A stretch of DNA of 64,000 bases from Neoroseomonas eburnea. GTDB taxonomy: Bacteria; Pseudomonadota; Alphaproteobacteria; Acetobacterales; Acetobacteraceae. The notes under the pieces are model-generated. The model was not told the origin of the DNA and searched no databases. It saw nothing but the letters and a program-made list of their open reading frames with translations. This document shows, piece by piece, positions 1 through 64,000 of the stretch. Position 1 is the stretch's first letter; each line of letters starts with the position of its first letter. The stretch lies in the NCBI RefSeq assembly GCF_018129005.1, contig NZ_JAAEDL010000013.1, forward strand, positions 62,001 to 126,000, written 5' to 3'. Both the position numbers and the translations under genes were made by a program.

Positions 1-1
1 G

Positions 2-883
2 ATCCGGGAGGCGCTGGGCGAACACGCGCCGATCCTGGTCGATCAGGAAGGCGGCCGCGTCGCGCGGCTGAAGCCGCCGCATTGGGAGGCCTTCCCCGCC
101 GCCGCCGCCTTCGAGGGCGCCCCGGCGCCCGCCGCGCGCGCCAATGCCCTGCTGCTCGGCGCCGCCTGCGTGGCGGAAGGGCTCGACGTGGTCTGCGCGC
201 CGGTGCTCGACCTGCGCCTGCCCGGCGCCCATGGGGTGATCGGCGACCGCGCCTTCTCGGCCGAGCCGGCGGAGATCGCGCGGCTCGGCGCCGCCTTCGT
301 CGCCGGCTTGCAGGATGCCGGCGCCATTCCGGTGATCAAGCACATTCCCGGCCATGGCCGCGCGCTCGCCGACAGCCACCATGAACTGCCGCGCGTCGGC
401 GCCCCGGCGGCGGAGCTTGCCGCCGACATCGCACCGTTCCGGGCGCTCGCGTGTTGCGGCGCCTGGGCAATGACGGCGCATGTGCTCTACGAGGCCTGGG
501 ATGCGGCGCTGCCCGCCACCATCTCTCCCGCGGTGGTACGGAACGTGATCCGTGACGAGATCGGCTTCGACGGGGTGCTGGTGACCGACGACCTGGCGAT
601 GGGCGCGCTGCAGGGGGCCTCGAACGACTTGGCCACGGCGGCGCTGGCGGCCGGCTGCGACCTGGTACTGCATTGCACGGGACGGCTGGCGGATACCGCC
701 GCGCTGCTGGCCGATTGCCCGCGGCTGACCGACCGCGCCGCGGCGCGCATGGCGGCCGCCCGCGCCGCGCGCGACGCCTTCCGCGACCGCGACCCGGGCA
801 GCCTGCGCGCCCTGCGGGATGCGATGCTCGGTGCCCGCACCGCCGGCCCGGCCGGCGCCGACCCGACCGCCCGGGAGGCCTGA
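2..883 (+). CDS. nagZ: Beta-N-acetylhexosaminidase (family GH3), 5' truncated
   Basis: The reading frame is open from the window edge, so the N-terminus is missing. NagZ removes N-acetylglucosamine from muropeptides during cytoplasmic peptidoglycan recycling. The sequence shows the GH3 signature DQEGGRVARL near the start, then KHIPGHG followed by DSHHELP, which carries the catalytic Asp-His pair of the NagZ loop, and DDLAMGAL with the nucleophile Asp. Its TGA overlaps the ATG of the following membrane protease by one base, so the two are translationally coupled. Family assignment is firm; only the missing upstream part is unknown. Confidence 0.93.
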   Translation: MREALGEHAPILVDQEGGRVARLKPPHWEAFPAAAAFEGAPAPAARANALLLGAACVAEGLDVVCAPVLDLRLPGAHGVIGDRAFSAEPAEIARLGAAFVAGLQDAGAIPVIKHIPGHGRALADSHHELPRVGAPAAELAADIAPFRALACCGAWAMTAHVLYEAWDAALPATISPAVVRNVIRDEIGFDGVLVTDDLAMGALQGASNDLATAALAAGCDLVLHCTGRLADTAALLADCPRLTDRAAARMAAARAARDAFRDRDPGSLRALRDAMLGARTAGPAGADPTAREA

Positions 884-1590
884 TGCCCGACTGGCTGCCG
901 GAAGCCGCGGCGGCGGTGCTCGCCGCCGTGCTCGCCATCACCATCCATGAGGCCGCGCACGGCTATGCCGCGCTGGCGCTGGGCGACGACACCGCGCAGC
1001 GGGCCGGGCGGATCAGCCTCAATCCGCTGCGCCATGTGGACCCGCTGGGCACGCTGATCGTGCCGGGGCTGATGGTGCTCGGCCAGTTGCTGACGATCGG
1101 GCAGGTGCAGGCGATGTTCGGCTGGGCGAAGCCCGTGCCGGTGGATATCTGGCGGCTGCGCAGCCCACGCTGGGGCATGGTGCTGGTCGCCGCGGCGGGG
1201 CCGGGGGTCAATGCGCTGCTGGCCTTCTCGGCGGCGCTGCTGGCGCATCTCGTCCTGGCTGCGCAGGGGATGATCGGGCCGGAGCTGACACAGTTCCTGC
1301 TGCGCTTCGTCGCGCTGTCCATCGTGGCGAACCTGGTGCTCGGCCTGTTCAACCTGCTGCCGGTGCCGCCGCTCGACGGCGGGCGGATCATGGTGGGGAT
1401 CCTGCCGCGGGCGCCGGCCATCGCGCTGGCGCGCGCCGAGCCCTATGGCATGATGATCGTGATCCTGGTGCTGTTCGTGCTGCCCATGGCGGTGCCGGCC
1501 TGGGACCCGATGGCCTGGTTCGTCCGGCATGTCGTGGCACCCGCCTTCGACCTCGTGCTGCTGGCGGCCGGGCATGGAGGCGGAGGATGA
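883..1590 (+). CDS. M50-family (site-2-protease-like) membrane metalloprotease
   Basis: This is a 235-residue integral membrane zinc protease of the short rhomboid-like S2P group. HEAAH (His22, Glu23, His26) lies in the first membrane segment and provides two zinc ligands plus the catalytic Glu. NLLPVPPLDGGRI near residue 160 provides the third ligand, Asp165. There are about five or six hydrophobic segments and no PDZ domain. The ATG overlaps the nagZ stop, and the end overlaps the scpA start by four bases, so it sits inside a nagZ-protease-scpA-scpB operon. The substrate is unknown; this short class is common in bacteria and usually uncharacterised. Confidence 0.9.
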   Translation: MPDWLPEAAAAVLAAVLAITIHEAAHGYAALALGDDTAQRAGRISLNPLRHVDPLGTLIVPGLMVLGQLLTIGQVQAMFGWAKPVPVDIWRLRSPRWGMVLVAAAGPGVNALLAFSAALLAHLVLAAQGMIGPELTQFLLRFVALSIVANLVLGLFNLLPVPPLDGGRIMVGILPRAPAIALARAEPYGMMIVILVLFVLPMAVPAWDPMAWFVRHVVAPAFDLVLLAAGHGGGG

Positions 1591-2345
1591 GCGAGTCGCT
1601 CCAGCTCCATCTCGAAGGGTTCGAGGGGCCGCTCGACCTGCTGCTGGAACTCGCTCGCGCGCAGAAGGTGGACATCGCGAAGATCTCCATCGTCGCGCTG
1701 GTAGACCAGTACCTGGCGGTGATCGAGGGGGCGCGGCGGGTGCGCCTGGAACTCGCCGCGGATTGGCTGGTGATGGCGGCCTGGCTCGCCTGGCTGAAAT
1801 CCCGCCTGCTGGTGCCGCCCGAGGAGGCCGAGGGCGAGGACGCCGAGGCGCTGGCCGAACAGCTCGCCGACCGGCTGGCCGAGCTGGAACGCATGCGCGC
1901 CGCCGCCCTGTGGCTGAACCGCCGGCCCTGGCTGGGGCATGACGTCTTCGCCCGCGGCGCGCCGGAAAGCCTGCGCGTCGAGGACCGCACCGGGCTGCAT
2001 GCCGACCTGCCGGCGCTGCTGCAATCCTACGTGGCGGCGCGCCGGCGCGCCCTGGCCCGCCGCCCGTACCGGCCGAAGCCGCGAAAGCTCTTCACCGTGC
2101 AGGAGGCGCTCGACCGCCTGACCCGGCTGGTCGGCGCGCTGCCCTCCTGGTCGGTGCTGCAGGGATTCCTGCCGGATACCATCCTCGACCCGCTGGAACG
2201 TCGCGCGGCCCTTGCCAGCACGCTCGTGGCAGGCTTGGAGATGGCGCGCGGCGGCGGGATCGAGATCCGCCAGGAGGAGGCCTTCGGCCCCATCCTGCTC
2301 CGCCGCCGGCCGGAGGAGGATTCATCGGATGAACGGACGGCCTGA
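1587..2345 (+). CDS. scpA: Segregation and condensation protein A (kleisin)
   Basis: The 252-residue protein opens with LEGFEGPLDLLLELARAQKVDI, the typical ScpA N-terminus that contacts the SMC neck, and ends with a C-terminal winged helix that binds the SMC head. The middle is Glu- and Ala-rich. ScpA closes the ring of the Smc-ScpAB complex that compacts and segregates the chromosome. It starts with an ATGA overlap on the M50 protease, and its last 17 bases overlap the chosen scpB start. Length and ends are normal for the family. Confidence 0.95.
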   Translation: MSESLQLHLEGFEGPLDLLLELARAQKVDIAKISIVALVDQYLAVIEGARRVRLELAADWLVMAAWLAWLKSRLLVPPEEAEGEDAEALAEQLADRLAELERMRAAALWLNRRPWLGHDVFARGAPESLRVEDRTGLHADLPALLQSYVAARRRALARRPYRPKPRKLFTVQEALDRLTRLVGALPSWSVLQGFLPDTILDPLERRAALASTLVAGLEMARGGGIEIRQEEAFGPILLRRRPEEDSSDERTA

Positions 2346-3342
2346 GGCGGCGGGCGAGGGGCCCGCCCCGGCGCCGGAACGGGGCGAGGGAGGGGAGGAC
2401 ACCCCCGCCCTGGCGCCGGTCGCGCCCGTGCCGTCGGAGGCCCTGCCGCAGGGCGAGGCATCGCTCGCCGCAGCGGGCGACGATGCGGGCTGTCGGCCCG
2501 AGACGGACGAGGCCGCGAGCGAGCACGCGGTCGGCCCGGCGCCCGGGGATGGGCCGGAAACGGCACCCGGGACCGAGGGCGTCGGTGACGTGCCCGTCGC
2601 CTCCGCCGATGAGATCTCGCCTTTGGCGGACGCGCCCGACCCCGCGCTGCTCGCCGCCGGCGTGCGCATCGCCGAGGCGCTGATCTTCGCCTCCGACCGC
2701 CCTGTGACCCCGGCGGTGCTGTCGGCGGTGTTGCCGGAGGGGCTCTCCGCGGCCGTGGCGGTCGCGGCCCTCGCCGCCGCCTGCGAAGGGCGTGGCGTGG
2801 TGCTGGCCGAGGTCGCCGGCGGCTGGGCCTTCCGTACCGCGCCGGACCTGGCGCAGCGCCTGACCAAGGTGGTGCAGGCGCCGCGCCGCCTGCCGCGCGC
2901 GGCGATGGAGGCGCTGTCCGTCATCGCCTACCACCAGCCCTGCACGCGCGGCGAGATCGAGGAGATCCGCGGCGCGAGTCTCGCCCAGACGACGCTCGAG
3001 GCGCTGCTGGAACTTGGCCTGATCGCCCCGCGGGGACGGCGCGAGGTGCCGGGGCGGCCGACCCTGTGGGGCACCACGCCGAAGTTCCTCGAGCAGTTCG
3101 GCCTCAAGGCGCTGTCCGACCTGCCGCGCAAGGAGGAACTGGTTACCGCCGAGACCGGCCCCGCCCTGCCGGGCCTGGCGACTGCGGCGGCGCAGGTCCC
3201 GGGGCCAGCCGATGGTGATGCCGACTCCGAGGCGGCGGAAGTATCGCCCGCGATCGGGTCGGAAGCGCCACCGGTCGCGGCCGAGCCGGGCGCGCCCGCC
3301 GATGCGCGCCCCCTGGCGGCCGACAGCCCGCCCGGCGCCTGA
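2329..3342 (+). CDS. scpB: Segregation and condensation protein B with long acidic tails
   Basis: ScpB is the dimeric winged-helix (kite) partner of ScpA in the condensin complex. The family core runs from about residue 104 (LLAAGVRIAEALIFAS) to about residue 270, including the conserved ALSVIAYHQPCTRGEIEEIRG stretch and PGRPTLWGTTPKFLEQFGL. At 337 residues it is longer than usual (about 180-250). The extra length is an Ala/Pro/Glu/Asp-rich N-terminal tail of about 100 residues and a low-complexity C-terminal tail. The ATG at 2329 overlaps scpA; the true start could be further in, at a GTG, because the tail is not conserved. Confidence 0.88.
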   Translation: MNGRPEAAGEGPAPAPERGEGGEDTPALAPVAPVPSEALPQGEASLAAAGDDAGCRPETDEAASEHAVGPAPGDGPETAPGTEGVGDVPVASADEISPLADAPDPALLAAGVRIAEALIFASDRPVTPAVLSAVLPEGLSAAVAVAALAAACEGRGVVLAEVAGGWAFRTAPDLAQRLTKVVQAPRRLPRAAMEALSVIAYHQPCTRGEIEEIRGASLAQTTLEALLELGLIAPRGRREVPGRPTLWGTTPKFLEQFGLKALSDLPRKEELVTAETGPALPGLATAAAQVPGPADGDADSEAAEVSPAIGSEAPPVAAEPGAPADARPLAADSPPGA

Positions 3343-3355
3343 GGGCGAAGCAGAC

Positions 3356-4402
3356 TTGTCTCTCATCTTTCACGATATCCACCACGCCTATGGTGTCCGC
3401 GAGGTGCTGCGCGGCATCGATCTCTCGGTGGCCCCCGGCGAGATCGTCTGCCTGCTGGGTGCCTCGGGCTGCGGCAAGACGACGCTGCTGCGTCTCGCCG
3501 CCGGGCTTGAGCCCTTGCAGGCCGGACGCATCGAACTCGGCGGCCAGGTCATTGCCGAGCCAGGACGGGACGTGCCGCCGGAACGCCGCGGCGTCGGCTT
3601 CGTCTTCCAGGACTACGCGCTGTTCCCGCATCTCACGGTGGCCGAAAACGTCGCCTTCGGCCTGCGCTTCGCACCCAAGGGCGAACGCGGCTGGCGGGTG
3701 ATGGACGCGCTCGCGCGCGTGGGGCTTGAAGCCTACCAGGCGGCCTTCCCGCACATGCTCTCCGGCGGGCAGCAGCAGCGCGTCGCGCTCGCCCGGGCGC
3801 TGGCGCCGCGCCCCTCGGTGCTGCTGCTGGACGAGGCCTTCGCCAGCCTCGATGCGCGCCTGCGGGAACAGGTGCGCGACGACACGCTGCATGTGCTGCA
3901 GACCTCCGGCATCGCCACCCTGCTGGTGACGCACGACTCGGAGGAGGCGATGTTCATGGGCGACCGCATCGCCCTGATGCGGGAAGGGCGGATCCTGCAG
4001 CTCGGCCCGCCCGAAGCGCTCTATTTCGGCCCGGTGGACCGCTATGTGGCGACCTTCCTCGGCGAGGTGAACCGCTTGCCCTCCCGCGTGCAGGATGGCC
4101 AGGCGGAAACCGCGATCGGCACCCTGCCGGCGCGGGAGATGGCCGACGGCACGGTGGTCGAGGTGCTGGTCCGCCCCGAAGGCCTGCGCCTCGGCGCCGA
4201 GAATGCGCACGAGGCGGAGGTCGAGGCCTGCCGTCTGCTCGGCGCCACCACGCTCGTCCACCTGGCGCTACCGGATGGGGCGGGGGGGCTGCTGCACCTG
4301 CATGCCCGGCTGCCCCCGGGGCGGCGCCTCGCACGTGGCGAGCGCGTAACGGTCGCGATCGACCCCGAGCGGGCCTTCGTCTTTCCGCCCGAGGCTACCT
4401 AG
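3356..4402 (+). CDS. ABC transporter ATPase, ferric-iron/Fbp (AfuC-like) type, without permease
   Basis: The protein has 348 residues if read from TTG 3356, which lies just behind a purine-rich GAGGGCGAAG. It shows Walker A GASGCGKTT, Q-loop VFQDYALFPH, signature LSGGQQQR, Walker B LLLDEAFASLD and the switch His in LLVTHD, followed by a TOBE-like C-terminal domain. This matches the FbpC/PotA class that energises uptake of ferric iron or related solutes. No permease or binding protein is nearby, so the partner must be encoded elsewhere. It sits 13 bases after scpB and just before tatB, the place where tatA is often found in alphaproteobacteria. The substrate cannot be read from the sequence. 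Confidence 0.85.
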   Translation: MSLIFHDIHHAYGVREVLRGIDLSVAPGEIVCLLGASGCGKTTLLRLAAGLEPLQAGRIELGGQVIAEPGRDVPPERRGVGFVFQDYALFPHLTVAENVAFGLRFAPKGERGWRVMDALARVGLEAYQAAFPHMLSGGQQQRVALARALAPRPSVLLLDEAFASLDARLREQVRDDTLHVLQTSGIATLLVTHDSEEAMFMGDRIALMREGRILQLGPPEALYFGPVDRYVATFLGEVNRLPSRVQDGQAETAIGTLPAREMADGTVVEVLVRPEGLRLGAENAHEAEVEACRLLGATTLVHLALPDGAGGLLHLHARLPPGRRLARGERVTVAIDPERAFVFPPEAT

Positions 4403-4485
4403 ATAGACGTGGCCGCATTGGCGGCTTGCCGGCTTCCTGCTAACGGGGCGTCCCCCGAGGCGCATGGAGCCGGGGAAGGGAGCGC

Positions 4486-4992
4486 ATGTTCGACCTGGCC
4501 TGGTCCGAGATCGCCTTGATTGCCGTGGTGGCGCTTGTCGTCATCGGGCCCAAGGACCTGCCCGACGCCATCAAGGGCGTGGCGAAGGGCATCCAGTCGC
4601 TGCGCCGCAAGGTGGCGGAGTTCCAGCAGCAGGCCGACGAGCTGGTGCGTGAGGCCAAGCTCGACGACGTGCGCAACCAGATCGCCGAAGTACGCAGCAC
4701 CATCAGCGACATCCGCAACTTCGACATCAAGGGCGAGATCGAGAAGGCGGTGGATGCGGACGGCACGGTCCGCAAGACCTTCCAGGACGACCCGCTGAGC
4801 AGCGGGCCGACACCCGAGCCCTGGGCGCCGCCGCCGGTGCCCGATGCGCCGCCCTTCGTGCCGCCGGAGGTCGCGCGGTGGTCCGCGCCGCCGCCGCCCC
4901 CGCTGCCCGAGCCGCCGCCGCCCGCGCCTGCCCCCGCCTTCGTGCCGCCGTCGACCGAGCCGCCGAAGCCCACCGCCACTCCGAGCGTCTGA
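4486..4992 (+). CDS. tatB: Sec-independent (Tat) translocase subunit TatB
   Basis: This 168-residue protein begins with a single membrane helix (FDLAWSEIALIAVVALVVIGPKDLP). The Glu at position 8, the GPKDLP hinge and the following amphipathic helix are diagnostic for TatB. A charged coiled segment follows, then a Pro/Ala-rich tail (residues about 110-165) of low conservation. TatB forms the twin-arginine substrate receptor with TatC in the inner membrane. tatC starts only 13 bases downstream, so they are co-transcribed. No tatA is present in the 83 bases upstream or elsewhere in the window. Confidence 0.92.
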   Translation: MFDLAWSEIALIAVVALVVIGPKDLPDAIKGVAKGIQSLRRKVAEFQQQADELVREAKLDDVRNQIAEVRSTISDIRNFDIKGEIEKAVDADGTVRKTFQDDPLSSGPTPEPWAPPPVPDAPPFVPPEVARWSAPPPPPLPEPPPPAPAPAFVPPSTEPPKPTATPSV

Positions 4993-5005
4993 GGGACCGG
5001 CAGCC

Positions 5006-5791
5006 TTGGCTCTCTCCCCTGAAGAAGACACCATCGACGACAAGCCGATGCCGCTGATGGACCACCTCAAGGAGCTGCGTCAGCGGCTCCTGTGGTCGGT
5101 CGGCGCCTTCATCCTGGCATTTGCCGTCTGCTACTACTTCTCGCAGCAGATCTACGCCTTCCTCGCGCAGCCGCTCGCCGACATCCTGCATCGGCAATCG
5201 GGCAGCGAGCGGCGGATGATCTTCACCGCGCTCTACGAGGCCTTCTTCACCTACCTGAAGGTGGCCTTCTTCGGCGCCGTGTTCTTCTCCTTCCCGATGT
5301 GGGCGACGCAGCTCTGGCTGTTCATCGCGCCGGGGCTGTACCGCAGCGAGAAGCGGGCGATCTACCCGTTCCTCATCGCCTCGCCCTTCCTGTTCGTGAT
5401 GGGTGCGGCGCTCGCCTACTACTTCATCTTCCCGCTGGCCTGGCAGTTCTTCATCTCCTTCGAGACGCCGCCGGGGTCGGGCGGCATCCCGATCCAGCTC
5501 GAGGCGAAGGTCGGCGAGTACCTCTCCCTCGTCATGCACATGATCCTGGCCTTCGGGATTGCCTTCCAGTTGCCGGTGCTGCTGACGCTGCTGGTCAAGG
5601 TCGGCATTCTCAACGTCGAGACGCTGCGCAAGGGGCGGCGCTACGCCGTGGTCGGCATGTTCGTGGTGGCGGCGGTGATCACGCCGCCCGACATCATCAG
5701 CCAGATCGGCCTCGCGGTGCCGCTGATCCTGCTCTACGAGATCTCCATCTTCGCGGCGCGCTGGGTGGCGCCGAAGCGCGACGACAGTTGA
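5006..5791 (+). CDS. tatC: Sec-independent (Tat) translocase subunit TatC
   Basis: TatC is the polytopic receptor for twin-arginine signal peptides. The chosen TTG start at 5006 follows GAGGGA by about ten bases and gives 261 residues; ATG 5048 ([15 protein letters not shown]) is the alternative. [11 protein letters not shown] is the conserved N-terminus of TatC. Six hydrophobic segments follow, with the conserved loops [21 protein letters not shown] and the SFETPPG region after TM3. It pairs with tatB immediately upstream and is followed after 77 bases by serS, the usual alphaproteobacterial order. Confidence 0.93.
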
Positions 5792-5868
5792 TCCCCGCGG
5801 CGCGGCGTGCCGGTGGCGCGCCGCGCGAGGACGGGATACCCCCAGCTCGGTTCGAGAGGCTTTTCGCG

Positions 5869-7137
5869 ATGCATGACATCAGGGCGGTGCGGGCGGACCC
5901 CGCGGGCTTCGACGCGGCGCTGGCGCGGCGCGGGGTGGATCCGGTGTCCGCGGCGATCCTGCGGCATGACGAGGCGCGCCGCGCGGCCCACACCGCGCTG
6001 CAGGAAAGGCAGGCCCGCCGCAACGCCATCGCCAAGGAGATCGGCATGGCGAAGCGCCAGGGCGGCGACACCGCCGCCCTGGAAGCCGAGGCCGTCGCGC
6101 TGCGCGACGAGATGGCCGCGCTGGAGGCCGCCGCCGCCGCCGCGGAAGGCGAACAGACCGCGCTGCTGGAGGCCCTGCCCAATATCCTCGACGCCGAGGT
6201 GCCGGACGGCGCGGACGAGACCGCCAATGTCGTCCTGCACCAGCACGGCGATATCCCGAACCATCCCTTCCTGCCGAAGCAGCATTTCGAGCTCGGCGAG
6301 GCGCTCGGGCTGATGGATTTCGGCATGGCGGCGAAGCTCGCCGGGTCGCGCTTCACCGTGCTGAAGGGCGCGCTGGCGCGGCTCGAACGCGCGCTGGGGC
6401 AGTGGATGATCAGCCTGCACACCGAGGCGCACGGCTACAGCGAGACCTCCGTGCCGCTGCTGGTGAACGACGCCACCATGTACGGCACGGGCCAGCTTCC
6501 GAAGTTCAGCGAGGACCTGTTCCGCACCACGGACGGCCGCTGGCTGGTGCCGACCGCCGAGGTGCCGCTGACCAATTTCGCGCGGGACGAGATCCTGTCC
6601 GAGGCCGAACTGCCGATCCGCCTGACTGCGCTGACGCCCTGCTTCCGCTCGGAAGCCGGCAGCGCCGGGCGCGACACGCGCGGCATGCTGCGCCAGCACC
6701 AGTTCTGGAAGGTGGAGATGGTCTCCATCACCACTCCGGGAGAAAGCGCCGCCGAGCACGAGCGCATGACGCGCTGCGCCGAGCGGGTGCTGACCGACCT
6801 CGGCCTGACCTGGAGGCGGATCATCCTGTCCTCCGGCGATACCGGATTCGGGGCGGCGCGGACCTATGACCTGGAGGTCTGGCTGCCGGGCCAGCAGGCC
6901 TGGCGGGAGATCTCCTCCTGCTCCAACTGCCGCGACTTCCAGGCCCGGCGGATGAATGCGCGCTTCAAGCCGAAGGAAGGCAAGGGCAACGTCTTCGTCC
7001 ACACGCTGAACGGTTCGGGCGTCGCGGTCGGGCGCGCGCTGATCGCGGTGATGGAAACCTACCAGCAGGAGGACGGCAGCATCCGCGTCCCCGATGTGCT
7101 GCTGCCCTTCATGGGCGGGGTCAGCCGGATCGGCTGA
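5869..7137 (+). CDS. serS: Seryl-tRNA synthetase
   Basis: A class II synthetase of 422 residues that charges tRNA-Ser. The N-terminal half is a long Ala/Glu/Arg coiled-coil arm (about residues 30-105) that recognises the long variable arm of tRNA-Ser. The catalytic core shows motif 2 ([21 protein letters not shown]) and motif 3 ([18 protein letters not shown]). The ATG at 5869 gives the canonical [11 protein letters not shown] start. The last 17 bases overlap, tail to tail, the convergent metallo-hydrolase gene on the other strand. A tRNA-Ser gene lies in this same window near 33 kb. Confidence 0.96.
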
Positions 7138-8083
7138 GCGGGATCGTCAGCGTCTCGCCGAAGGCGGGGATGCGGAAATCGGCATCCCCGCGAAGCGCGA
7201 TCAGGCGCTGGGCGGGTTCGCCGATCGGCTCGCGCGTCAGCTTGAAGACGCCGAAATGCATGGCGATCGAGGTGCGGGCGCGCAGCGTGTGGTGCGCCTG
7301 CAGGGCCTCGGTCACGTCCATGTGGACGGTGCGCATGAACCAGCGGGGATCGTAGGCACCGATCGGCACCATCGCCACGTCGAAGGGGCCGAGCCGTTCG
7401 CCGATCTCGGCGAAATGCGGACCCCAGGCGCTGTCGCCGCAGAAGAAGGCCCGCACGCCGCCCGAGGTTTCCACCGCGAAGCCGCCCCACAGCGCGCGGC
7501 AGCGATCGCCCAGGCCGCGCGCCGAGCCGTGCCGCATCGGCAGGTAGGTGATGTGGTGCCCGCCGGGCAGCCGATGCGTCTGCCACCAATCCAGTTCACG
7601 AACCGGGTCGAGCCCCGCGCGGGCGATCAGCGCCGCGTTGCCGAGACCGGTCAGCACCGGCGGCGCCCAGAGCCGGGCGATGCGCCGCAGCGTCGCCAGG
7701 TCCAGATGGTCGTAGTGATTGTGGGAGACCAGCACCGCATCGGGCCGGGGCAGGGCCTCCAACTGCTGCCCGGGTGGCCTCGCACGACGCGGACCGATGA
7801 AGCGGAAGGGGCTGGCGCGCTCGCTCCAGACCGGGTCGGTCAGCAGCACGGGACCGCCGGAAAAGGCGATGCAGAAGCTCGCATGGCCGATCGCCGTCAC
7901 CGCCACGTGACCGGGCGGCGGCGGCGCGGGCGGGGGGTGCGGCGGGTCCGTCAGGCGGCGCGGCCAGCGAGCGCCGTCCCCGCCCAGCATCAGCCGCAGC
8001 ACCTCAGGCAGCCGCTTGCCGCCCGGCGAACCGTCCGGGTTCAGGAAGCGTCCGGCCGCGTCGCGCTGCGCCGGCCGGCTCAC
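7121..8083 (-). CDS. Metallo-beta-lactamase-fold hydrolase (UlaG/NAPE-PLD-like)
   Basis: The 320-residue protein contains the metal-binding SHNHYDHLD motif, then [10 protein letters not shown] and a C-terminal MHFGVFKLT His. This set is typical of the RomA/NAPE-PLD-like branch of the MBL superfamily, whose members hydrolyse phosphodiester or lactone bonds. The N-terminal [10 protein letters not shown] stretch is also typical of this branch. The GTG start at 8083 overlaps the TGA of the DUF815 ATPase, so the two genes are coupled. The 3' end overlaps serS by 17 bases. The substrate is not predictable. Confidence 0.85.
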
Positions 8084-8943
8084 GCCGCGATCTTCACCCC
8101 GAGCCGTCCGGCGAGGTCGAGGATGAACTGCCAGGCCACGCGCCCGGACCGGCCGCCACGCGTCACCGACCATTCCACCGCCTGGCGGTGAAGCTCCTCG
8201 GTTTCGACCGGCAGGCCGAAATGCGCCGCGTAGCCCTCGATCATGGCGAAGAAGGTGTCCTGGTCGGCATTGTGGAAGCCGATCCAGAGGCCGAAGCGGT
8301 CGGAGAGGGAGACCTTCTCCTCCACCGCCTCGCCCGGGTTGATGGCCGTGCTGCGCTCGTTCTCGATCATGTCGCGCGACATCAGGTGGCGGCGGTTGGA
8401 GGTCGCGTAGAACAGCACGTTCTCGGGCCGGCCCTCGATGCCGCCGTCCAGCACCGACTTCAGCGCCTTGTAGTCGGCGTCCTCCTTCTCGAAGGAGAGG
8501 TCGTCGCAGAACACCAGGCAGCGGCGCGGCTGGGCGCGCAGCAGGCCGAGCAGGTCGGGCAGGGTGCGGATGTCCTCGCGGTGGATCTCGATCAGCGCCA
8601 GGCTGCCCGCGATCTCCCCGTTCGCCGCGGCATGCGCGGCCTTGACCAGGGAGGACTTGCCGGTGCCGCGGGCGCCCCACAGCATGGCGTTGTTGGCGGT
8701 GAAGCCGCGCGCGAAGCGCATCGTGTTCTCGAGCAGCAGGGACTTCTGGCGCTCCACCCCGCGCAGCAGCGCGATGGGCACGGCGGCGACGCGCGGCACG
8801 GGGGCGAGCCGCGCATGCGGCTCCGGGTGCCAGACGAAGGCATCCGCACCTTCCAGGCGCGGCGCGGCAGCCGGCGGCGGGGCCAGGCGCTCCAGCGCCT
8901 CGGCGATTCGGGTCAGGGCAGGGAGGAGGGTGGCGTCGTCCAT
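8080..8943 (-). CDS. DUF815-family AAA+ ATPase
   Basis: A 287-residue P-loop ATPase with Walker A GARGTGKSS near residue 96, followed by a Walker B-like CLVFCDDLSFE and a sensor-1-like VLFYATSNRRHLM. The RGFTANNAMLWGARGTGKSS and EERVSLSDRFGLWIGF-like segments are the hallmark of the DUF815 group. Its cellular role is unknown. It is transcribed divergently from yajC, a neighbourhood that is common in alphaproteobacteria, and is coupled by a four-base stop-start overlap to the downstream MBL-fold gene. Confidence 0.87.
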   Translation of the reverse strand: MDDATLLPALTRIAEALERLAPPPAAAPRLEGADAFVWHPEPHARLAPVPRVAAVPIALLRGVERQKSLLLENTMRFARGFTANNAMLWGARGTGKSSLVKAAHAAANGEIAGSLALIEIHREDIRTLPDLLGLLRAQPRRCLVFCDDLSFEKEDADYKALKSVLDGGIEGRPENVLFYATSNRRHLMSRDMIENERSTAINPGEAVEEKVSLSDRFGLWIGFHNADQDTFFAMIEGYAAHFGLPVETEELHRQAVEWSVTRGGRSGRVAWQFILDLAGRLGVKIAA

Positions 8944-9033
8944 GCTCCGCCGAATAGGCCCGGACGCTATTGACGGGAAGGGGCGGGCGGCTAGGTTGCC
9001 GCGCCTTCACGCCGGTAGACGGAACAACGCCAC

Positions 9034-9387
9034 ATGTGGACCCCCTTCGGGATCTCGACCGCCCACGCCCAGGATGCCGCCGCCGGCGGCGCCGCCGGGA
9101 TCGCGATGCAGCTCATGCCGCTGGTGCTGATCTTCGTCGTCTTCTACTTCCTGTTGATCCGTCCGCAGCAGAAGAAGATGAAGGAGCACCGGGAGATGCT
9201 CGGCCAGCTCAAGCGCAACGACCGCGTGGTGACGGCGGGCGGCATCGTCGCGACCATCACCAAGGTGAAGGAAGGCTCGGACGAGATCGAGGCCGAGATC
9301 GCGCCGAATGTGCGCGTGAGCCTCGTGCGCGGCACCATCACCAGCGTGATCCGCCCGCAGGCGGCCAATGACGAGAAGGCGGGCTGA
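9034..9387 (+). CDS. yajC: Preprotein translocase accessory subunit YajC
   Basis: A 117-residue single-span membrane protein. It has a short periplasmic N-terminus, one hydrophobic segment (about residues 27-46, LMPLVLIFVVFYFLLIRPQQ), then the conserved RPQQKKMKEHREMLGQLKRND and a small beta domain. YajC joins SecDF in the holotranslocon. secD and secF normally follow directly, but here a 350-base gap and a histidine kinase follow. The ATG at 9034 gives a sensible N-terminus; the earlier in-frame region is not conserved. Confidence 0.94.
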   Translation: MWTPFGISTAHAQDAAAGGAAGIAMQLMPLVLIFVVFYFLLIRPQQKKMKEHREMLGQLKRNDRVVTAGGIVATITKVKEGSDEIEAEIAPNVRVSLVRGTITSVIRPQAANDEKAG

Positions 9388-9739
9388 GAGGCATTCCCGG
9401 GCCTCGCGGATTCGTCCGTGACTGGATCGGCCGGCCGCACGGGCCGGTAAAGCACCCACCCTCCGATCGTCCTCCGCAAGGGCCGGCGGCGGCGGCGTAC
9501 ACCGCGCCGCGTCCCGCGCGTGGCGTCGCCGATGGCGCGCCGTGCACCGCTTGACGGCACGTGCCGACCGGCCATCTGGCCCGGCGGGCACGGGGCCGTG
9601 CCGTGGCTGCGGCTTCGGCGGTGCCCGGGGCGAGCGCTCCGTCAGCGATCCGATGCATGTTGGTCCGCCGCCGGATGCATGTAAGGATTTGTAGTGTAGG
9701 GGCCACGCCCTACTACCGGCGGTTCACCATGCGGTGGTA
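9388..9739 (+). other. Intergenic region with palindrome upstream of the hybrid kinase
   Basis: About 350 bases between yajC and the histidine kinase contain no convincing gene. The last 90 bases are more AT-rich and probably hold the kinase promoter. A perfect six-base inverted repeat, GTAGGG (9696-9701) and CCCTAC (9708-9713) around a six-base loop, sits about 30 bases before the start codon and could be an operator. This is also where secD/secF would be expected, and no trace of either is seen. Confidence 0.5.
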
Positions 9740-11599
9740 ATGGCCCGATATACGGGCATGAGTTTCGATCCTACAACCGCCTTCGCAATTGGCTGCCTGC
9801 TCGCCCTGATCCTGGGATGCGTGCAGCTCTGGCTCTGGTACCAGGACCGCCAGCAGCACGCGCTAGCGTCGATCGGCGCCGCCTATCTGGTGGGGGCCTT
9901 CGGCGCGATCCTGGTGGCGTGCCGCGGGCAGATCCCCGACCGGGTCTCGATCGACATCGCCAATGCGCTGATCGCGGGCGGCTACGGCCTGGTCTGGACC
10001 GGCATGCGGCAGTTCGAGCGGCGCCGGCCGCTGCCGCTCCCTGCCCTGGCCGGCGCGCTGGCCTGGCTTGGCGCCTGCCAGGTGCCACCCTTCTATGAGA
10101 GCCTGCCGGCCCGTGTCGCGCTCATGTCCATCATCGTTGGGGCCTACTGCACCGCCGCGGCCATCGAGCTGCTGCGCGGCGATGTCAGCCGGCGGCTGCC
10201 CTCACGCCGCCCGCTCGCCCTGCTGCTGCTGGTCAACGCGCTGCTGCACGCGATGAGGGCCCCGCTGCTCGTGCTCTCCCCGATCCGCGAGGAGGGGAAC
10301 TTCCTGCCGACCACCTCCGCCTGGTTCGCCTTCATCTCCCTGTCGTCGATCGTCGTGATCGTCGGCATCTCGATGCTGATGGTCGCGCTCGCGAAGGAGC
10401 AGGCGGAGCAGCGGTCCAATGCCGCGCTGGCGGCGGCGCGGGATGCCTCCGAACGGGCCAGCGAGGAGAAGTCCCGCTTCCTGGCGCGCATGAGCCACGA
10501 GCTGCGCACGCTGCTCAACTCGGTGCTCGGCATGGCGCAATTGCTCGCCCGCGACCCCAGGCTCGACATCGTCCAGCGGGAACGCGCGGCGACGCTGGAG
10601 CGCGCCGGCCGGCATCTGGTCGCCATCGTGAACGACATTCTCGACCTCGGGCGCGTCGAGGCCGGGCGGCTGGAACTCGCCCCCCGTCCGGCCGAGTTGC
10701 GCGGCCTGCTGGAGGAGGCGGTCGAGCTGGCAAGGCCGGCCGCCGTGATGAAGCGAATCAGGCTCGATCTGCGGATGCATCCGCAGCTGCCCGCGGCCGT
10801 GCTCGTCGACCCCGTCCGGCTCCGCCAGATCCTTCTGAACCTGCTCGGCAATGCGGTGAAGTTCACGCCCGATGGCGGGCAGGTGACGCTCTCCGTCCGC
10901 CCGGGGCCGGCCGCACTGGAATTCGTCGTGACCGACACCGGGCCCGGCGTGCCGGCCGACCAGCGCGAACGCCTGTTCAGGGACTACGAGCGCATGGGCG
11001 CCGAAGCCGCGGGAACCGAGGGCACCGGCCTTGGCCTCGCCATCACCGCCGCGCTCGCCCGGACAATGGGCGGCGGCGCCTCCTATGCGCCCGGCCCGGA
11101 AGGCAAGGGAAGTTGCTTCAGCGTGACGCTGCCCCTGCCCGCCGCGACGCTGCCGGCGGCGGTCGAGCGGACGGCGCCGGAACCGCCCCGCCCCGCCGAT
11201 GGCCTGCGCATCCTTGTGGTGGACGACATCGCCGCCAACCGGATGGTGGCCGAGGCCCTGCTGACCCAGGCCGGCCACCGGGTGCAGTGTTGCGCCGACG
11301 GCGCCTCGGCGGTCGCCGCGATCGCGCGCGGGCCGCTGCCCGACGTGGTGCTGATGGATGTGCACATGCCCGACATGGACGGCTTCGCCGCCACGGCCCG
11401 AATCCGTGCGCTGCCGGGCCCCGCGGGCCATGTGCCGGTGCTCGCCGTCACCGCCGAGGCGGCGCCGGACGAGGTGCGCGCCTGCCTCAACAGGGGCATG
11501 GACGGGCATGTCTCGAAGCCGATCGACCGGCAGGCCCTGCTCGCCGCCATCGCGGAGGTAACGCTTGTGAGGCGTGGCGCCCTGTCGGAGACCGCGTGA
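9740..11599 (+). CDS. Hybrid sensor histidine kinase with membrane sensor and receiver domain
   Basis: About 619 residues. The first 220 form roughly six or seven hydrophobic helices with no recognisable extracytoplasmic domain. A coiled linker and HisKA domain (FLARMSHELRTLLNSVLG, phospho-acceptor His253) follow. HATPase_c has the N-box NLLGNAVKFTPDGG and the G-boxes DTGPGV and GTGLGLAI. The C-terminal receiver (ILVVDDIAANR, phospho-acceptor Asp540 in VLMDVHMPDMDG, Lys in VSKP) is intact. The conserved Pro of the H-box (HELRTPL) is replaced by Leu. The start is uncertain: GTG 9734, ATG 9740 and ATG 9758 are all in frame. No partner regulator is adjacent. Confidence 0.88.
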   Translation: MARYTGMSFDPTTAFAIGCLLALILGCVQLWLWYQDRQQHALASIGAAYLVGAFGAILVACRGQIPDRVSIDIANALIAGGYGLVWTGMRQFERRRPLPLPALAGALAWLGACQVPPFYESLPARVALMSIIVGAYCTAAAIELLRGDVSRRLPSRRPLALLLLVNALLHAMRAPLLVLSPIREEGNFLPTTSAWFAFISLSSIVVIVGISMLMVALAKEQAEQRSNAALAAARDASERASEEKSRFLARMSHELRTLLNSVLGMAQLLARDPRLDIVQRERAATLERAGRHLVAIVNDILDLGRVEAGRLELAPRPAELRGLLEEAVELARPAAVMKRIRLDLRMHPQLPAAVLVDPVRLRQILLNLLGNAVKFTPDGGQVTLSVRPGPAALEFVVTDTGPGVPADQRERLFRDYERMGAEAAGTEGTGLGLAITAALARTMGGGASYAPGPEGKGSCFSVTLPLPAATLPAAVERTAPEPPRPADGLRILVVDDIAANRMVAEALLTQAGHRVQCCADGASAVAAIARGPLPDVVLMDVHMPDMDGFAATARIRALPGPAGHVPVLAVTAEAAPDEVRACLNRGMDGHVSKPIDRQALLAAIAEVTLVRRGALSETA

Positions 11600-11604
11600 C
11601 GAAA

Positions 11605-11637
11605 AAGGCGCCGGGCAGGCCACTGCCCCGGCGCCTT
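11605..11637. terminator. Bidirectional hairpin terminator between kinase and sodB
   Basis: AAGGCGCCGGG and CCCCGGCGCCTT form a long GC-rich stem whose inner CAG/CTG pair extends it to about 14 pairs. It lies six bases after the kinase stop and 40 bases beyond the convergent sodB stop. The run of A at 11602-11606 would read as a U-tract for sodB transcripts. Confidence 0.7.
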
Positions 11638-11676
11638 CGGCGTGGCAGGGAGGGCCGCAGCCCCCCCCGGCGATAT

Positions 11677-12318
11677 TCAGGCCGACTGGCCGGCGGTGAA
11701 GCTGCCCTTGGCGAGCAGGTCGGCCACGACTTCCCAGTTCACCAGCTTGTCGAGGAAGTTCGCCAGGTAGTTCGGGCGGACGTTGCGGAAGTCGAGATAG
11801 TAGGCGTGCTCCCACACGTCGCAGCCGAGGATCGGCTGGCCTTCGCCGGTGCTCAACGGGTTGGCGCCGTTGGGCGTCTTGGTCACCTTCAGCTTGCCGT
11901 CGGCGCCGATCACCAGCCAGGCCCAGCCGGAGCCGAACTGCGTCGCGCCGGCGGTCTTGAAGGCCTCCTTGAAGGCTGCGAGGCCGCCGAGGTCGGCGTC
12001 GATCTTCGCGGCAAGCGCGGCGGGCAGGCTTTCGCCATGCGAACCGCCGGGCGCCATCACCTGCCAGAACAGGCAGTGGTTCCAATGCTGGCCGGCCTGG
12101 TTCAGCACCGGCAGGCCGTCGGCGCCCGCCTTGCCGGCCTCCGCGCAGATCGTCTCCAGCGACTTGCCGGCGAGGCCCTTGCTCTCGACCAGGCCGTTGA
12201 GCGCGGTGACGTAGGCGTTGTGGTGCTTGCCGTGATGGAGTTCGAGCGTCTCCTGGCACATGCCGTTGGCGGCGAGCGCGCCGGTGGCGTAGGGCAGAGG
12301 AGGAAGGCTGAAGGCCAT
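11677..12318 (-). CDS. sodB: Superoxide dismutase, Fe/Mn family
   Basis: The 213-residue enzyme converts superoxide to oxygen and hydrogen peroxide. The N-terminus FSLPPLPYATGAL and metal ligands are visible: His in ETLELHHGKHHNAYV, His in HWNHCLFW, and Asp and His in DVWEHAYYLDFRN. Gln before the WNH ligand motif (AGQHWNH) favours the iron-type arrangement, although metal choice is not certain from sequence. No signal peptide, so it is cytoplasmic. It is divergent from the phytoene-synthase-like gene and convergent with the hybrid kinase. Confidence 0.94.
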   Translation of the reverse strand: MAFSLPPLPYATGALAANGMCQETLELHHGKHHNAYVTALNGLVESKGLAGKSLETICAEAGKAGADGLPVLNQAGQHWNHCLFWQVMAPGGSHGESLPAALAAKIDADLGGLAAFKEAFKTAGATQFGSGWAWLVIGADGKLKVTKTPNGANPLSTGEGQPILGCDVWEHAYYLDFRNVRPNYLANFLDKLVNWEVVADLLAKGSFTAGQSA

Positions 12319-12445
12319 GGGGGTCTCTCCCGATCGTCGGACGAAGCGCGGGCCGCGCCACGGTTCGAGGTAGGCGGGGGTTTGATGCGCGTCAACCGCG
12401 CCGCGCGGGCTATCGCGGCGCCCCAGGCTCGCGCATATCGGCGCG

Positions 12446-13255
12446 GTGAGCCCCTCTGCCATCGGCGCCTTCGCGCGCGCGCACGATCCCGACCGCTTCC
12501 TCTGCGCGCTGTTCGCGCCGGCGGAGAAGCGCGAGGCGATCTTCGCCCTGATCGCCTTCAACCATGAGCTCGCCCGCGCGCGGGAGGCGACGAGCAACCC
12601 GATGGCCGCGCTGATCCGCCTGCAATGGTGGCGCGACGCGGTGGAGGAGGCGCGCGCCGGCCGCCCCGCGCGACGGCACGAGGTCGCGGCGCCGCTGCAT
12701 GCCGCGATTGCCGCCGGCCTGCTCGACGCCGATGCGCTGATCGCCCTGGTCGATGCGCGCGATGCCGAGACGGAGGAGGGCGGACTCGCAACCGAGGAAG
12801 CCTTCGTCGCCTGGCTGCGCGGCACCGCCGGAGGATGGTCGGCGGCGGCCGGCGCCGCGCTGGGTGCCGATGCCGAGGCCTGCGAGGTGCTGCGCGCGCT
12901 TGGTGCCGCATACGGACTCGCGGGCGTGCTGCGGTCGGTCGCCGCGCATGCCTCGCAGGGGCGTTGCCTGCTGCCGGTGGACCGGCTGGCGGCGAGCGGT
13001 CTGCGGCCGGCGCAGGTGATGGAGAAGCCTGGCGATGCGGCCCTCGGAGCGCTGCTGCGTGAGATGGCGGCGGAGGGCCTCGCCGCCCTGGCCGGTGCGC
13101 GGCGCGACGTGCCGCCTGGCGCCATCGCCGCGGCGCTGCCCGTCGTGCTGGCGCGCCGCGACCTCGCGCGCATCGCGCGCGGGCATGGGCCGGGCGGGCG
13201 TGGCCTGGGCGACCGGCTCGCGGTGTCGTGGGCCGGGCTGCGGCATCGGGTGTGA
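12446..13255 (+). CDS. Squalene/phytoene-synthase-fold protein (NDUFAF6-like)
   Basis: A 269-residue all-helical protein with the family features FLCALFAPAEKREAIFALIAFNHELARARE and IRLQWWRDAVEE, then LRSVAAHASQGRCLLP. The first Asp-rich motif of true squalene/phytoene synthases (DDxxD) is replaced by NHELARA. This is the pattern of the NDUFAF6/DUF-like branch, whose mitochondrial member helps assemble respiratory complex I. A prenyl-synthase activity is therefore doubtful. The GTG start at 12446 is the first plausible one. In related genomes this gene often lies after yajC-secDF. Confidence 0.78.
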   Translation: MSPSAIGAFARAHDPDRFLCALFAPAEKREAIFALIAFNHELARAREATSNPMAALIRLQWWRDAVEEARAGRPARRHEVAAPLHAAIAAGLLDADALIALVDARDAETEEGGLATEEAFVAWLRGTAGGWSAAAGAALGADAEACEVLRALGAAYGLAGVLRSVAAHASQGRCLLPVDRLAASGLRPAQVMEKPGDAALGALLREMAAEGLAALAGARRDVPPGAIAAALPVVLARRDLARIARGHGPGGRGLGDRLAVSWAGLRHRV

Positions 13256-13331
13256 TCCACTTCGTCGCCCGGCGCGGAGGGAGGCGCTAGCAGTCCCGCC
13301 GCATCCGAATGAGCGACAGGAGCGACGGAGC

Positions 13332-13955
13332 ATGGCAGCGAACGACGCCGAGTTCGGCGGCGACGCGGGGCAGCGGAACCTGGCCTTCGCCCAGGGCTGG
13401 AATCCCGGCACACGGTCGGCCCGGGGCGGCATTTCCTTTCCGCAGCAGGTCAAGATCCGGCCCGGCGAGATCCTGATCCGCATCGGCCATTCGGTGGACC
13501 AGGCGGGCAATCCGCTGCCGGACTGGATGAACCTGACCTCGCCCTGGTGGATGACCAGCAGCACCTTCCTCGAAATCGGCGGGCGCAGCGAGGATTCCGG
13601 CACCGGCATCGGGCAGATGGTGCGCATGAAGCTTGCGCTGACGCCGGATTTCGGCGTGGCGGATACGCTGTTCTGGGTGATCGTCCGGCAGACCCTGCGG
13701 GCCTGGAACGGGCGCGGCTTCCCGGTGCTGGAGGATCCCGACCCGGCGGTGCGCGAGAAGCAGGGCGTGCCGCTGGCCTGGCATGGCGGCTACGAGATCT
13801 CGCAGAACTTCATCCCCGGGCTGCGTGACTTCGCCGCCGGGCGGCCTTCGCCGCTCGCGCTCGGGAGCTTCGACGTGCTGCCGAAGATGCCGCTGGCCTC
13901 CTGGAGCTCATTGCGTGACGGCAACTTCGCCCCGGTACCGTTTCCCCTGCCGTGA
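13332..13955 (+). CDS. Unknown protein, 207 residues
   Basis: I do not recognise this soluble protein. It has no signal peptide and no membrane segment. Notable features are Trp-rich stretches (PDWMNLTSPWWMTSS), a central hydrophobic helix (VADTLFWVIVRQTLRAW) and a Pro-rich C-terminus (FAPVPFPLP). The ATG at 13332 has a purine-rich AGGAGCGACGGAGC upstream, which supports the start. It precedes another unknown gene by 36 bases in the same direction. The composition is like its neighbours, so a recent transfer is not suggested. Confidence 0.7.
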   Translation: MAANDAEFGGDAGQRNLAFAQGWNPGTRSARGGISFPQQVKIRPGEILIRIGHSVDQAGNPLPDWMNLTSPWWMTSSTFLEIGGRSEDSGTGIGQMVRMKLALTPDFGVADTLFWVIVRQTLRAWNGRGFPVLEDPDPAVREKQGVPLAWHGGYEISQNFIPGLRDFAAGRPSPLALGSFDVLPKMPLASWSSLRDGNFAPVPFPLP

Positions 13956-13991
13956 TGCTTCATCCGTGACCGGAACCGACGGAGCCTGACC

Positions 13992-14783
13992 TTGACCCCC
14001 GTGCTTGCCGCCTTTCCGCAACGTCCCCTCACGCTGAAGCCCGGGCGCGGCGCGCTCGGCGGCTGGATGACCACGCTTGCCGGCCTGCTGCTCTTCGGCG
14101 CCTTCCTCGCGATGCTGGCGATCGAGATCGGCCCGGCGCTGCGCACCGACCTGCAGATCCGCGACCAGGCGGTGCCGGCGCCCCAGGTGCGCGTGACCGA
14201 TGGGCGCTGCCGGTCGCGCCTCTTTCTCTTCCAGAGCTGCGAGGTGACGCTGAGCTGGCGCGGCAAGGACGGCACCGGCACGCGCAAGGTGTCCTACATG
14301 TTCGTCGAGCCGCACATGGGCTCGTGGTCCGTGCAGGCGATGATGGACCCGTCGCGGCCGGACCTCGTCAGCACCGATCTCGGGCTGGATCGGCTGTGGA
14401 ACCGGATCGCGACGCTGGTGGGCGGCGCGATCTTCGCGCTCGTGCTCATCTTCGGCCTCTTTCTCGTGGCGCGGAAGGCGCAGGCGAAGAAGCGGGAGGT
14501 GAAGGCGCTGTCCGGCCGCGCCCTGAGGGCGGTGCCGGTGCGTTTCGCCGGCTGGGGGGATGGTCCGAGCTGGCGCGTGCAGGACGAGCACGGCGCGACC
14601 TTCGAATGGCCGGTGCGCAAATCCGACAAGCCCTTCGTGCTGGATGAGGCGCGCGGCCTGGTGCTGGCGCTGCGCGATCCCGCGGGCGGGCCGGCCTTTC
14701 CGCTGGATGAGAAGCTGCGCTTCGTGCAACTGACGGCCGAGGAGCGTGCGCGCATCGAGGCGGCGCGCTGGCGGCCCGGTTGA
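13992..14783 (+). CDS. Unknown two-span membrane protein
   Basis: The 263-residue protein has two hydrophobic segments, about residues 25-45 (MTTLAGLLLFGAFLAMLAI) and 140-160 (LVGGAIFALVLIFGLFLVA). Between them is an exposed domain with a Cys pair (DGRCRSRLFLFQSCEV). The C-terminal cytoplasmic domain of about 100 residues is charged. TTG 13992 is the start, with GGAGCC upstream. The topology (extracytoplasmic beta-rich loop, cytoplasmic tail) suggests an envelope protein, but no family was recognised. It ends in a double hairpin shared with convergent uvrA. Confidence 0.68.
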   Translation: MTPVLAAFPQRPLTLKPGRGALGGWMTTLAGLLLFGAFLAMLAIEIGPALRTDLQIRDQAVPAPQVRVTDGRCRSRLFLFQSCEVTLSWRGKDGTGTRKVSYMFVEPHMGSWSVQAMMDPSRPDLVSTDLGLDRLWNRIATLVGGAIFALVLIFGLFLVARKAQAKKREVKALSGRALRAVPVRFAGWGDGPSWRVQDEHGATFEWPVRKSDKPFVLDEARGLVLALRDPAGGPAFPLDEKLRFVQLTAEERARIEAARWRPG

Positions 14784-14800
14784 GGGGGCCTTGCCCCCTC
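14782..14800. terminator. Perfect GC hairpin after the unknown membrane protein
   Basis: GAGGGGGC (14782-14789) and GCCCCCTC (14793-14800) pair perfectly around a CTT loop. The stem begins inside the stop codon of the plus-strand gene. Confidence 0.6.
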
Positions 14801-14811
14801 AAACTCCCCCA

Positions 14812-14832
14812 GCAGGGGACACGGTCCCCTGC
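14812..14832. terminator. Second perfect hairpin before the uvrA stop
   Basis: GCAGGGGAC (14812-14820) and GTCCCCTGC (14824-14832) pair perfectly around ACG. Together with the hairpin 12 bases upstream it forms a tandem pair between two convergent genes. It could act in both directions, or be a copy of a small intergenic repeat. Confidence 0.55.
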
Positions 14833-14920
14833 ACCCGCGATGACCTGAAGTATCGGCTTCCAGAGGCCCTGTGGCCCTTGGCGGGGTGAGCCCGCGAGGG
14901 GCGGCGCTCCTCCCGGTCCG

Positions 14921-17785
<2,865 letters not shown>

Positions 17786-17827
17786 GCAAGGGGCTCCGCA
17801 CGCGGCGCGGCGGGGCCGGCCGGTGGT

Positions 17828-17842
17828 GTTCCGGTGATGTTC
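17828..17842 (-). promoter_or_regulatory. SOS box (LexA site), GTTC-N7-GTTC
   Basis: GTTC (17828-17831), seven bases, then GTTC (17839-17842) match exactly the direct-repeat LexA operator known in alphaproteobacteria. It lies 43 bases before the uvrA start codon and 139 before ssb. Position favours control of uvrA, possibly both. Confidence 0.8.
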
Positions 17843-17980
17843 TCACCATATATGCCCCCTGCGTCGTCGCCTGGGAAGGGTTCGCTGCGCCGCCGAGACG
17901 GCAGCGGCCCCGCCGGGGGGTATGGCCGCGGCGGTGCGGAGAGGGTATTTTGTCCGGCTCAAATCCTGGGAAACAGCGGC

Positions 17981-18502
17981 ATGGCTGGTGTCAACAAGGT
18001 CATTATTCTCGGGCGGCTCGGCCGCGATCCGGAAGTCCGGAATTTCCAGAACGGCGGCAAGGTGGTGAATCTGCGCCTTGCAACCTCCGAGCGATACAAG
18101 GATCGCGAAGGAAACCCGCAGGAGAGGACCGAGTGGCACTCGGTCGCGATCTTCAATGATCGCCTGGGCGAGGTTGCCGAAAAGTACCTGCGCAAGGGCA
18201 GCGAGGTCTACATCGAGGGCCAGCTCGAAACCCGCAAGTGGCAGGACAAGGACGGCCAGGACCGCTACACGACCGAGATCGTGCTGCGCCAGTACCGCGG
18301 CGAGTTGCAGCTCGTCGGCGGGCGCGGTGGCGGCTCCTCGGCCGATGAGGGTGGCGGGTATTCCGAGCGGCCGGCGAGCGGCGGCGGCGCCTCCCGCGGC
18401 GGCTACGAAGGCGGTGGCGGCGGCCGGCCCGGCGGCGGTGCCCGCGGCGGCGGGGGCTGGGATTCAAGGAAGACCGACCTCGACGACGAGATCCCCTTCT
18501 GA
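17981..18502 (+). CDS. ssb: Single-stranded DNA-binding protein
   Basis: The 173-residue protein has an N-terminal OB fold ([16 protein letters not shown], through the conserved W of [13 protein letters not shown]), a Gly/Arg/Ser-rich disordered linker (about residues 112-160) and the acidic C-terminal tip DDEIPF that recruits replication and repair partners. ATG 17981 gives the conserved MAGVNKVI start. The frame is open far upstream across antisense uvrA, but that is a composition artefact. It shares its upstream region with uvrA. Confidence 0.97.
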
Positions 18503-18619
18503 CCCCATGCCCGCGCGGCGGTTGACGCAGGCCGCCGCGCGGGGCCTATGGCGCCGACGCCCCGCATCGCGCCGCGTCGCGCCGCGTGAACCACGACATC
18601 GGATCGAGATCCCCCCCGC

Positions 18620-21365
<2,746 letters not shown>

Positions 21366-21373
<8 letters not shown>

Positions 21374-21875
21374 GCGCATCGCCCTCTACCCGGGCACCTT
21401 CGATCCCGTGACCAACGGGCATCTCGACATCATCGGCCGTGCCGCGCGGCTGGTGGACCGGCTGGTGGTCGGCGTCGCCATCAACATCGGCAAGGGGCCG
21501 CTCTTCGAGCTCGAGGAGCGGGTGGAGCTGGTGCGTGCCGAGACGGCGGCGATCGCTGCGCGCAACGGCACCATCATCGAGGTCCGACCCTTCGAGGGGC
21601 TGCTCGTGCACTACGCGCGCGAGATCGGGGCGCGCATGATCATCCGCGGCCTGCGGGCCGTCTCCGATTTCGACTACGAGTTCCAGATGGTCGGCATGAA
21701 CCGCCGCCTGGACCAGGAGATCGAGACCGTCTTCCTGATGGCGTCCGAGACCAACCAGTTCATTGCCTCGCGCCTCGTGAAAGAGATCGCGCGGCTGGGC
21801 GGCGACATCGCGGGCTTCGTGCCCAGGACGACACTGGAGCGCACGCTTGCGAAGCTGCGCGCAACACAGGGCTGA
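21366..21875 (+). CDS. coaD: Phosphopantetheine adenylyltransferase
   Basis: CoaD joins 4'-phosphopantetheine and ATP to dephospho-CoA, the penultimate step of coenzyme A synthesis. The 169-residue protein starts at ATG 21366 with [21 protein letters not shown], containing the nucleotidyltransferase (T/H)xGH motif. [14 protein letters not shown] and [20 protein letters not shown] follow; the usual SS of the second motif reads AS. It overlaps gyrA by eight bases and runs into the two cyclophilin genes 14 bases later, forming one operon. Confidence 0.95.
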
Positions 21876-21889
21876 AGAGGACCCCCCAC

Positions 21890-22462
21890 ATGGAACGCAG
21901 GACGCTTCTCGGCGGCAGCATCGCCGTCCTCGGGCTCTCTGCATGCGCGCGTGACGCGCGGGCGCAGGCCGCGCTCGACCCCGAGAACACGCTGATCCTG
22001 GAACTGCCCGCCGGGCGCGTGACCATCCAGCTCCTGCCCGACCTCGCGCCGCGCCATGTCGAGCGGGTGAAGCTGCTGGTGCGCCGCGGCTTCTACGACA
22101 ACACGCCCTTCCATCGCGTGATCGAGGGCTTCATGGCGCAAGGCGGCGACCCGACCGGCACCGGCCGCGGCGGCTCCGACCTGCCGGACCTGCCGGCCGA
22201 GTTCAGCCCGCCCTCCCGCGCGCGCTTCATCCGTGGCACGGTGGGGGCGGCGCGCTCGCAGAACCCGAACAGCGCGAACAGCCAGTTCTTCATCATGTTC
22301 GCGCCCAATGCCGGCCTCGACGGCCAGTACACCATCTGGGGCCGCGTGGTGGCCGGCATGGACGCCGTTGACCGCATCAAGCGTGGATCGGGCCAGATGG
22401 GCATGGTGCCGGCGCCGGCCGACCGCATCCGCACGGCGCGCATCGCCGCCGATATCCGCTGA
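21890..22462 (+). CDS. Cyclophilin-type peptidyl-prolyl isomerase, exported (probable lipoprotein)
   Basis: A 190-residue cyclophilin with FHRVIEGFMAQGGDPTGTGRGG and NSANSQFFIMF, the active-site segments of this fold. The N-terminus MERRTLLGGSIAVLGLSAC has a twin Arg, a hydrophobic stretch and a lipobox LSAC with Cys19. It is therefore probably exported and lipid-anchored, though cleavage after ARAQA is an alternative. It would catalyse proline isomerisation of envelope proteins. It is followed 22 bases later by a closely similar cytoplasmic copy, evidently by tandem duplication. Confidence 0.9.
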   Translation: MERRTLLGGSIAVLGLSACARDARAQAALDPENTLILELPAGRVTIQLLPDLAPRHVERVKLLVRRGFYDNTPFHRVIEGFMAQGGDPTGTGRGGSDLPDLPAEFSPPSRARFIRGTVGAARSQNPNSANSQFFIMFAPNAGLDGQYTIWGRVVAGMDAVDRIKRGSGQMGMVPAPADRIRTARIAADIR

Positions 22463-22484
22463 TATTCTCCAGGACGAGATACCG

Positions 22485-22988
22485 ATGACCGAGACCACCG
22501 CCGCCGACCCCGAGAACACCCTGATCCTCGAGCTCGAGCACGGCACCGTGACCATCGCGCTGCGGCCCGACCTGGCGCCCAGGCACGTCGAGCAGATCAA
22601 GGCGCTGGTGCGCCGCGGCTTCTACAACGACGTGCCCTTCCACCGCGTGATCGAGGGCTTCATGGCGCAGGGCGGCGACCCGACCGGCACCGGCCGCGGC
22701 GGATCCGACCTGCCGGATATCGAGGCCGAGTTCAGCCAGCCCGGCACGGCGCGCTTCCTGCGCGGCACCTGCGGCATGGCGCGCACCCAGGACCCGAACA
22801 GCGCGAACAGCCAGTTCTTCATCATGTTCGCCCCGGCGCCGAGCCTCGATGGCCAGTACACCATCTGGGGCCAGGTCACCGCGGGCATGGAGGCGGTGGA
22901 CAAGATCAAGCGCGGCGCGGGGATGTCCGGCATGGTCCAGGGCCCCGACAAGATCCGCAGCATCAGGGTGGCGGCGGACGCCGCCTGA
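22485..22988 (+). CDS. Cyclophilin-type peptidyl-prolyl isomerase, cytoplasmic
   Basis: This 167-residue copy lacks a signal peptide and starts MTETTAADPENTLILELEHG, so it should stay in the cytoplasm. It shares long identical stretches with the preceding gene, including FHRVIEGFMAQGGDPTGTGR and DPENTLILEL. The ATG at 22485 is preceded by AGGACGAGAT. Together the two genes give one cytoplasmic and one envelope isomerase from a single transcript, an arrangement seen in several alphaproteobacteria. Confidence 0.92.
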   Translation: MTETTAADPENTLILELEHGTVTIALRPDLAPRHVEQIKALVRRGFYNDVPFHRVIEGFMAQGGDPTGTGRGGSDLPDIEAEFSQPGTARFLRGTCGMARTQDPNSANSQFFIMFAPAPSLDGQYTIWGQVTAGMEAVDKIKRGAGMSGMVQGPDKIRSIRVAADAA

Positions 22989-23111
22989 CGCTATCACCCC
23001 GGCGCCGGGTCCACCTGGCCGGCGGCGCAGGCGGTGTCCCGGCCGCGCCGGGCCGGTGATGCCCGGCAAGGTCCGCGCGGCGTTCCGTGCCTCCCCGGGC
23101 ATGGAGCTTCG

Positions 23112-23183
23112 GAGCCGGTAGCTCAGCGGTAGAGCATCCGACTTTTAATCGGATGGCCGAGGGTTCGAATCCCTCCCGGCTCA
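23112..23183 (+). tRNA. tRNA-Lys (TTT)
   Basis: The acceptor arms GAGCCGG (23112-23118) and CCGGCTC (23176-23182) pair perfectly and are followed by discriminator A. The D arm is GCTC/GAGC and the anticodon stem TCCGA/TCGGA encloses CTTTTAA, giving anticodon TTT. The T arm is GAGGG-TTCGAAT-CCCTC. CCA is not encoded. Confidence 0.95.
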
Positions 23184-23501
23184 TTCCCGCCCGCGCCGCA
23201 ATCGCCGGGAGCCGATTCCGACCGGGTGGAACGGCCCGATCGGCTGGAACTGCTCGCGAAGTCGTACCGCCGAGCATGGCCGACGACCTCGTCGGCGCGG
23301 CGCAGTGGCGCTGCGCGCAAGGCTGGTGGGGTCGCCGCACGCGAAGCCGTAACCCTGTGGCGAGGCGGCCGAAAGTCCGGGCGGGATCAGCAGGCGAAGG
23401 CGGTTGCCGTGCGCCAGTTCGAGCGCGGGTCGCTTCAGGCCGCCTGATGACAATCCGCCCCGGGGCAGGCCGCGCCCGGATGCCGGCGGCGCGCAATCGG
23501 A
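23184..23501. other. Intergenic region without gene after tRNA-Lys
   Basis: About 320 bases between the tRNA and the convergent GNAT gene. No start with a ribosome site and no recognisable protein is seen in any frame. The stretch around 23390-23455 loosely resembles one arm of the dispersed repeat found at 40.7, 43.3 and 49.7 kb (a TTGCCGTG-GCCA core), and may be a decayed copy. That similarity is weak. Confidence 0.35.
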
Positions 23502-23963
23502 TCACCCCCCGCGTCGGTCCAGCCGCTTCTCCATGAACACCCGGAGGAAGCCGGCCTGCTCCTCGCGACCCGTCTCGATGAAGCCGAGGCGCAGGTAGAG
23601 CGCGAGGTTCCGTTCCATCTTCTCGTGGGTATAGAGCCAGACCCGGCCTTGGCCGCGGCGCCGCGCCTCCGCCTCGGCGAAGGCCAGCAGGGCACGGCCG
23701 AGACCCTTGCCCTGCGCGCCCTGCGCCACCGCGACGTTGTCGATCAGCAATCCGGTCGGCGTGTCCTCGAGGATCAGCGCGGCCTGCAGCACGCCGTCCT
23801 CCTCGACCAGCCAGGCCTGTCCGCTGCCGATGCGGGCGACATAGTCATCGGCCATCGGCGCGGGTTCGCGGCCGATGATGGCCACCCAGGGCGCGTAGGC
23901 CGCGCGGACCAGATCGCGCAGCGCGGCGGCGTCCTCGGGTCGTGCGGGGCGGGGGTTCGTCAC
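23502..23963 (-). CDS. GNAT-family N-acetyltransferase
   Basis: The 153-residue protein has the GNAT acetyl-CoA loop ([21 protein letters not shown]) and the C-terminal [16 protein letters not shown]. The GTG start at 23963 overlaps the pyrB stop by four bases, so it is coupled to pyrB. The substrate is unknown; members with this LIDNVAV and YTHEKMERN layout act on small molecules or protein N-termini. It is the last gene of the minus-strand pair and faces tRNA-Lys. Confidence 0.85.
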
Positions 23964-24898
23964 CTGTTGCGGGGCAGCCGCCGCGCCAGGATGTCGAGCA
24001 CCGCCATCCGGCAGGCGACCCCCATCTCCACCTGCTCGCCGATCACGCTGCGCGTCGGGTGGTCGGCGATGGCGCTGTCGATCTCGACGCCGCGGTTCAT
24101 CGGGCCGGGGTGCATGACGATGCTGTCCGGCTTGGCGACCGCGAGCTTCTCCGCGTCCAGCCCGTAGAAGCGGAAGAATTCGCGCGCCGAGGGCACCAGC
24201 CCGCCCGACATGCGTTCCCGCTGCAGGCGCAGCATCATCACCACGTCGGCGTCCTTGAGGCCCGCCTTCATGTCGTGGAAGACCTCGACGCCGAGCCGCG
24301 CCGCATCCGCCGGGATCAGCGTCGGCGGGCCGACGATGCGCACGCGGCTGCCCATGGTCGTCAGCAGGTGGATGTTCGACCTTGCGACGCGGGAATGGGT
24401 GATGTCGCCGCAGATGGCGACGGTCAGCCCCTCCAGCCGGCCCTTGTGGCGGCGGATGGTGAGCGCATCGAGCAGCGCCTGGGTCGGGTGCTCGTGCGTG
24501 CCGTCGCCGGCATTGATGACCGCCGCATCGACCTTCTGGGAGAGCAGCGCCGGCGCGCCGGACTGGGCGTGGCGGATGACCAGCAGGTCGCACTGCATGG
24601 CGTTCAGCGTGCTCGCGGTGTCGAGCAGCGTCTCGCCCTTGTTCACCGAGGAGGTGCTGACCGACATGTTGATCACGTCCGCGCCCAGCCGCTTGCCGGC
24701 CAGTTCGAAGGAGGTGCGGGTGCGCGTGCTGTCCTCGAAGAACAGGTTGATCAGCGTGCGGCCCTTCAGCAGGTCCCGCTGCGTCTTCCCGGAACGATTG
24801 AGCAGCGCATAGGATTCCGCGAGGTCGAGCAGATCCGCGATATGCGGCGGCTCAAGGCCTTCGATGGCGAGCAGGTGCTTGGCGGGGAAGGCGACCAT
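23960..24898 (-). CDS. pyrB: Aspartate carbamoyltransferase catalytic subunit
   Basis: PyrB makes carbamoyl aspartate in pyrimidine synthesis. The 312-residue protein carries the carbamoyl-phosphate motif [20 protein letters not shown] near residue 52 and the late [11 protein letters not shown] motif. Length and both domains are complete. The usual neighbour pyrC is absent, and a GNAT gene overlaps its end instead. Upstream, a 10-pair hairpin separates it from the chemoreceptor gene on the same strand. Confidence 0.96.
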
Positions 24899-24942
24899 CG
24901 CGATTCGTCCAGGGGGCGGGGGCGCGCCACCCTAGAGCAAGT

Positions 24943-24970
24943 TCCGCCCGGCTGAAATCGGCCGGGCGGA
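24943..24970 (-). terminator. Hairpin between chemoreceptor gene and pyrB
   Basis: TCCGCCCGGC (24943-24952) and GCCGGGCGGA (24961-24970) form a perfect ten-pair stem with an eight-base loop, 19 bases beyond the chemoreceptor stop on the minus strand. No clear U-tract follows, so it may be a terminator or a processing element in front of pyrB. Confidence 0.5.
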
Positions 24971-24988
24971 CGGGGTGGCGCAGCCCGG

Positions 24989-27049
24989 TCAGGCGGCGCG
25001 GATATCGGTGAGGAAGTGCTCCACCTGGCCGCGCAGGGATTCCGCCTGCCGCGCGAGTTCGGCGGAGGCGCTGCGCAGTTCCGCCGCCGCCCCGCCGGTG
25101 CGCTCGGCGCCCTCCCGCACGCCTGCGGCGTGGCGGGAGGCGTCGCGCGTGCCGTTCGCCGCCTCGGCCACCGCGCGGCCGATCTCCTGCGTGGCAGCCG
25201 CCTGCTGCTCAGCGGCGGCGGCGACCTGGGTGGTGGTACTGTCCAACTCGGCGATGGCCTGGGCGATGGTCGCGATGGCCTCCACCGTCCGGCCGGTTTC
25301 CTGCTGGATGGCGCTGATCTGGGCGCCGATGTCCTCGGTCGCCTTGGCGGTCTGGGCGGCGAGCTGCTTCACCTCGCTCGCCACCACGGCGAAGCCCTTG
25401 CCGGCTTCCCCGGCGCGCGCGGCCTCGATGGTCGCGTTCAGCGCCAGCAGGTTGGTCTGCCCGGCGATGTCGCTGATCAGCCGCACCACGTCGCCGATGC
25501 GGCTCGCCGCCTCGGCCAGGGTGCGGACCGTCTGGTCGGTGGCGCCGGCGGTCTCCGCGGCGCGGCGGGCCATGGTGGCGCTCGTCTGCACCTGGCGCGT
25601 CACCTCCCGGATGCTGGCGCCGAGTTCCTCCGCCGAAGCCGCGACGGTCTGCACATTGGCGCTGGCCTGCTCCGCCGCCGCGGCGACGGAGGCGGCGCGG
25701 GTCGCGCCATCCTCGGCCGTGGAGGTCATCCCCGCCGCGGTGGCATCGAGTTCCGTCGCCGCGGCGGCGACGCCGCGCAGCACGCCGGCGGTCTCGCTCT
25801 CGAAGCCCTTGAGCAGGCGCTCGAGACGCTCGCCGCGGGCGGCGCGCGCTTCCTGCTCCGCCGCGGCGGCGGCCGCCATGGCGTTGCGCTCGACGGAAGC
25901 CGCGCGCAGCACCTCGACCGCGCCGGCCATCTCGCCCAGCTCATCGGAGCGGTTGCGCTGCGGCACCTCGAGCGCGAGGTCGCCACCGGCGATGCGGGTG
26001 ACGGTATCGGTCAGCTCGCGCACCGGCGAGACCACCCGGCGCAGCACCACGGCCACGCCGCCGGCGGCCGCGGCGAGCGCCAGCAACAGCACGGCGAGGG
26101 CCGCGATCAGCTGGGTCTGCGCCACCTGCCGAAGTTCCTCCGCGCGGGTCACCGCCTGGTCGAGCATCGCGTCGCGCGCCGGCATCAGGGAGGCGAGGGC
26201 AGGCACGCTCCAGGCGCGGAAGGTCTGCAGATCCTCGGGCCAGGGCGTGGTGGCGCCGGCCATGCGCGCCTGGATCAGGCGGACCCAGCTGCGGTAGCGC
26301 GGCTCCGACCGGGCAATGAAGCCGGACCGCAAGGCTTCCAGCGCGGCGGCAACCTCGGGCCCGGTGCCGACGGAGAGCTGTTCCGTCGTCGCGAAGGCCT
26401 GCTCGATCCTGCCGGTTGTGATCAGGAGCTGCTCGAGCGTCTCGGGCGGGATCGTGGCCACGTCCATGACGCTGTTGATCATCAGGCTGCGGCCGCCGGC
26501 GAGGGTGCGCGCCTGCATGATCTGGGAGGCCATCCGGATCAGCGGCGTGATCGCGGGCTGGAGGTCCTGGATGCGCTGTTCCGCACCGGCGCCCAGGCGC
26601 CCGAGCTGCGCGACCGATTCATCCCGCGCCGCCATGATGTCCCGCGCCAGGTTGCCGTCGGCGGGGGCGGCGGGCGCGGCGACCACGGCGGCGACGCGTT
26701 CCCGCAGGGCGGTCTGCCGGGCCGCGATTTCGCGCGGGGTGCTGGCGTCGAGGCCGGCGGCAGCGGCGGCGCGGGCGGCGTTGGCGAGGCTCATGTCGGT
26801 CTGCGTGGACGAGCGCCGCATGGCCGCGGCGTCGGCGCGGCGGGTGCTGCCGGCGGCATTGAGATCGCCGGATTCGATTGCGAGCGCGGTCTGCGCCTGC
26901 ATGGTCGCGCGCAGCACCTCGGTTGCCGCATAGGCTTCCGCGGCGCGATCCATCCGTTGCCAGGCATTCTGCGCGAACCAGGCCGATCCAAGGAGGCCGG
27001 GCGCGGCGACGGACGCGAAGCCGATCAGGAAGACCTTGGTGATGCGCAT
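24989..27049 (-). CDS. Methyl-accepting chemotaxis protein
   Basis: The 686-residue receptor has a first membrane helix (residues 6-26), a helical periplasmic sensor region of about 290 residues, a second membrane helix (about 316-340, [21 protein letters not shown]) and a HAMP domain. A long cytoplasmic coiled coil holds the signalling tip ([29 protein letters not shown], about residues 531-561). It would relay a chemical signal to CheA/CheW, which are not in this window. The ligand is unknown. It appears monocistronic, bounded by a hairpin on the pyrB side. Confidence 0.93.
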
Positions 27050-27240
27050 GCTCTGGCAGCCTCTGGCGGTGGGGCCGTCAGGATGCTGTCGCCGGCCTTA
27101 CGGGACGCCTAATGCGAGTCGGTTGTTCCGGCGCCGGGGCTTCATTCCGTCGCATGCCTTCCGAGGGGCGCGGGAGGGCCGGGCTCGTGCGGCGATGGAC
27201 GCGGCGATGAGCGGGGCGGTGCGGGCCGGTGGCGGCATTC

Positions 27241-27729
27241 TCAAAGGGGCTCCCGACCACTGTTTCGGTCGCGCGTCGCGTCGAGGGCCGCCTGCAGCAT
27301 GTAGGCCGCCGCCGCCCGGTCCACGGCCTCGGCCCGCTTCGCCCGCGTCAGGTCGGCCTCGCTCACCAGCATGCGGTTGACCGCCGCGGAGGAAAGGCGC
27401 TCGTCGAACAGGGCGACGGGCAGGCCGGTGGCGTCCGAGACCGCCCGCGCCCAGTCCCTGGCCGCCTGGGCGGCCGGGCCCATGCTGCCGTCCATCGACA
27501 AGGGCAGGCCGACGACCAGGCCGGCCGCGCCTTCCTTCCTGGCTATGGCGGCGATCTCGGCGGCATTGGCCGCCAGCTTCCCCCGCTTCAGGGCACCATA
27601 GGGACTGGCCAGCATGAGGGTGACGTCCGACAGCGCGACCCCGATCGTCTTCGTTCCGGGATCGAGGCCGATGAGCCGCGCATGCCGGGGCAGGGCGGCG
27701 CGGAGGTCCTTCAGGTTGATGATGGCCAT
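27241..27729 (-). CDS. ruvX: Putative pre-16S rRNA nuclease / Holliday junction resolvase-like YqgF
   Basis: The 162-residue RNase H-fold protein shows [15 protein letters not shown] with the first catalytic Asp, [24 protein letters not shown] and [15 protein letters not shown] with the last acidic residue. Family members mature the 5' end of 16S rRNA. ATG 27729 gives [10 protein letters not shown]; a slightly longer start is possible. It is divergent from gatC with 46 bases between start codons, a common alphaproteobacterial arrangement. Confidence 0.92.
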
Positions 27730-27775
27730 GCCGGGCCTTATGGTCCGCGACCCGTTTCCCTGGAAGTAGAGAGTA

Positions 27776-28072
27776 ATGTCCCTCGATACCGCCACCGTGC
27801 GGCGTGTCGCCGCCCTTGCCCGCATCCGCCTGGAGGAGGAGGAGGTCGCCCGTGTCCAGGGCGAGCTCAACGGCATCCTCGGCTGGATCGAGCAATTGCA
27901 GGCGGTGAACACCGACGGCGTGGAGCCGATGGCGGGCGGCACGCCGGAGGGCATCGCCGCCATGCCGATGCGCGAGGACGTCGTGACCGATGGCGGCCAG
28001 GCGGAAGCGGTGCTGGCGAATGCGCCGGACCGCGAGGGCGAGTATTTCGGCGTGCCGAAGGTGGTCGAGTGA
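27776..28072 (+). CDS. gatC: Asp/Glu-tRNA amidotransferase subunit C
   Basis: The 98-residue subunit stabilises GatA and GatB of the tRNA-dependent amidotransferase that makes Gln-tRNA and Asn-tRNA from mischarged precursors. [21 protein letters not shown] at the start and [11 protein letters not shown] near the end are typical. The stop TGA overlaps the gatA ATG, so the genes are coupled. Confidence 0.95.
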
Positions 28073-29559
28073 TGCATCCGACGGAATTCACCCTGGCTGG
28101 CGCCGTGGCGGCGCTGGAGGAAGGCGTCATCAGCTCCGAGGAGCTGACCCGCGCCCATGTCGAGGCGGTCGAGGCGCTGAACCCGCGGCTCAACGCCTTC
28201 ATCACCGTGACCTCCGAGCAGGCGATGGCGGCCGCCAAGGCCTCTGACGCCAAGCGCCAGCGGGGCGATGCCGGGCCGCTGGAAGGCATCCCGATCGCCA
28301 TCAAGGATCTGTTCTGCACCGAGGGGGTGCAGACCACCGCCGCGTCGAAGATCCTCGGCGGCTTCATCCCCCCCTATGAGAGCACGGTCACATCGCGGCT
28401 GAAGCGCGACGGGGCGGTGTTCCTGGGCAAGGCGAACCTCGATGAGTTCGCCATGGGCTCCTCCAACCTGACCTCGGCCTATGGCGGGGTGGCCAATCCC
28501 TGGTCGCGGCGCAACGACCCTGATGTCCGGCTGGTGCCGGGCGGCTCCTCGGGTGGCTCGGCCGCCGCCGTGGCGGCGCGGATGGCCCTGGGTGCGACCG
28601 GCACCGACACCGGCGGGTCGATCCGCCAGCCGGCGGCCTTCTGCGGCATCGCGGGCATCAAGCCGACCTATGGGCGCTGCTCGCGCTTCGGGATCGTGGC
28701 GTTTGCGTCCTCGCTCGATCAGGCGGGGCCGTTCGGCCGCACCGTCGAGGACTGCGCCATCCTGCTGCGCTCGATGGCCGGGCATGATCCGAAGGATTCG
28801 ACCTCCGCCGACCGCCCGGTACCGGATTTCGCCAAGGCCTGCGGGCGGAGCGTGAAGGGGCTGCGCATCGGCGTGCCGAAGGAATACCGGCTCGACGGCA
28901 CGCCGCCGGAGATCGAGAAGCTGTGGCGGCAGGGGCTCGACTGGCTGCGCGAGGCGGGGGCGGAGATCGTCGATATCTCCCTGCCGCATACGAAATACGC
29001 GCTGCCGACCTACTACATCGTCGCACCGGCGGAGGCGTCGTCGAACCTCGCGCGCTATGACGGCGTGCGCTTCGGGCTGCGGGTGGCGGAGCAGAATTCC
29101 GACCTGCGCGACCTCTATGAGCGCACCCGCGCCGCGGGCTTCGGGCAGGAGGTGCGGCGGCGCATCATGATCGGCACCTATGTGCTGAGCGCCGGCTACT
29201 ACGACGCGTATTACCTCAAGGCGCAGAAGGTGCGGGCGCTGATCGCGCGCGACTTCCGCGAGGCCTGGGGGAAGGTGGATGCGATCCTGACGCCGGCGAC
29301 GCCCTCCGCCGCCTTTGCGGAAGGCGAGAACACCGACGACCCGATCAAGATGTACCTGAACGACGTGTTCACGGTGACGGCGAACCTCGCCGGGCTGCCT
29401 GGGCTCTCGGTGCCGGCGGGGCTCGACCCGCAGGGGCTGCCGCTCGGGCTGCAGGTGATCGGGCGGCCCTTCGACGAGGAGACGGTGTTCGCGGTGGGCG
29501 CGGCGATCGAGCGCGCCGCCGACTTCAGGGCAGTTCCGAGCATGAGGGCCGGGGCATGA
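28072..29559 (+). CDS. gatA: Asp/Glu-tRNA amidotransferase subunit A (amidase)
   Basis: GatA releases ammonia from glutamine. The 495-residue amidase-signature protein has the Ser-cisSer-Lys triad: Lys78 in IPIAIKDLF, the cis-Ser in [13 protein letters not shown] (about residue 159) and nucleophile Ser183 in [13 protein letters not shown] 28072 gives the natural N-terminus. It overlaps gatC by one base and gatB by four. An open frame extends far upstream but antisense to ruvX. Confidence 0.96.
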
Positions 29560-31007
29560 GCTACACCATCGACGGCGAGACGGGCGCCTGGGAACTCGTC
29601 ATCGGGCTGGAAGTCCACGCGCAGGTCGTCAGCAACGCGAAGCTGTTCTCCGGCGCGGCGACAGCCTTCGGCGCCGAGCCGAACAGCCAGGTCTCCTTCA
29701 TCGATGCCGGCTTCCCCGGCATGCTGCCGGTGATCAACCGCGAATGCGTGGCGCAGGCCGTGCGCACCGGGCTGGGGCTGAACGCGCAGGTGAACCTGTG
29801 GTCGCGCTTCGACCGCAAGAACTACTTCTATGCGGACCTGCCGCAGGGCTACCAGATCAGCCAGTACGCCCATCCGATCATCGGCGAGGGAAAGATCGAG
29901 ATCGAGCTGCAGGATGGCAGCACGAAGACGATCGGCATCACGCGCCTGCACCTGGAGCAGGACGCCGGCAAGTCGCTGCACGACCAGCACCCGACCAAGT
30001 CGTTCATCGACCTGAACCGCTCGGGCGTGGCGCTGATGGAGATCGTGTCGGAACCGGACATGCGGTCCCCCGAGGAGGCCGGCGCGTATCTGACGAAGCT
30101 GCGGCAGATCCTGCGCTACCTCGGCACCTGCGACGGCAACATGGAGGAAGGCTCCATGCGCGCCGACGTGAACGTCTCCGTGCGCAAGCCCGGCGAAGGC
30201 TATCGCACGCGCTGCGAGGTGAAGAACGTCAACTCCATCCGCTTCGTCATGCAGGCGGTGGAGGCCGAGGCGCGCCGCCAGATCGAGGTGTGGGAATCCG
30301 GCGGCACGGTGGAGCAGGAAACCCGCCTGTTCGACACCGGCCGCGGCGTGACGCGGTCGATGCGGTCCAAGGAGGACGCGCACGACTACCGCTATTTCCC
30401 GGACCCCGACCTGCCGCCGCTGGTGATCGAGCAGTCCTGGGTCGATCAGCTCAAGGCCGCGCTGCCGGAACTGCCGGATCAGCGCCGGGCACGCTATGTC
30501 CGCGACTACGGTGTCACGCCCTATGACGCGCATGTGCTGACGCTCGAGAAGGAGACCGCCGCCTATTACGAGGCGGTCGCCAGGGGGCGCGACGCCAAGC
30601 TGGCGGCGAACTGGGTGATGGGCGACCTGTTCGCGGCCATCAACCGGACCAAGACCTCGATCGCCGAGCCGCCGGTCAGCGCGGCCGATCTCGGCGCGCT
30701 GCTGGACCTGATGGCGGACAACACGCTGTCGGGAAAGCTGGCGAAGGAAGTCTTCGAGGTGATGGTCGAGACCGGCCGCGCGCCGGGGACCATCGTCGAG
30801 GAGCGCGGCCTCAGGCAGGTGACCGATACCGGCGCGATCGAGGCGGTGGTGGATGGCGTGCTCGCCGCCAATGCCGACAAGGTCGCCGAGTTCAGGTCGG
30901 GCAAGGAGAAGCTGTTCGGCTTCTTCGTCGGCCAGACCATGAAGGCCATGCAGGGCAAGGGGAACCCGGCCCTGGTGAACGAGGTCCTGAAGAAGAAACT
31001 CGCCTGA
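29556..31007 (+). CDS. gatB: Asp/Glu-tRNA amidotransferase subunit B
   Basis: GatB activates the misacylated tRNA and receives ammonia from GatA. The 483-residue protein has the conserved [12 protein letters not shown] start, [20 protein letters not shown], and DVNVSVR in the cradle domain. The C-terminal helical and YqeY-like tail ([28 protein letters not shown]) binds tRNA. It starts with an ATGA overlap and ends the gatCAB operon. Confidence 0.96.
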
Positions 31008-31069
31008 CGGCGCGCTTTCCCCGGGGCGGCGTGGCATGCTTCGCTGCGCCGCCCAGCAGGGGAAGCGCC

Positions 31070-32176
31070 ATGCAGCCCGAGTCGCCAGTACCCGACGAAC
31101 GTTACGCCGCGACGGTGCTGCTCGCCGAGCGGGCGGCAGTGCTGATCCTGCTCGCCGTCCTGCTCTACGGCGTGTTGCGGGTGCTCGAGCCCTTCGGCAT
31201 GGCGATCGCCTTCGGCGCCTTCATCGCCATCGGCACCTGGCCGATGCGGGCTGCCCTGGTCCGCCGCGGGGTGCGGCCCGGCGCGGCGGCGGCGGCGATG
31301 CTGATCGCGGTGATCCTGCTGATTGCCGTGCCGGCCGTACTGATGGCACCGGGCCTTGCCGAGCAGATCGGCAGCGTCGTCGCCAAGGGGCGCACGGTGC
31401 TCGAGAACCTGCCCCCTGAGGCGCCCGCCTGGCTGGCGGATCTGCCGCTGGTCGGCGGGCGCATCGCCGCGGGCTGGCCGCGGCTGCAGGCGCTGCAGGG
31501 GGACATCAACTCGCTGCTCGCCCCCTACAGCGGGCAGATTGCGCGGCTGCTGGTGGAGATCGGCCAGCAGGCGGCGGCAAGCCTGCTGCAGATCCTGCTC
31601 GCCCTGATCGTCGCGACGATGTTCTGGACGAGCGGTGAGCGGATGGCGGAGCAACTGAAGGACATCGCCGGGCGGCTGGGCGGGACGACCGGTGTCGCGG
31701 CGGTGGAAGCCGCCGGCGGCGCGGTGCGCGGCGTGGCATGGGGCGTGGTCGGCACCGGCATGCTGCAGGCGGTGCTGATGGGGATCGGCCTGGCTGTCGC
31801 GGGCGTGCCCGGCGCCGCTGTGCTGGCGTTCCTGACCATGATCTTCTCGATCAGCCAGGTTCTCGGGCCGCTGGTGATCGTGACCTGGGTGGCGGCCGCC
31901 GCCTGGCTCTACGGCCAGGGGGAGACCGGTTGGGCGCTGTTCATGCTCGTCTGGGGGGCGATACCGGTCTCGGGCAGCGACAACATCGTGCGGCCGCTGC
32001 TGATCCAGCGGGGCAGCGCGATGCCGCTGGGCCTCATCATCCTGGGCGTCTTCGGGGGGCTGATCGCCTTCGGCTTCCTGGGGCTCTTCATCGGGCCGGC
32101 GCTGCTGGCGGTCGGGCACGGGTTGCTCGACGCCTGGCGCCGGGCAGGGGCAGGGGGCGTTCACCCGGAGGCATGA
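31070..32176 (+). CDS. AI-2E/PerM-family membrane transporter
   Basis: A 368-residue polytopic membrane protein. It has an N-terminal pair of helices, a third near residue 75, a polar segment with PAWLADLPLVGGRIAAGW, and a C-terminal block of four or five helices with the family motifs SQVLGPLVIV, WGAIPVSGSDNIVRPLLI and GLFIGPALLAVG. The family exports or exchanges small solutes; only the name, not autoinducer export, is implied here. AGGGGAAG precedes the ATG at 31070. Monocistronic or loosely followed by the GST gene. Confidence 0.87.
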   Translation: MQPESPVPDERYAATVLLAERAAVLILLAVLLYGVLRVLEPFGMAIAFGAFIAIGTWPMRAALVRRGVRPGAAAAAMLIAVILLIAVPAVLMAPGLAEQIGSVVAKGRTVLENLPPEAPAWLADLPLVGGRIAAGWPRLQALQGDINSLLAPYSGQIARLLVEIGQQAAASLLQILLALIVATMFWTSGERMAEQLKDIAGRLGGTTGVAAVEAAGGAVRGVAWGVVGTGMLQAVLMGIGLAVAGVPGAAVLAFLTMIFSISQVLGPLVIVTWVAAAAWLYGQGETGWALFMLVWGAIPVSGSDNIVRPLLIQRGSAMPLGLIILGVFGGLIAFGFLGLFIGPALLAVGHGLLDAWRRAGAGGVHPEA

Positions 32177-32249
32177 CCGCCTGGGGCGGTGGACGGGCAG
32201 GGGTCGCCATGCGAAGCCTGCCGTCGAAGCCTGCGGAGGACATGCGCGG

Positions 32250-32882
32250 ATGAGCATCGAGTTCTGGACGTGGAATACGCCCAACGGGCGCAAGATCAGC
32301 GTTGCGCTCGAGGAGATGGGGCTGCCCTACACGGTGAAGACCGTGAACATCTCCAAGGATGAGCAGTTCAATCCCGAGTTCCTCGCCTTCAGCCCGAACA
32401 ACCGCATCCCGGCGATCAAGGACCCCGATGGGCCTGACGGCAAGCCGATCACGGTGTTCGAGAGCGGGGCGATCCTGCTGTACCTCGCTGAAAAGACCGG
32501 GAAGTTCCTGCCGAAGAGCCTGCGAGACCGTGTGCCGGTCTATGAATGGCTGATGTGGCAGATGGGTGGGTTCGGGCCGATGCCCGGCCAGGTGCACCAT
32601 TTCCTGATGCAGCCGGAGGGGCCTGCGCGGGACTACGGCTTCAGCCGCTACCACAAGGAGACGGTGCGGCTGTACGGGGTGCTGGACCGGCGGCTGGCGG
32701 GGCGGGATTTCGTGGCGACGACTGGCGAGCCCAGCGTGGCCGATTTCGCGATTCTCGGCTGGGCCTGGCGGCATGAGCGGCACCAGGTGGACCTGGCGGC
32801 GCTGCCGAACGTGAAGCGCTGGTACGAGACGATGATGGCCCGTCCGGCGACGAAGCGCGGATTCGAGGTGGCGCTGTCCTAG
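32250..32882 (+). CDS. Glutathione S-transferase, YfcG/Ure2p-like (Nu class)
   Basis: The 210-residue protein opens with EFWTWNTPNGRKISVALEEMGLPY, where the TPNGRK motif is the glutathione-disulfide site of YfcG-like enzymes. FSPNNRIPAI and VFESGAILLYLAEK complete the thioredoxin-fold domain, and an all-helical C-terminal domain follows. YfcG has disulfide-bond reductase activity with glutathione. There is no catalytic Cys or Ser at the classical position, consistent with this class. Confidence 0.9.
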   Translation: MSIEFWTWNTPNGRKISVALEEMGLPYTVKTVNISKDEQFNPEFLAFSPNNRIPAIKDPDGPDGKPITVFESGAILLYLAEKTGKFLPKSLRDRVPVYEWLMWQMGGFGPMPGQVHHFLMQPEGPARDYGFSRYHKETVRLYGVLDRRLAGRDFVATTGEPSVADFAILGWAWRHERHQVDLAALPNVKRWYETMMARPATKRGFEVALS

Positions 32883-32975
32883 GCTTGCGCGGCGGGCGGC
32901 GCGGGATGTTTGACGATCCGCGCCCCCGCCGGTAGAAGCAGCGCCCTGCAACGCCGTGTGACTTTCCACTCCTGC

Positions 32976-33068
32976 GGAGGGGTGGCCGAGTGGCCGAAGG
33001 CGGCGGTTTGCTAAACCGTTATAGGATGTCAAGTCCTATCGTGGGTTCGAATCCCATCCCCTCCGCCA
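32976..33068 (+). tRNA. tRNA-Ser (GCT)
   Basis: GGAGGGG (32976-32982) pairs with CCCCTCC (33058-33064), followed by discriminator G and an encoded CCA (33066-33068). The anticodon loop reads TTGCTAA, giving GCT. The long variable arm (about 33022-33040, built on TAGGA/TCCTA) is typical of serine tRNAs. Its 3' end marks a sharp change to AT-richer DNA. Confidence 0.96.
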
Positions 33069-33187
33069 TTCCTATTTATCTCAAGAAAATCAACGACTTA
33101 TAGCCTGTCCCCACACAGGTTAACCTCTTGGGGTTCTGCGTTAGGCCGCCTTCCTTTCGGCGCTTGCGCTTCATCGTCGAGCGGTTA

Positions 33188-33736
33188 GTGACCGTTGACA
33201 CGAGCTTCCGTGAAGCCCTGCGCCGCGACGATGGCCGACCGGATGAGAGGCGGGAGCCGAAGCGCCGGTGGGAGAGGGTGTCAGTTGGACAATGGGATGG
33301 ATTGTCGGCGCTGTTTGAAGAGCGGTCCCCCTGGTCCGACGCGAACGACGCTCGGATCGCGATCATAGAGGCTAAGCGCACAATCGAGGACACCGCCTGG
33401 GAACTTCTGGCAGACCGTCAAGCCGGCATGAAGCTCCGTCACCTGCGAGGCCTCTTGGTGCGAGCCGCCGCCCCGCTGGAACGCTGTCGCGCCGCCTTTC
33501 GAGACGCATCCGAACTTCTTTCTCCGTCCAGCCTCCGCGCATTGTCCGCCTGGGTGAGCGATCCAGATTGCGAACTGGGCTACGAGGGGGGCACGGAAAT
33601 CCGTGTCACTAAGTCCGGGTTTCGGGTTCTCGCGGCGGGAGGCATCACATCCTTTGAGGCGCCGGCGGGCTTTCAGGAGGCTGAAATTCCCAACGTGCGG
33701 CGGCTCGCGGACCTTGCGAAGCAACTGGGGAGTTGA
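33188..33736 (+). CDS. Unknown protein in tRNA-adjacent AT-richer segment
   Basis: I do not recognise this protein of about 182 residues (GTG 33188; a TTG at 33128 would add 20). It is rich in Arg, Glu and Asp, with no membrane segment. Helical stretches (DARIAIIEAKRTIEDTAWELLADRQ) suggest a soluble DNA- or protein-binding role at most. Base composition and codon use are less GC-biased than flanking genes. It lies between tRNA-Ser and an IS3 remnant, so it is probably acquired DNA. It could be a passenger of a lost integrative element. Confidence 0.5.
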   Translation: MTVDTSFREALRRDDGRPDERREPKRRWERVSVGQWDGLSALFEERSPWSDANDARIAIIEAKRTIEDTAWELLADRQAGMKLRHLRGLLVRAAAPLERCRAAFRDASELLSPSSLRALSAWVSDPDCELGYEGGTEIRVTKSGFRVLAAGGITSFEAPAGFQEAEIPNVRRLADLAKQLGS

Positions 33737-33779
33737 TGGCCTCGGGGCTTTTCATTGCGCCCCGACGCCAATAGCGACC

Positions 33780-34006
33780 TGAACCGCCCCGGGTTTGTCG
33801 GAGGCTCCAACACCTGAGAGGCTGGAGCGATGACGAGCAAGACGACGAACAAGTTTTCGCCTGAGGTTCGCGAGCGTGCGGTGCGAATGGTGCTCGATCA
33901 CGAGGCGCAGCACGCGTGGCGCTGGACGACGATCGTCTCGATCGCGGCCAAGATTGGCTGCACGGGCCAGACGCTGAACGAATGGGTGAAACAGTCGGAG
34001 CGTGAC
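33780..34006 (+). mobile_element. Left-end remnant of an IS3-family insertion sequence
   Basis: The segment begins with TGAACCGCCCCGGG at 33780, which resembles the terminal inverted repeat of IS3-family elements. It continues through a short leader into the start of orfA and then stops matching after 34006. No orfB and no matching right terminus (expected CCCGGGGCGGTTCA) were found in the next several kilobases, so the element is truncated and immobile. Confidence 0.7.
33830..34006 (+). pseudogene. Truncated IS3-family transposase OrfA
   Basis: The first 59 codons encode the helix-turn-helix part of OrfA: KFSPEVRERAVRMVLDHE and then IAAKIGCTGQTLNEWVKQSERD. After that the sequence abruptly becomes an unrelated Pro/Ser/Thr-rich translation, although the frame stays open to 34462. 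The DDE catalytic subunit is missing, so no active transposase can be made. Confidence 0.75.
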
Positions 34007-34308
34007 ACCTCACGTTCTCGCCCTCATGAAGTGGGGCCGAAGACCGAGGGACCGAGCATGGGGACGGGGCCCGGGCGAGCTGCCGCGAATCTCCTGCACT
34101 CCCGACCAATCCAACTTCGGGAGCGGTTTACGGTGCAGTCGCGGCTGCAACGGAAGGGACCGGGAGATATCCCCCAGTATCGCACGCCCCAAGCATCGCA
34201 GGCGGCAACGCATTCGGGGCAATCTCCCCGAACCGTCGGCCCCGCCTCGTCAACGCCCACGAGCGACCACGGCAACCGGACGCGGGAGCCCGTGACCGTA
34301 CTGACCGC
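34007..34308. other. Non-coding scar between IS remnant and ABC operon
   Basis: About 300 bases with no convincing gene. It contains two inverted repeats: CTCCCGA/TCGGGAG (34099-34105 and 34117-34123) and TTCGGGG/CCCCGAA (34213-34219 and 34226-34232, six-base loop). The second lies 77 bases beyond the end of the minus-strand ABC operon and may terminate it. Short frames here give unstructured translations and were not called. Confidence 0.4.
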
Positions 34309-35025
34309 CTACGCCGCCGCGGCCCGGCTTTCGTTCACGATCCGCCCATCCTCCATTTCGATCATCCGGTCGAACAGATCGATCGATCGCGGGTCATGCG
34401 TCACCACCGCAACGGCAGCCAGCCGTCGCCGGGCGATGCCCAGCAGCAGTTCCATCACCTGACGGCCGCGACGGCTGTCGAGCGCTGCGGTGGGCTCGTC
34501 CGCCAGCAGCAGCACCGGGTCGTTCGCGAGGGCGCGGGCCACCGCGACGCGCTGCTGTTCCCCGCCTGACAGCCCGGCCGGCCGATTGCCGGCCCGGTGC
34601 GCGATATCGAGGGCGGCGAGCAGCCCCATCGCACGCTGCTCCGCCTCCCCCGCCGGCACGCCGTCGATCACCATGGCGAGCGCGACATTCTCGACCGCCG
34701 TCAGGAAGGGCACCAGGTTCGGCTTCTGGAAGACGAAGCCGATGTGGCGGCGGCGGAAGTCGCGCAGCGCGGCCTCCCCGGCCATGGTGTCCGCCTGCGT
34801 GCCGCTGAAGCGCACCGTGCCCTCGGTCGGAATCTCCAGCAGCCCCGCCGCCATCAGCAGCGTGGTCTTGCCGCAGCCGGAGGGACCGAAGATCCCGAGC
34901 ATCTCGCCCGCGACGAGACGCAGCGTCACATCCTCGAGCGCATTCACCAGGCTGCCGTCGCCGCCGCGATAACGGATGCTGACGGCATCGAGCGAGAGCA
35001 CCGGCACGCCGGCCCCCGGCATCAT
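34309..35025 (-). CDS. ABC exporter ATPase, MacB/DevA type
   Basis: The 238-residue ATPase of the LolD/MacB/DevA class has Walker A GPSGCGKTT, Q-loop VFQKPNLVPF, signature LSGGEQQR, Walker B LLLADEPTAALD and switch region VVTHD. ATG 35025 overlaps the permease stop (ATGA). It is the last gene of an adaptor-permease-ATPase operon, an order matching devB-devC-devA exporters and MacAB-like systems that move substrates from the periplasm or inner membrane outwards. Confidence 0.9.
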   Translation of the reverse strand: MMPGAGVPVLSLDAVSIRYRGGDGSLVNALEDVTLRLVAGEMLGIFGPSGCGKTTLLMAAGLLEIPTEGTVRFSGTQADTMAGEAALRDFRRRHIGFVFQKPNLVPFLTAVENVALAMVIDGVPAGEAEQRAMGLLAALDIAHRAGNRPAGLSGGEQQRVAVARALANDPVLLLADEPTAALDSRRGRQVMELLLGIARRRLAAVAVVTHDPRSIDLFDRMIEMEDGRIVNESRAAAA

Positions 35026-36161
35026 GCCAGGACCTCCTTCGCGCGCACGCGCAGCGCGCGCGCGATGCCGATCCAGCTTCCGAACGCGCAGGCCAGCATC
35101 AATCCGCAGAAGATCAGCGCGAGATCCTCGGGCAGCAGCACGACGCGGCGCGGGAATTGCGGGAACAGCAGCACCGACAGCGCCAGCGCGACGCCATAGG
35201 CCAGCAGACCGATCAGCACCGCCTGCTGCAGGATCATCGACAGGATGAAGCCGTCGCGCGCGCCGATCAGCTTCAGCATCGCGATCTCGTGCAGCTTCTC
35301 GATCGTGCTGTTGTAGATGGTCATGGCGATGACGACGCCGGTCACCGTCAGCAGCAGGACCGCGAAGAACAGGATCTGCAGGCGCAGCCGCCACAGCCGG
35401 CCATCGACCAGCACGTCGCGCTGCTGGGAGCGGGACAGCACGGCAACGTCGCCCCAGGCCTCGATGATGGTCGCGACCTCGTCCGTCATACCCGGCGCCG
35501 TCGTCACGATCACGGCGGCGATGCGGCTCGGCCGGTCGGCGGTCGTTCCCAGCCCCTGCGCACGGTCGAGCAGCACCGCCTCCGGCCGGCGGCTGTCGGC
35601 GATGTCCATCGTGTCCGGGACGGTGACGAAGAGTTGGCCGTCGCCCGACATGTCGACCTGGCCTTCCGTCAGCCCCACCACGCGGTAGAGGTCGCGGCCA
35701 AGCCGCACCTCCTGCCCCAGCGCGAGGCCGAGGCTCGCATCGGCGATCGCCTCTCCGCGCGCCTCCTCGATCAGCCGACCTGCCGTCAGCCCCACCCAGG
35801 CGCCCTGGTCCTTGGGGAAGTCGAGCCCCGTCACCGCGATGCGCTGGCGCCGTCCGCCGATCTCGAACTGCAGGTTGTTCTGCACGAAGCGGCGCACGGC
35901 CTGCGCCCCCGCCACCCCCTCCACCCGGCGGTCGAGGCTGGCGGAGACGGTGGAGGCCTCGGCGAAGGGCCCCGCGCGGCCGCCCTGCACCACCCAGAGA
36001 TCGGCGCCGATCTCCTCGATGGTCAGCAGCGCGTCGTGCAGAACGCCGCGATAGAGGCCGGTGATGCCCATGCAGCCGGTGAGCAGGAAGCCGACGCCGG
36101 CGGCGGCGAGCACGAAGCGCAGCATATTGGCCGAGAGATCGCGCCAGGCGAGGTAGTTCAT
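35022..36161 (-). CDS. FtsX-like ABC exporter permease, DevC/MacB type
   Basis: The 379-residue permease has one N-terminal helix (about residues 14-34), a large periplasmic domain of about 230 residues, and three C-terminal helices with the FtsX signature (IYNSTIEKLHEIAMLKLIGA). This is the mechanotransmission topology of MacB/DevC proteins without a fused ATPase. Both ends overlap neighbours by four bases: the adaptor upstream and the ATPase downstream. The substrate is unknown. A TolC-type outer-membrane channel would be needed and is not seen here. Confidence 0.88.
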   Translation of the reverse strand: MNYLAWRDLSANMLRFVLAAAGVGFLLTGCMGITGLYRGVLHDALLTIEEIGADLWVVQGGRAGPFAEASTVSASLDRRVEGVAGAQAVRRFVQNNLQFEIGGRRQRIAVTGLDFPKDQGAWVGLTAGRLIEEARGEAIADASLGLALGQEVRLGRDLYRVVGLTEGQVDMSGDGQLFVTVPDTMDIADSRRPEAVLLDRAQGLGTTADRPSRIAAVIVTTAPGMTDEVATIIEAWGDVAVLSRSQQRDVLVDGRLWRLRLQILFFAVLLLTVTGVVIAMTIYNSTIEKLHEIAMLKLIGARDGFILSMILQQAVLIGLLAYGVALALSVLLFPQFPRRVVLLPEDLALIFCGLMLACAFGSWIGIARALRVRAKEVLA

Positions 36162-37384
36162 CGCGGCTCTCCCTCCAGCACCGGCGCGACGGGCGCGGCG
36201 GCATAGAGCCCGCGCGGCCGGCGCAGCACGATCTCGCCCTCGCCGAGCCCCTCCAGCACCTCGATCCGTCCCTGCGCCGCCGCCCCCAGCCGCACCTCGC
36301 GCCAGCGCGCGCGCTGTCCGCCCTCGGCGATCCAGAGGCCGGTGCGGCCGCCCCGCGGGGCGAGCGCATCCTGCGGCACGGCGATCACCGCCGGCGCGCT
36401 GCCGGTGACGAGGCTGACCGTCGCCCGCTGGCCGATCGCCCAGTGCGGCGGCAGGGTCCCGGGCGTGACCTCGATGGTGAATTCGCGCGTCGTCGTGTCC
36501 ACGCTGCGCCCGAGCCGCAGCACCGTGCCGGGGAAGACGCGCCCCGGATAGGAGACGTAGCGGATCTCCGCCGCCTGCCCGGGCGCCACCATGGCCATGA
36601 CGGATTCGTCGAGCCGCGCGGCGAGGACGATGCTCGCCGGATCGACCAGGCGCAGGATGGTGGTGCCGGCGGCGACGACATCGCCCACGCTGTGCAGGCG
36701 GTCGGTGACGATGCCGCCGACCGGCGCGGCGACGGTGCCGTCCGCGACCCGCAGTTCGGCCACGCGCTCCGCGGCCTCGGTGGCGGCGAGCTTGTCGCGC
36801 GCACGCAGCACCGCGCTGCGGCTGCGCTCGGCGCTGGCCACGGCCTGGTCCAGCGTGGCGCGCGCGGCGTCGAATTCCGCCCGTGTCGCGAAGCCGCGCG
36901 GCAGCAGCTCCGCCTTGCGCCCGTGATCGGCGCGCGCGCGCAGCAGCGCGGCCTCGGCGCCGTCGCGGTCGCTTTCGGCTTCGGTGACGGCGCGGCGCGC
37001 CGCCTCGGTCTCCGCCCGTGCCTGGGCAAGCTGATGCGCGGCATCGGCGACGTCGAGCCGGGCGAGGATCTCCCCGGCTTCGACGCGTGCCCCTTCCTCG
37101 ACCGGGAGGTCGAGGATGCGGCCCTGGATGCGCGCGCTGACCTCCACCTTGACCAGCGCATCGAGCAGCGCCGGGCCGGTCACGCTGCGGGTGAAGGGTG
37201 CCGCGCGGACGAGGACGGCATCCGCCCGCGCCGGCACCGCATAGCGCCAGCCGAACAGCGCGAGGCCGGCGGCGGCGGCGAGCAGCAGCCATCGCCGCCC
37301 ACGGCGCCGGCGCGGCGGCGGGGGCGGGCGGGCCTCCGACAGGCTGGGCAAGGCACCCTGGTGCGCGGCTGCTCCATCATCCAT
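36158..37384 (-). CDS. Periplasmic adaptor (membrane fusion protein) of the ABC exporter
   Basis: The 408-residue adaptor has a basic Pro/Arg N-terminus, one membrane anchor (about residues 31-47), a split lipoyl domain (ARIQGRILDLPVEEGARVEAGEIL and TVAAPVGGIVTDRLHSVGDVV), a long coiled-coil hairpin rich in Ala/Glu/Arg (about 100-185), then beta-barrel and membrane-proximal domains. ATG 37384 is preferred because AGGAG lies nine bases upstream; an earlier ATG at 37411 lacks one. It links the FtsX-like permease to an outer-membrane channel. Confidence 0.9.
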   Translation of the reverse strand: MDDGAAAHQGALPSLSEARPPPPPRRRRGRRWLLLAAAAGLALFGWRYAVPARADAVLVRAAPFTRSVTGPALLDALVKVEVSARIQGRILDLPVEEGARVEAGEILARLDVADAAHQLAQARAETEAARRAVTEAESDRDGAEAALLRARADHGRKAELLPRGFATRAEFDAARATLDQAVASAERSRSAVLRARDKLAATEAAERVAELRVADGTVAAPVGGIVTDRLHSVGDVVAAGTTILRLVDPASIVLAARLDESVMAMVAPGQAAEIRYVSYPGRVFPGTVLRLGRSVDTTTREFTIEVTPGTLPPHWAIGQRATVSLVTGSAPAVIAVPQDALAPRGGRTGLWIAEGGQRARWREVRLGAAAQGRIEVLEGLGEGEIVLRRPRGLYAAAPVAPVLEGEPR

Positions 37385-37444
37385 GCGTTGCGTCTCCTGT
37401 CCGTGTGGCATCCGGGCGGCGCGACCGTCCGCCCGGATGCAGGA

Positions 37445-37933
37445 TCACCACGCGCGGCGCGGTCGCGTGCCGGAGACGCTGCCCGAGCGCGTCACCGTCC
37501 CGCCCCGGGGTCCGGTGGCCGTGCTCTGCACGGACCACTGGCCGGGAGCGTTGCGCGTCACGTTGCGGCTGCGCGTGGCGCTGTTGCCCTGCGGCCCGGT
37601 GACCGTCCCGGTGCGGGTGCAGTTGCCCCCCTCGCAGCTTGCCGAGCCGGAGCGGGTCACGGACTGGCCCTGCGGCCCGGTGACGGTGCCGGTGCGGGTG
37701 CAATCGCCACCCGCGCAGCTTGCCGAACCGGAGCGGGTCACGGTCTGGCCCTGCGGCCCGGTGACCGTGCCGGTGCGGGTGCAGTTGCCGCCCTCGCAGC
37801 TCGCCGAGCCGGAGCGGGTCACGGTCTGGCCCTGCGGCCCGGTGACGGTGCTCTCCGCCGTCCAGGCGAAGGCGATGGCGGGGGCGAAGGCGGCGACGCC
37901 CAATATCGCGGACGCCAGGAGGATCTTGCGCAT
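37445..37933 (-). CDS. Secreted protein with 27-residue tandem repeats
   Basis: I do not recognise a named family. The 162-residue protein has a clear signal peptide (MRKILLASAILGVAAFAPAIAFA). Units starting TGPQGQTVTRSGSAS then follow at residues 31, 58, 85 and 112, with a degenerate fifth near 140. Three units carry a Cys pair (CEGGNC or CAGGDC) separated by four residues, suggesting one small disulfide per repeat. The C-terminus is Arg-rich. It lies upstream of the exporter operon on the same strand, and it shares a strand with two other small exported proteins. A surface or periplasmic structural role is only an inference. Confidence 0.8.
   Translation of the reverse strand: MRKILLASAILGVAAFAPAIAFAWTAESTVTGPQGQTVTRSGSASCEGGNCTRTGTVTGPQGQTVTRSGSASCAGGDCTRTGTVTGPQGQSVTRSGSASCEGGNCTRTGTVTGPQGNSATRSRNVTRNAPGQWSVQSTATGPRGGTVTRSGSVSGTRPRRAW
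37587..37841 (-). repeat. 81-bp in-frame tandem repeat array
   Basis: The core CCCTGCGGCCCGGTGAC recurs at 37587, 37668, 37749 and 37830, exactly 81 bases apart, and encodes the 27-residue units of the secreted protein. Neighbouring copies are nearly identical at the DNA level, so copy number may vary between strains. Confidence 0.85.
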
Positions 37934-37967
37934 GAGGTCGGGTTTCCCGGTCGGTTGTCGTGTGCCG

Positions 37968-38219
37968 TCAGCGCTGCAGGCTGCTCATCGCCTGGCGGCA
38001 GTTCGGCGACAGCCGCTCGCTGTTCTGCTGCAGGCAGGCGAGGATGCGGCCGCCGCCGCGTTCCACGCCGGAGCAGTAGCTGCGCACGTCCGGCATGCAG
38101 GCCTGCGCGGCCTGTCGCTGCGACTGCGTCATGCGGCCCTGCGCCATCGCCGGCGTCGCGAGGAGCGGCAGGGCGGTCAGCCCCAGCAGGCCGAGCCGCA
38201 GGATCAGGGGAGGGGTCAT
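37968..38219 (-). CDS. Small exported Cys-rich protein (GLG1-like repeat)
   Basis: The 83-residue protein has a signal peptide ending ATPAMA-QG, then one Cys-rich unit ACMPDVRSYCSGVERGGGRILACLQQNSERLSPNC. This spacing matches the Cys-rich repeat found in Golgi GLG1 and in many small proteobacterial periplasmic proteins. Four cysteines could make two disulfides. Function is unknown. It lies between the tandem-repeat protein and the DUF4410 lipoprotein on the same strand. Confidence 0.8.
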   Translation of the reverse strand: MTPPLILRLGLLGLTALPLLATPAMAQGRMTQSQRQAAQACMPDVRSYCSGVERGGGRILACLQQNSERLSPNCRQAMSSLQR

Positions 38220-38252
38220 GGGCGGAATCTCCTTTCAGCAAGAGCGGGCGGA

Positions 38253-39023
38253 TCAGCCGCGCCGCGGGGTCACGTCGCCAGGGCCGGCGATGGCCGGTCC
38301 GCCGACGGCGGGAACGGACAGCGGCTCGGCCTGGCGATCCCAGCCGACCTGCCGGAAGTAGGTGACGGTCCGCTCGACCACGGCCTCGGCCAGGTCGCGC
38401 AGGTCCCGCGACGGGCCGCGGCCGCGGAACTCGGCCGCGGCGGTGCCGGCCGCGCCGGCCACGGCCAAGACGCTTCGCGTGCCCAGGCCGACGCCCAGCG
38501 GCATGACGAGGCCGGGGCGGTAGCCGCTGTGCGAGCTGCCATGGAGGAACAGCAGGTCCTGCGAGGCGGCCTGGCCGCCAGGCGGCAGCAGCCGCGCCTG
38601 CACCTCGAGCCGCGACTGCCCCAGCCCGAAGCCGAGGGCGATGCGCTGGAGCCGGCTGCCTTCCTCGACGCGCAGCAACCGGAGCGAAAGGCGTGCGGCG
38701 TCGGGGCCGGCGCGGTCGACGGTCGCCGTCTCGGCAGGAATGCCGCGCTCCTGCAGCCCCTGGACGATCGCCGCGGTCAGCTGGGTCGCGGTGCGGCCGG
38801 CGAGCAGGGGATCCGCCCCCTCCGTCGCGGCCTGCGCGGCCTCGGTGACCACGAGCAGCCGGGCGGGCGGCGGTCCGGCCTGGTGGGCGGCGGTGGCGGT
38901 CTCCGTCAGCCGCGCTCCGCCGCAGCCGGTGAGCAGCAGCAGGACGAGGATCGGCGCGAAGCACTCCCGGCGGCCCGCACCGGCCTCCGTCTTTGCCGCC
39001 AAGGCATGCGTCGCTGCTGTCAT
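38253..39023 (-). CDS. DUF4410-family lipoprotein
   Basis: The 256-residue protein has a long N-region, a hydrophobic stretch and the lipobox LLLLTGCGG (Cys34), so it should be anchored in the envelope. The body matches the DUF4410 pattern: repeated small hydrophobic strands, GFGLGQSRLEVQARL, a Gly-rich GTAAAEFRGRG, and a C-terminal helix VVERTVTYFRQVGW. Function is unknown. It is divergent from the ECF sigma factor gene across 175 bases containing an eight-base inverted repeat, so joint regulation is plausible. Confidence 0.75.
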   Translation of the reverse strand: MTAATHALAAKTEAGAGRRECFAPILVLLLLTGCGGARLTETATAAHQAGPPPARLLVVTEAAQAATEGADPLLAGRTATQLTAAIVQGLQERGIPAETATVDRAGPDAARLSLRLLRVEEGSRLQRIALGFGLGQSRLEVQARLLPPGGQAASQDLLFLHGSSHSGYRPGLVMPLGVGLGTRSVLAVAGAAGTAAAEFRGRGPSRDLRDLAEAVVERTVTYFRQVGWDRQAEPLSVPAVGGPAIAGPGDVTPRRG

Positions 39024-39095
39024 CGCTTCCGCTTCCGTCCGGGTTGCCCCTTCGGCATCCCGTCTTCGCGGCCTGATACGGAGGGGCGCGGAGGA

Positions 39096-39143
39096 AGTTG
39101 TCGGCGCCGCGAGCGACATATTCGTGAGGGGAGTGCGACAACT
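39096..39143. promoter_or_regulatory. Inverted repeat between lipoprotein and sigma-factor genes
   Basis: AGTTGTCG (39096-39103) and its exact complement CGACAACT (39136-39143) flank 32 bases in the divergent promoter region. The upstream context GGAAGTTGTC on one strand and GAGAGTTGTC on the other resemble ECF-type -35 elements. It could be an operator or two facing promoters; no experiment supports either. Confidence 0.45.
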
Positions 39144-39198
39144 CTGCCGGCTCGCCCCGTAGCATGGGCGTGATGCCAATCCTCTTGCCGCCCCGGCC

Positions 39199-39780
39199 AT
39201 GCGGACCGCCCTGAACGCCTCGATGGCCGAGCCGGACGATGCCGCGCTGATGGCGCGCATCGCCGAGGGGGACGAGGCCGCCTTCCGCCTCTTCGCCACC
39301 CGCCATGTCGGGCGGATGCTGCGCGTCGCGCAGTCGATCCTCGGCTCCGCGGCGGAAGCGGACGAGGTGTCGCAGGAGGCGCTGCTGCGCGTCTGGCGCC
39401 ATGCCGCGCGCTGGGACGCGTCGCGCGCGCAGCTCGGCACCTGGATCCACACCATCGTCGTGCGGCTTTGCGTCGACCGGCTCCGGCTGCGCCGGCACGA
39501 GCCGATCGACGCCGCGATGGAGGTGCCCGATCCGGCGCCGGGCGCGCTCGAGTCGCTGTCGTCGAGGGACGAGCAGCGCCAGCTTCGGGCCGCGATGGCC
39601 ACCCTGCCGCGCCGCCAGCGCGCGGCGCTGGTCCTCTTCTACCAGGAAGAGCTTGCCGGCACCGAGGCGGCGCGGACGCTGGGCCTCAGCCTGAGCGCCT
39701 TCTGGTCGCTGCTGCAGCGGGCGCGCCGCACCGTGCAGCAGCAGATGCAGCGCGCCACCGGGTCCGATGAGAGGATGTGA
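39199..39780 (+). CDS. ECF-family RNA polymerase sigma factor
   Basis: The 193-residue protein has region 2 (DEAAFRLFATRHVGRMLRVAQSILGSAAEADEVSQEALLRVWRH) and region 4 (LPRRQRAALVLFYQEELAGTEAARTLGLSLSAFWSLLQRARR), joined by a short linker. There is no C-terminal extension. It is immediately followed by a small membrane protein, the usual place for an anti-sigma factor, and by a Metal_resist-like protein. It may respond to envelope or metal stress, but the inducer is not visible. Confidence 0.92.
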   Translation: MRTALNASMAEPDDAALMARIAEGDEAAFRLFATRHVGRMLRVAQSILGSAAEADEVSQEALLRVWRHAARWDASRAQLGTWIHTIVVRLCVDRLRLRRHEPIDAAMEVPDPAPGALESLSSRDEQRQLRAAMATLPRRQRAALVLFYQEELAGTEAARTLGLSLSAFWSLLQRARRTVQQQMQRATGSDERM

Positions 39781-39783
39781 GGA

Positions 39784-40191
39784 ATGACGACGATGACCCC
39801 CCAGGAATTCACTCGCCTTCTCGATACCTACGGCGCCGATGCCGAACGCTGGCCGGAGGAAGCGCGCGCCGCGGCGCGGCGGCTGTGCGAGGCCTCGCCC
39901 GCCGCGCGCAGGCAGTGGGCGGCGGCGCGGCGGCTCGATGCGCAGCTTGCCGCCGGGCGGTCGATGCCGCGCGACCCGGCCCGCGAGTCCCGCATCGTCG
40001 CCGGCGCGATGGCGCGCATCCGCGCCTTGGCCGAGCCTGTCCTCGACTGGCGCTGGTTCTTCACCCGGTCGATGGGGGCGGCGCTTGCGGCGAGCGTCGT
40101 CGTCGGCTGGCTGGTCGGCATGGGGCTGCCCGGGGAGGTGCCGCCGCATCACCTCGCCGGCGGCTTTCGGTTCGAGGATCTGATCCAGTGA
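39784..40191 (+). CDS. Small membrane protein, candidate anti-sigma factor
   Basis: The 135-residue protein begins with TPQEFTRLLDTYGADAERWPEEARAAARRL, a soluble helical domain, and has one membrane helix (about residues 98-117, MGAALAASVVVGWLVGMGL) with a short periplasmic tail. The layout fits anti-sigma factors, and similar N-termini are found beside ECF sigma genes in alphaproteobacteria. It has no HxxxCxxC zinc motif. It starts three bases after the sigma stop and overlaps the next gene by one base. The role is inferred from context only. Confidence 0.7.
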   Translation: MTTMTPQEFTRLLDTYGADAERWPEEARAAARRLCEASPAARRQWAAARRLDAQLAAGRSMPRDPARESRIVAGAMARIRALAEPVLDWRWFFTRSMGAALAASVVVGWLVGMGLPGEVPPHHLAGGFRFEDLIQ

Positions 40192-40673
40192 TGCTGCAGC
40201 TCACGCCCCGGCGGCTCCGCCTCATCCTCGGCGTCTCCATCGCGCTGAACCTGTTCCTCGCGGCCTTCGTGGGGGGGCAGCGGTGGCGCGCGCGAGGGCT
40301 CGAGATGCTGGCGCTGCAGCCGGGGCCGGGCCTGATGGAGCAGGGCGCGCCTGACCCGGAGGGCACCCTGGCGCACCTCGTGCGGGCGCTGCCGCCGGCG
40401 GATGCCGCGATCCTGCGCGCGTCGGTCCGTGCCCGCATGTTCGAGCTTCTCGACGCGCGGCGCGGCTTCGTCGAGGCGGCGGCCGCGGCGCGCGAGGAAG
40501 TGGCGCGCGACCCGGTGAACCCCGCGGCGCTGCAGGCCGCGATCGCCGAGGCGCGGCGGCAGAGGCTGCGCTTCGGTCCGCTGCTGGAGGCGGTGCTGCT
40601 GGAGGCCGTGCCGCGCATGTCGCCGGAAGGGCGGAGGGTGCTGGCGCAGTTCCGCGCCATCCCTCGGCGATGA
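40191..40673 (+). CDS. Metal_resist/CpxP-like periplasmic sensor protein
   Basis: The 160-residue protein has a single N-terminal membrane anchor (RLILGVSIALNLFLAAFVGG) and an all-helical periplasmic domain with VRARMFELLDARRGFVEAAAAAREEVARDPVNPAALQAAIAEARRQR. This heptad-like pattern is that of the periplasmic heavy-metal sensor/CpxP superfamily. It is coupled to the candidate anti-sigma gene (TGATG), so the three genes likely form one envelope-stress module. No metal-binding Cys or His cluster is visible, so metal sensing is unproven. Confidence 0.78.
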   Translation: MLQLTPRRLRLILGVSIALNLFLAAFVGGQRWRARGLEMLALQPGPGLMEQGAPDPEGTLAHLVRALPPADAAILRASVRARMFELLDARRGFVEAAAAAREEVARDPVNPAALQAAIAEARRQRLRFGPLLEAVLLEAVPRMSPEGRRVLAQFRAIPRR

Positions 40674-40682
40674 CGGGATCCT

Positions 40683-40796
40683 GAAGCGGTCTCCGTTCGC
40701 CTTGGCGCGCGGCAACCACTCCGGCCTCCTGTCTTCGCGAGCATCTTCGGCCTGATCAGGTGATTCCACCCGAGCGGGATCTGCTCCGGGCGGCGG
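40683..40796 (+). repeat. Dispersed intergenic repeat, copy 1 (module B)
   Basis: This stretch aligns along its whole length with 49704-49816, sharing GTTCGCCTTGGC, TGCGAGCA-like and GATCAGGTGATTCCACC segments. Its hairpin is imperfect (GATCAGGTG against CACCCGAGC). It lies between the Metal_resist-like gene and the convergent AcfC-like gene. Confidence 0.75.
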
Positions 40797-40853
40797 GCGC
40801 GCTTTCGTCCCGCGTCCGCCGCCACCATGCCATCGTCCGGATCGCTGCCGGCG

Positions 40854-41663
40854 TCAGCCGCTCCAGCCGAAGCGCCGGAAGGCGGCGCGGCCTTCATCGG
40901 CGGTCAGGAACGCCTCGAAGCGGCGCACCTCGGCGCGTTGGGCGCCGCCGCGCGACAGCACCGACCCGGCCGAGCGCCAGATGCGGAAGGGTTCCTCGAT
41001 CTCGACCAGGCTCGCATGGTCCGGGGCGGCGATCTGCCAGTGGTTCCACACCAGCCAGACATCATAGGCATCGGGCTTGCCGCGCCATTCCTGCTGCGCC
41101 GCGCCGGTGTTCGGCGCGACCACGACGATGCGCTCGCGCATCGCGCGCAGCAGCGCGACATCCCCGGTCCGGCCGGCGATGTCCTCGTACAGCCCGAGCT
41201 GCCCGGCGCCGCCCGTGGCCAGGATGCGAGCCTCTGCCGGCGGGCGTGAGAGCAGGTCGCGCAGCCCGGCGTAGCCACGCGGATTGCCGGGACGCACGAG
41301 CAGCGCCGAGGGGCGCAGGTACAGCGAGCGCCGCGTCGCCGGATCCAGCGTGTCGCGGAAGCGCTCGAGGAACTCGTCCATCATGTATTCGGCGCCGGTG
41401 AAGACCAGGTCGGCCTCGCCGGCGACGCGCCCGGCCCATTGCGGCGTGGGGCCGGCGATGATCTCGACCGGGATGCCCTGGGACGCGCGGAAGGCCTCGG
41501 CCGCGACGCGCATCGCCGGGGCAGGCCCGCCTGGCCCGAAGCAGCGGATCGGGGCCGGCGCCTGTGCGCGGGCGAGGGCCGGCGCCGTCAGCGCGGCGAC
41601 GAGCAGGGTGCGCCGCGGCAGGGACGGCAGGCGGCGAGCAGTGCCGCGACTGTCAGGCGTCAT
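40854..41663 (-). CDS. AcfC-like periplasmic substrate-binding protein
   Basis: The 269-residue protein starts with a Tat-type signal (PRRTLLVAALTAPALARA) and then carries the AcfC pattern: CFGPGGPAPAMRVAAEAF, IIAGPTPQWAGRV, DLVFTGAEYMMDEFL, LYLRPSALLVRPGNPRG and a late WLVWNHWQIA. The group belongs to the molybdate/sulfate-binding-like fold. AcfC was first named in Vibrio colonisation, but its ligand is not established. No ABC permease is nearby. ATG 41663 is the best start; a longer frame upstream is not conserved. Confidence 0.83.
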   Translation of the reverse strand: MTPDSRGTARRLPSLPRRTLLVAALTAPALARAQAPAPIRCFGPGGPAPAMRVAAEAFRASQGIPVEIIAGPTPQWAGRVAGEADLVFTGAEYMMDEFLERFRDTLDPATRRSLYLRPSALLVRPGNPRGYAGLRDLLSRPPAEARILATGGAGQLGLYEDIAGRTGDVALLRAMRERIVVVAPNTGAAQQEWRGKPDAYDVWLVWNHWQIAAPDHASLVEIEEPFRIWRSAGSVLSRGGAQRAEVRRFEAFLTADEGRAAFRRFGWSG

Positions 41664-42126
41664 GAGCGGTCTCCATGGGGTCGAGCTCTCGCCGCGCGGC
41701 ATCGTACCGGAATGGCAGAGAATCGCGGCCCCATCCATTAGGGAACGGGTATGAATGGCGCCAAGGGGGGTATCCCCGGCGAGCAGGCGACGCGGTACCG
41801 TGCCGGCGCGCCAGGGGCTTGAGCTTCGGCGGCCCTGCACGGCGCGCGACGTAGGTGCTGCGGGCGCGCGCCGGGCGGTGGCGGATGCCGGCTCCACCAG
41901 GATCAATCCATCGTGAAGCCGCGTCGTCGCCGCCCTCGGCCTGGGCCGCCCGTGGTGAGGAGCAGCGCCGAAGAGGCTGACGGCGTCGGACCGCCCATGG
42001 TCCGCCCGCGATCCATCGGCTTCCGAACCGATCGCGACCGCTGATCGAACCCATCGCAATCCAGCGTTGGAGTCGTTTTCGGGTCGCGGCCAGTTTCCCG
42101 CCCCCCGAGACACGCTGGACTTCGCC
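41664..42126. other. Divergent promoter region without gene
   Basis: About 460 bases between the AcfC-like and YeiH-like genes. No supported coding region or strong hairpin is seen. The last 60 bases before the YeiH-like start contain several GATCG/CGATC-type half sites that could bind a regulator, but no exact dyad was found. Confidence 0.35.
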
Positions 42127-43158
42127 ATGCAACCGCCACCCGCATCCGCCGGCGCCCGTGCCGCGCGACTCCTGCCCGGCATCGCGCTCTGCGCTGCCGT
42201 CAGCCTTGCGGCGCTCGCCGTCGAATGGACGGAGGCGGCACTTTTCGGCCGTGCCTGGTTCGGCGCGCTGGTGCTGGCCATCCTGATCGGCACCGCCATC
42301 CGCACCGCCTGGACCCCGCCCGCACGCTGGCAGGCCGGCATCGCCTTCAGCGCCAGGACGCTGCTCGAAATCGCCGTGGCGCTGCTCGGCGCCTCGCTCG
42401 GCGCCGAGGCGCTCGCGGCGCTCGGCCCCGCCCTGCTGCTCGGCATCGCCGGCCTGGTGGCGGTGGCGCTGGCGAGCAGCTACGGCATCGGCCGGCTGCT
42501 TGGCCTGCCGCGGCGCCTCGCGCTGCTGGTCGCCTGCGGCAATGCCATCTGCGGCAATTCGGCGATCGTCGCGGTGGCTCCGGTGATCGGCGCGAGGGGG
42601 CAGGAGATCGCATCCTCCATCGCCTTCACGGCGGTGCTCGGCGTGTTGCTGGTGCTTGGCCTGCCGCCAGCGGCGTCGGCACTCGGCATGTCGGAGGCGC
42701 AGTTCGGCGTGCTGGCGGGGTTGACCGTCTATGCGGTGCCGCAGGTGCTCGCCGCCACCGCGTCCGGCGGCGCCGTCGCGATCCATCTCGGCACGCTGGT
42801 CAAGCTGGTGCGCGTGCTGATGCTCGGCCCGGTGGTGGTGGGCCTCTCGGTGCTGGCGCGCGGCCGGCGGGGCGAGGCCGATGCCGCGAAGCTGCACCGG
42901 CTCGTACCCTGGTTCGTCCTCGCCTTCCTCGCGCTGGCCGTGCTGCGGGGCGTGGGGCTGCTGCCGCAGGCGGTGCTGGCGCCGGCGGCGACCGCGGCGG
43001 GCATGCTGACGCTCATCTCGATGGCGGCGCTCGGCCTCGGTGTCGATCTGCGCGCGGTGACGCGCGCCGGCGGGCGGGTGACGGCGGCGGTGCTCGCGTC
43101 GATGCTCACGCTGGGTCTCGCCAGCCTTGCGCTGATCCACCTGCTCGGCATCGCCTGA
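42127..43158 (+). CDS. YeiH/UPF0324-family membrane protein
   Basis: A 343-residue membrane protein with about ten hydrophobic helices. The family motifs ARTLLEIAVALLGASLGAEAL, ACGNAICGNSAIVAVAPVI and GLTVYAVPQVLAA are all present. UPF0324 proteins are putative secondary transporters. In enterobacteria yeiH lies beside the LysR-type gene yeiE, and here a LysR gene is the convergent neighbour, supporting a functional pair. The ATG at 42127 removes an unconserved upstream extension. The substrate is unknown. Confidence 0.87.
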   Translation: MQPPPASAGARAARLLPGIALCAAVSLAALAVEWTEAALFGRAWFGALVLAILIGTAIRTAWTPPARWQAGIAFSARTLLEIAVALLGASLGAEALAALGPALLLGIAGLVAVALASSYGIGRLLGLPRRLALLVACGNAICGNSAIVAVAPVIGARGQEIASSIAFTAVLGVLLVLGLPPAASALGMSEAQFGVLAGLTVYAVPQVLAATASGGAVAIHLGTLVKLVRVLMLGPVVVGLSVLARGRRGEADAAKLHRLVPWFVLAFLALAVLRGVGLLPQAVLAPAATAAGMLTLISMAALGLGVDLRAVTRAGGRVTAAVLASMLTLGLASLALIHLLGIA

Positions 43159-43230
43159 TGGCGGCGGGGCGGGGTCCTGCGTCGTGCCGAGGCCGCGAAT
43201 GCGGCACGCCGTTCGTCCGGCGGAGCCAGG

Positions 43231-43412
43231 CAACCGGGGGTTTGCGCCCGGCGCATGAGGGCAGGATAAGCCACCGGAGGTCCGGATCAGGTGGAGTCGC
43301 CTGACCGGGTCAGGATGCTCGCAAGAACAGAAGGCTGGAGTTGCCTCCGGGAGCCAAGGCGAACGGAACCGCTCCAATGCGAGCGGTCGCGAGCAGCGGC
43401 CGTTGGTATGAC
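43231..43412 (-). repeat. Composite dispersed repeat, copy 2 (modules A, B and C)
   Basis: Three parts are visible. Module A (43238-43263) contains GGGTTTGCGCCCGGCG and GAGGGCA, shared with 53118-53143. Module B (43284-43373) is the reverse complement of the repeats at 40.7 and 49.7 kb, with a bulged hairpin CCGGATCAGG/CCTGACCGG. Module C (43376-43412) begins AATGC and shares CGGTCGCGA and GTTGG with 53154-53190. It fills the gap between the convergent YeiH-like and LysR genes. Confidence 0.7.
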
Positions 43413-43413
43413 G

Positions 43414-44307
43414 TCACCCGCGGCCGGCGATCCGCGCGAGCAGCGCTTCCGCCGCGCGGCTCGGTTGCCGCTGCTGGTGGCGCAGCGCCTGGAAGGCACG
43501 CTCGGGCAGCGGCAGCCGGACCTGGTGCAGCAGCCCGGCCTCCAGGCTCGGCGCCGCCACCGAGGCGGAGATCACGGTCGCGCCCATCCCGGCCTCGACC
43601 GCCGCCCGCACTGCCTCGTTCGACGGCAGTTCCAGCACCGTCCGCAGCCGGCCCGGGGGCACGCCTGCGGCGGCCAGCGCCGCCTCGAAGGCGGAGCGGG
43701 TGCCGGAGCCGGGCTCCCGCAGCACCCATTCGCCCGTCCTTGCCGCGTCCGGCAGCGTGAGGCCGGGGACGGCGACCCAGGGATGATCCGGCGCCACCAC
43801 CAGCACGAGCTGGTCGTGCGCGACCGTCGTGGCGACCAGGCCGTCATCCTCCACCGCGCCCTCGATGAAGCCGAGCTCCGCCAGCCCCTCATGCACCGCG
43901 GCGGCGACCTGCGCGGTGTTGCCGATGGCCAGCCGGATGCTGATGCCGGGATGCGCGCGCCGGAAGGCGACGAGATGGCGGGGCAGCCAGTAGCTGGCGA
44001 TGGTCTGGCTCGCATGGACCGTGAGCACGCCGCGCGCGAGGCCGCCCAATTCGAACAGGGCGAGCTCCGCCGCCTCGGCGCGGGCGAGCACCGCGCGCGC
44101 TTCGGCCAGGAAGCCGCGCCCGGCCTCGGTCAGCTCGATGCGGCGGCCGACCCGGTCGAACAGCCGGATGCCGTATCGCGCCTCCAGCGAGGCGATGGTC
44201 GCGCTGGCGGCCGACTGGGCGATGGCGAGCGAAGCCGCGGCCCGGGTCATATGCTGCCGCTCCGCCACCGCCACGAAGACGCGGAGCTGGTCCAGGGTCA
44301 TCCTCAT
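43414..44307 (-). CDS. LysR-family transcriptional regulator (CysB/YeiE-like)
   Basis: The 297-residue regulator has an N-terminal winged helix-turn-helix (LDQLRVFVAVAERQHMTRAAASLAIAQSAASATIASLE, residues 4-42) and a two-lobed effector domain (GVLTVHASQTIASYWLPRHL onwards). The sequence resembles the YeiE group, members of which respond to sulfite in enterobacteria. Convergence with a YeiH-family gene supports this. The effector here is not proven. Confidence 0.88.
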   Translation of the reverse strand: MRMTLDQLRVFVAVAERQHMTRAAASLAIAQSAASATIASLEARYGIRLFDRVGRRIELTEAGRGFLAEARAVLARAEAAELALFELGGLARGVLTVHASQTIASYWLPRHLVAFRRAHPGISIRLAIGNTAQVAAAVHEGLAELGFIEGAVEDDGLVATTVAHDQLVLVVAPDHPWVAVPGLTLPDAARTGEWVLREPGSGTRSAFEAALAAAGVPPGRLRTVLELPSNEAVRAAVEAGMGATVISASVAAPSLEAGLLHQVRLPLPERAFQALRHQQRQPSRAAEALLARIAGRG

Positions 44308-44643
44308 CGCGCTTGATGGTCCATGGCTGCGGTGGCGGGAAGAAGACCTCGCGGCGCCGCCGGCAGCGCATGGCGGTGCCGTCGCGACGGGGGGTGATCC
44401 GCCCTACATGCGCGCGCGGCGCCGGGGCCGTCAAAGGCGTGGTCAAGGGCCGCTCGCGAGGGAGGGGACGGCGTCCGGCGCTCGCGGTGGCCATGGCCGG
44501 GCGGCGCGGTTGCCTGATCCGCCGTGGCCGCGGAAGCCGTTCGGGAATGCCGGCCGGCATAGGCCTGCACTCGCGACCGGGCCGCTCGGCGCGGCCTGCG
44601 GGGGGGAGCTCGGCGGCGGTGCCGCGCGGGTGTTGTCAGGCGA
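44308..44643. other. Intergenic region without gene
   Basis: About 335 bases between the LysR start and the cyclase-ATPase stop. Frames on both strands give Arg/Ala/Pro-rich translations without conserved features or ribosome sites. It holds the LysR promoter and the end of the cyclase-ATPase gene; no clear terminator was found. Confidence 0.4.
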
Positions 44644-47592
<2,949 letters not shown>

Positions 47593-47726
47593 TGTGACCT
47601 GGATCGCAGCACGGCCACGCGAAAAGTGCAACGCGCTCCACGCCCGGGTTGCGCAGGTATTGCCGCGCCAAGCCGCAGGCTGCACGATCGGAACGAATGC
47701 TTCCCATCGCGTGAAGGTTCAATGAC
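47593..47726. promoter_or_regulatory. Divergent promoter region of the radical SAM cassette
   Basis: These 134 bases separate the cyclase-ATPase and radical SAM start codons and must hold both promoters. They include a moderately AT-rich stretch near the radical SAM side with an AAGG ribosome site at about 47714. No perfect operator dyad was recognised. Confidence 0.4.
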
Positions 47727-48731
47727 TTGAATCCAAGGCTGACCGCTCCCCCCAAGGTGGCGATCTCGATCACCGAGGCCTGCCCGCTGTCGTGCAAGCA
47801 TTGCTACGGCGATTGCGGGCGGGAGGCGCGGCCGGCGGAGCTGTCGATCGGGGAATGGCGCGAAGCGATCGCGCGGCTCGCCGCCGATGGCGTGATCAGC
47901 CTGCACATCGAGGGCGGGGAGCCCCTGCTCAAGCCGGGCTTCCTCGACCTGCTCGCGGAGGCCTCGCGCTCCATGTTCACCATGGTGCGCACGCACGGCA
48001 CCCTGATCGACGCCGCGATGGCGCGGGCGCTGCGCGATGCCGGGGTGGGGCGGGTCCTGGTGGACGTGATGGGCGCCACCGGGCCGACGCATGAGTGGTT
48101 CACCGGGGCCCCGGGCAGCTTCGATGCCTCGGTGGCGGCGGTGCGGCACCTGGTCGCGTGCGGCGTGGCGACCGACATGCTCCTTATCCTCACCCGCCAG
48201 AACGCGCCCGAGGTGCAGGACCTGCTCGACCTCGCCGCCGGCCTCGGGGCCGAGCGGGTGGGCGTGCTGCGGCTCTATCCGCTGGGACGGGCGAAGCGCA
48301 TCTGGCAGGAGATCGCGCTGCCGCTCGCCGATCAGATGCGGACCCTCGGGGCGCTGCGCGTGCCGGCGGGGCTGACGCTGATGCAGTCCTGGCACCCGAA
48401 CGACCACAATTGCTGCTGGCAGTCGGCGGCGGTGATCGCGAACGGCGAGATCGTCGGCTGCCCCTACCTCCGCGAATATGTCAGCCACGGCAACCTGCGC
48501 AGCACGACCCTGCTCGAAGCCTGGCGGACCGCCCCGCTGTGGCAGGTGCTGCGGGCCGGCGCGGTCGAGCGGAGCTGCCCGGATTGCAGCGCCGCCGAGG
48601 GCAGCCATGGCGGCTGCCGCGCCACCGCCTATGCCTGGCATGGTCGCTGGACGGCGCCGGATCCCTTCGACGTGACCCTCAATGACGGTGTCGATCTCAG
48701 TGTTCTGCCCGACCGACTGCTTCCGGCTTGA
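47727..48731 (+). CDS. Radical SAM/SPASM peptide- or protein-modifying enzyme
   Basis: The 334-residue enzyme has the radical SAM cluster motif ACPLSCKHCYGDC (Cys19, Cys23, Cys26) and the SAM-binding HIEGGEPLLKPGF. A C-terminal SPASM region has NCCWQSAAVIANGEIVGCPY and a closing CPDC-x7-GGC group that would bind auxiliary iron-sulfur clusters. SPASM enzymes install thioether, C-C or oxidative modifications in peptides and proteins. Its last 50 bases overlap a PqqD-like gene, strong support for a peptide-modifying role. TTG 47727 is the start, with AAGG about ten bases upstream. The substrate is not identified. Confidence 0.9.
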   Translation: MNPRLTAPPKVAISITEACPLSCKHCYGDCGREARPAELSIGEWREAIARLAADGVISLHIEGGEPLLKPGFLDLLAEASRSMFTMVRTHGTLIDAAMARALRDAGVGRVLVDVMGATGPTHEWFTGAPGSFDASVAAVRHLVACGVATDMLLILTRQNAPEVQDLLDLAAGLGAERVGVLRLYPLGRAKRIWQEIALPLADQMRTLGALRVPAGLTLMQSWHPNDHNCCWQSAAVIANGEIVGCPYLREYVSHGNLRSTTLLEAWRTAPLWQVLRAGAVERSCPDCSAAEGSHGGCRATAYAWHGRWTAPDPFDVTLNDGVDLSVLPDRLLPA

Positions 48732-49014
48732 ACCGGGTGTGCGGCTGCGGCCGGTGCCGGAGCTCGGGCATTGCCTGGCCTATACGCCGGCACGGCCGGC
48801 GCTGCACCGGCTGAACCCTTCGGCCTGGCTGCTGGCGGAGCTGGCGGACGGGCGCCCGCTGGCGGCGATCGCCGCGGATTTTGGGGAGGCGATGGCCGAG
48901 ATCGGCGGCGAGGCGAAGCTGTCGGATGTCGAGGCTGCTCTCGTCGGCCTGATCGAGCTCGGAATCGTCGGGAAACTTGCGACACCTGCAACGGAAGGAA
49001 GCCAGAATGCATGA
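48682..49014 (+). CDS. PqqD-like peptide-recognition (RRE) protein
   Basis: A 110-residue protein with the PqqD pattern: RLEPGVRLRPVPELGHCLAYTP, LHRLNPSAWLLAELADGRPLAAIAADF and a late VEAALVGLIELGIVGKL helix. These small winged-helix domains bind the leader of a ribosomal peptide and present it to the radical SAM enzyme. It overlaps the radical SAM gene by 50 bases, and its own end overlaps the next gene by eight. The start may be internal (GTG 48688 or later), since the first ten residues are not typical. Confidence 0.82.
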   Translation: MTVSISVFCPTDCFRLEPGVRLRPVPELGHCLAYTPARPALHRLNPSAWLLAELADGRPLAAIAADFGEAMAEIGGEAKLSDVEAALVGLIELGIVGKLATPATEGSQNA

Positions 49015-49705
49015 TGAGAGCGGGAGGGCGCAGGCGCGCCTGTTGCTTCGCCAGTTCGGCCTGTCCGCCGGCGCCGCGCCGCGCGCGGCGCGCACCACGC
49101 CTGTCGTGCGGACCCCGGGCACCATCCCGCACGACAAGAACGCGCCGATGGCCGCCTGGGTCGATCGCGACGCCCTGAAGAACGAGCTCGGCCTCTACCA
49201 TGAATGGCGCTTCCGGCTGCCGCACCAGGAAGGCCGGAACGAGCAGGCGAGCACGCTCCTCGCCTGGCTGCGCGAGCCGGCCGGAACGCCGGAGGAGCTC
49301 AAGCTTCCGCCGGGCACGAGCTACGTCACGAAGGAAGGGCCGCACGCCGGCCGCGTGACGAACGAGGCGCTGATGGCGCATTTCTTCCAGACGAAGGCGA
49401 CCACCGTGCCCTGCTTCTACCTGGGCACCTTCATCGCCGCCTTCGTCGCGGACATGATCGAGTTCCGCAGCGTCTTCGTCTTCGCCACCGGCAATGAGCC
49501 CGCCACCTGCATGGACAGCTGGGCCGCCGGCCTTGCCACGCTCGGGCCGAACAACCCGTATGTCCCGGTGCTGCGGAGCTTCTGGCGGATGATCGCCGGC
49601 GCCGCGCCGGAGCAGTCCTGGCTGATGCTGGGGCAGTCCCTGGCGAGCATCGACTTCACCAAGGACCCGCTGAAGGCGCCGGCGAACCCGATCGCCGCGC
49701 TCTGA
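49007..49705 (+). CDS. Unknown 232-residue protein of the radical SAM cassette
   Basis: I do not recognise a family. ATG 49007 follows ACGGAAGGAAGCC, a strong ribosome site, and lies inside the last codons of the PqqD-like gene, so it is translated with the modifying enzyme. The N-terminal 50 residues are Arg/Ala/Pro-rich and leader-like. The middle is charged. Two cysteines, in VPCFYLGTFIAAF and EPATCMDSW, flank a hydrophobic segment (about residues 134-165). It may be the modified substrate or a dedicated partner; it is far longer than ordinary RiPP precursors. The stop codon coincides with the start of a dispersed repeat. Confidence 0.7.
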   Translation: MHDESGRAQARLLLRQFGLSAGAAPRAARTTPVVRTPGTIPHDKNAPMAAWVDRDALKNELGLYHEWRFRLPHQEGRNEQASTLLAWLREPAGTPEELKLPPGTSYVTKEGPHAGRVTNEALMAHFFQTKATTVPCFYLGTFIAAFVADMIEFRSVFVFATGNEPATCMDSWAAGLATLGPNNPYVPVLRSFWRMIAGAAPEQSWLMLGQSLASIDFTKDPLKAPANPIAAL

Positions 49706-49816
49706 GGCGGCTTTCGTTCGCCTTGGCTCACGGCAATCGCCCTCGCCCCGTGCTCTTGCGAGCACCTTCGCCCGATCAGGTGATTCCACCTGATCGGGAT
49801 CTGCTTCAGCCGCCGG
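49704..49816 (+). repeat. Dispersed intergenic repeat, copy 3 with perfect 12-pair hairpin (module B)
   Basis: This copy fills the gap between the unknown 232-residue gene and the protease gene. It contains CCCGATCAGGTG (49771-49782), loop ATTC, and CACCTGATCGGG (49787-49798), a perfect 12-pair stem. It begins at the upstream stop codon and ends next to the ribosome site of the protease gene, so it may influence read-through within the cassette. Confidence 0.8.
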
Positions 49817-49820
49817 CGGG

Positions 49821-52800
49821 ATGAACCCGAAGCCGCGGCGCGGGGAGGCCGTCGGCCCCTGGGGGCGGGCGGATCTGCGTACCCTCCGGGCGACGCTGCT
49901 CGCCATCCTCCTGGCGGCGGAGGCGACGGAGAGAGGCCCGGGGATCGAGGCGGTCCGTTCCGCCGGGCCTCGCAGCGAATGCGACCTGCTGCTCGACTTC
50001 GACGGGCATCCTGCGGATCTTGCCGGGTTGCGGTCGGCGGATGGCGCGCGGCCGGTGCAGTTCGTCGCGCAGGTCGGCAGCCTCTTCGCCGTCCGCATCG
50101 ACGCCGAGTACCTCCGCGGCCAGCTCGACCTGCTCGATCGGTGGAACGACGACGGGCCGCCGCCGCCGGAGATGGCCGATGGCGACAGCCTGGCGGGGCT
50201 GGTGGCTGCGGGCGCGATCCGGCGCGCCTCGCTCGGCCGCGCGGCCCGTGTCGCCTCCGGCCAGGCCGGGCAGCCCACCGGCGGCCGCCGGGCCGTGCGC
50301 GACGTGGCGCGCGCCGAGGTCACGGCCGAGGGCGCCGGCGTCACCATCGGCATCATCGACACGGTCTTCGACTACGCGCACGTCGCCATGCTGCCACCCG
50401 GCCATACGCTCGAGGCACCGCCGCCGCCGAACGAGGCCCTGCGCGTCGTCAGCCTCTTCGATCCCTATGCGAGGCGCGCGGCGGGCGGCTTCGGCGTGCG
50501 CCACACGCGCTCCGAACTGGCGCAGGACATCGCCGATTGCCTGGCGGCGGGCGATGACCGGCCGCTGCGGCTCGCGCAGCGGGATGCCGCGGCCGGCGGC
50601 GACACCGAGGCGACCCGGAGGCAGCTCTTCGCCAATCACGGCACCTTCTGCGCCGGCATCGCGGCCGGCAGCGGCAACGCCTCGATTGGCGGGCGCTACC
50701 GGGGCATCGCCCCGGCGGCGCGCATCGCCTGCGCGATCGCCGGCATCCAGGACAATGCGGCGCTCGCCGACAGCCTCGATGTCGTCACCGCCGTCGTCCG
50801 CATGGTCGAGGAGTCCGACACGCCGCTCGCCCTGCTGCTCAACAACGGCGACTGCCTCGGCGCGCATGACGGCACGCTGCTGGGCGAGCTGATGCTCGAC
50901 GAACTGCTGCTGCACCCGGGCCGCGCCATCGTGCTGCCGGCGGGCAACCAGAATGTCGGCAACACCGAGACGGTAGGCGCCGGCAAGACGCGCATCGTGC
51001 CGCATCTCGCCATTCCGGGCAGCATGACGGAACCGAGGCTCGAACGGCTCGCCTTCAGCTACACGACGCGGGCGAGCAAGGCCGACACCATCGAGATCTG
51101 GTTCCGGGCGCAGGATACGCCGACCGCGACGGTGCGCGTCGAACCGGCGCAGCCGCCGATCGAGCCTCTCCGCGGCGACGAGGGCAGGCCGATCCGGGTG
51201 CTCTCCCTCATCGACGGCGATGCGCGGGCGACGGTGATCGCCGAACTCGGCCGTGCGATGGAGCGCGGCCTCTGGCGGCTGCACATCCTGCTGCTGCCGA
51301 TACGTGGTGCCATGCCCATCGACACCCTGCGCTTCGAGATTGCCGGCGTGGTCGGCGAGCTGCACGCCTGGTGCGACTGGAACAACGCGACGCAGCGGGA
51401 CTGGAGCGAGCCGCCCGCCGGCCGCGAGGACGACGTCACCACGCTGACGACGCCGGCCACGGCGCATCGCGTCATCGTCGTCGGCGAGTGCGAGGACGAT
51501 GCGACCGGCTTCCACGCCGCCGAGGCGAGCGGCCGCGGACCGACCCGGGACGGGCGCTTCAAGCCGGATCTCGTCGCGATCGGCGCCTCGGTGGCGGTGC
51601 CGGTGCCGCAGCGTTCGCCGGAGGCGCACCGCAATCTCGCCGCCGCCTTCGCCGCCAGGCCCGAGCTGCTGGAGCGGCACGCCTACGGCGCCACCATCGC
51701 CGGGACGAGCTTCACTGCCCCGCAGGTGGTAGGCCTTGCGGCCCTGCTGTTCGAGAAGTGGCCGGACGCGACCTGGGCCGATATCCGCCAGGCCATCGTG
51801 GAAGGCGCTGTGAGGCCCGAGCACTGGATCGCCGGCGATGCGGGGGAGGGCGATGCCGCGCCGACGCCCCTCGGCGCGGCGGCGTCACGCGCCTTGGAAG
51901 CCCTGCCACCCGAACCCGGCATTCGTGCGATCGGCTGGGACCGCGCGCTTGGCTATGGCCGCATGGATGTCGCGCGCACGCTGTCTCCGCCGCCGCCACG
52001 CTTCGATGTCTGGCTGCGCAAGTCGGCGGGCGATGACGGGCGTGAGCCTTGTGTCGGCGCCGTGCTGTGGGATGCGCCGGGCATCACGCCCATCGGCCCG
52101 CACCGCCTGCGCGTGGAGACACTGCAGCGAGGCCGCGAGCCCATCGCCGGCCCGGCCCGGCTGTACCTGTTCCGCGCGCCCTTCGGCGCCGTCCATCCGC
52201 TGCCGCGTCTCGAGGGCGCCCGCTCGGCACGCGGCGCGTGGGAGCCGCTGCTGACCAGGGAGGACGGCTCGCCGGCCTTCGTGAGCGTCATGCCGGGCGA
52301 GGCGGTCGAGGTCTCCACCCGTGCCGACATCGATCTCTCGCGCAGCGCCGGGGTGATCGCGGCGGTGCTCGATCACGATGACGATCGCTACGAACCCGCG
52401 GCGACGCTCGGCATGCGCAACAATGTCGCCGTCCTCGCGACCCATGAGGCGAAGCTGAACCTCGATGGCACCATCGATGCCCCGGTCTTCTCCATCATCG
52501 GCAGCGAGGACGTCGATAGCCTGCTGGTATGGGGCGAGAACATCAGCGGGAAGCTGCGCCTCGGCGGGCTGCCGATCACCGCGCTGCCATGGCGCGCCAT
52601 GCGAATGTTCCTGGAGTGCAGCCGCCTTCGCTCCTGGAAGCGTCCCTATTTCGGGCAGCAGGACGACGCCGCGGCGGATCCCGCAAACCAGCTTGCACGC
52701 GAATCCGACATGCATGATCGCGGCAACCTGGCCGACGCCATCGCAGGACTCACTGGGGTCGTCGGCGCCGACGGCATGGAGTTGCGTCGAAGCGAGGGGG

Positions 52801-53015
52801 ACGCATACGCCCGCCTCGGCTTTGCCGCTGCGGGGAACAGGCTGTGGATTCCGCGCCTGCGGCTGGCGCAGGACCAGCAACTGCCGTTTGACGTGACCTA
52901 TGCGGACGCGAGGCTGCGGAGCGACCAGCCGGTAGGATGGGTGCACGCTGTCCATTTCTCCGGTGGACGTCGTGTCGGCGGCGGCAGTCTTCGCATCACG
53001 CGGACGTCGGACTGA
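49821..53015 (+). CDS. Large subtilisin-like (S8) serine protease
   Basis: The 1064-residue protein carries the full S8 set: Asp180 in GIIDTVFDYAH, His273 in NHGTFCAGIAAG, oxyanion Asn376 in PAGNQN and Ser630 in AGTSFTAPQ. About 250 residues separate Asn376 and Ser630, a large insertion with a beta-rich segment. A C-terminal region of about 400 residues is of unknown fold. No convincing signal peptide is seen, so it may act in the cytoplasm, for example to remove a leader. It follows the radical SAM cassette in the same direction, comparable in logic to the radical SAM plus subtilisin pair of quinohemoprotein amine dehydrogenase maturation. Confidence 0.87.
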   Translation: MNPKPRRGEAVGPWGRADLRTLRATLLAILLAAEATERGPGIEAVRSAGPRSECDLLLDFDGHPADLAGLRSADGARPVQFVAQVGSLFAVRIDAEYLRGQLDLLDRWNDDGPPPPEMADGDSLAGLVAAGAIRRASLGRAARVASGQAGQPTGGRRAVRDVARAEVTAEGAGVTIGIIDTVFDYAHVAMLPPGHTLEAPPPPNEALRVVSLFDPYARRAAGGFGVRHTRSELAQDIADCLAAGDDRPLRLAQRDAAAGGDTEATRRQLFANHGTFCAGIAAGSGNASIGGRYRGIAPAARIACAIAGIQDNAALADSLDVVTAVVRMVEESDTPLALLLNNGDCLGAHDGTLLGELMLDELLLHPGRAIVLPAGNQNVGNTETVGAGKTRIVPHLAIPGSMTEPRLERLAFSYTTRASKADTIEIWFRAQDTPTATVRVEPAQPPIEPLRGDEGRPIRVLSLIDGDARATVIAELGRAMERGLWRLHILLLPIRGAMPIDTLRFEIAGVVGELHAWCDWNNATQRDWSEPPAGREDDVTTLTTPATAHRVIVVGECEDDATGFHAAEASGRGPTRDGRFKPDLVAIGASVAVPVPQRSPEAHRNLAAAFAARPELLERHAYGATIAGTSFTAPQVVGLAALLFEKWPDATWADIRQAIVEGAVRPEHWIAGDAGEGDAAPTPLGAAASRALEALPPEPGIRAIGWDRALGYGRMDVARTLSPPPPRFDVWLRKSAGDDGREPCVGAVLWDAPGITPIGPHRLRVETLQRGREPIAGPARLYLFRAPFGAVHPLPRLEGARSARGAWEPLLTREDGSPAFVSVMPGEAVEVSTRADIDLSRSAGVIAAVLDHDDDRYEPAATLGMRNNVAVLATHEAKLNLDGTIDAPVFSIIGSEDVDSLLVWGENISGKLRLGGLPITALPWRAMRMFLECSRLRSWKRPYFGQQDDAAADPANQLARESDMHDRGNLADAIAGLTGVVGADGMELRRSEGDAYARLGFAAAGNRLWIPRLRLAQDQQLPFDVTYADARLRSDQPVGWVHAVHFSGGRRVGGGSLRITRTSD

Positions 53016-53748
53016 TCAGCGCGCCGTGATGTGCTGATCCCGACGGCATGAGGCTTTGAGCCCCGCCGGGCGCTCGCAGGGGCGCCGCCGGAGGTCCGGC
53101 AAAGCCCCGCAAACAGCGGGTTTGCGCCCGGCGTTCGAGGGCACGAAAGGACGAATGCCAACGGTCGCGAACAGCGACGGTTGGGTTGAGGCCTCCGGAT
53201 GACGATCGGCCCTGGCCGCTAGCGATCATGGAAATTTGATGCGGCACTTGGTGCCCGGATTCACTTGTGAGTGAGTTCTTGTTCGAGCGACGCGGGATCA
53301 GCGTTCTCGCGCCGTCGCCCGTCCCGCCATCCTTAGCCGGCGGATCGATGGCAGGAAGCGGACGAGCAGCCCTGCGGTCGCATGAACTGCGGCATGCGGC
53401 GGGCATGCCCTTCGAGGCTCTTCGGGCAAGCGCGAAGCATTCGACGTCGAGGACCGATCGCTCACGACAACGCGTGTCGCCGCGCGATCCCCGCCCCGCA
53501 TCCGAACTTCCGTTGCGCGTTGCGGCGGGCCGGTCCGCTTCCGGCCCGTTTCGCCGATGCCGTCCGTGACGCGCGGGTGAGCGCCTTGCGCAGGGTGCTG
53601 CTAGCGCCTGCATCCCGAGACCGGGGAGCGATGCGCGAGAAGGCGGCAGGAACTCGCCTAATGCGCTTATGATGATTCATTCACACAGCTCTGGGTCGTA
53701 TTTTGGTCAGAAACCCATCCGATTGGTTGTGTCGACCAAGGGCTACAG
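53016..53748. other. Long intergenic region with repeat and regulator promoter
   Basis: About 730 bases without a supported gene. The first 200 hold modules A and C of the dispersed repeat. The middle (53260-53570) has an open frame with Arg/Ser-rich translation that I consider spurious. The last 80 bases (53670-53748) are clearly AT-richer, with TTATGATGATTCATTC and TATTTTGG, and are the likely promoter of the downstream regulator. Confidence 0.45.
53118..53195 (-). repeat. Dispersed repeat, copy 4 (modules A and C, hairpin module missing)
   Basis: GGGTTTGCGCCCGGCG at 53118 is identical to 43238-43253 and is followed by GAGGGCA in both. AATGC at 53154 starts a second shared segment with CGGTCGCGA and GTTGG. 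The hairpin module found between them at 43.3 kb is absent here, showing that the element is modular. Confidence 0.65.
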
Positions 53749-54465
53749 GTGAACCACATGCACGACACGAGCGCTCTTGTTCTGCGACGCCATGTCATCC
53801 TGGCGGTGGATCATGATGATGTCAGGACCTTCGCCGGCGATCTCGCGCGGCGGGGGTTCACCGTCACCGTCACGCCGTCCGCCGAGGCGCTCATGCGCGC
53901 CGTCGCGGATGGATCGCCGGACGCGGTGCTGCTGGCGTCCGGCAGCACCTCCGGACTGCCTGCGGCCGAGGCGGTACGCCGCCTGCGCGATCTGTCCGGC
54001 GTTCCCTGCGTCGTCATCGCGCCTCCGAGCGAAGGCATCGAGGAGCGGATCGACGCGCTCGAAGCCGGCGCAGACGAAGTGCTGCACGTCGGAATTCCGC
54101 CCATCGAGGCGGTGGCGCGCATCCGCGCGGTGTTGCGCCGGGTCGGTCCGCCCGCGGGGGCGCTGGCGCCGTGGCGGCTGGTCCGCGCTGGCCGCCGCCT
54201 CCTGCCGCCTGTCGGCGACGAGGTGCGCCTGACCGGCGCCGAGTTCGAATTCCTCGCTCTGCTCGCCGCGGCCGAGGGTGCGCCGGTGGATCGCGAAACT
54301 CTCTCCATCGAGGTCTTCCGACGTCCTTGGCGCACAGAGGATCGCGCCGTGGACAGCCTGGTGCGCCGACTGCGACGGAAGCTTCCGCTCGATGCGATCA
54401 ATTCCATCCGCAATGTCGGCTATGCGCTCGCCGTGCCGGTCGAGTTCACGGAAGCGCGTGTGTAA
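53749..54465 (+). CDS. OmpR-like response regulator with degenerate receiver
   Basis: The 238-residue protein has a receiver-like domain (residues 12-125) and a C-terminal winged helix (FEFLALLAAAEGAPVDRETLSIEVFRRPW, VDSLVRRLRRKL, IRNVGYAL). The receiver lacks the phospho-acceptor Asp (VLLASG instead of VLLD), has Pro in place of the conserved Thr/Ser (VIAPPSE), and lacks the conserved Lys (EVLHVG). It therefore cannot be phosphorylated in the usual way. No kinase is adjacent. It ends 100 bases before the RTX gene and probably controls the secretion locus. GTG 53749 or ATG 53758 may be the start. Confidence 0.85.
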   Translation: MNHMHDTSALVLRRHVILAVDHDDVRTFAGDLARRGFTVTVTPSAEALMRAVADGSPDAVLLASGSTSGLPAAEAVRRLRDLSGVPCVVIAPPSEGIEERIDALEAGADEVLHVGIPPIEAVARIRAVLRRVGPPAGALAPWRLVRAGRRLLPPVGDEVRLTGAEFEFLALLAAAEGAPVDRETLSIEVFRRPWRTEDRAVDSLVRRLRRKLPLDAINSIRNVGYALAVPVEFTEARV

Positions 54466-54565
54466 ACTTGTGCACTGCACCCAAATCCAACTTCTGAACC
54501 GATAGAGCACAACCTATACGTGTGGCGTACCGGTCGAAACGACCAAACCCCTCGATAGGGAGCTC

Positions 54566-55399
54566 ATGATGGCCGATTTCGCGACCCTTCCCGGCGGCCT
54601 GCTGTTCGGAACGGACAGAGCCGACCTGGTTCATGCAGATGCCGACATTCCAGGCAGCTTCGACAACCTGATCATGACCTTCGGCGGCTCGGACACGATC
54701 CACGCCGGGCAGGGTGACGACATCGTCTTCGCCGGCGGAAGCGGCGGCGGTGACGACGACCGCGGTCGCGGACGTGGCCGCGACCGCGACGACGATGACC
54801 ATGGCCGTGGCCGTGGCCGCGACGACGACCACGGCCATGGCGGCTCGCGTGGTGGCGATGATCATCACGGAGGGCCGGCGCTGCCGGCGCGTGGCGGTGA
54901 CAGCGACTGGGTGTTCGGCGACGAGGGCAACGACATCCTCTTCGGCGGCAAGGGCGACGACGTGATGAGCGGCGGCGCCGACAACGACATCCTGTTCGGC
55001 GACGAGGGCAATGACGTGCTCTCCGGCGATGCCGGCGCCGACCTCATCTACGGCGGCAAGGGCAAGGACCTGCTCGTCGGCGGCGCTGGGGCGGACACGC
55101 TGCTCGGCGGCGCGGGCGCCGACACGCTGGCCGGCCAGGGCGGCGCCGACACCTTCTACTTCGAGAGCGGCTTCGGCCGCGACGTGGTGCTCGACTTCCG
55201 CCCCGGCGACGACGTGATCGCGATCCAGGCGAACATCAACGGCACCGGCATCAACAGTGCCGACGACCTCGCGGACCGCATCTCGAGCAGCGGCACCGGC
55301 GCGGTCATCGACCTCGGCGACGGCGACCAGATCAAGCTGGTCGGCGTGTCCAGCGAGGACCTGCTGAACAACCTGTCCAGCTACGTCAAGATCGTCTGA
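54566..55399 (+). CDS. Small RTX (calcium-binding) type I secretion substrate
   Basis: The 277-residue acidic protein has about nine RTX nonapeptides (GGxGxDxLx) between residues 113 and 195, each half of a calcium site. A C-terminal region with DVVLDFRPGDDVIAIQ and a hydrophobic end (LLNNLSSYVKIV) is typical of type I secretion signals. An isolated RTX-like unit at residues 40-57 precedes an unusual insert (about 58-102) of Asp, His and Arg-Gly runs. ATG 54566 follows ATAGGGAGCTC. It lies upstream of ABC and HlyD-like genes on the same strand, so it is the likely cargo. No enzymatic domain is present. Confidence 0.88.
   Translation: MMADFATLPGGLLFGTDRADLVHADADIPGSFDNLIMTFGGSDTIHAGQGDDIVFAGGSGGGDDDRGRGRGRDRDDDDHGRGRGRDDDHGHGGSRGGDDHHGGPALPARGGDSDWVFGDEGNDILFGGKGDDVMSGGADNDILFGDEGNDVLSGDAGADLIYGGKGKDLLVGGAGADTLLGGAGADTLAGQGGADTFYFESGFGRDVVLDFRPGDDVIAIQANINGTGINSADDLADRISSSGTGAVIDLGDGDQIKLVGVSSEDLLNNLSSYVKIV
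54738..54862 (+). repeat. Low-complexity CGTGGC/GACGAC coding tract in the RTX gene
   Basis: Imperfect hexamer runs (CGTGGCCG, CGCGACGACG) encode the Arg-Gly and Asp-Asp-His blocks of the RTX protein insert. Such a tract is prone to slippage, and its length may differ between strains. Confidence 0.6.
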
Positions 55400-55488
55400 G
55401 GCCGCCCCTGAACGGCGAACTCGCCACGCGAAGCCTGCCGGCGGAGGCCACGCGCCCTCGCCGGCAGCATCTCTCGGCCGCACCGCGG

Positions 55489-57585
55489 ATGCTGGTCTCG
55501 GCAGCAGGCCTGCTGGTGCTGGACCTGATGCTGCCGGGCGGCGTGCCCTCCGGCAGCGCCCGCCTGGCGCTGGGCGGCAGGGTCCTGCCGCCGCCCGGCG
55601 CGACGATGGTGCTGGACGCGGCGGAGGCGCCGCGCCTCGTTCATCTCGCCCGCCTTCCGGCCGGGGCGCAGTGCGGCGCCGCGGCGGAGCTCGGCTTCGA
55701 TGCCGGTGAGGCGATCGCCTTCACGATGCCCGAGCCGCTGCCCGCGGCAGACTTTGCCTTCGGATTCGCGCCTCGGGAACGCCAGCGCCTGCTGCGCTTC
55801 CTCGTCGGCACCGGCGCATCGGCGATGCGCGCGGCGCCCGATCCGGATCTCGCCGCGCTCTGCCTCGCCCTCGCGGTGCCGTCCCGGGCCGCGACCCTGC
55901 TCGCGCGGCCTGAGGCCGGCCTGTTCTTCTGGCATGTCCCGACGGCACCGAAGGGAGCCTGGCGGCTGATCTCGCCTGCCGGCATCCGGGCCCTGCGCCC
56001 GCCGGTCGGCGACGTGCTCGTGACGGAGGGCGCGCCGCCGCCGGGCGCGGTGCTGCTGCCGCCCGCGCCGCTGTCCGCCCTGCGTTTCGCCGCCGCCGGC
56101 ACCCCGGCGCCCCTGCGCGCCGCGCTGCGCGAGGCTCTGGCCGGCCGCGGAACTGCCGTCTCGCTGCCGGCGGCACTCGCAGCGCGGGCAGCCGAGCACC
56201 CGCGGTTGCGCGCATTGCTGCAACAGGAGGCGCTGCTGCGCCCCGCCCGCACGACGCGCATCGAGGATGCGGCGGGGCCACTCGGCGCGGCGCTCGAACT
56301 CGCCCTGTCCGACCATGGCGGTGGTGTCTTCCTCTGCGGCTGGCTGCGCGATCCGCTCGGCCTCGTCGAGCGCATGTCGCTGCTCGCTCCCGGTCTCGAC
56401 ATCGCCGTCCCGGCGGAGCGGCTGCACCGTGTCGCGCGGCCCGACCTCGCCGCGACCTTCGCGCGCGCGCCGCTCGGCGGGGCAGGGGATCGGCCGGGTT
56501 TCCTCGCTCATCTGGCGGGCATCGATCCGGTCGGCATGGCGCAGTGGCGCCTCGCGCTGCAACTGCGCGGCGGCGGCGCGGTCGAGGTGACGGCGCCGCC
56601 GGGACTCATGCCGCCGGCGGTCGCGCGGGACCTGGTGCTGCGCGCGGCGCATCCCTCCGCGGTGGAACCCGCGCTGCTCGACGCCTGCATCGCCCCGGCC
56701 GCGTCGCTGCTGCACGCAGCCGCTCTGCGCGAGGCGACCGGGTCGGTCGAGGAACTTGCCTACGGCACCGCCCCCGCGCGCCCGCGCGTGAGCCTCATCA
56801 TCCCGCTCTACCGCAACCTGCGCTTCCTGCGCTTCCAGGTCGCCGCCTTCGCGCGCGACCCGCAGACGCACGGCACCGATCTGGTCTACGTGCTCGACAG
56901 CCCGGAGCAGCGGCACGAGGTCGATCACCTGCTGCGCGGCATGGCGACGATGCTCGGCCTGCCCATGCGCCTGCTGGTGATGCCGCGCAACGGCGGCTAC
57001 GCGGCAGCCTGCAATGCGGGCGCCGCGGCGGCGCGCGCCCCCGCGCTGCTGTTCCTGAATTCCGACGTCCTGCCGGCGGGCGAGGGCTGGCTCGGCGCGA
57101 TGCTCGGCCGCCTCGGGCGTGAGCGGCGGCTCGCCGCGGTCGGGCCGCGGCTGCTCTTCGACGACGGCTCGATCCAGCATGCCGGGCTGCTGTTCCGGCG
57201 CGGCCAGGACGAGGTCTGGCTGAACGACCACTACTGCAAGGGCTATCCGCGCCACCACGCGGAAGCCGCGCGCCCGCGGCGCGTGCCGGCGGTGACCGGC
57301 GCGGCGATGCTCGCCCGCCGTGCCGCCTTCGAGCGCGCCGGCGGATTCTGCACCGACTACATCGTCGGCGACTTCGAGGATTCCGATCTCTGCCTGCGCT
57401 TCCGTGCCGACGGCGGGGAGATCGCCTACGAGCCGGCGGCCGAGCTGTACCACTTCGAACGCCAGTCCATCGCGCTGCACGACGGGCATGCGCGCACCCT
57501 CGCAGGCGCGGTGAACCGGCGCCTGCATCACCGGCGTTGGGATGGCGCCATCGCCGCGCTGATGGCGCGCTTCACGGAGGCGTGA
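55489..57585 (+). CDS. Family 2 glycosyltransferase with long N-terminal domain
   Basis: The 698-residue protein has a GT2 (GT-A fold) domain from about residue 432: RVSLIIPLYRN, PRNGGYAAACNAG, the DxD-like LFLNSDVLPAG, AVTGAAMLARR and the catalytic-base region GDFEDSDLCLRF. The first 430 residues are Ala/Leu/Pro-rich and resemble domains seen in other polysaccharide-locus GT2 proteins, but were not identified. The frame is open back to the RTX stop, and a non-ATG start near 55408 is possible. It would add sugar to a glycan or to a secreted protein. Confidence 0.85.
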   Translation: MLVSAAGLLVLDLMLPGGVPSGSARLALGGRVLPPPGATMVLDAAEAPRLVHLARLPAGAQCGAAAELGFDAGEAIAFTMPEPLPAADFAFGFAPRERQRLLRFLVGTGASAMRAAPDPDLAALCLALAVPSRAATLLARPEAGLFFWHVPTAPKGAWRLISPAGIRALRPPVGDVLVTEGAPPPGAVLLPPAPLSALRFAAAGTPAPLRAALREALAGRGTAVSLPAALAARAAEHPRLRALLQQEALLRPARTTRIEDAAGPLGAALELALSDHGGGVFLCGWLRDPLGLVERMSLLAPGLDIAVPAERLHRVARPDLAATFARAPLGGAGDRPGFLAHLAGIDPVGMAQWRLALQLRGGGAVEVTAPPGLMPPAVARDLVLRAAHPSAVEPALLDACIAPAASLLHAAALREATGSVEELAYGTAPARPRVSLIIPLYRNLRFLRFQVAAFARDPQTHGTDLVYVLDSPEQRHEVDHLLRGMATMLGLPMRLLVMPRNGGYAAACNAGAAAARAPALLFLNSDVLPAGEGWLGAMLGRLGRERRLAAVGPRLLFDDGSIQHAGLLFRRGQDEVWLNDHYCKGYPRHHAEAARPRRVPAVTGAAMLARRAAFERAGGFCTDYIVGDFEDSDLCLRFRADGGEIAYEPAAELYHFERQSIALHDGHARTLAGAVNRRLHHRRWDGAIAALMARFTEA

Positions 57586-57590
57586 GGGCA

Positions 57591-58880
57591 ATGCGCGTGC
57601 TCTTCCTCACGCACAACCATCCGCGCCTGCAGCCGGGCGGCACGGAGGCCTTCGCCCACGGCCTGTTCCGCGCGCTGCGCGACATGATCGGCGTGCAGGG
57701 TCTCTTCCTCGCCGGCACCACGGAGCTGCTGCGCGAAAGGCGGCCCGGCACGCTGCTGCAGGCGGCGGGGGCGGCGTCGGACGAGATGCTCGTCTCGCTC
57801 GACCATTTCGACCGCTTCTACCTGTCGCAGGGCGATGTGTACGGCCTCGCTTCCCTTGCGCCGATGATCGAGCGGCTGGCGCCGGATGTCGTGCACCTGC
57901 ACCACCCGCTGCTCTGGGGCATGGAAGGCATCGACATGCTGCGCCGCGCGGCTCCGCGCGCGGCGATGGTGGCGACGCTGCACGACTATTTCTGCCTGTG
58001 CCCGCGGGAGGGCCAGTTGCTGACGGCGGATGGCCGGCTCTGCCATGGCCCGTCGCCGGATTCGTGCCGGCGTTGCCTGCCCGATCGGCACGGCAGCGAC
58101 TTCACCCTGCGCGACCTCGGCATCCGCAGTTCCTTCGCCGCCTTCGACGCGCTGCTGGCGCCGAGCGAGTTCCTGCGCGGACGCTTCGCCGCCGCCGGCT
58201 GGGATGCCGCGCGCATCCGCGTCATGCGCAATGCCGTCGCGGCGGCCCAGCCGGCGCCGCCGCGCGCGTCACCCGATGGCCGGCGCGACCGCTTCGCCGT
58301 CTTCGGCAATGTCAACCGCTTCAAGGGCACGCTCGCCGCGCTCGTTGCCTCGGCGCGGCTGTCGCGGGAAGGCGTCGCGCATCGCCTCGACATCCATGGT
58401 GGCACCACCTGGACGTCCGAGGAGTTCCGCGCGGAGTTCGCCGCCGCGCTGGACGCCGCGCCCGAAGCCGCCCATCGCGGCGCCTACGCGCCCGAGGAGA
58501 TGGCCACGCGCATGGCCGCCGCGGACTGGGTCGTGGTGCCCTCGATCTGGTGGGAGAACGCGCCCCTCGTCGTGCTGGAGGCCTTCCGCCACGGGCGCCC
58601 GGTGATCTGTGGCGATGTCGGCGGCATGGCCGAATCGGTGCGGGATGGCGTCGATGGACTGCACGCGCCCGTCGGCGATGCGGCGGGCCTCGCCGGCGTG
58701 CTGCGGCACGCGGCCGACACCCCCGGCCTGTGGGAACGCCTGCGCGCCGGCATCCGCCCGCCGCCCGACTTCGCGGCCGCCGCCGCGGCGCATCTCGAGC
58801 TCTACCGCGACCTCGTCTCGTCCCGAACCAGGAGGACGCCACATGCCATCCGATCTCGCATCCCCGCCGCCCCGTGCTGA
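57591..58880 (+). CDS. Family 4 (GT-B) glycosyltransferase
   Basis: The 429-residue protein has a GT-B fold: MRVLFLTHNHPRLQPGGTEAFAHGLF at the N-terminus, VVHLHHPLLWG, and the donor-sugar site IWWENAPLVVLEAFRHGRPVI with the EX7E pair. A Cys-rich segment (YFCLCPREG through CRRCLPDRHG) is common in this subgroup. GAGGG lies just upstream of ATG 57591. Its last 38 bases overlap the following membrane protein gene. With the preceding GT2 it forms a glycosylation pair inside the secretion locus. Confidence 0.89.
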   Translation: MRVLFLTHNHPRLQPGGTEAFAHGLFRALRDMIGVQGLFLAGTTELLRERRPGTLLQAAGAASDEMLVSLDHFDRFYLSQGDVYGLASLAPMIERLAPDVVHLHHPLLWGMEGIDMLRRAAPRAAMVATLHDYFCLCPREGQLLTADGRLCHGPSPDSCRRCLPDRHGSDFTLRDLGIRSSFAAFDALLAPSEFLRGRFAAAGWDAARIRVMRNAVAAAQPAPPRASPDGRRDRFAVFGNVNRFKGTLAALVASARLSREGVAHRLDIHGGTTWTSEEFRAEFAAALDAAPEAAHRGAYAPEEMATRMAAADWVVVPSIWWENAPLVVLEAFRHGRPVICGDVGGMAESVRDGVDGLHAPVGDAAGLAGVLRHAADTPGLWERLRAGIRPPPDFAAAAAAHLELYRDLVSSRTRRTPHAIRSRIPAAPC

Positions 58881-59547
58881 GGCCGCACCCGCGCGTGGCG
58901 CCGAGCTGCGTGGGCTCGTCGACAATGCGGCGGCCGACAAGCTCTATGGCTGGGCGTGGAACGCCGCGGCGCCGCAGGAACGCGTGGCGATCGAGCTGCG
59001 CCTCGGCAGCGCGACCGTGTTCCGCACCGTCGCGGATTTCGCCCGCGCGGACCTCGCCAAGGCCGGCATCGGCGACGGTTCCCACGCCTTCGAGATCCCG
59101 CTCGAGCCGGAATGGGCGCAGCGGCGGTCGGATCTCGCCGTCGTCGCGCGCGCGGCCGACGGCACCGAGGTGCCTATGCCCATGCGCATCCCCCGCCCGC
59201 CCGCCGAGGAGCGGACCGAGGCGGCACCGCAACGGCTGCTGGAGGCCGTCGCCGCCGGCCAGCGGCGCCTGCATGAGGAACTCCGCGCCATCGCCGCCCG
59301 TGTCCCCGAGGCCGGGGAGCGTGCGGCGCTGGAGGCGCTGGAACGCGGGCAGCGCGACCTGACTGAACGGCTGGCGACGCTGACGCTCTGGCTGACACGT
59401 CTCGACGAGCGGCTGGCGGCGATCCCGGTCGCGCCGCCGCGTCCGCCGCGCCGCCGCGCCGGCGGCTGGACCTTCGCGCTGGTGGTGCTGCTCGCGGCGA
59501 TCGGCGTCGCCGCGCTGGTCGCCTCGCGTGACCTCGGGGTGCACTGA
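58843..59547 (+). CDS. C-terminally anchored coiled-coil protein of the secretion locus
   Basis: The 234-residue protein has an N-terminal domain (about residues 18-115) with LRGLVDNAAADKLYGWAWNAAAPQERVAIELRLG, a beta-rich module also met in glycosyltransferase loci. A helical coiled-coil segment (about 122-185) and one C-terminal membrane helix (about 207-227) follow. AGGAGG precedes ATG 58843, confirming the start, which overlaps the GT gene. It may tether the glycosylation machinery to the transporter. The function is not known. Confidence 0.75.
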   Translation: MPSDLASPPPRAEAAPARGAELRGLVDNAAADKLYGWAWNAAAPQERVAIELRLGSATVFRTVADFARADLAKAGIGDGSHAFEIPLEPEWAQRRSDLAVVARAADGTEVPMPMRIPRPPAEERTEAAPQRLLEAVAAGQRRLHEELRAIAARVPEAGERAALEALERGQRDLTERLATLTLWLTRLDERLAAIPVAPPRPPRRRAGGWTFALVVLLAAIGVAALVASRDLGVH

Positions 59548-59549
59548 GC

Positions 59550-61271
59550 ATGGCCTCCGCGGCCATGGCCGGGCTGTCCGCCGAGCTGGCGCGCACCGCG
59601 CGCGCCTCGGCGCTGCTTGGCCTGGCCGGGGCCTTCGGGCCCTTCGCGCTGGTGATGCTGACGGTGCAGTTCTACTCGCTGGTGGTGCCGACCGGCAGCC
59701 TGTCCACCGCGGTTGGCCTCGGCGCCGGCTTCGCATTGGTGGCGGTGGCGGTGGTGGCGCTGACGCTGATCCGCGAGCGGTTGCTGCTGGCGAGCGCCGA
59801 GCGCCTGGTGCGCCGCCTGACCGCCCGCGCATTGCCGGCGGCGACGGCGCGCGCCGCGGTGCCCGCCGCGGCGGCCGACCAGGCGTTGCGCGACATCGAC
59901 GCGGTGCGGCGCGGCGTCGTCGGGCCGCTTTCGGCCATCGCGCTGGATGCCGTGCTGGTGCCGGCGGTGCTGATCCTGCTCGCCATCTTCCACTGGGCCT
60001 TCGCGCTCTTCGCCGTCGCCGCCGCCGTGGTGGCGCTGCTGCTCGGCCTTTCGGCGGAGCGCGCGACGCGCGAGGCGCTGGTCGAGGCGAACGACGCGTC
60101 GGCGCGCGGAGCGCGCCTGGTCGCCGACGCGGCGCGCGCGGCCGAGGCGGTGGAGGCGATGGGCATGCTGCCCGCGCTGGTCGGCCGCTGGGCCCGGATG
60201 CTGGCGCGCGGCGCCGGCGGGCTGCGGCGCGCGCAGGGCACGGCGCGCATGGCGCAGGCGGCGACGGCCACGCTGTTCGGCGTGGCGCAGGGCGGCGCGG
60301 TCGCGGTCGGCGTGCTGGTGATCATCGAGAGCGGCAGTTCCGTGGGCTACGGCATCCTCGCCGGCCTGCTGCTGACGGCGCGGGTGATGGAACCCTTCTC
60401 CCGCATCGGCAGCCAGTTCGAGGACGCGGCCGCCGCGCGCGCCGCCTGGCGCCGGCTGGACCGCCTCCTGGCCGCGGATGAGGCGGCACCGGCGCCGGCC
60501 ACCCGCGCCTTCCCCTGCCCGGAAGGGCGGCTGGTGGTGGAGCACATCACGCTCGTCTTTCCCGGCGCGGCGCGACCGCTCCTGCGCGACGTCAACCTGG
60601 TGGTGGGGCCGGGCGACGTGGTCGGTCTCGCCGGCCCGCCGGGTTGCGGCAAGTCGACCCTGCTGCGCGTGCTGCTCGGCCTCCAGGGCAGCAATGCGGG
60701 CGAGGTCTTCCTCGACGGCCACGCCACGGCGCAGTGGGACCGCACGGACCTCGCGCGGCACATCGGCTACCTGCCGCAGGAGCCGGTGCTCGCCGAGGGC
60801 ACGGTGGCGGAAGCGATCGCGCGGCTCGAGGACGCGCCGGACATGGAGGCGGTGATGGAAGCCGCCCGCCTGGCCGGGGCGCTGCGCATGGTCGCCGGGC
60901 TGCCGCAGGGCTTTTCGACGCGGATCGGCGGGCGCGCCGTGCTCTCCATGGGGCAGCGGCAGCGCATCGCGCTGGCGCGTGCGGTCTATGGCACCCCCCG
61001 CCTCGTCCTGCTGGATGAACCCGCGGCCTTTCTTGACGCGGAGGGGGAGGTTGCGGTCGCGGCGATGATCGCGGCCCTCGCCGCGGCAGGGAAGGCCGTG
61101 GTCTTCACCTCCCACCGCGAGGGGCTGCTGCGCGCCGCGGGCCGGGTGATGACGCTGCGCGACGGTGCGCTCGCGGAGGTCGGCGAGCGTCGCCGCCTGC
61201 TCGCCGCACCTGCCGCGCGGCGCGCATTGCCGCAGCCGCCGCGCCGCATCGCGGCGCCGGAGGCGACGTGA
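59550..61271 (+). CDS. Type I secretion ABC half-transporter, first copy
   Basis: The 573-residue half-transporter has about five or six membrane helices and an ATPase domain with Walker A GPPGCGKST (about residues 362-370), Q-loop YLPQEP, signature LSMGQRQR (normally LSGGQ) and Walker B LVLLDEPAAFLD. The His of the switch region is kept (FTSHRE). No C39 peptidase domain is present. It starts two bases after the anchored protein and overlaps the second ABC gene by four bases. The relaxed signature suggests the pair works as a heterodimer with one weakened ATPase site. Confidence 0.88.
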   Translation: MASAAMAGLSAELARTARASALLGLAGAFGPFALVMLTVQFYSLVVPTGSLSTAVGLGAGFALVAVAVVALTLIRERLLLASAERLVRRLTARALPAATARAAVPAAAADQALRDIDAVRRGVVGPLSAIALDAVLVPAVLILLAIFHWAFALFAVAAAVVALLLGLSAERATREALVEANDASARGARLVADAARAAEAVEAMGMLPALVGRWARMLARGAGGLRRAQGTARMAQAATATLFGVAQGGAVAVGVLVIIESGSSVGYGILAGLLLTARVMEPFSRIGSQFEDAAAARAAWRRLDRLLAADEAAPAPATRAFPCPEGRLVVEHITLVFPGAARPLLRDVNLVVGPGDVVGLAGPPGCGKSTLLRVLLGLQGSNAGEVFLDGHATAQWDRTDLARHIGYLPQEPVLAEGTVAEAIARLEDAPDMEAVMEAARLAGALRMVAGLPQGFSTRIGGRAVLSMGQRQRIALARAVYGTPRLVLLDEPAAFLDAEGEVAVAAMIAALAAAGKAVVFTSHREGLLRAAGRVMTLRDGALAEVGERRRLLAAPAARRALPQPPRRIAAPEAT

Positions 61272-62935
61272 GCGGCGTGCTCTCCCTCCCGGCGCCGGCG
61301 ACCGCCCCGCGCGGCGCGACGGCCGGCACGGTGCTGCCGGTCCTGCTGGTCTGCATCCTGCTGTCCATGGCGGTGCAGGCGACCATGCTGACGACGCCGC
61401 TGCTCACCATGCATGTCTTCGACGGCGTGCTGGAAAGCCGCAGCCTCGACACGCTCTGGGTGCTGGCCCTGGCCTTCCTGGCAGTGCTGATGCTCGGCGG
61501 CGCGCTGCGCCACATGCGGGCGGCGCTGCTGGCGGCGATGGCCGAGCGTGTCGGCCGGCGGCTCGAACTGCGCGCGCTGGCCGCGACGGTGCGCGTGAGC
61601 CTCGCGGGCGATCGCGTGGCAGCGGCGCGGGCGCTGCAGGATGTCGCGGCGCTGCGGCGGCTGCTCGGCGGAACGGTTCCGGCGGATGTGCTGGATCTGC
61701 TCTCCATCCCGCTGGCGCTCGGCTTCCTGTGGATGCTGCATCCGCTGTTCTTCGCCGTGACCTTCGCGGCTGCGCTGGCGCAGGCGGTGATCGGCGTGCT
61801 GGCGGACCGCACGGCGCGCGGCACGCTCGCCGCCGCCATGCTCGCCGAAGGGCAGGGGCGGCGGGAACTGATCGGGCGGCTGGGGCAGCGCGACCTGGTG
61901 CTCGGCCTCGGCCTGCTGCCGGCGGTGCTGGCCCGCTTCGCGCCGGTGCAGGCGCGCGCCATCGCCGGGCGGGGGGATGCCGAACGGCAGGCCCGCGCGC
62001 TGGCGGGCCTGCTCCAGCTTGCCGGCTTCGCGCAGCAGATCGCGGTCGTCGGCACCGGCGTCTGGCTGCTGCTCGACCACCGCATCTCGCCCGGTTCGAT
62101 GATCGCCGCGACGTCGATGGTGAACCTCGCGACGCAGCCGGTGATGCACCTGGTCGGGCATTGGCGCGACTGGAGCGAGGGCATGGCCGCGGCCCGCCGC
62201 CTTTCCGGCGTCGTTCGCCGCGGCGCGCCGCCGGCACCGGTGCCGCCGGAAGTCTCCGCGCCGTCCGGATTGCTCATCGAGGACCTGACGCTGCGCGTGC
62301 CGGGTGCTGCACGGTCACTGCTGGAGGGGATGTCGCTGTCGCTCCCGCCGGGGAACGCGGTCGTCATCGCGGGGCCGAACGGCGCGGGCAAGACCACGCT
62401 GCTGCGCGCCATCCTGGGACTGGCCGAGCCCGAGGGCGGGCGGGTGCTGCTCGACGGGTGGGACACGCTGCGCGCGCCGCGCGGGGAGATCGGGCCGCGG
62501 CTCGGCTACCTGCCGCAGGATGCGCAGCTTCTCGAAGGCAGCGTGATGGAGAATATCGGCCGCTTCGGCACCGATGGCGCCGCCGGCGCCGTCGCGGCCG
62601 CGCGGATGGTCGGCGCGCATGACGCGATCGGGCGGCTGCCGCGCGGCTACGAGAACGCTGCCGGTCCGGATGCCGGTCTGTCGGGCGGCCAGGCGCGGCT
62701 GGTGGCCCTCGCCCGCGCCTTCCACGGCGCGCCGCGGCTGATCGTGCTGGACGAACCCGAGGCCGGGCTCGACGCGCCCGCGCGCGCCGGGCTGCGCAAC
62801 GCCGTCGCCGCCGCGCGCGACGGAGGCGCGGTGGTGCTGCTCGTCTCCCACGCCCCGTCGGCCTGGCAGGAGGTGGCGGACGGCGTGCTGACGCTCAAGG
62901 GCGACGGGTCCTGGTCATTGGAGATGGATGCATGA
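61268..62935 (+). CDS. Type I secretion ABC half-transporter, second copy
   Basis: The 555-residue protein is built like the first half-transporter but is clearly different in sequence. It has membrane helices in residues about 15-290, Walker A GPNGAGKTT (about residues 368-376), Q-loop YLPQDAQLLEGSV, signature LSGGQARL, Walker B LIVLDEPEAGLD and switch SHAPS. It resembles the PrtD/LapB type of exporter. ATGA overlaps join it to the first half-transporter and to the HlyD-like gene, so all three are co-translated. Together they would export the RTX protein. Confidence 0.89.
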   Translation: MSGVLSLPAPATAPRGATAGTVLPVLLVCILLSMAVQATMLTTPLLTMHVFDGVLESRSLDTLWVLALAFLAVLMLGGALRHMRAALLAAMAERVGRRLELRALAATVRVSLAGDRVAAARALQDVAALRRLLGGTVPADVLDLLSIPLALGFLWMLHPLFFAVTFAAALAQAVIGVLADRTARGTLAAAMLAEGQGRRELIGRLGQRDLVLGLGLLPAVLARFAPVQARAIAGRGDAERQARALAGLLQLAGFAQQIAVVGTGVWLLLDHRISPGSMIAATSMVNLATQPVMHLVGHWRDWSEGMAAARRLSGVVRRGAPPAPVPPEVSAPSGLLIEDLTLRVPGAARSLLEGMSLSLPPGNAVVIAGPNGAGKTTLLRAILGLAEPEGGRVLLDGWDTLRAPRGEIGPRLGYLPQDAQLLEGSVMENIGRFGTDGAAGAVAAARMVGAHDAIGRLPRGYENAAGPDAGLSGGQARLVALARAFHGAPRLIVLDEPEAGLDAPARAGLRNAVAAARDGGAVVLLVSHAPSAWQEVADGVLTLKGDGSWSLEMDA

Positions 62936-64000
62936 GCGCCGCGGCAGATGCCTTGGAAGCGGCCTTCGATGCGGCGGTGCCGCCGCCGCGCATCGGGCGC
63001 CTCGTGCTCGCGGCGCTGCTGGTGCTGGTCGCCGGCGCCGGCGGGCTGCTCGGCTGGGCAGCGATCACGCCGGTGGAACGCGCGGTGATCGGGCAGGGCA
63101 GCCTCGTCGCCGAGGGGCGGCGCAAGACGGTGATGCTGCTCGAAGCCGGCATCCTGCGCACGCTGCTGGTGCGGGAAGGGGAGCGCGTCGCCGAAGGCCA
63201 GGCGCTGCTGCAACTGGATACGACGCAGGCCGATGCTGCCGCGTCGCAGGCGCGGGCACTGTTCTGGGCGCAGGCGGTGCGCGCGGCGCGGCTGACCGCC
63301 GAACAGCAGGACAGCCGCCAGATGGTGCTGCCGGAGGGTGCCGGCGCCGCCGGGCGCGCCGACCCGGCGATCGCCTCCCTGATCGAGGCCGAGGGCCGGC
63401 TCTTCGCCGCACGCTGGGAAGCCTATGAGGGGGCCATCGGCGTCAGCCGCACCCGCATCGCGCAGCAGCAGGAACAGATGGCGGCCCATGCCGCGCAGCG
63501 GGAGGCGACGGCGACGCGGCTCGCGGCGATCCGCGAGGAGCTGGCCGGCGTGACGCAACTCGTGCAGCGTGGTTTCGCCACGCGCACGCGCCAGTGGGAA
63601 TTGCAACGCACCGAGGCGGAACTCGCCGGCAACCTCGGCCAGTACCAGGCGCAGGAAGCCCAGTCGCGCGAGGCGATCGCCCAGGCCGAGCTCGAGATGG
63701 CCAATACCCGGCTCAACCGCCAGCAGGAGGTGGCGCGCGAACTGCAGGACGCCCGCGCCCAGCGGGCCGATGCCGAGCAGCGCCTGCGCGGCGCGCAGGA
63801 CGTGCTCGCGCGCCGCGCGGTGGCCGCGCCCGAGGCCGGCGTGGTCACCGAGATCCGCTTCTTCACCCCCGGCAGCAGCATCGGCGCCGGGCAGCCGGTG
63901 CTCGACCTGGTGCCGCTCGACGACCGCCTGGTGGCCGAGGTCCGGCTGGCGCTCACCGATGTGGAGAACGTCGCGGTCGGCCAGCCCGCGCGGCTGCGGC
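62932..64000 (+). CDS. HlyD/PrtE-type type I secretion adaptor, 3' truncated by window end
   Basis: About 356 residues are visible and the frame is open at the window edge. There is one membrane helix (about residues 20-42), a lipoyl half-domain (AVIGQGSLVAEGRRKTVMLLEAGILRTLLVREGERV), a long coiled-coil hairpin (about 95-285) and the returning lipoyl half (RAVAAPEAGVVTEIRFFTPGSSI). This is the usual adaptor of RTX export, spanning from the ABC pair to a TolC channel. The remaining C-terminus and any TolC gene lie beyond the window. Confidence 0.92.
   Translation, partial: MSAAADALEAAFDAAVPPPRIGRLVLAALLVLVAGAGGLLGWAAITPVERAVIGQGSLVAEGRRKTVMLLEAGILRTLLVREGERVAEGQALLQLDTTQADAAASQARALFWAQAVRAARLTAEQQDSRQMVLPEGAGAAGRADPAIASLIEAEGRLFAARWEAYEGAIGVSRTRIAQQQEQMAAHAAQREATATRLAAIREELAGVTQLVQRGFATRTRQWELQRTEAELAGNLGQYQAQEAQSREAIAQAELEMANTRLNRQQEVARELQDARAQRADAEQRLRGAQDVLARRAVAAPEAGVVTEIRFFTPGSSIGAGQPVLDLVPLDDRLVAEVRLALTDVENVAVGQPARLR

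Follow-up and report, generated by a model that had tools for sequence, protein, structure and literature searches.

Systems that pair a radical SAM/SPASM enzyme (rSAM) with a leader-recognition protein (RRE) have earlier led to new cofactors, namely PQQ and mycofactocin, and to new peptide classes. PqqA, of the PQQ system, is a short peptide, and in the mycofactocin system of MftB and MftA the rSAM MftC goes with a small RRE protein. PqqE works on a peptide together with PqqD and has a non-standard AuxII ligand, Asp319 and Cys341 being among the ligands given in the part of PMC5715301 drawn on here. For QhpD and QhpE, the portion of PMC7876137 used describes a radical SAM enzyme and a cytoplasmic subtilisin-like leader protease that act on a protein subunit. 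Radical SAM enzymes and proteases are common neighbours of RREs according to the excerpt of PMC12710340, and some ATP-grasp peptide loci combine SPASM enzymes with adenylate cyclases according to the section of PMC8939145 that treats them. RRE-dependent radical SAM maturation is already known as a type, and there is a real chance that the cassette described here represents a new class, if its folded partner protein proves to be modified. Judged by titles and the starts of abstracts, in a search that many journals fell outside, no publication was recognised as describing this gene set.

Organisation of the locus

The window, by which is meant the whole 64,000-nucleotide stretch of DNA analysed, contains on its plus strand the four consecutive open reading frames of the original prediction, encoding an rSAM, a PqqD-like RRE protein, a partner protein and an S8 protease. 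The first three genes overlap at their ends, just as had been proposed, with the end of the RRE gene overlapped by the start of the partner gene, and a gap of 115 bp then separates them from the S8 gene. The gene set is thus real, but the four-gene unit as first drawn omits a divergent cyclase gene (44644-47592), which belongs to the cassette. The TTG start of the rSAM is supported by its N. marina homologue, which has a GTG start at the same place, and the RRE start at 48700 is the likelier one because homologues favour it. The features are as follows.

44644..47592, minus strand: class III adenylate/guanylate cyclase, divergent from the operon, whose 982 aa include a zinc ribbon, an AAA ATPase and a TPR region
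47593..47608, no strand: CRP-consensus-like site TGTGA-N6-TCACA with 1 mismatch, in the cyclase/operon intergenic region
47727..48731, plus strand: radical SAM/SPASM enzyme, 334 aa (Pfam; TTG start)
48700..49014, plus strand: discrete PqqD-like RRE protein (GTG start; alternative ATG start at 48682)
49007..49705, plus strand: partner protein, 232 aa, proposed substrate (leave-close-kin-out profile test)
49031..49141, plus strand: proposed leader, partner residues 9-45, bearing [VI]R[ST] (motif conservation; low pLDDT)
49190..49627, plus strand: predicted NIPSNAP/ferredoxin-like domain, partner residues 62-207 (b-a-b-b-a-a-b)
49418..49432, plus strand: Y-x-G-T-[FYV], residues 138-142 of the partner, candidate site of modification or of structural importance (motif conservation)
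49821..53015, plus strand: S8 serine protease, 1064 aa, catalytic D180, H273, N376 and S630 (Pfam and alignment)

Distribution and conservation of the cassette

Twenty-one loci, the window included, were collected from Acetobacteraceae and, rarely, other Alphaproteobacteria: N. marina and 12 rSAM-orthologue neighbourhoods from genomes of the order, one from 318 genomes of the class, two from 299 of the phylum, one from a plasmid of Microvirga ossetica, which thus carries a cassette copy, and three from 200 genomes of the family. Within the order, 14 of 299 genomes, among them that of the window, carry an rSAM orthologue (49-100% identity, E<=2.1e-91), and the next match after these 14 lies at E 6.4e-34. 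The nearest cassette-bearing relative of the window genome is Neoroseomonas marina JC162, of the same genus group within the Acetobacteraceae.

The co-occurrence in related genomes that the original prediction had set as a test was found, the rSAM, RRE and partner genes standing in a row at 20 of the 21 fetched loci; at the remaining one, L054, a contig end falls inside the rSAM, and this locus was left out. The cyclase gene lies near the rSAM at 19 of these 20 and is divergent at 18; at L045 it sits on the opposite strand, some 2 kb downstream, and at L051, where the stretch ends at a contig edge, both cyclase and S8 are missing. The S8 gene, counted among the four genes of the original prediction, is common rather than universal (15 of 20 loci), being placed ahead of the rSAM at 10 of them and behind the partner at the other 5, and at L044 it is split over two frames. 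At L045, L057, L061 and L062, four of the 19 loci without a contig-end cut, no S8 gene was found in the fetched stretch, and the protease may therefore be dispensable in places, or another protease may serve. Each of the three genomes that only the partner profile picked up carries all five genes. The cassette is recurrent and no chance cluster: that these are neighbours without shared function is scarcely credible when the rSAM-RRE-partner core is kept to this extent and the set is retained while the gene order varies; the one point in favour of chance was that the original prediction came from a single genome.

Evolutionary distances of the cassette genes correlate with those of the rSAM, at 0.87 for the partner (17 loci), 0.89 for S8 (10), 0.94 for the cyclase (12) and 0.84 for the RRE (13), with 0 of 2000 permutations in each case, a co-divergence that plain linked inheritance alone could also produce.

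The radical SAM enzyme, the RRE protein and the protease

The rSAM matches the Pfam families Radical_SAM (PF04055, 9.6e-19) and SPASM (PF13186, 8.5e-6), both over the cut-off, and its nearest solved structure is PqqE (6c8v, E 4.8e-28, nearly full length). Nine cysteines are invariant in 17 of 17 homologues, among them C19, C23 and C26 of the CX3CX2C motif and the auxiliary C230, C245, C284, C287 and C297. By profile alignment to PqqE, residue 315 stands at the place of PqqE Cys341 and is D in 13 and C in 4 of the 17 proteins, and residue 293, at PqqE Asp319, is S or T; on this alignment the AuxII site is altered or reduced relative to the PqqE ligands given in the relevant part of PMC5715301. 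Among NCBIfam models the best scores are those of AhbD (131.7 bits), MftC (124.7), NirJ2 (123.6) and GeoRSP (123.0), and the enzyme stays under the cut-off for every model among the best 25 of 63 matching. The cut-off is 500 bits each for AhbD and NirJ2, 265 for MftC (TIGR03962, residues 5-314 aligned) and 381.35 for PqqE (TIGR02109), against which the rSAM scores 102.2. With AhbD, a heme b synthase, at the top of these scores, a non-peptide substrate is possible.

The RRE protein of the window reaches the Pfam PqqD model at E 0.0018 and 19 bits, below the 23.4 cut-off, and is the sole PqqD-model match at E<=0.01 in the window genome; of 17 homologues, 15 reach PF05402 (PqqD) at E<=1, the strongest at 3.9e-6. 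Compared with solved structures, the RRE profile matched two designed proteins only, at E 0.08-0.09.

The protease belongs to Peptidase_S8 (PF00082, 8.2e-24), and D180, H273, the oxyanion asparagine N376 and S630 are conserved in the 10 S8 proteins aligned, of 15 found. A regular-expression scan had suggested that the triad is missing in some of these proteins, which the alignment overturned. No secretion signal was recognised in the S8 protein by eye. A plasmid search with the S8 domain returned 6 records and, through them, three S8 genes that stand in a different context, where the listed annotations include neither an rSAM nor an RRE.

An rSAM next to a subtilisin-like protease recalls QHNDH maturation, to which the original prediction had likened the locus, and the likeness holds in logic only, in that both enzymes act on a leader-bearing protein in the QHNDH case as given in the portion of PMC7876137 used. 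That the cassette itself is all or part of a QHNDH maturation operon is nevertheless highly improbable. The QhpD model (TIGR03906, quino_hemo_SAM, cut-off 453 bits) has no match at E<=1e-10 in the window genome, the same model matching in 8 of 14 control genomes, in none of them over the cut-off, and the qhp operon carries no named RRE gene in that portion of PMC7876137. PF08992 (QH-AmDH_gamma) has no match in the window genome and likewise none in the 14 control genomes.

The partner protein

The original prediction would also have failed had the 232-residue protein been a known enzyme unrelated to the rSAM gene. In none of the libraries searched does this protein match a known enzyme family, Pfam and NCBIfam giving no hit at E<=1 and PADLOC and PHROGs none at E<=0.01, and the prediction is supported on both counts. 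The window protein shares 74% identity with its counterpart in N. marina and 15-26% with the others. As a single query it finds 2 of 299 order genomes, its own and N. marina, it finds N. marina only over the genome contigs, and it has no match in viral contigs or plasmids. The notion of a two-genome orphan was ruled out by the rSAM search, which showed that the partner has diverged rather than being absent. A two-row partner profile gave five class-level matches (17-19 bits, E 0.002-0.006), which were discarded as chance, and a 13-row profile searched against its own genome returned the partner and one further match at E 0.17, likewise discarded.

The family was delimited by a leave-out test, in which profiles were trained without the held-out protein and its kin above 40% identity, and the six-frame peptides of the held-out locus were searched. 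The true partner came first at 17 of 17 loci, at E 2.7e-37 to 2.9e-5, and the best non-partner peptide never fell below E 0.026. A single partner match (E<=0.01) is present in 15 of 16 cassette genomes, the exception being the cut genome. Across loci the protein measures 169-235 aa, and in five close pairs its dN/dS is 0.25-0.41 versus 0.09-0.27 for the rSAM; the partner evolves faster than the rSAM yet under constraint. Two motifs are conserved: N-terminal [VI]R[ST] in 17 of 17 partners, with [VI]R in 20 of 20, and Y-x-G-T-[FYV], whose Y, G and T are found in 20 of 20 and whose last position in 17 of 17. The candidate substrate is thus a protein-sized family with two conserved motifs and without an entry in the libraries searched.

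The structural model of the partner is of low confidence, with residues 24-54 at pLDDT<50, and its predicted domain carries an insert at about residues 91-129. Structural comparison places NIPSNAP and antibiotic-monooxygenase barrel proteins in the first rows, the rows including monooxygenases and the heme-binding IsdG and IsdI, which weakly suggests a NIPSNAP-like fold; further NIPSNAP, monooxygenase or other barrels outside these rows may fit as well. At the level of sequence, none of 13 partner members matches a Pfam NIPSNAP or dimeric ferredoxin-like barrel family at E<=5, the partner profile matches no solved-structure sequence at E<=10, and a viral structure library gave no match at E<=0.001. 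A protein of 169-235 residues with a predicted folded domain is unlike the usual short precursors, and could be an enzyme or a scaffold.

One alternative builds on such a role: the partner would be a pathway protein, a NIPSNAP- or monooxygenase-like barrel or a scaffold, whose tail the RRE docks while the rSAM acts on a small molecule such as a tetrapyrrole or a free cofactor. The AhbD and NirJ2 models scoring about like MftC, the monooxygenases and heme-binding proteins among the structural rows, and the partner's size and conserved core all speak for it, whereas an adjacent discrete RRE and a protease better suit peptide or protein substrates. A comparison of flanking genes, made at 13 of the 20 loci, moreover yielded only three families that recur across divergence groups, a CRP-type cNMP-binding regulator and two others, though those two could still be pathway genes. 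We regard this alternative as a serious but minority prospect.

The partner is instead proposed as the substrate because of its position, its one match per genome, its leader-like N-terminus, its co-divergence with the rSAM and the lack, in a limited search, of any other conserved small open reading frame; read from sequence, this role is the weakest link of the model. Open reading frames of 15-80 codons were compared in the 900 bp downstream of the partner, at 20 loci, and in the 600 bp upstream of the rSAM, wherever that gene was placed, giving 7 cross-group pairs at E<=0.01. Five upstream pairs were read as shadows of S8, on the other strand at loci where S8 stands before the rSAM, and two downstream pairs were traced to the CRP-type gene, so that this limited search around the cassette found no rival precursor.

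The cyclase and CRP-like control

The divergent gene encodes a protein matching the Pfam families Guanylate_cyc (8.6e-15) and AAA_16 (3.2e-15), and both metal-site motifs are matched in the cyclase of the window. The recurrent CRP-type gene lies close to the partner or S8 gene and is found at 8 of 20 loci within the sequence fetched (L043, L046, L048, L050, L052, L058, L081 and L083), with cNMP-binding and Crp HTH domains in all six proteins scanned. Because of this neighbour, the textbook CRP site, TGTGA-N6-TCACA, was tested in the control regions. In a first run, 9 sites at <=2 mismatches were counted in 15 cyclase/operon gaps, versus 0.90 in mononucleotide shuffles. The second run, with 300 dinucleotide shuffles, covered 19 regions, 18 of them gaps and the nineteenth the sequence ahead of the rSAM at L045. 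At <=1 mismatch there are 6 sites (window, L003, L045, L046, L049 and L053), two of them perfect (L003 and L049). The expected number is 0.11 by the shuffles, which never exceeded 2, and 0.07 by the remaining sequence of these loci. With <=2 mismatches allowed there are 11 sites versus 1.38. The shorter GTGA-N6-TCAC occurs 5 times exactly versus 0.05, and 9 times at <=1 mismatch versus 1.62 (shuffle maximum 7), and the FNR-type TTGAT-N4-ATCAA gives 3 sites at <=2 mismatches versus 0.36, which overlap the CRP-like sites.

The window and L003 are close kin, as are L049 and L053, so that the six sites amount to about four independent cases, and 13 of the 19 regions have no TGTGA-N6-TCACA at <=1 mismatch. 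Among the eight loci with a CRP-type gene, L046 alone has a site at this level, and no CRP-type gene lies near at the best-site loci, of which the window is one, so that a CRP encoded elsewhere would have to act there. The window site abuts the start codon of the cyclase. We read the CRP-like sites and the CRP-type gene as signs that cyclic nucleotide and CRP act in joint or feedback control, and the pairing of cyclase and sites offers a handle on when the system is switched on.

The cassette can also be read as a regulated module of conflict or defence: the cyclase would signal, S8 would be the effector, and the rSAM substrate would lie elsewhere or be another cassette protein. Single-protein PADLOC matches link the cyclase to Pycsar cyclases (PycC, 4.1e-20), the rSAM to viperin (2.8e-10) and S8 to subtilase (6.8e-18) and IetS (1.4e-8), and the distribution is sporadic, as the 14 order genomes and the single Microvirga plasmid copy illustrate. 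These matches are at domain level, however, and the scan of all five cassette proteins with PADLOC returned no Pycsar effector model among its matches; the presumed effector is absent at the four uncut loci named above, and the most constant unit is rSAM-RRE-partner, not cyclase-S8. We consider this reading unlikely.

Proposed function

The interpretation that we favour, with slightly more belief than doubt, is that the cassette is a cyclic-nucleotide-regulated cytoplasmic protein-maturation system, in which the RRE and rSAM act on the partner via its leader and S8 trims the product. Around the observed gene set, co-occurrence, co-divergence, catalytic residues and CRP-like enrichment, we infer the binding and chemical steps and the direction of regulation as follows. 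The divergent cyclase would sense a cue and make a cyclic nucleotide, and a CRP-type regulator, encoded near the cassette or presumably elsewhere, would bind the intergenic site and control both cyclase and operon. The RRE would then bind the disordered N-terminal leader of the partner in the [VI]R[ST] region and hand it to the rSAM/SPASM enzyme, which would modify the partner by radical chemistry, perhaps at the Y-x-G-T-[FYV] motif of the NIPSNAP-like domain or close to it. S8, where present, would remove the leader. A bolder version, which we hold only tentatively, takes the substrate to be a whole folded NIPSNAP-like protein, in which the rSAM would form a cross-link or a protein-derived cofactor at the Tyr that is invariant in Y-x-G-T-[FYV], with S8 maturing the product and the cassette's own cyclic nucleotide and CRP acting as the switch. 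If true, such a protein-derived cofactor or modified protein would form a new class, one with self-contained second-messenger control.

Comparison with known systems

The PQQ route of PqqE, PqqD and PqqA resembles the cassette in its rSAM/SPASM enzyme with a discrete PqqD-like protein and in a non-standard AuxII site, though the change lies elsewhere, with D or C at residue 315 of the cassette rSAM and S or T where PqqE has Asp319. The cassette further differs in its partner of 169-235 aa, as against the short PqqA, and in the addition of S8 and the cyclase. Mycofactocin maturation by MftC, MftB and MftA shares the combination of an rSAM with a small RRE protein, but in the cassette no short precursor was found and the neighbours differ. 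RRE-dependent RiPP clusters likewise bring together a leader-recognition protein, a modifying enzyme, a protease and a candidate precursor; the cassette is set apart from them by a large partner with a predicted fold and by the linked cyclase and CRP-like control region. The predicted b-a-b-b-a-b core of that partner is in turn its likeness to NIPSNAP and antibiotic-monooxygenase barrels. SPASM enzymes and adenylate cyclases meet in the ATP-grasp peptide loci covered by the cited section of PMC8939145, a different setting but the nearest mention found in the literature search. The QHNDH route of QhpD, QhpE and QhpC, as far as the used portion of PMC7876137 describes it, has an rSAM and a subtilisin-like protease working in the cytoplasm on a leader-bearing protein; the cassette differs from it by its separate RRE and by a partner unrelated in the searches made. 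This published route is the nearest precedent for the order of events proposed here.

Cyclase relatives and variation at other cassette loci

The cyclase gene of the window (44644-47592) matches PHROG 25255, a family of unknown function, over almost its entire length (E 4.3e-100), and therefore has relatives among viral proteins. At L061 and L062, the cassette loci of the two f171 genomes, tblastn with the window cyclase domain as query located a second cyclase-like gene region close to the cassette, at approximately 12454-14568 in the oriented loci. At the cassette locus L044 the S8 gene spans two overlapping frames (11776-14972), a split that may reflect a frameshift or an assembly error. 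At L045, a cassette locus whose fetched stretch lacks S8, the partner is followed by a gene of 288 residues (oriented 11165-12031), for which the scanned stretch gave no Pfam match at E<=0.01.

Genes downstream of the cassette

53749-63999, region downstream of the cassette in the window
54566-55399, RTX calcium-binding repeat protein

This region also contains genes for an OmpR-type response regulator and a glycosyltransferase and, further on (59550-63999), genes that, judged by eye, resemble ABC exporters and an HlyD-type protein, perhaps forming a type I secretion locus that serves the RTX protein.

S8 peptidases in other plasmid settings

S8-domain matches also led to plasmid loci with other settings. 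In Sinorhizobium medicae (L009, 6984-11815), an S8 peptidase gene is followed by genes for a DUF6065 protein and a methyltransferase on the opposite strand, the group adjoining T4SS genes. In Rhizobium leguminosarum (L010, 2259-9179), the S8 peptidase gene lies two listed genes from a LodA/GoxA-family CTQ-dependent oxidase, itself adjoined by an FAD-dependent oxidoreductase gene.
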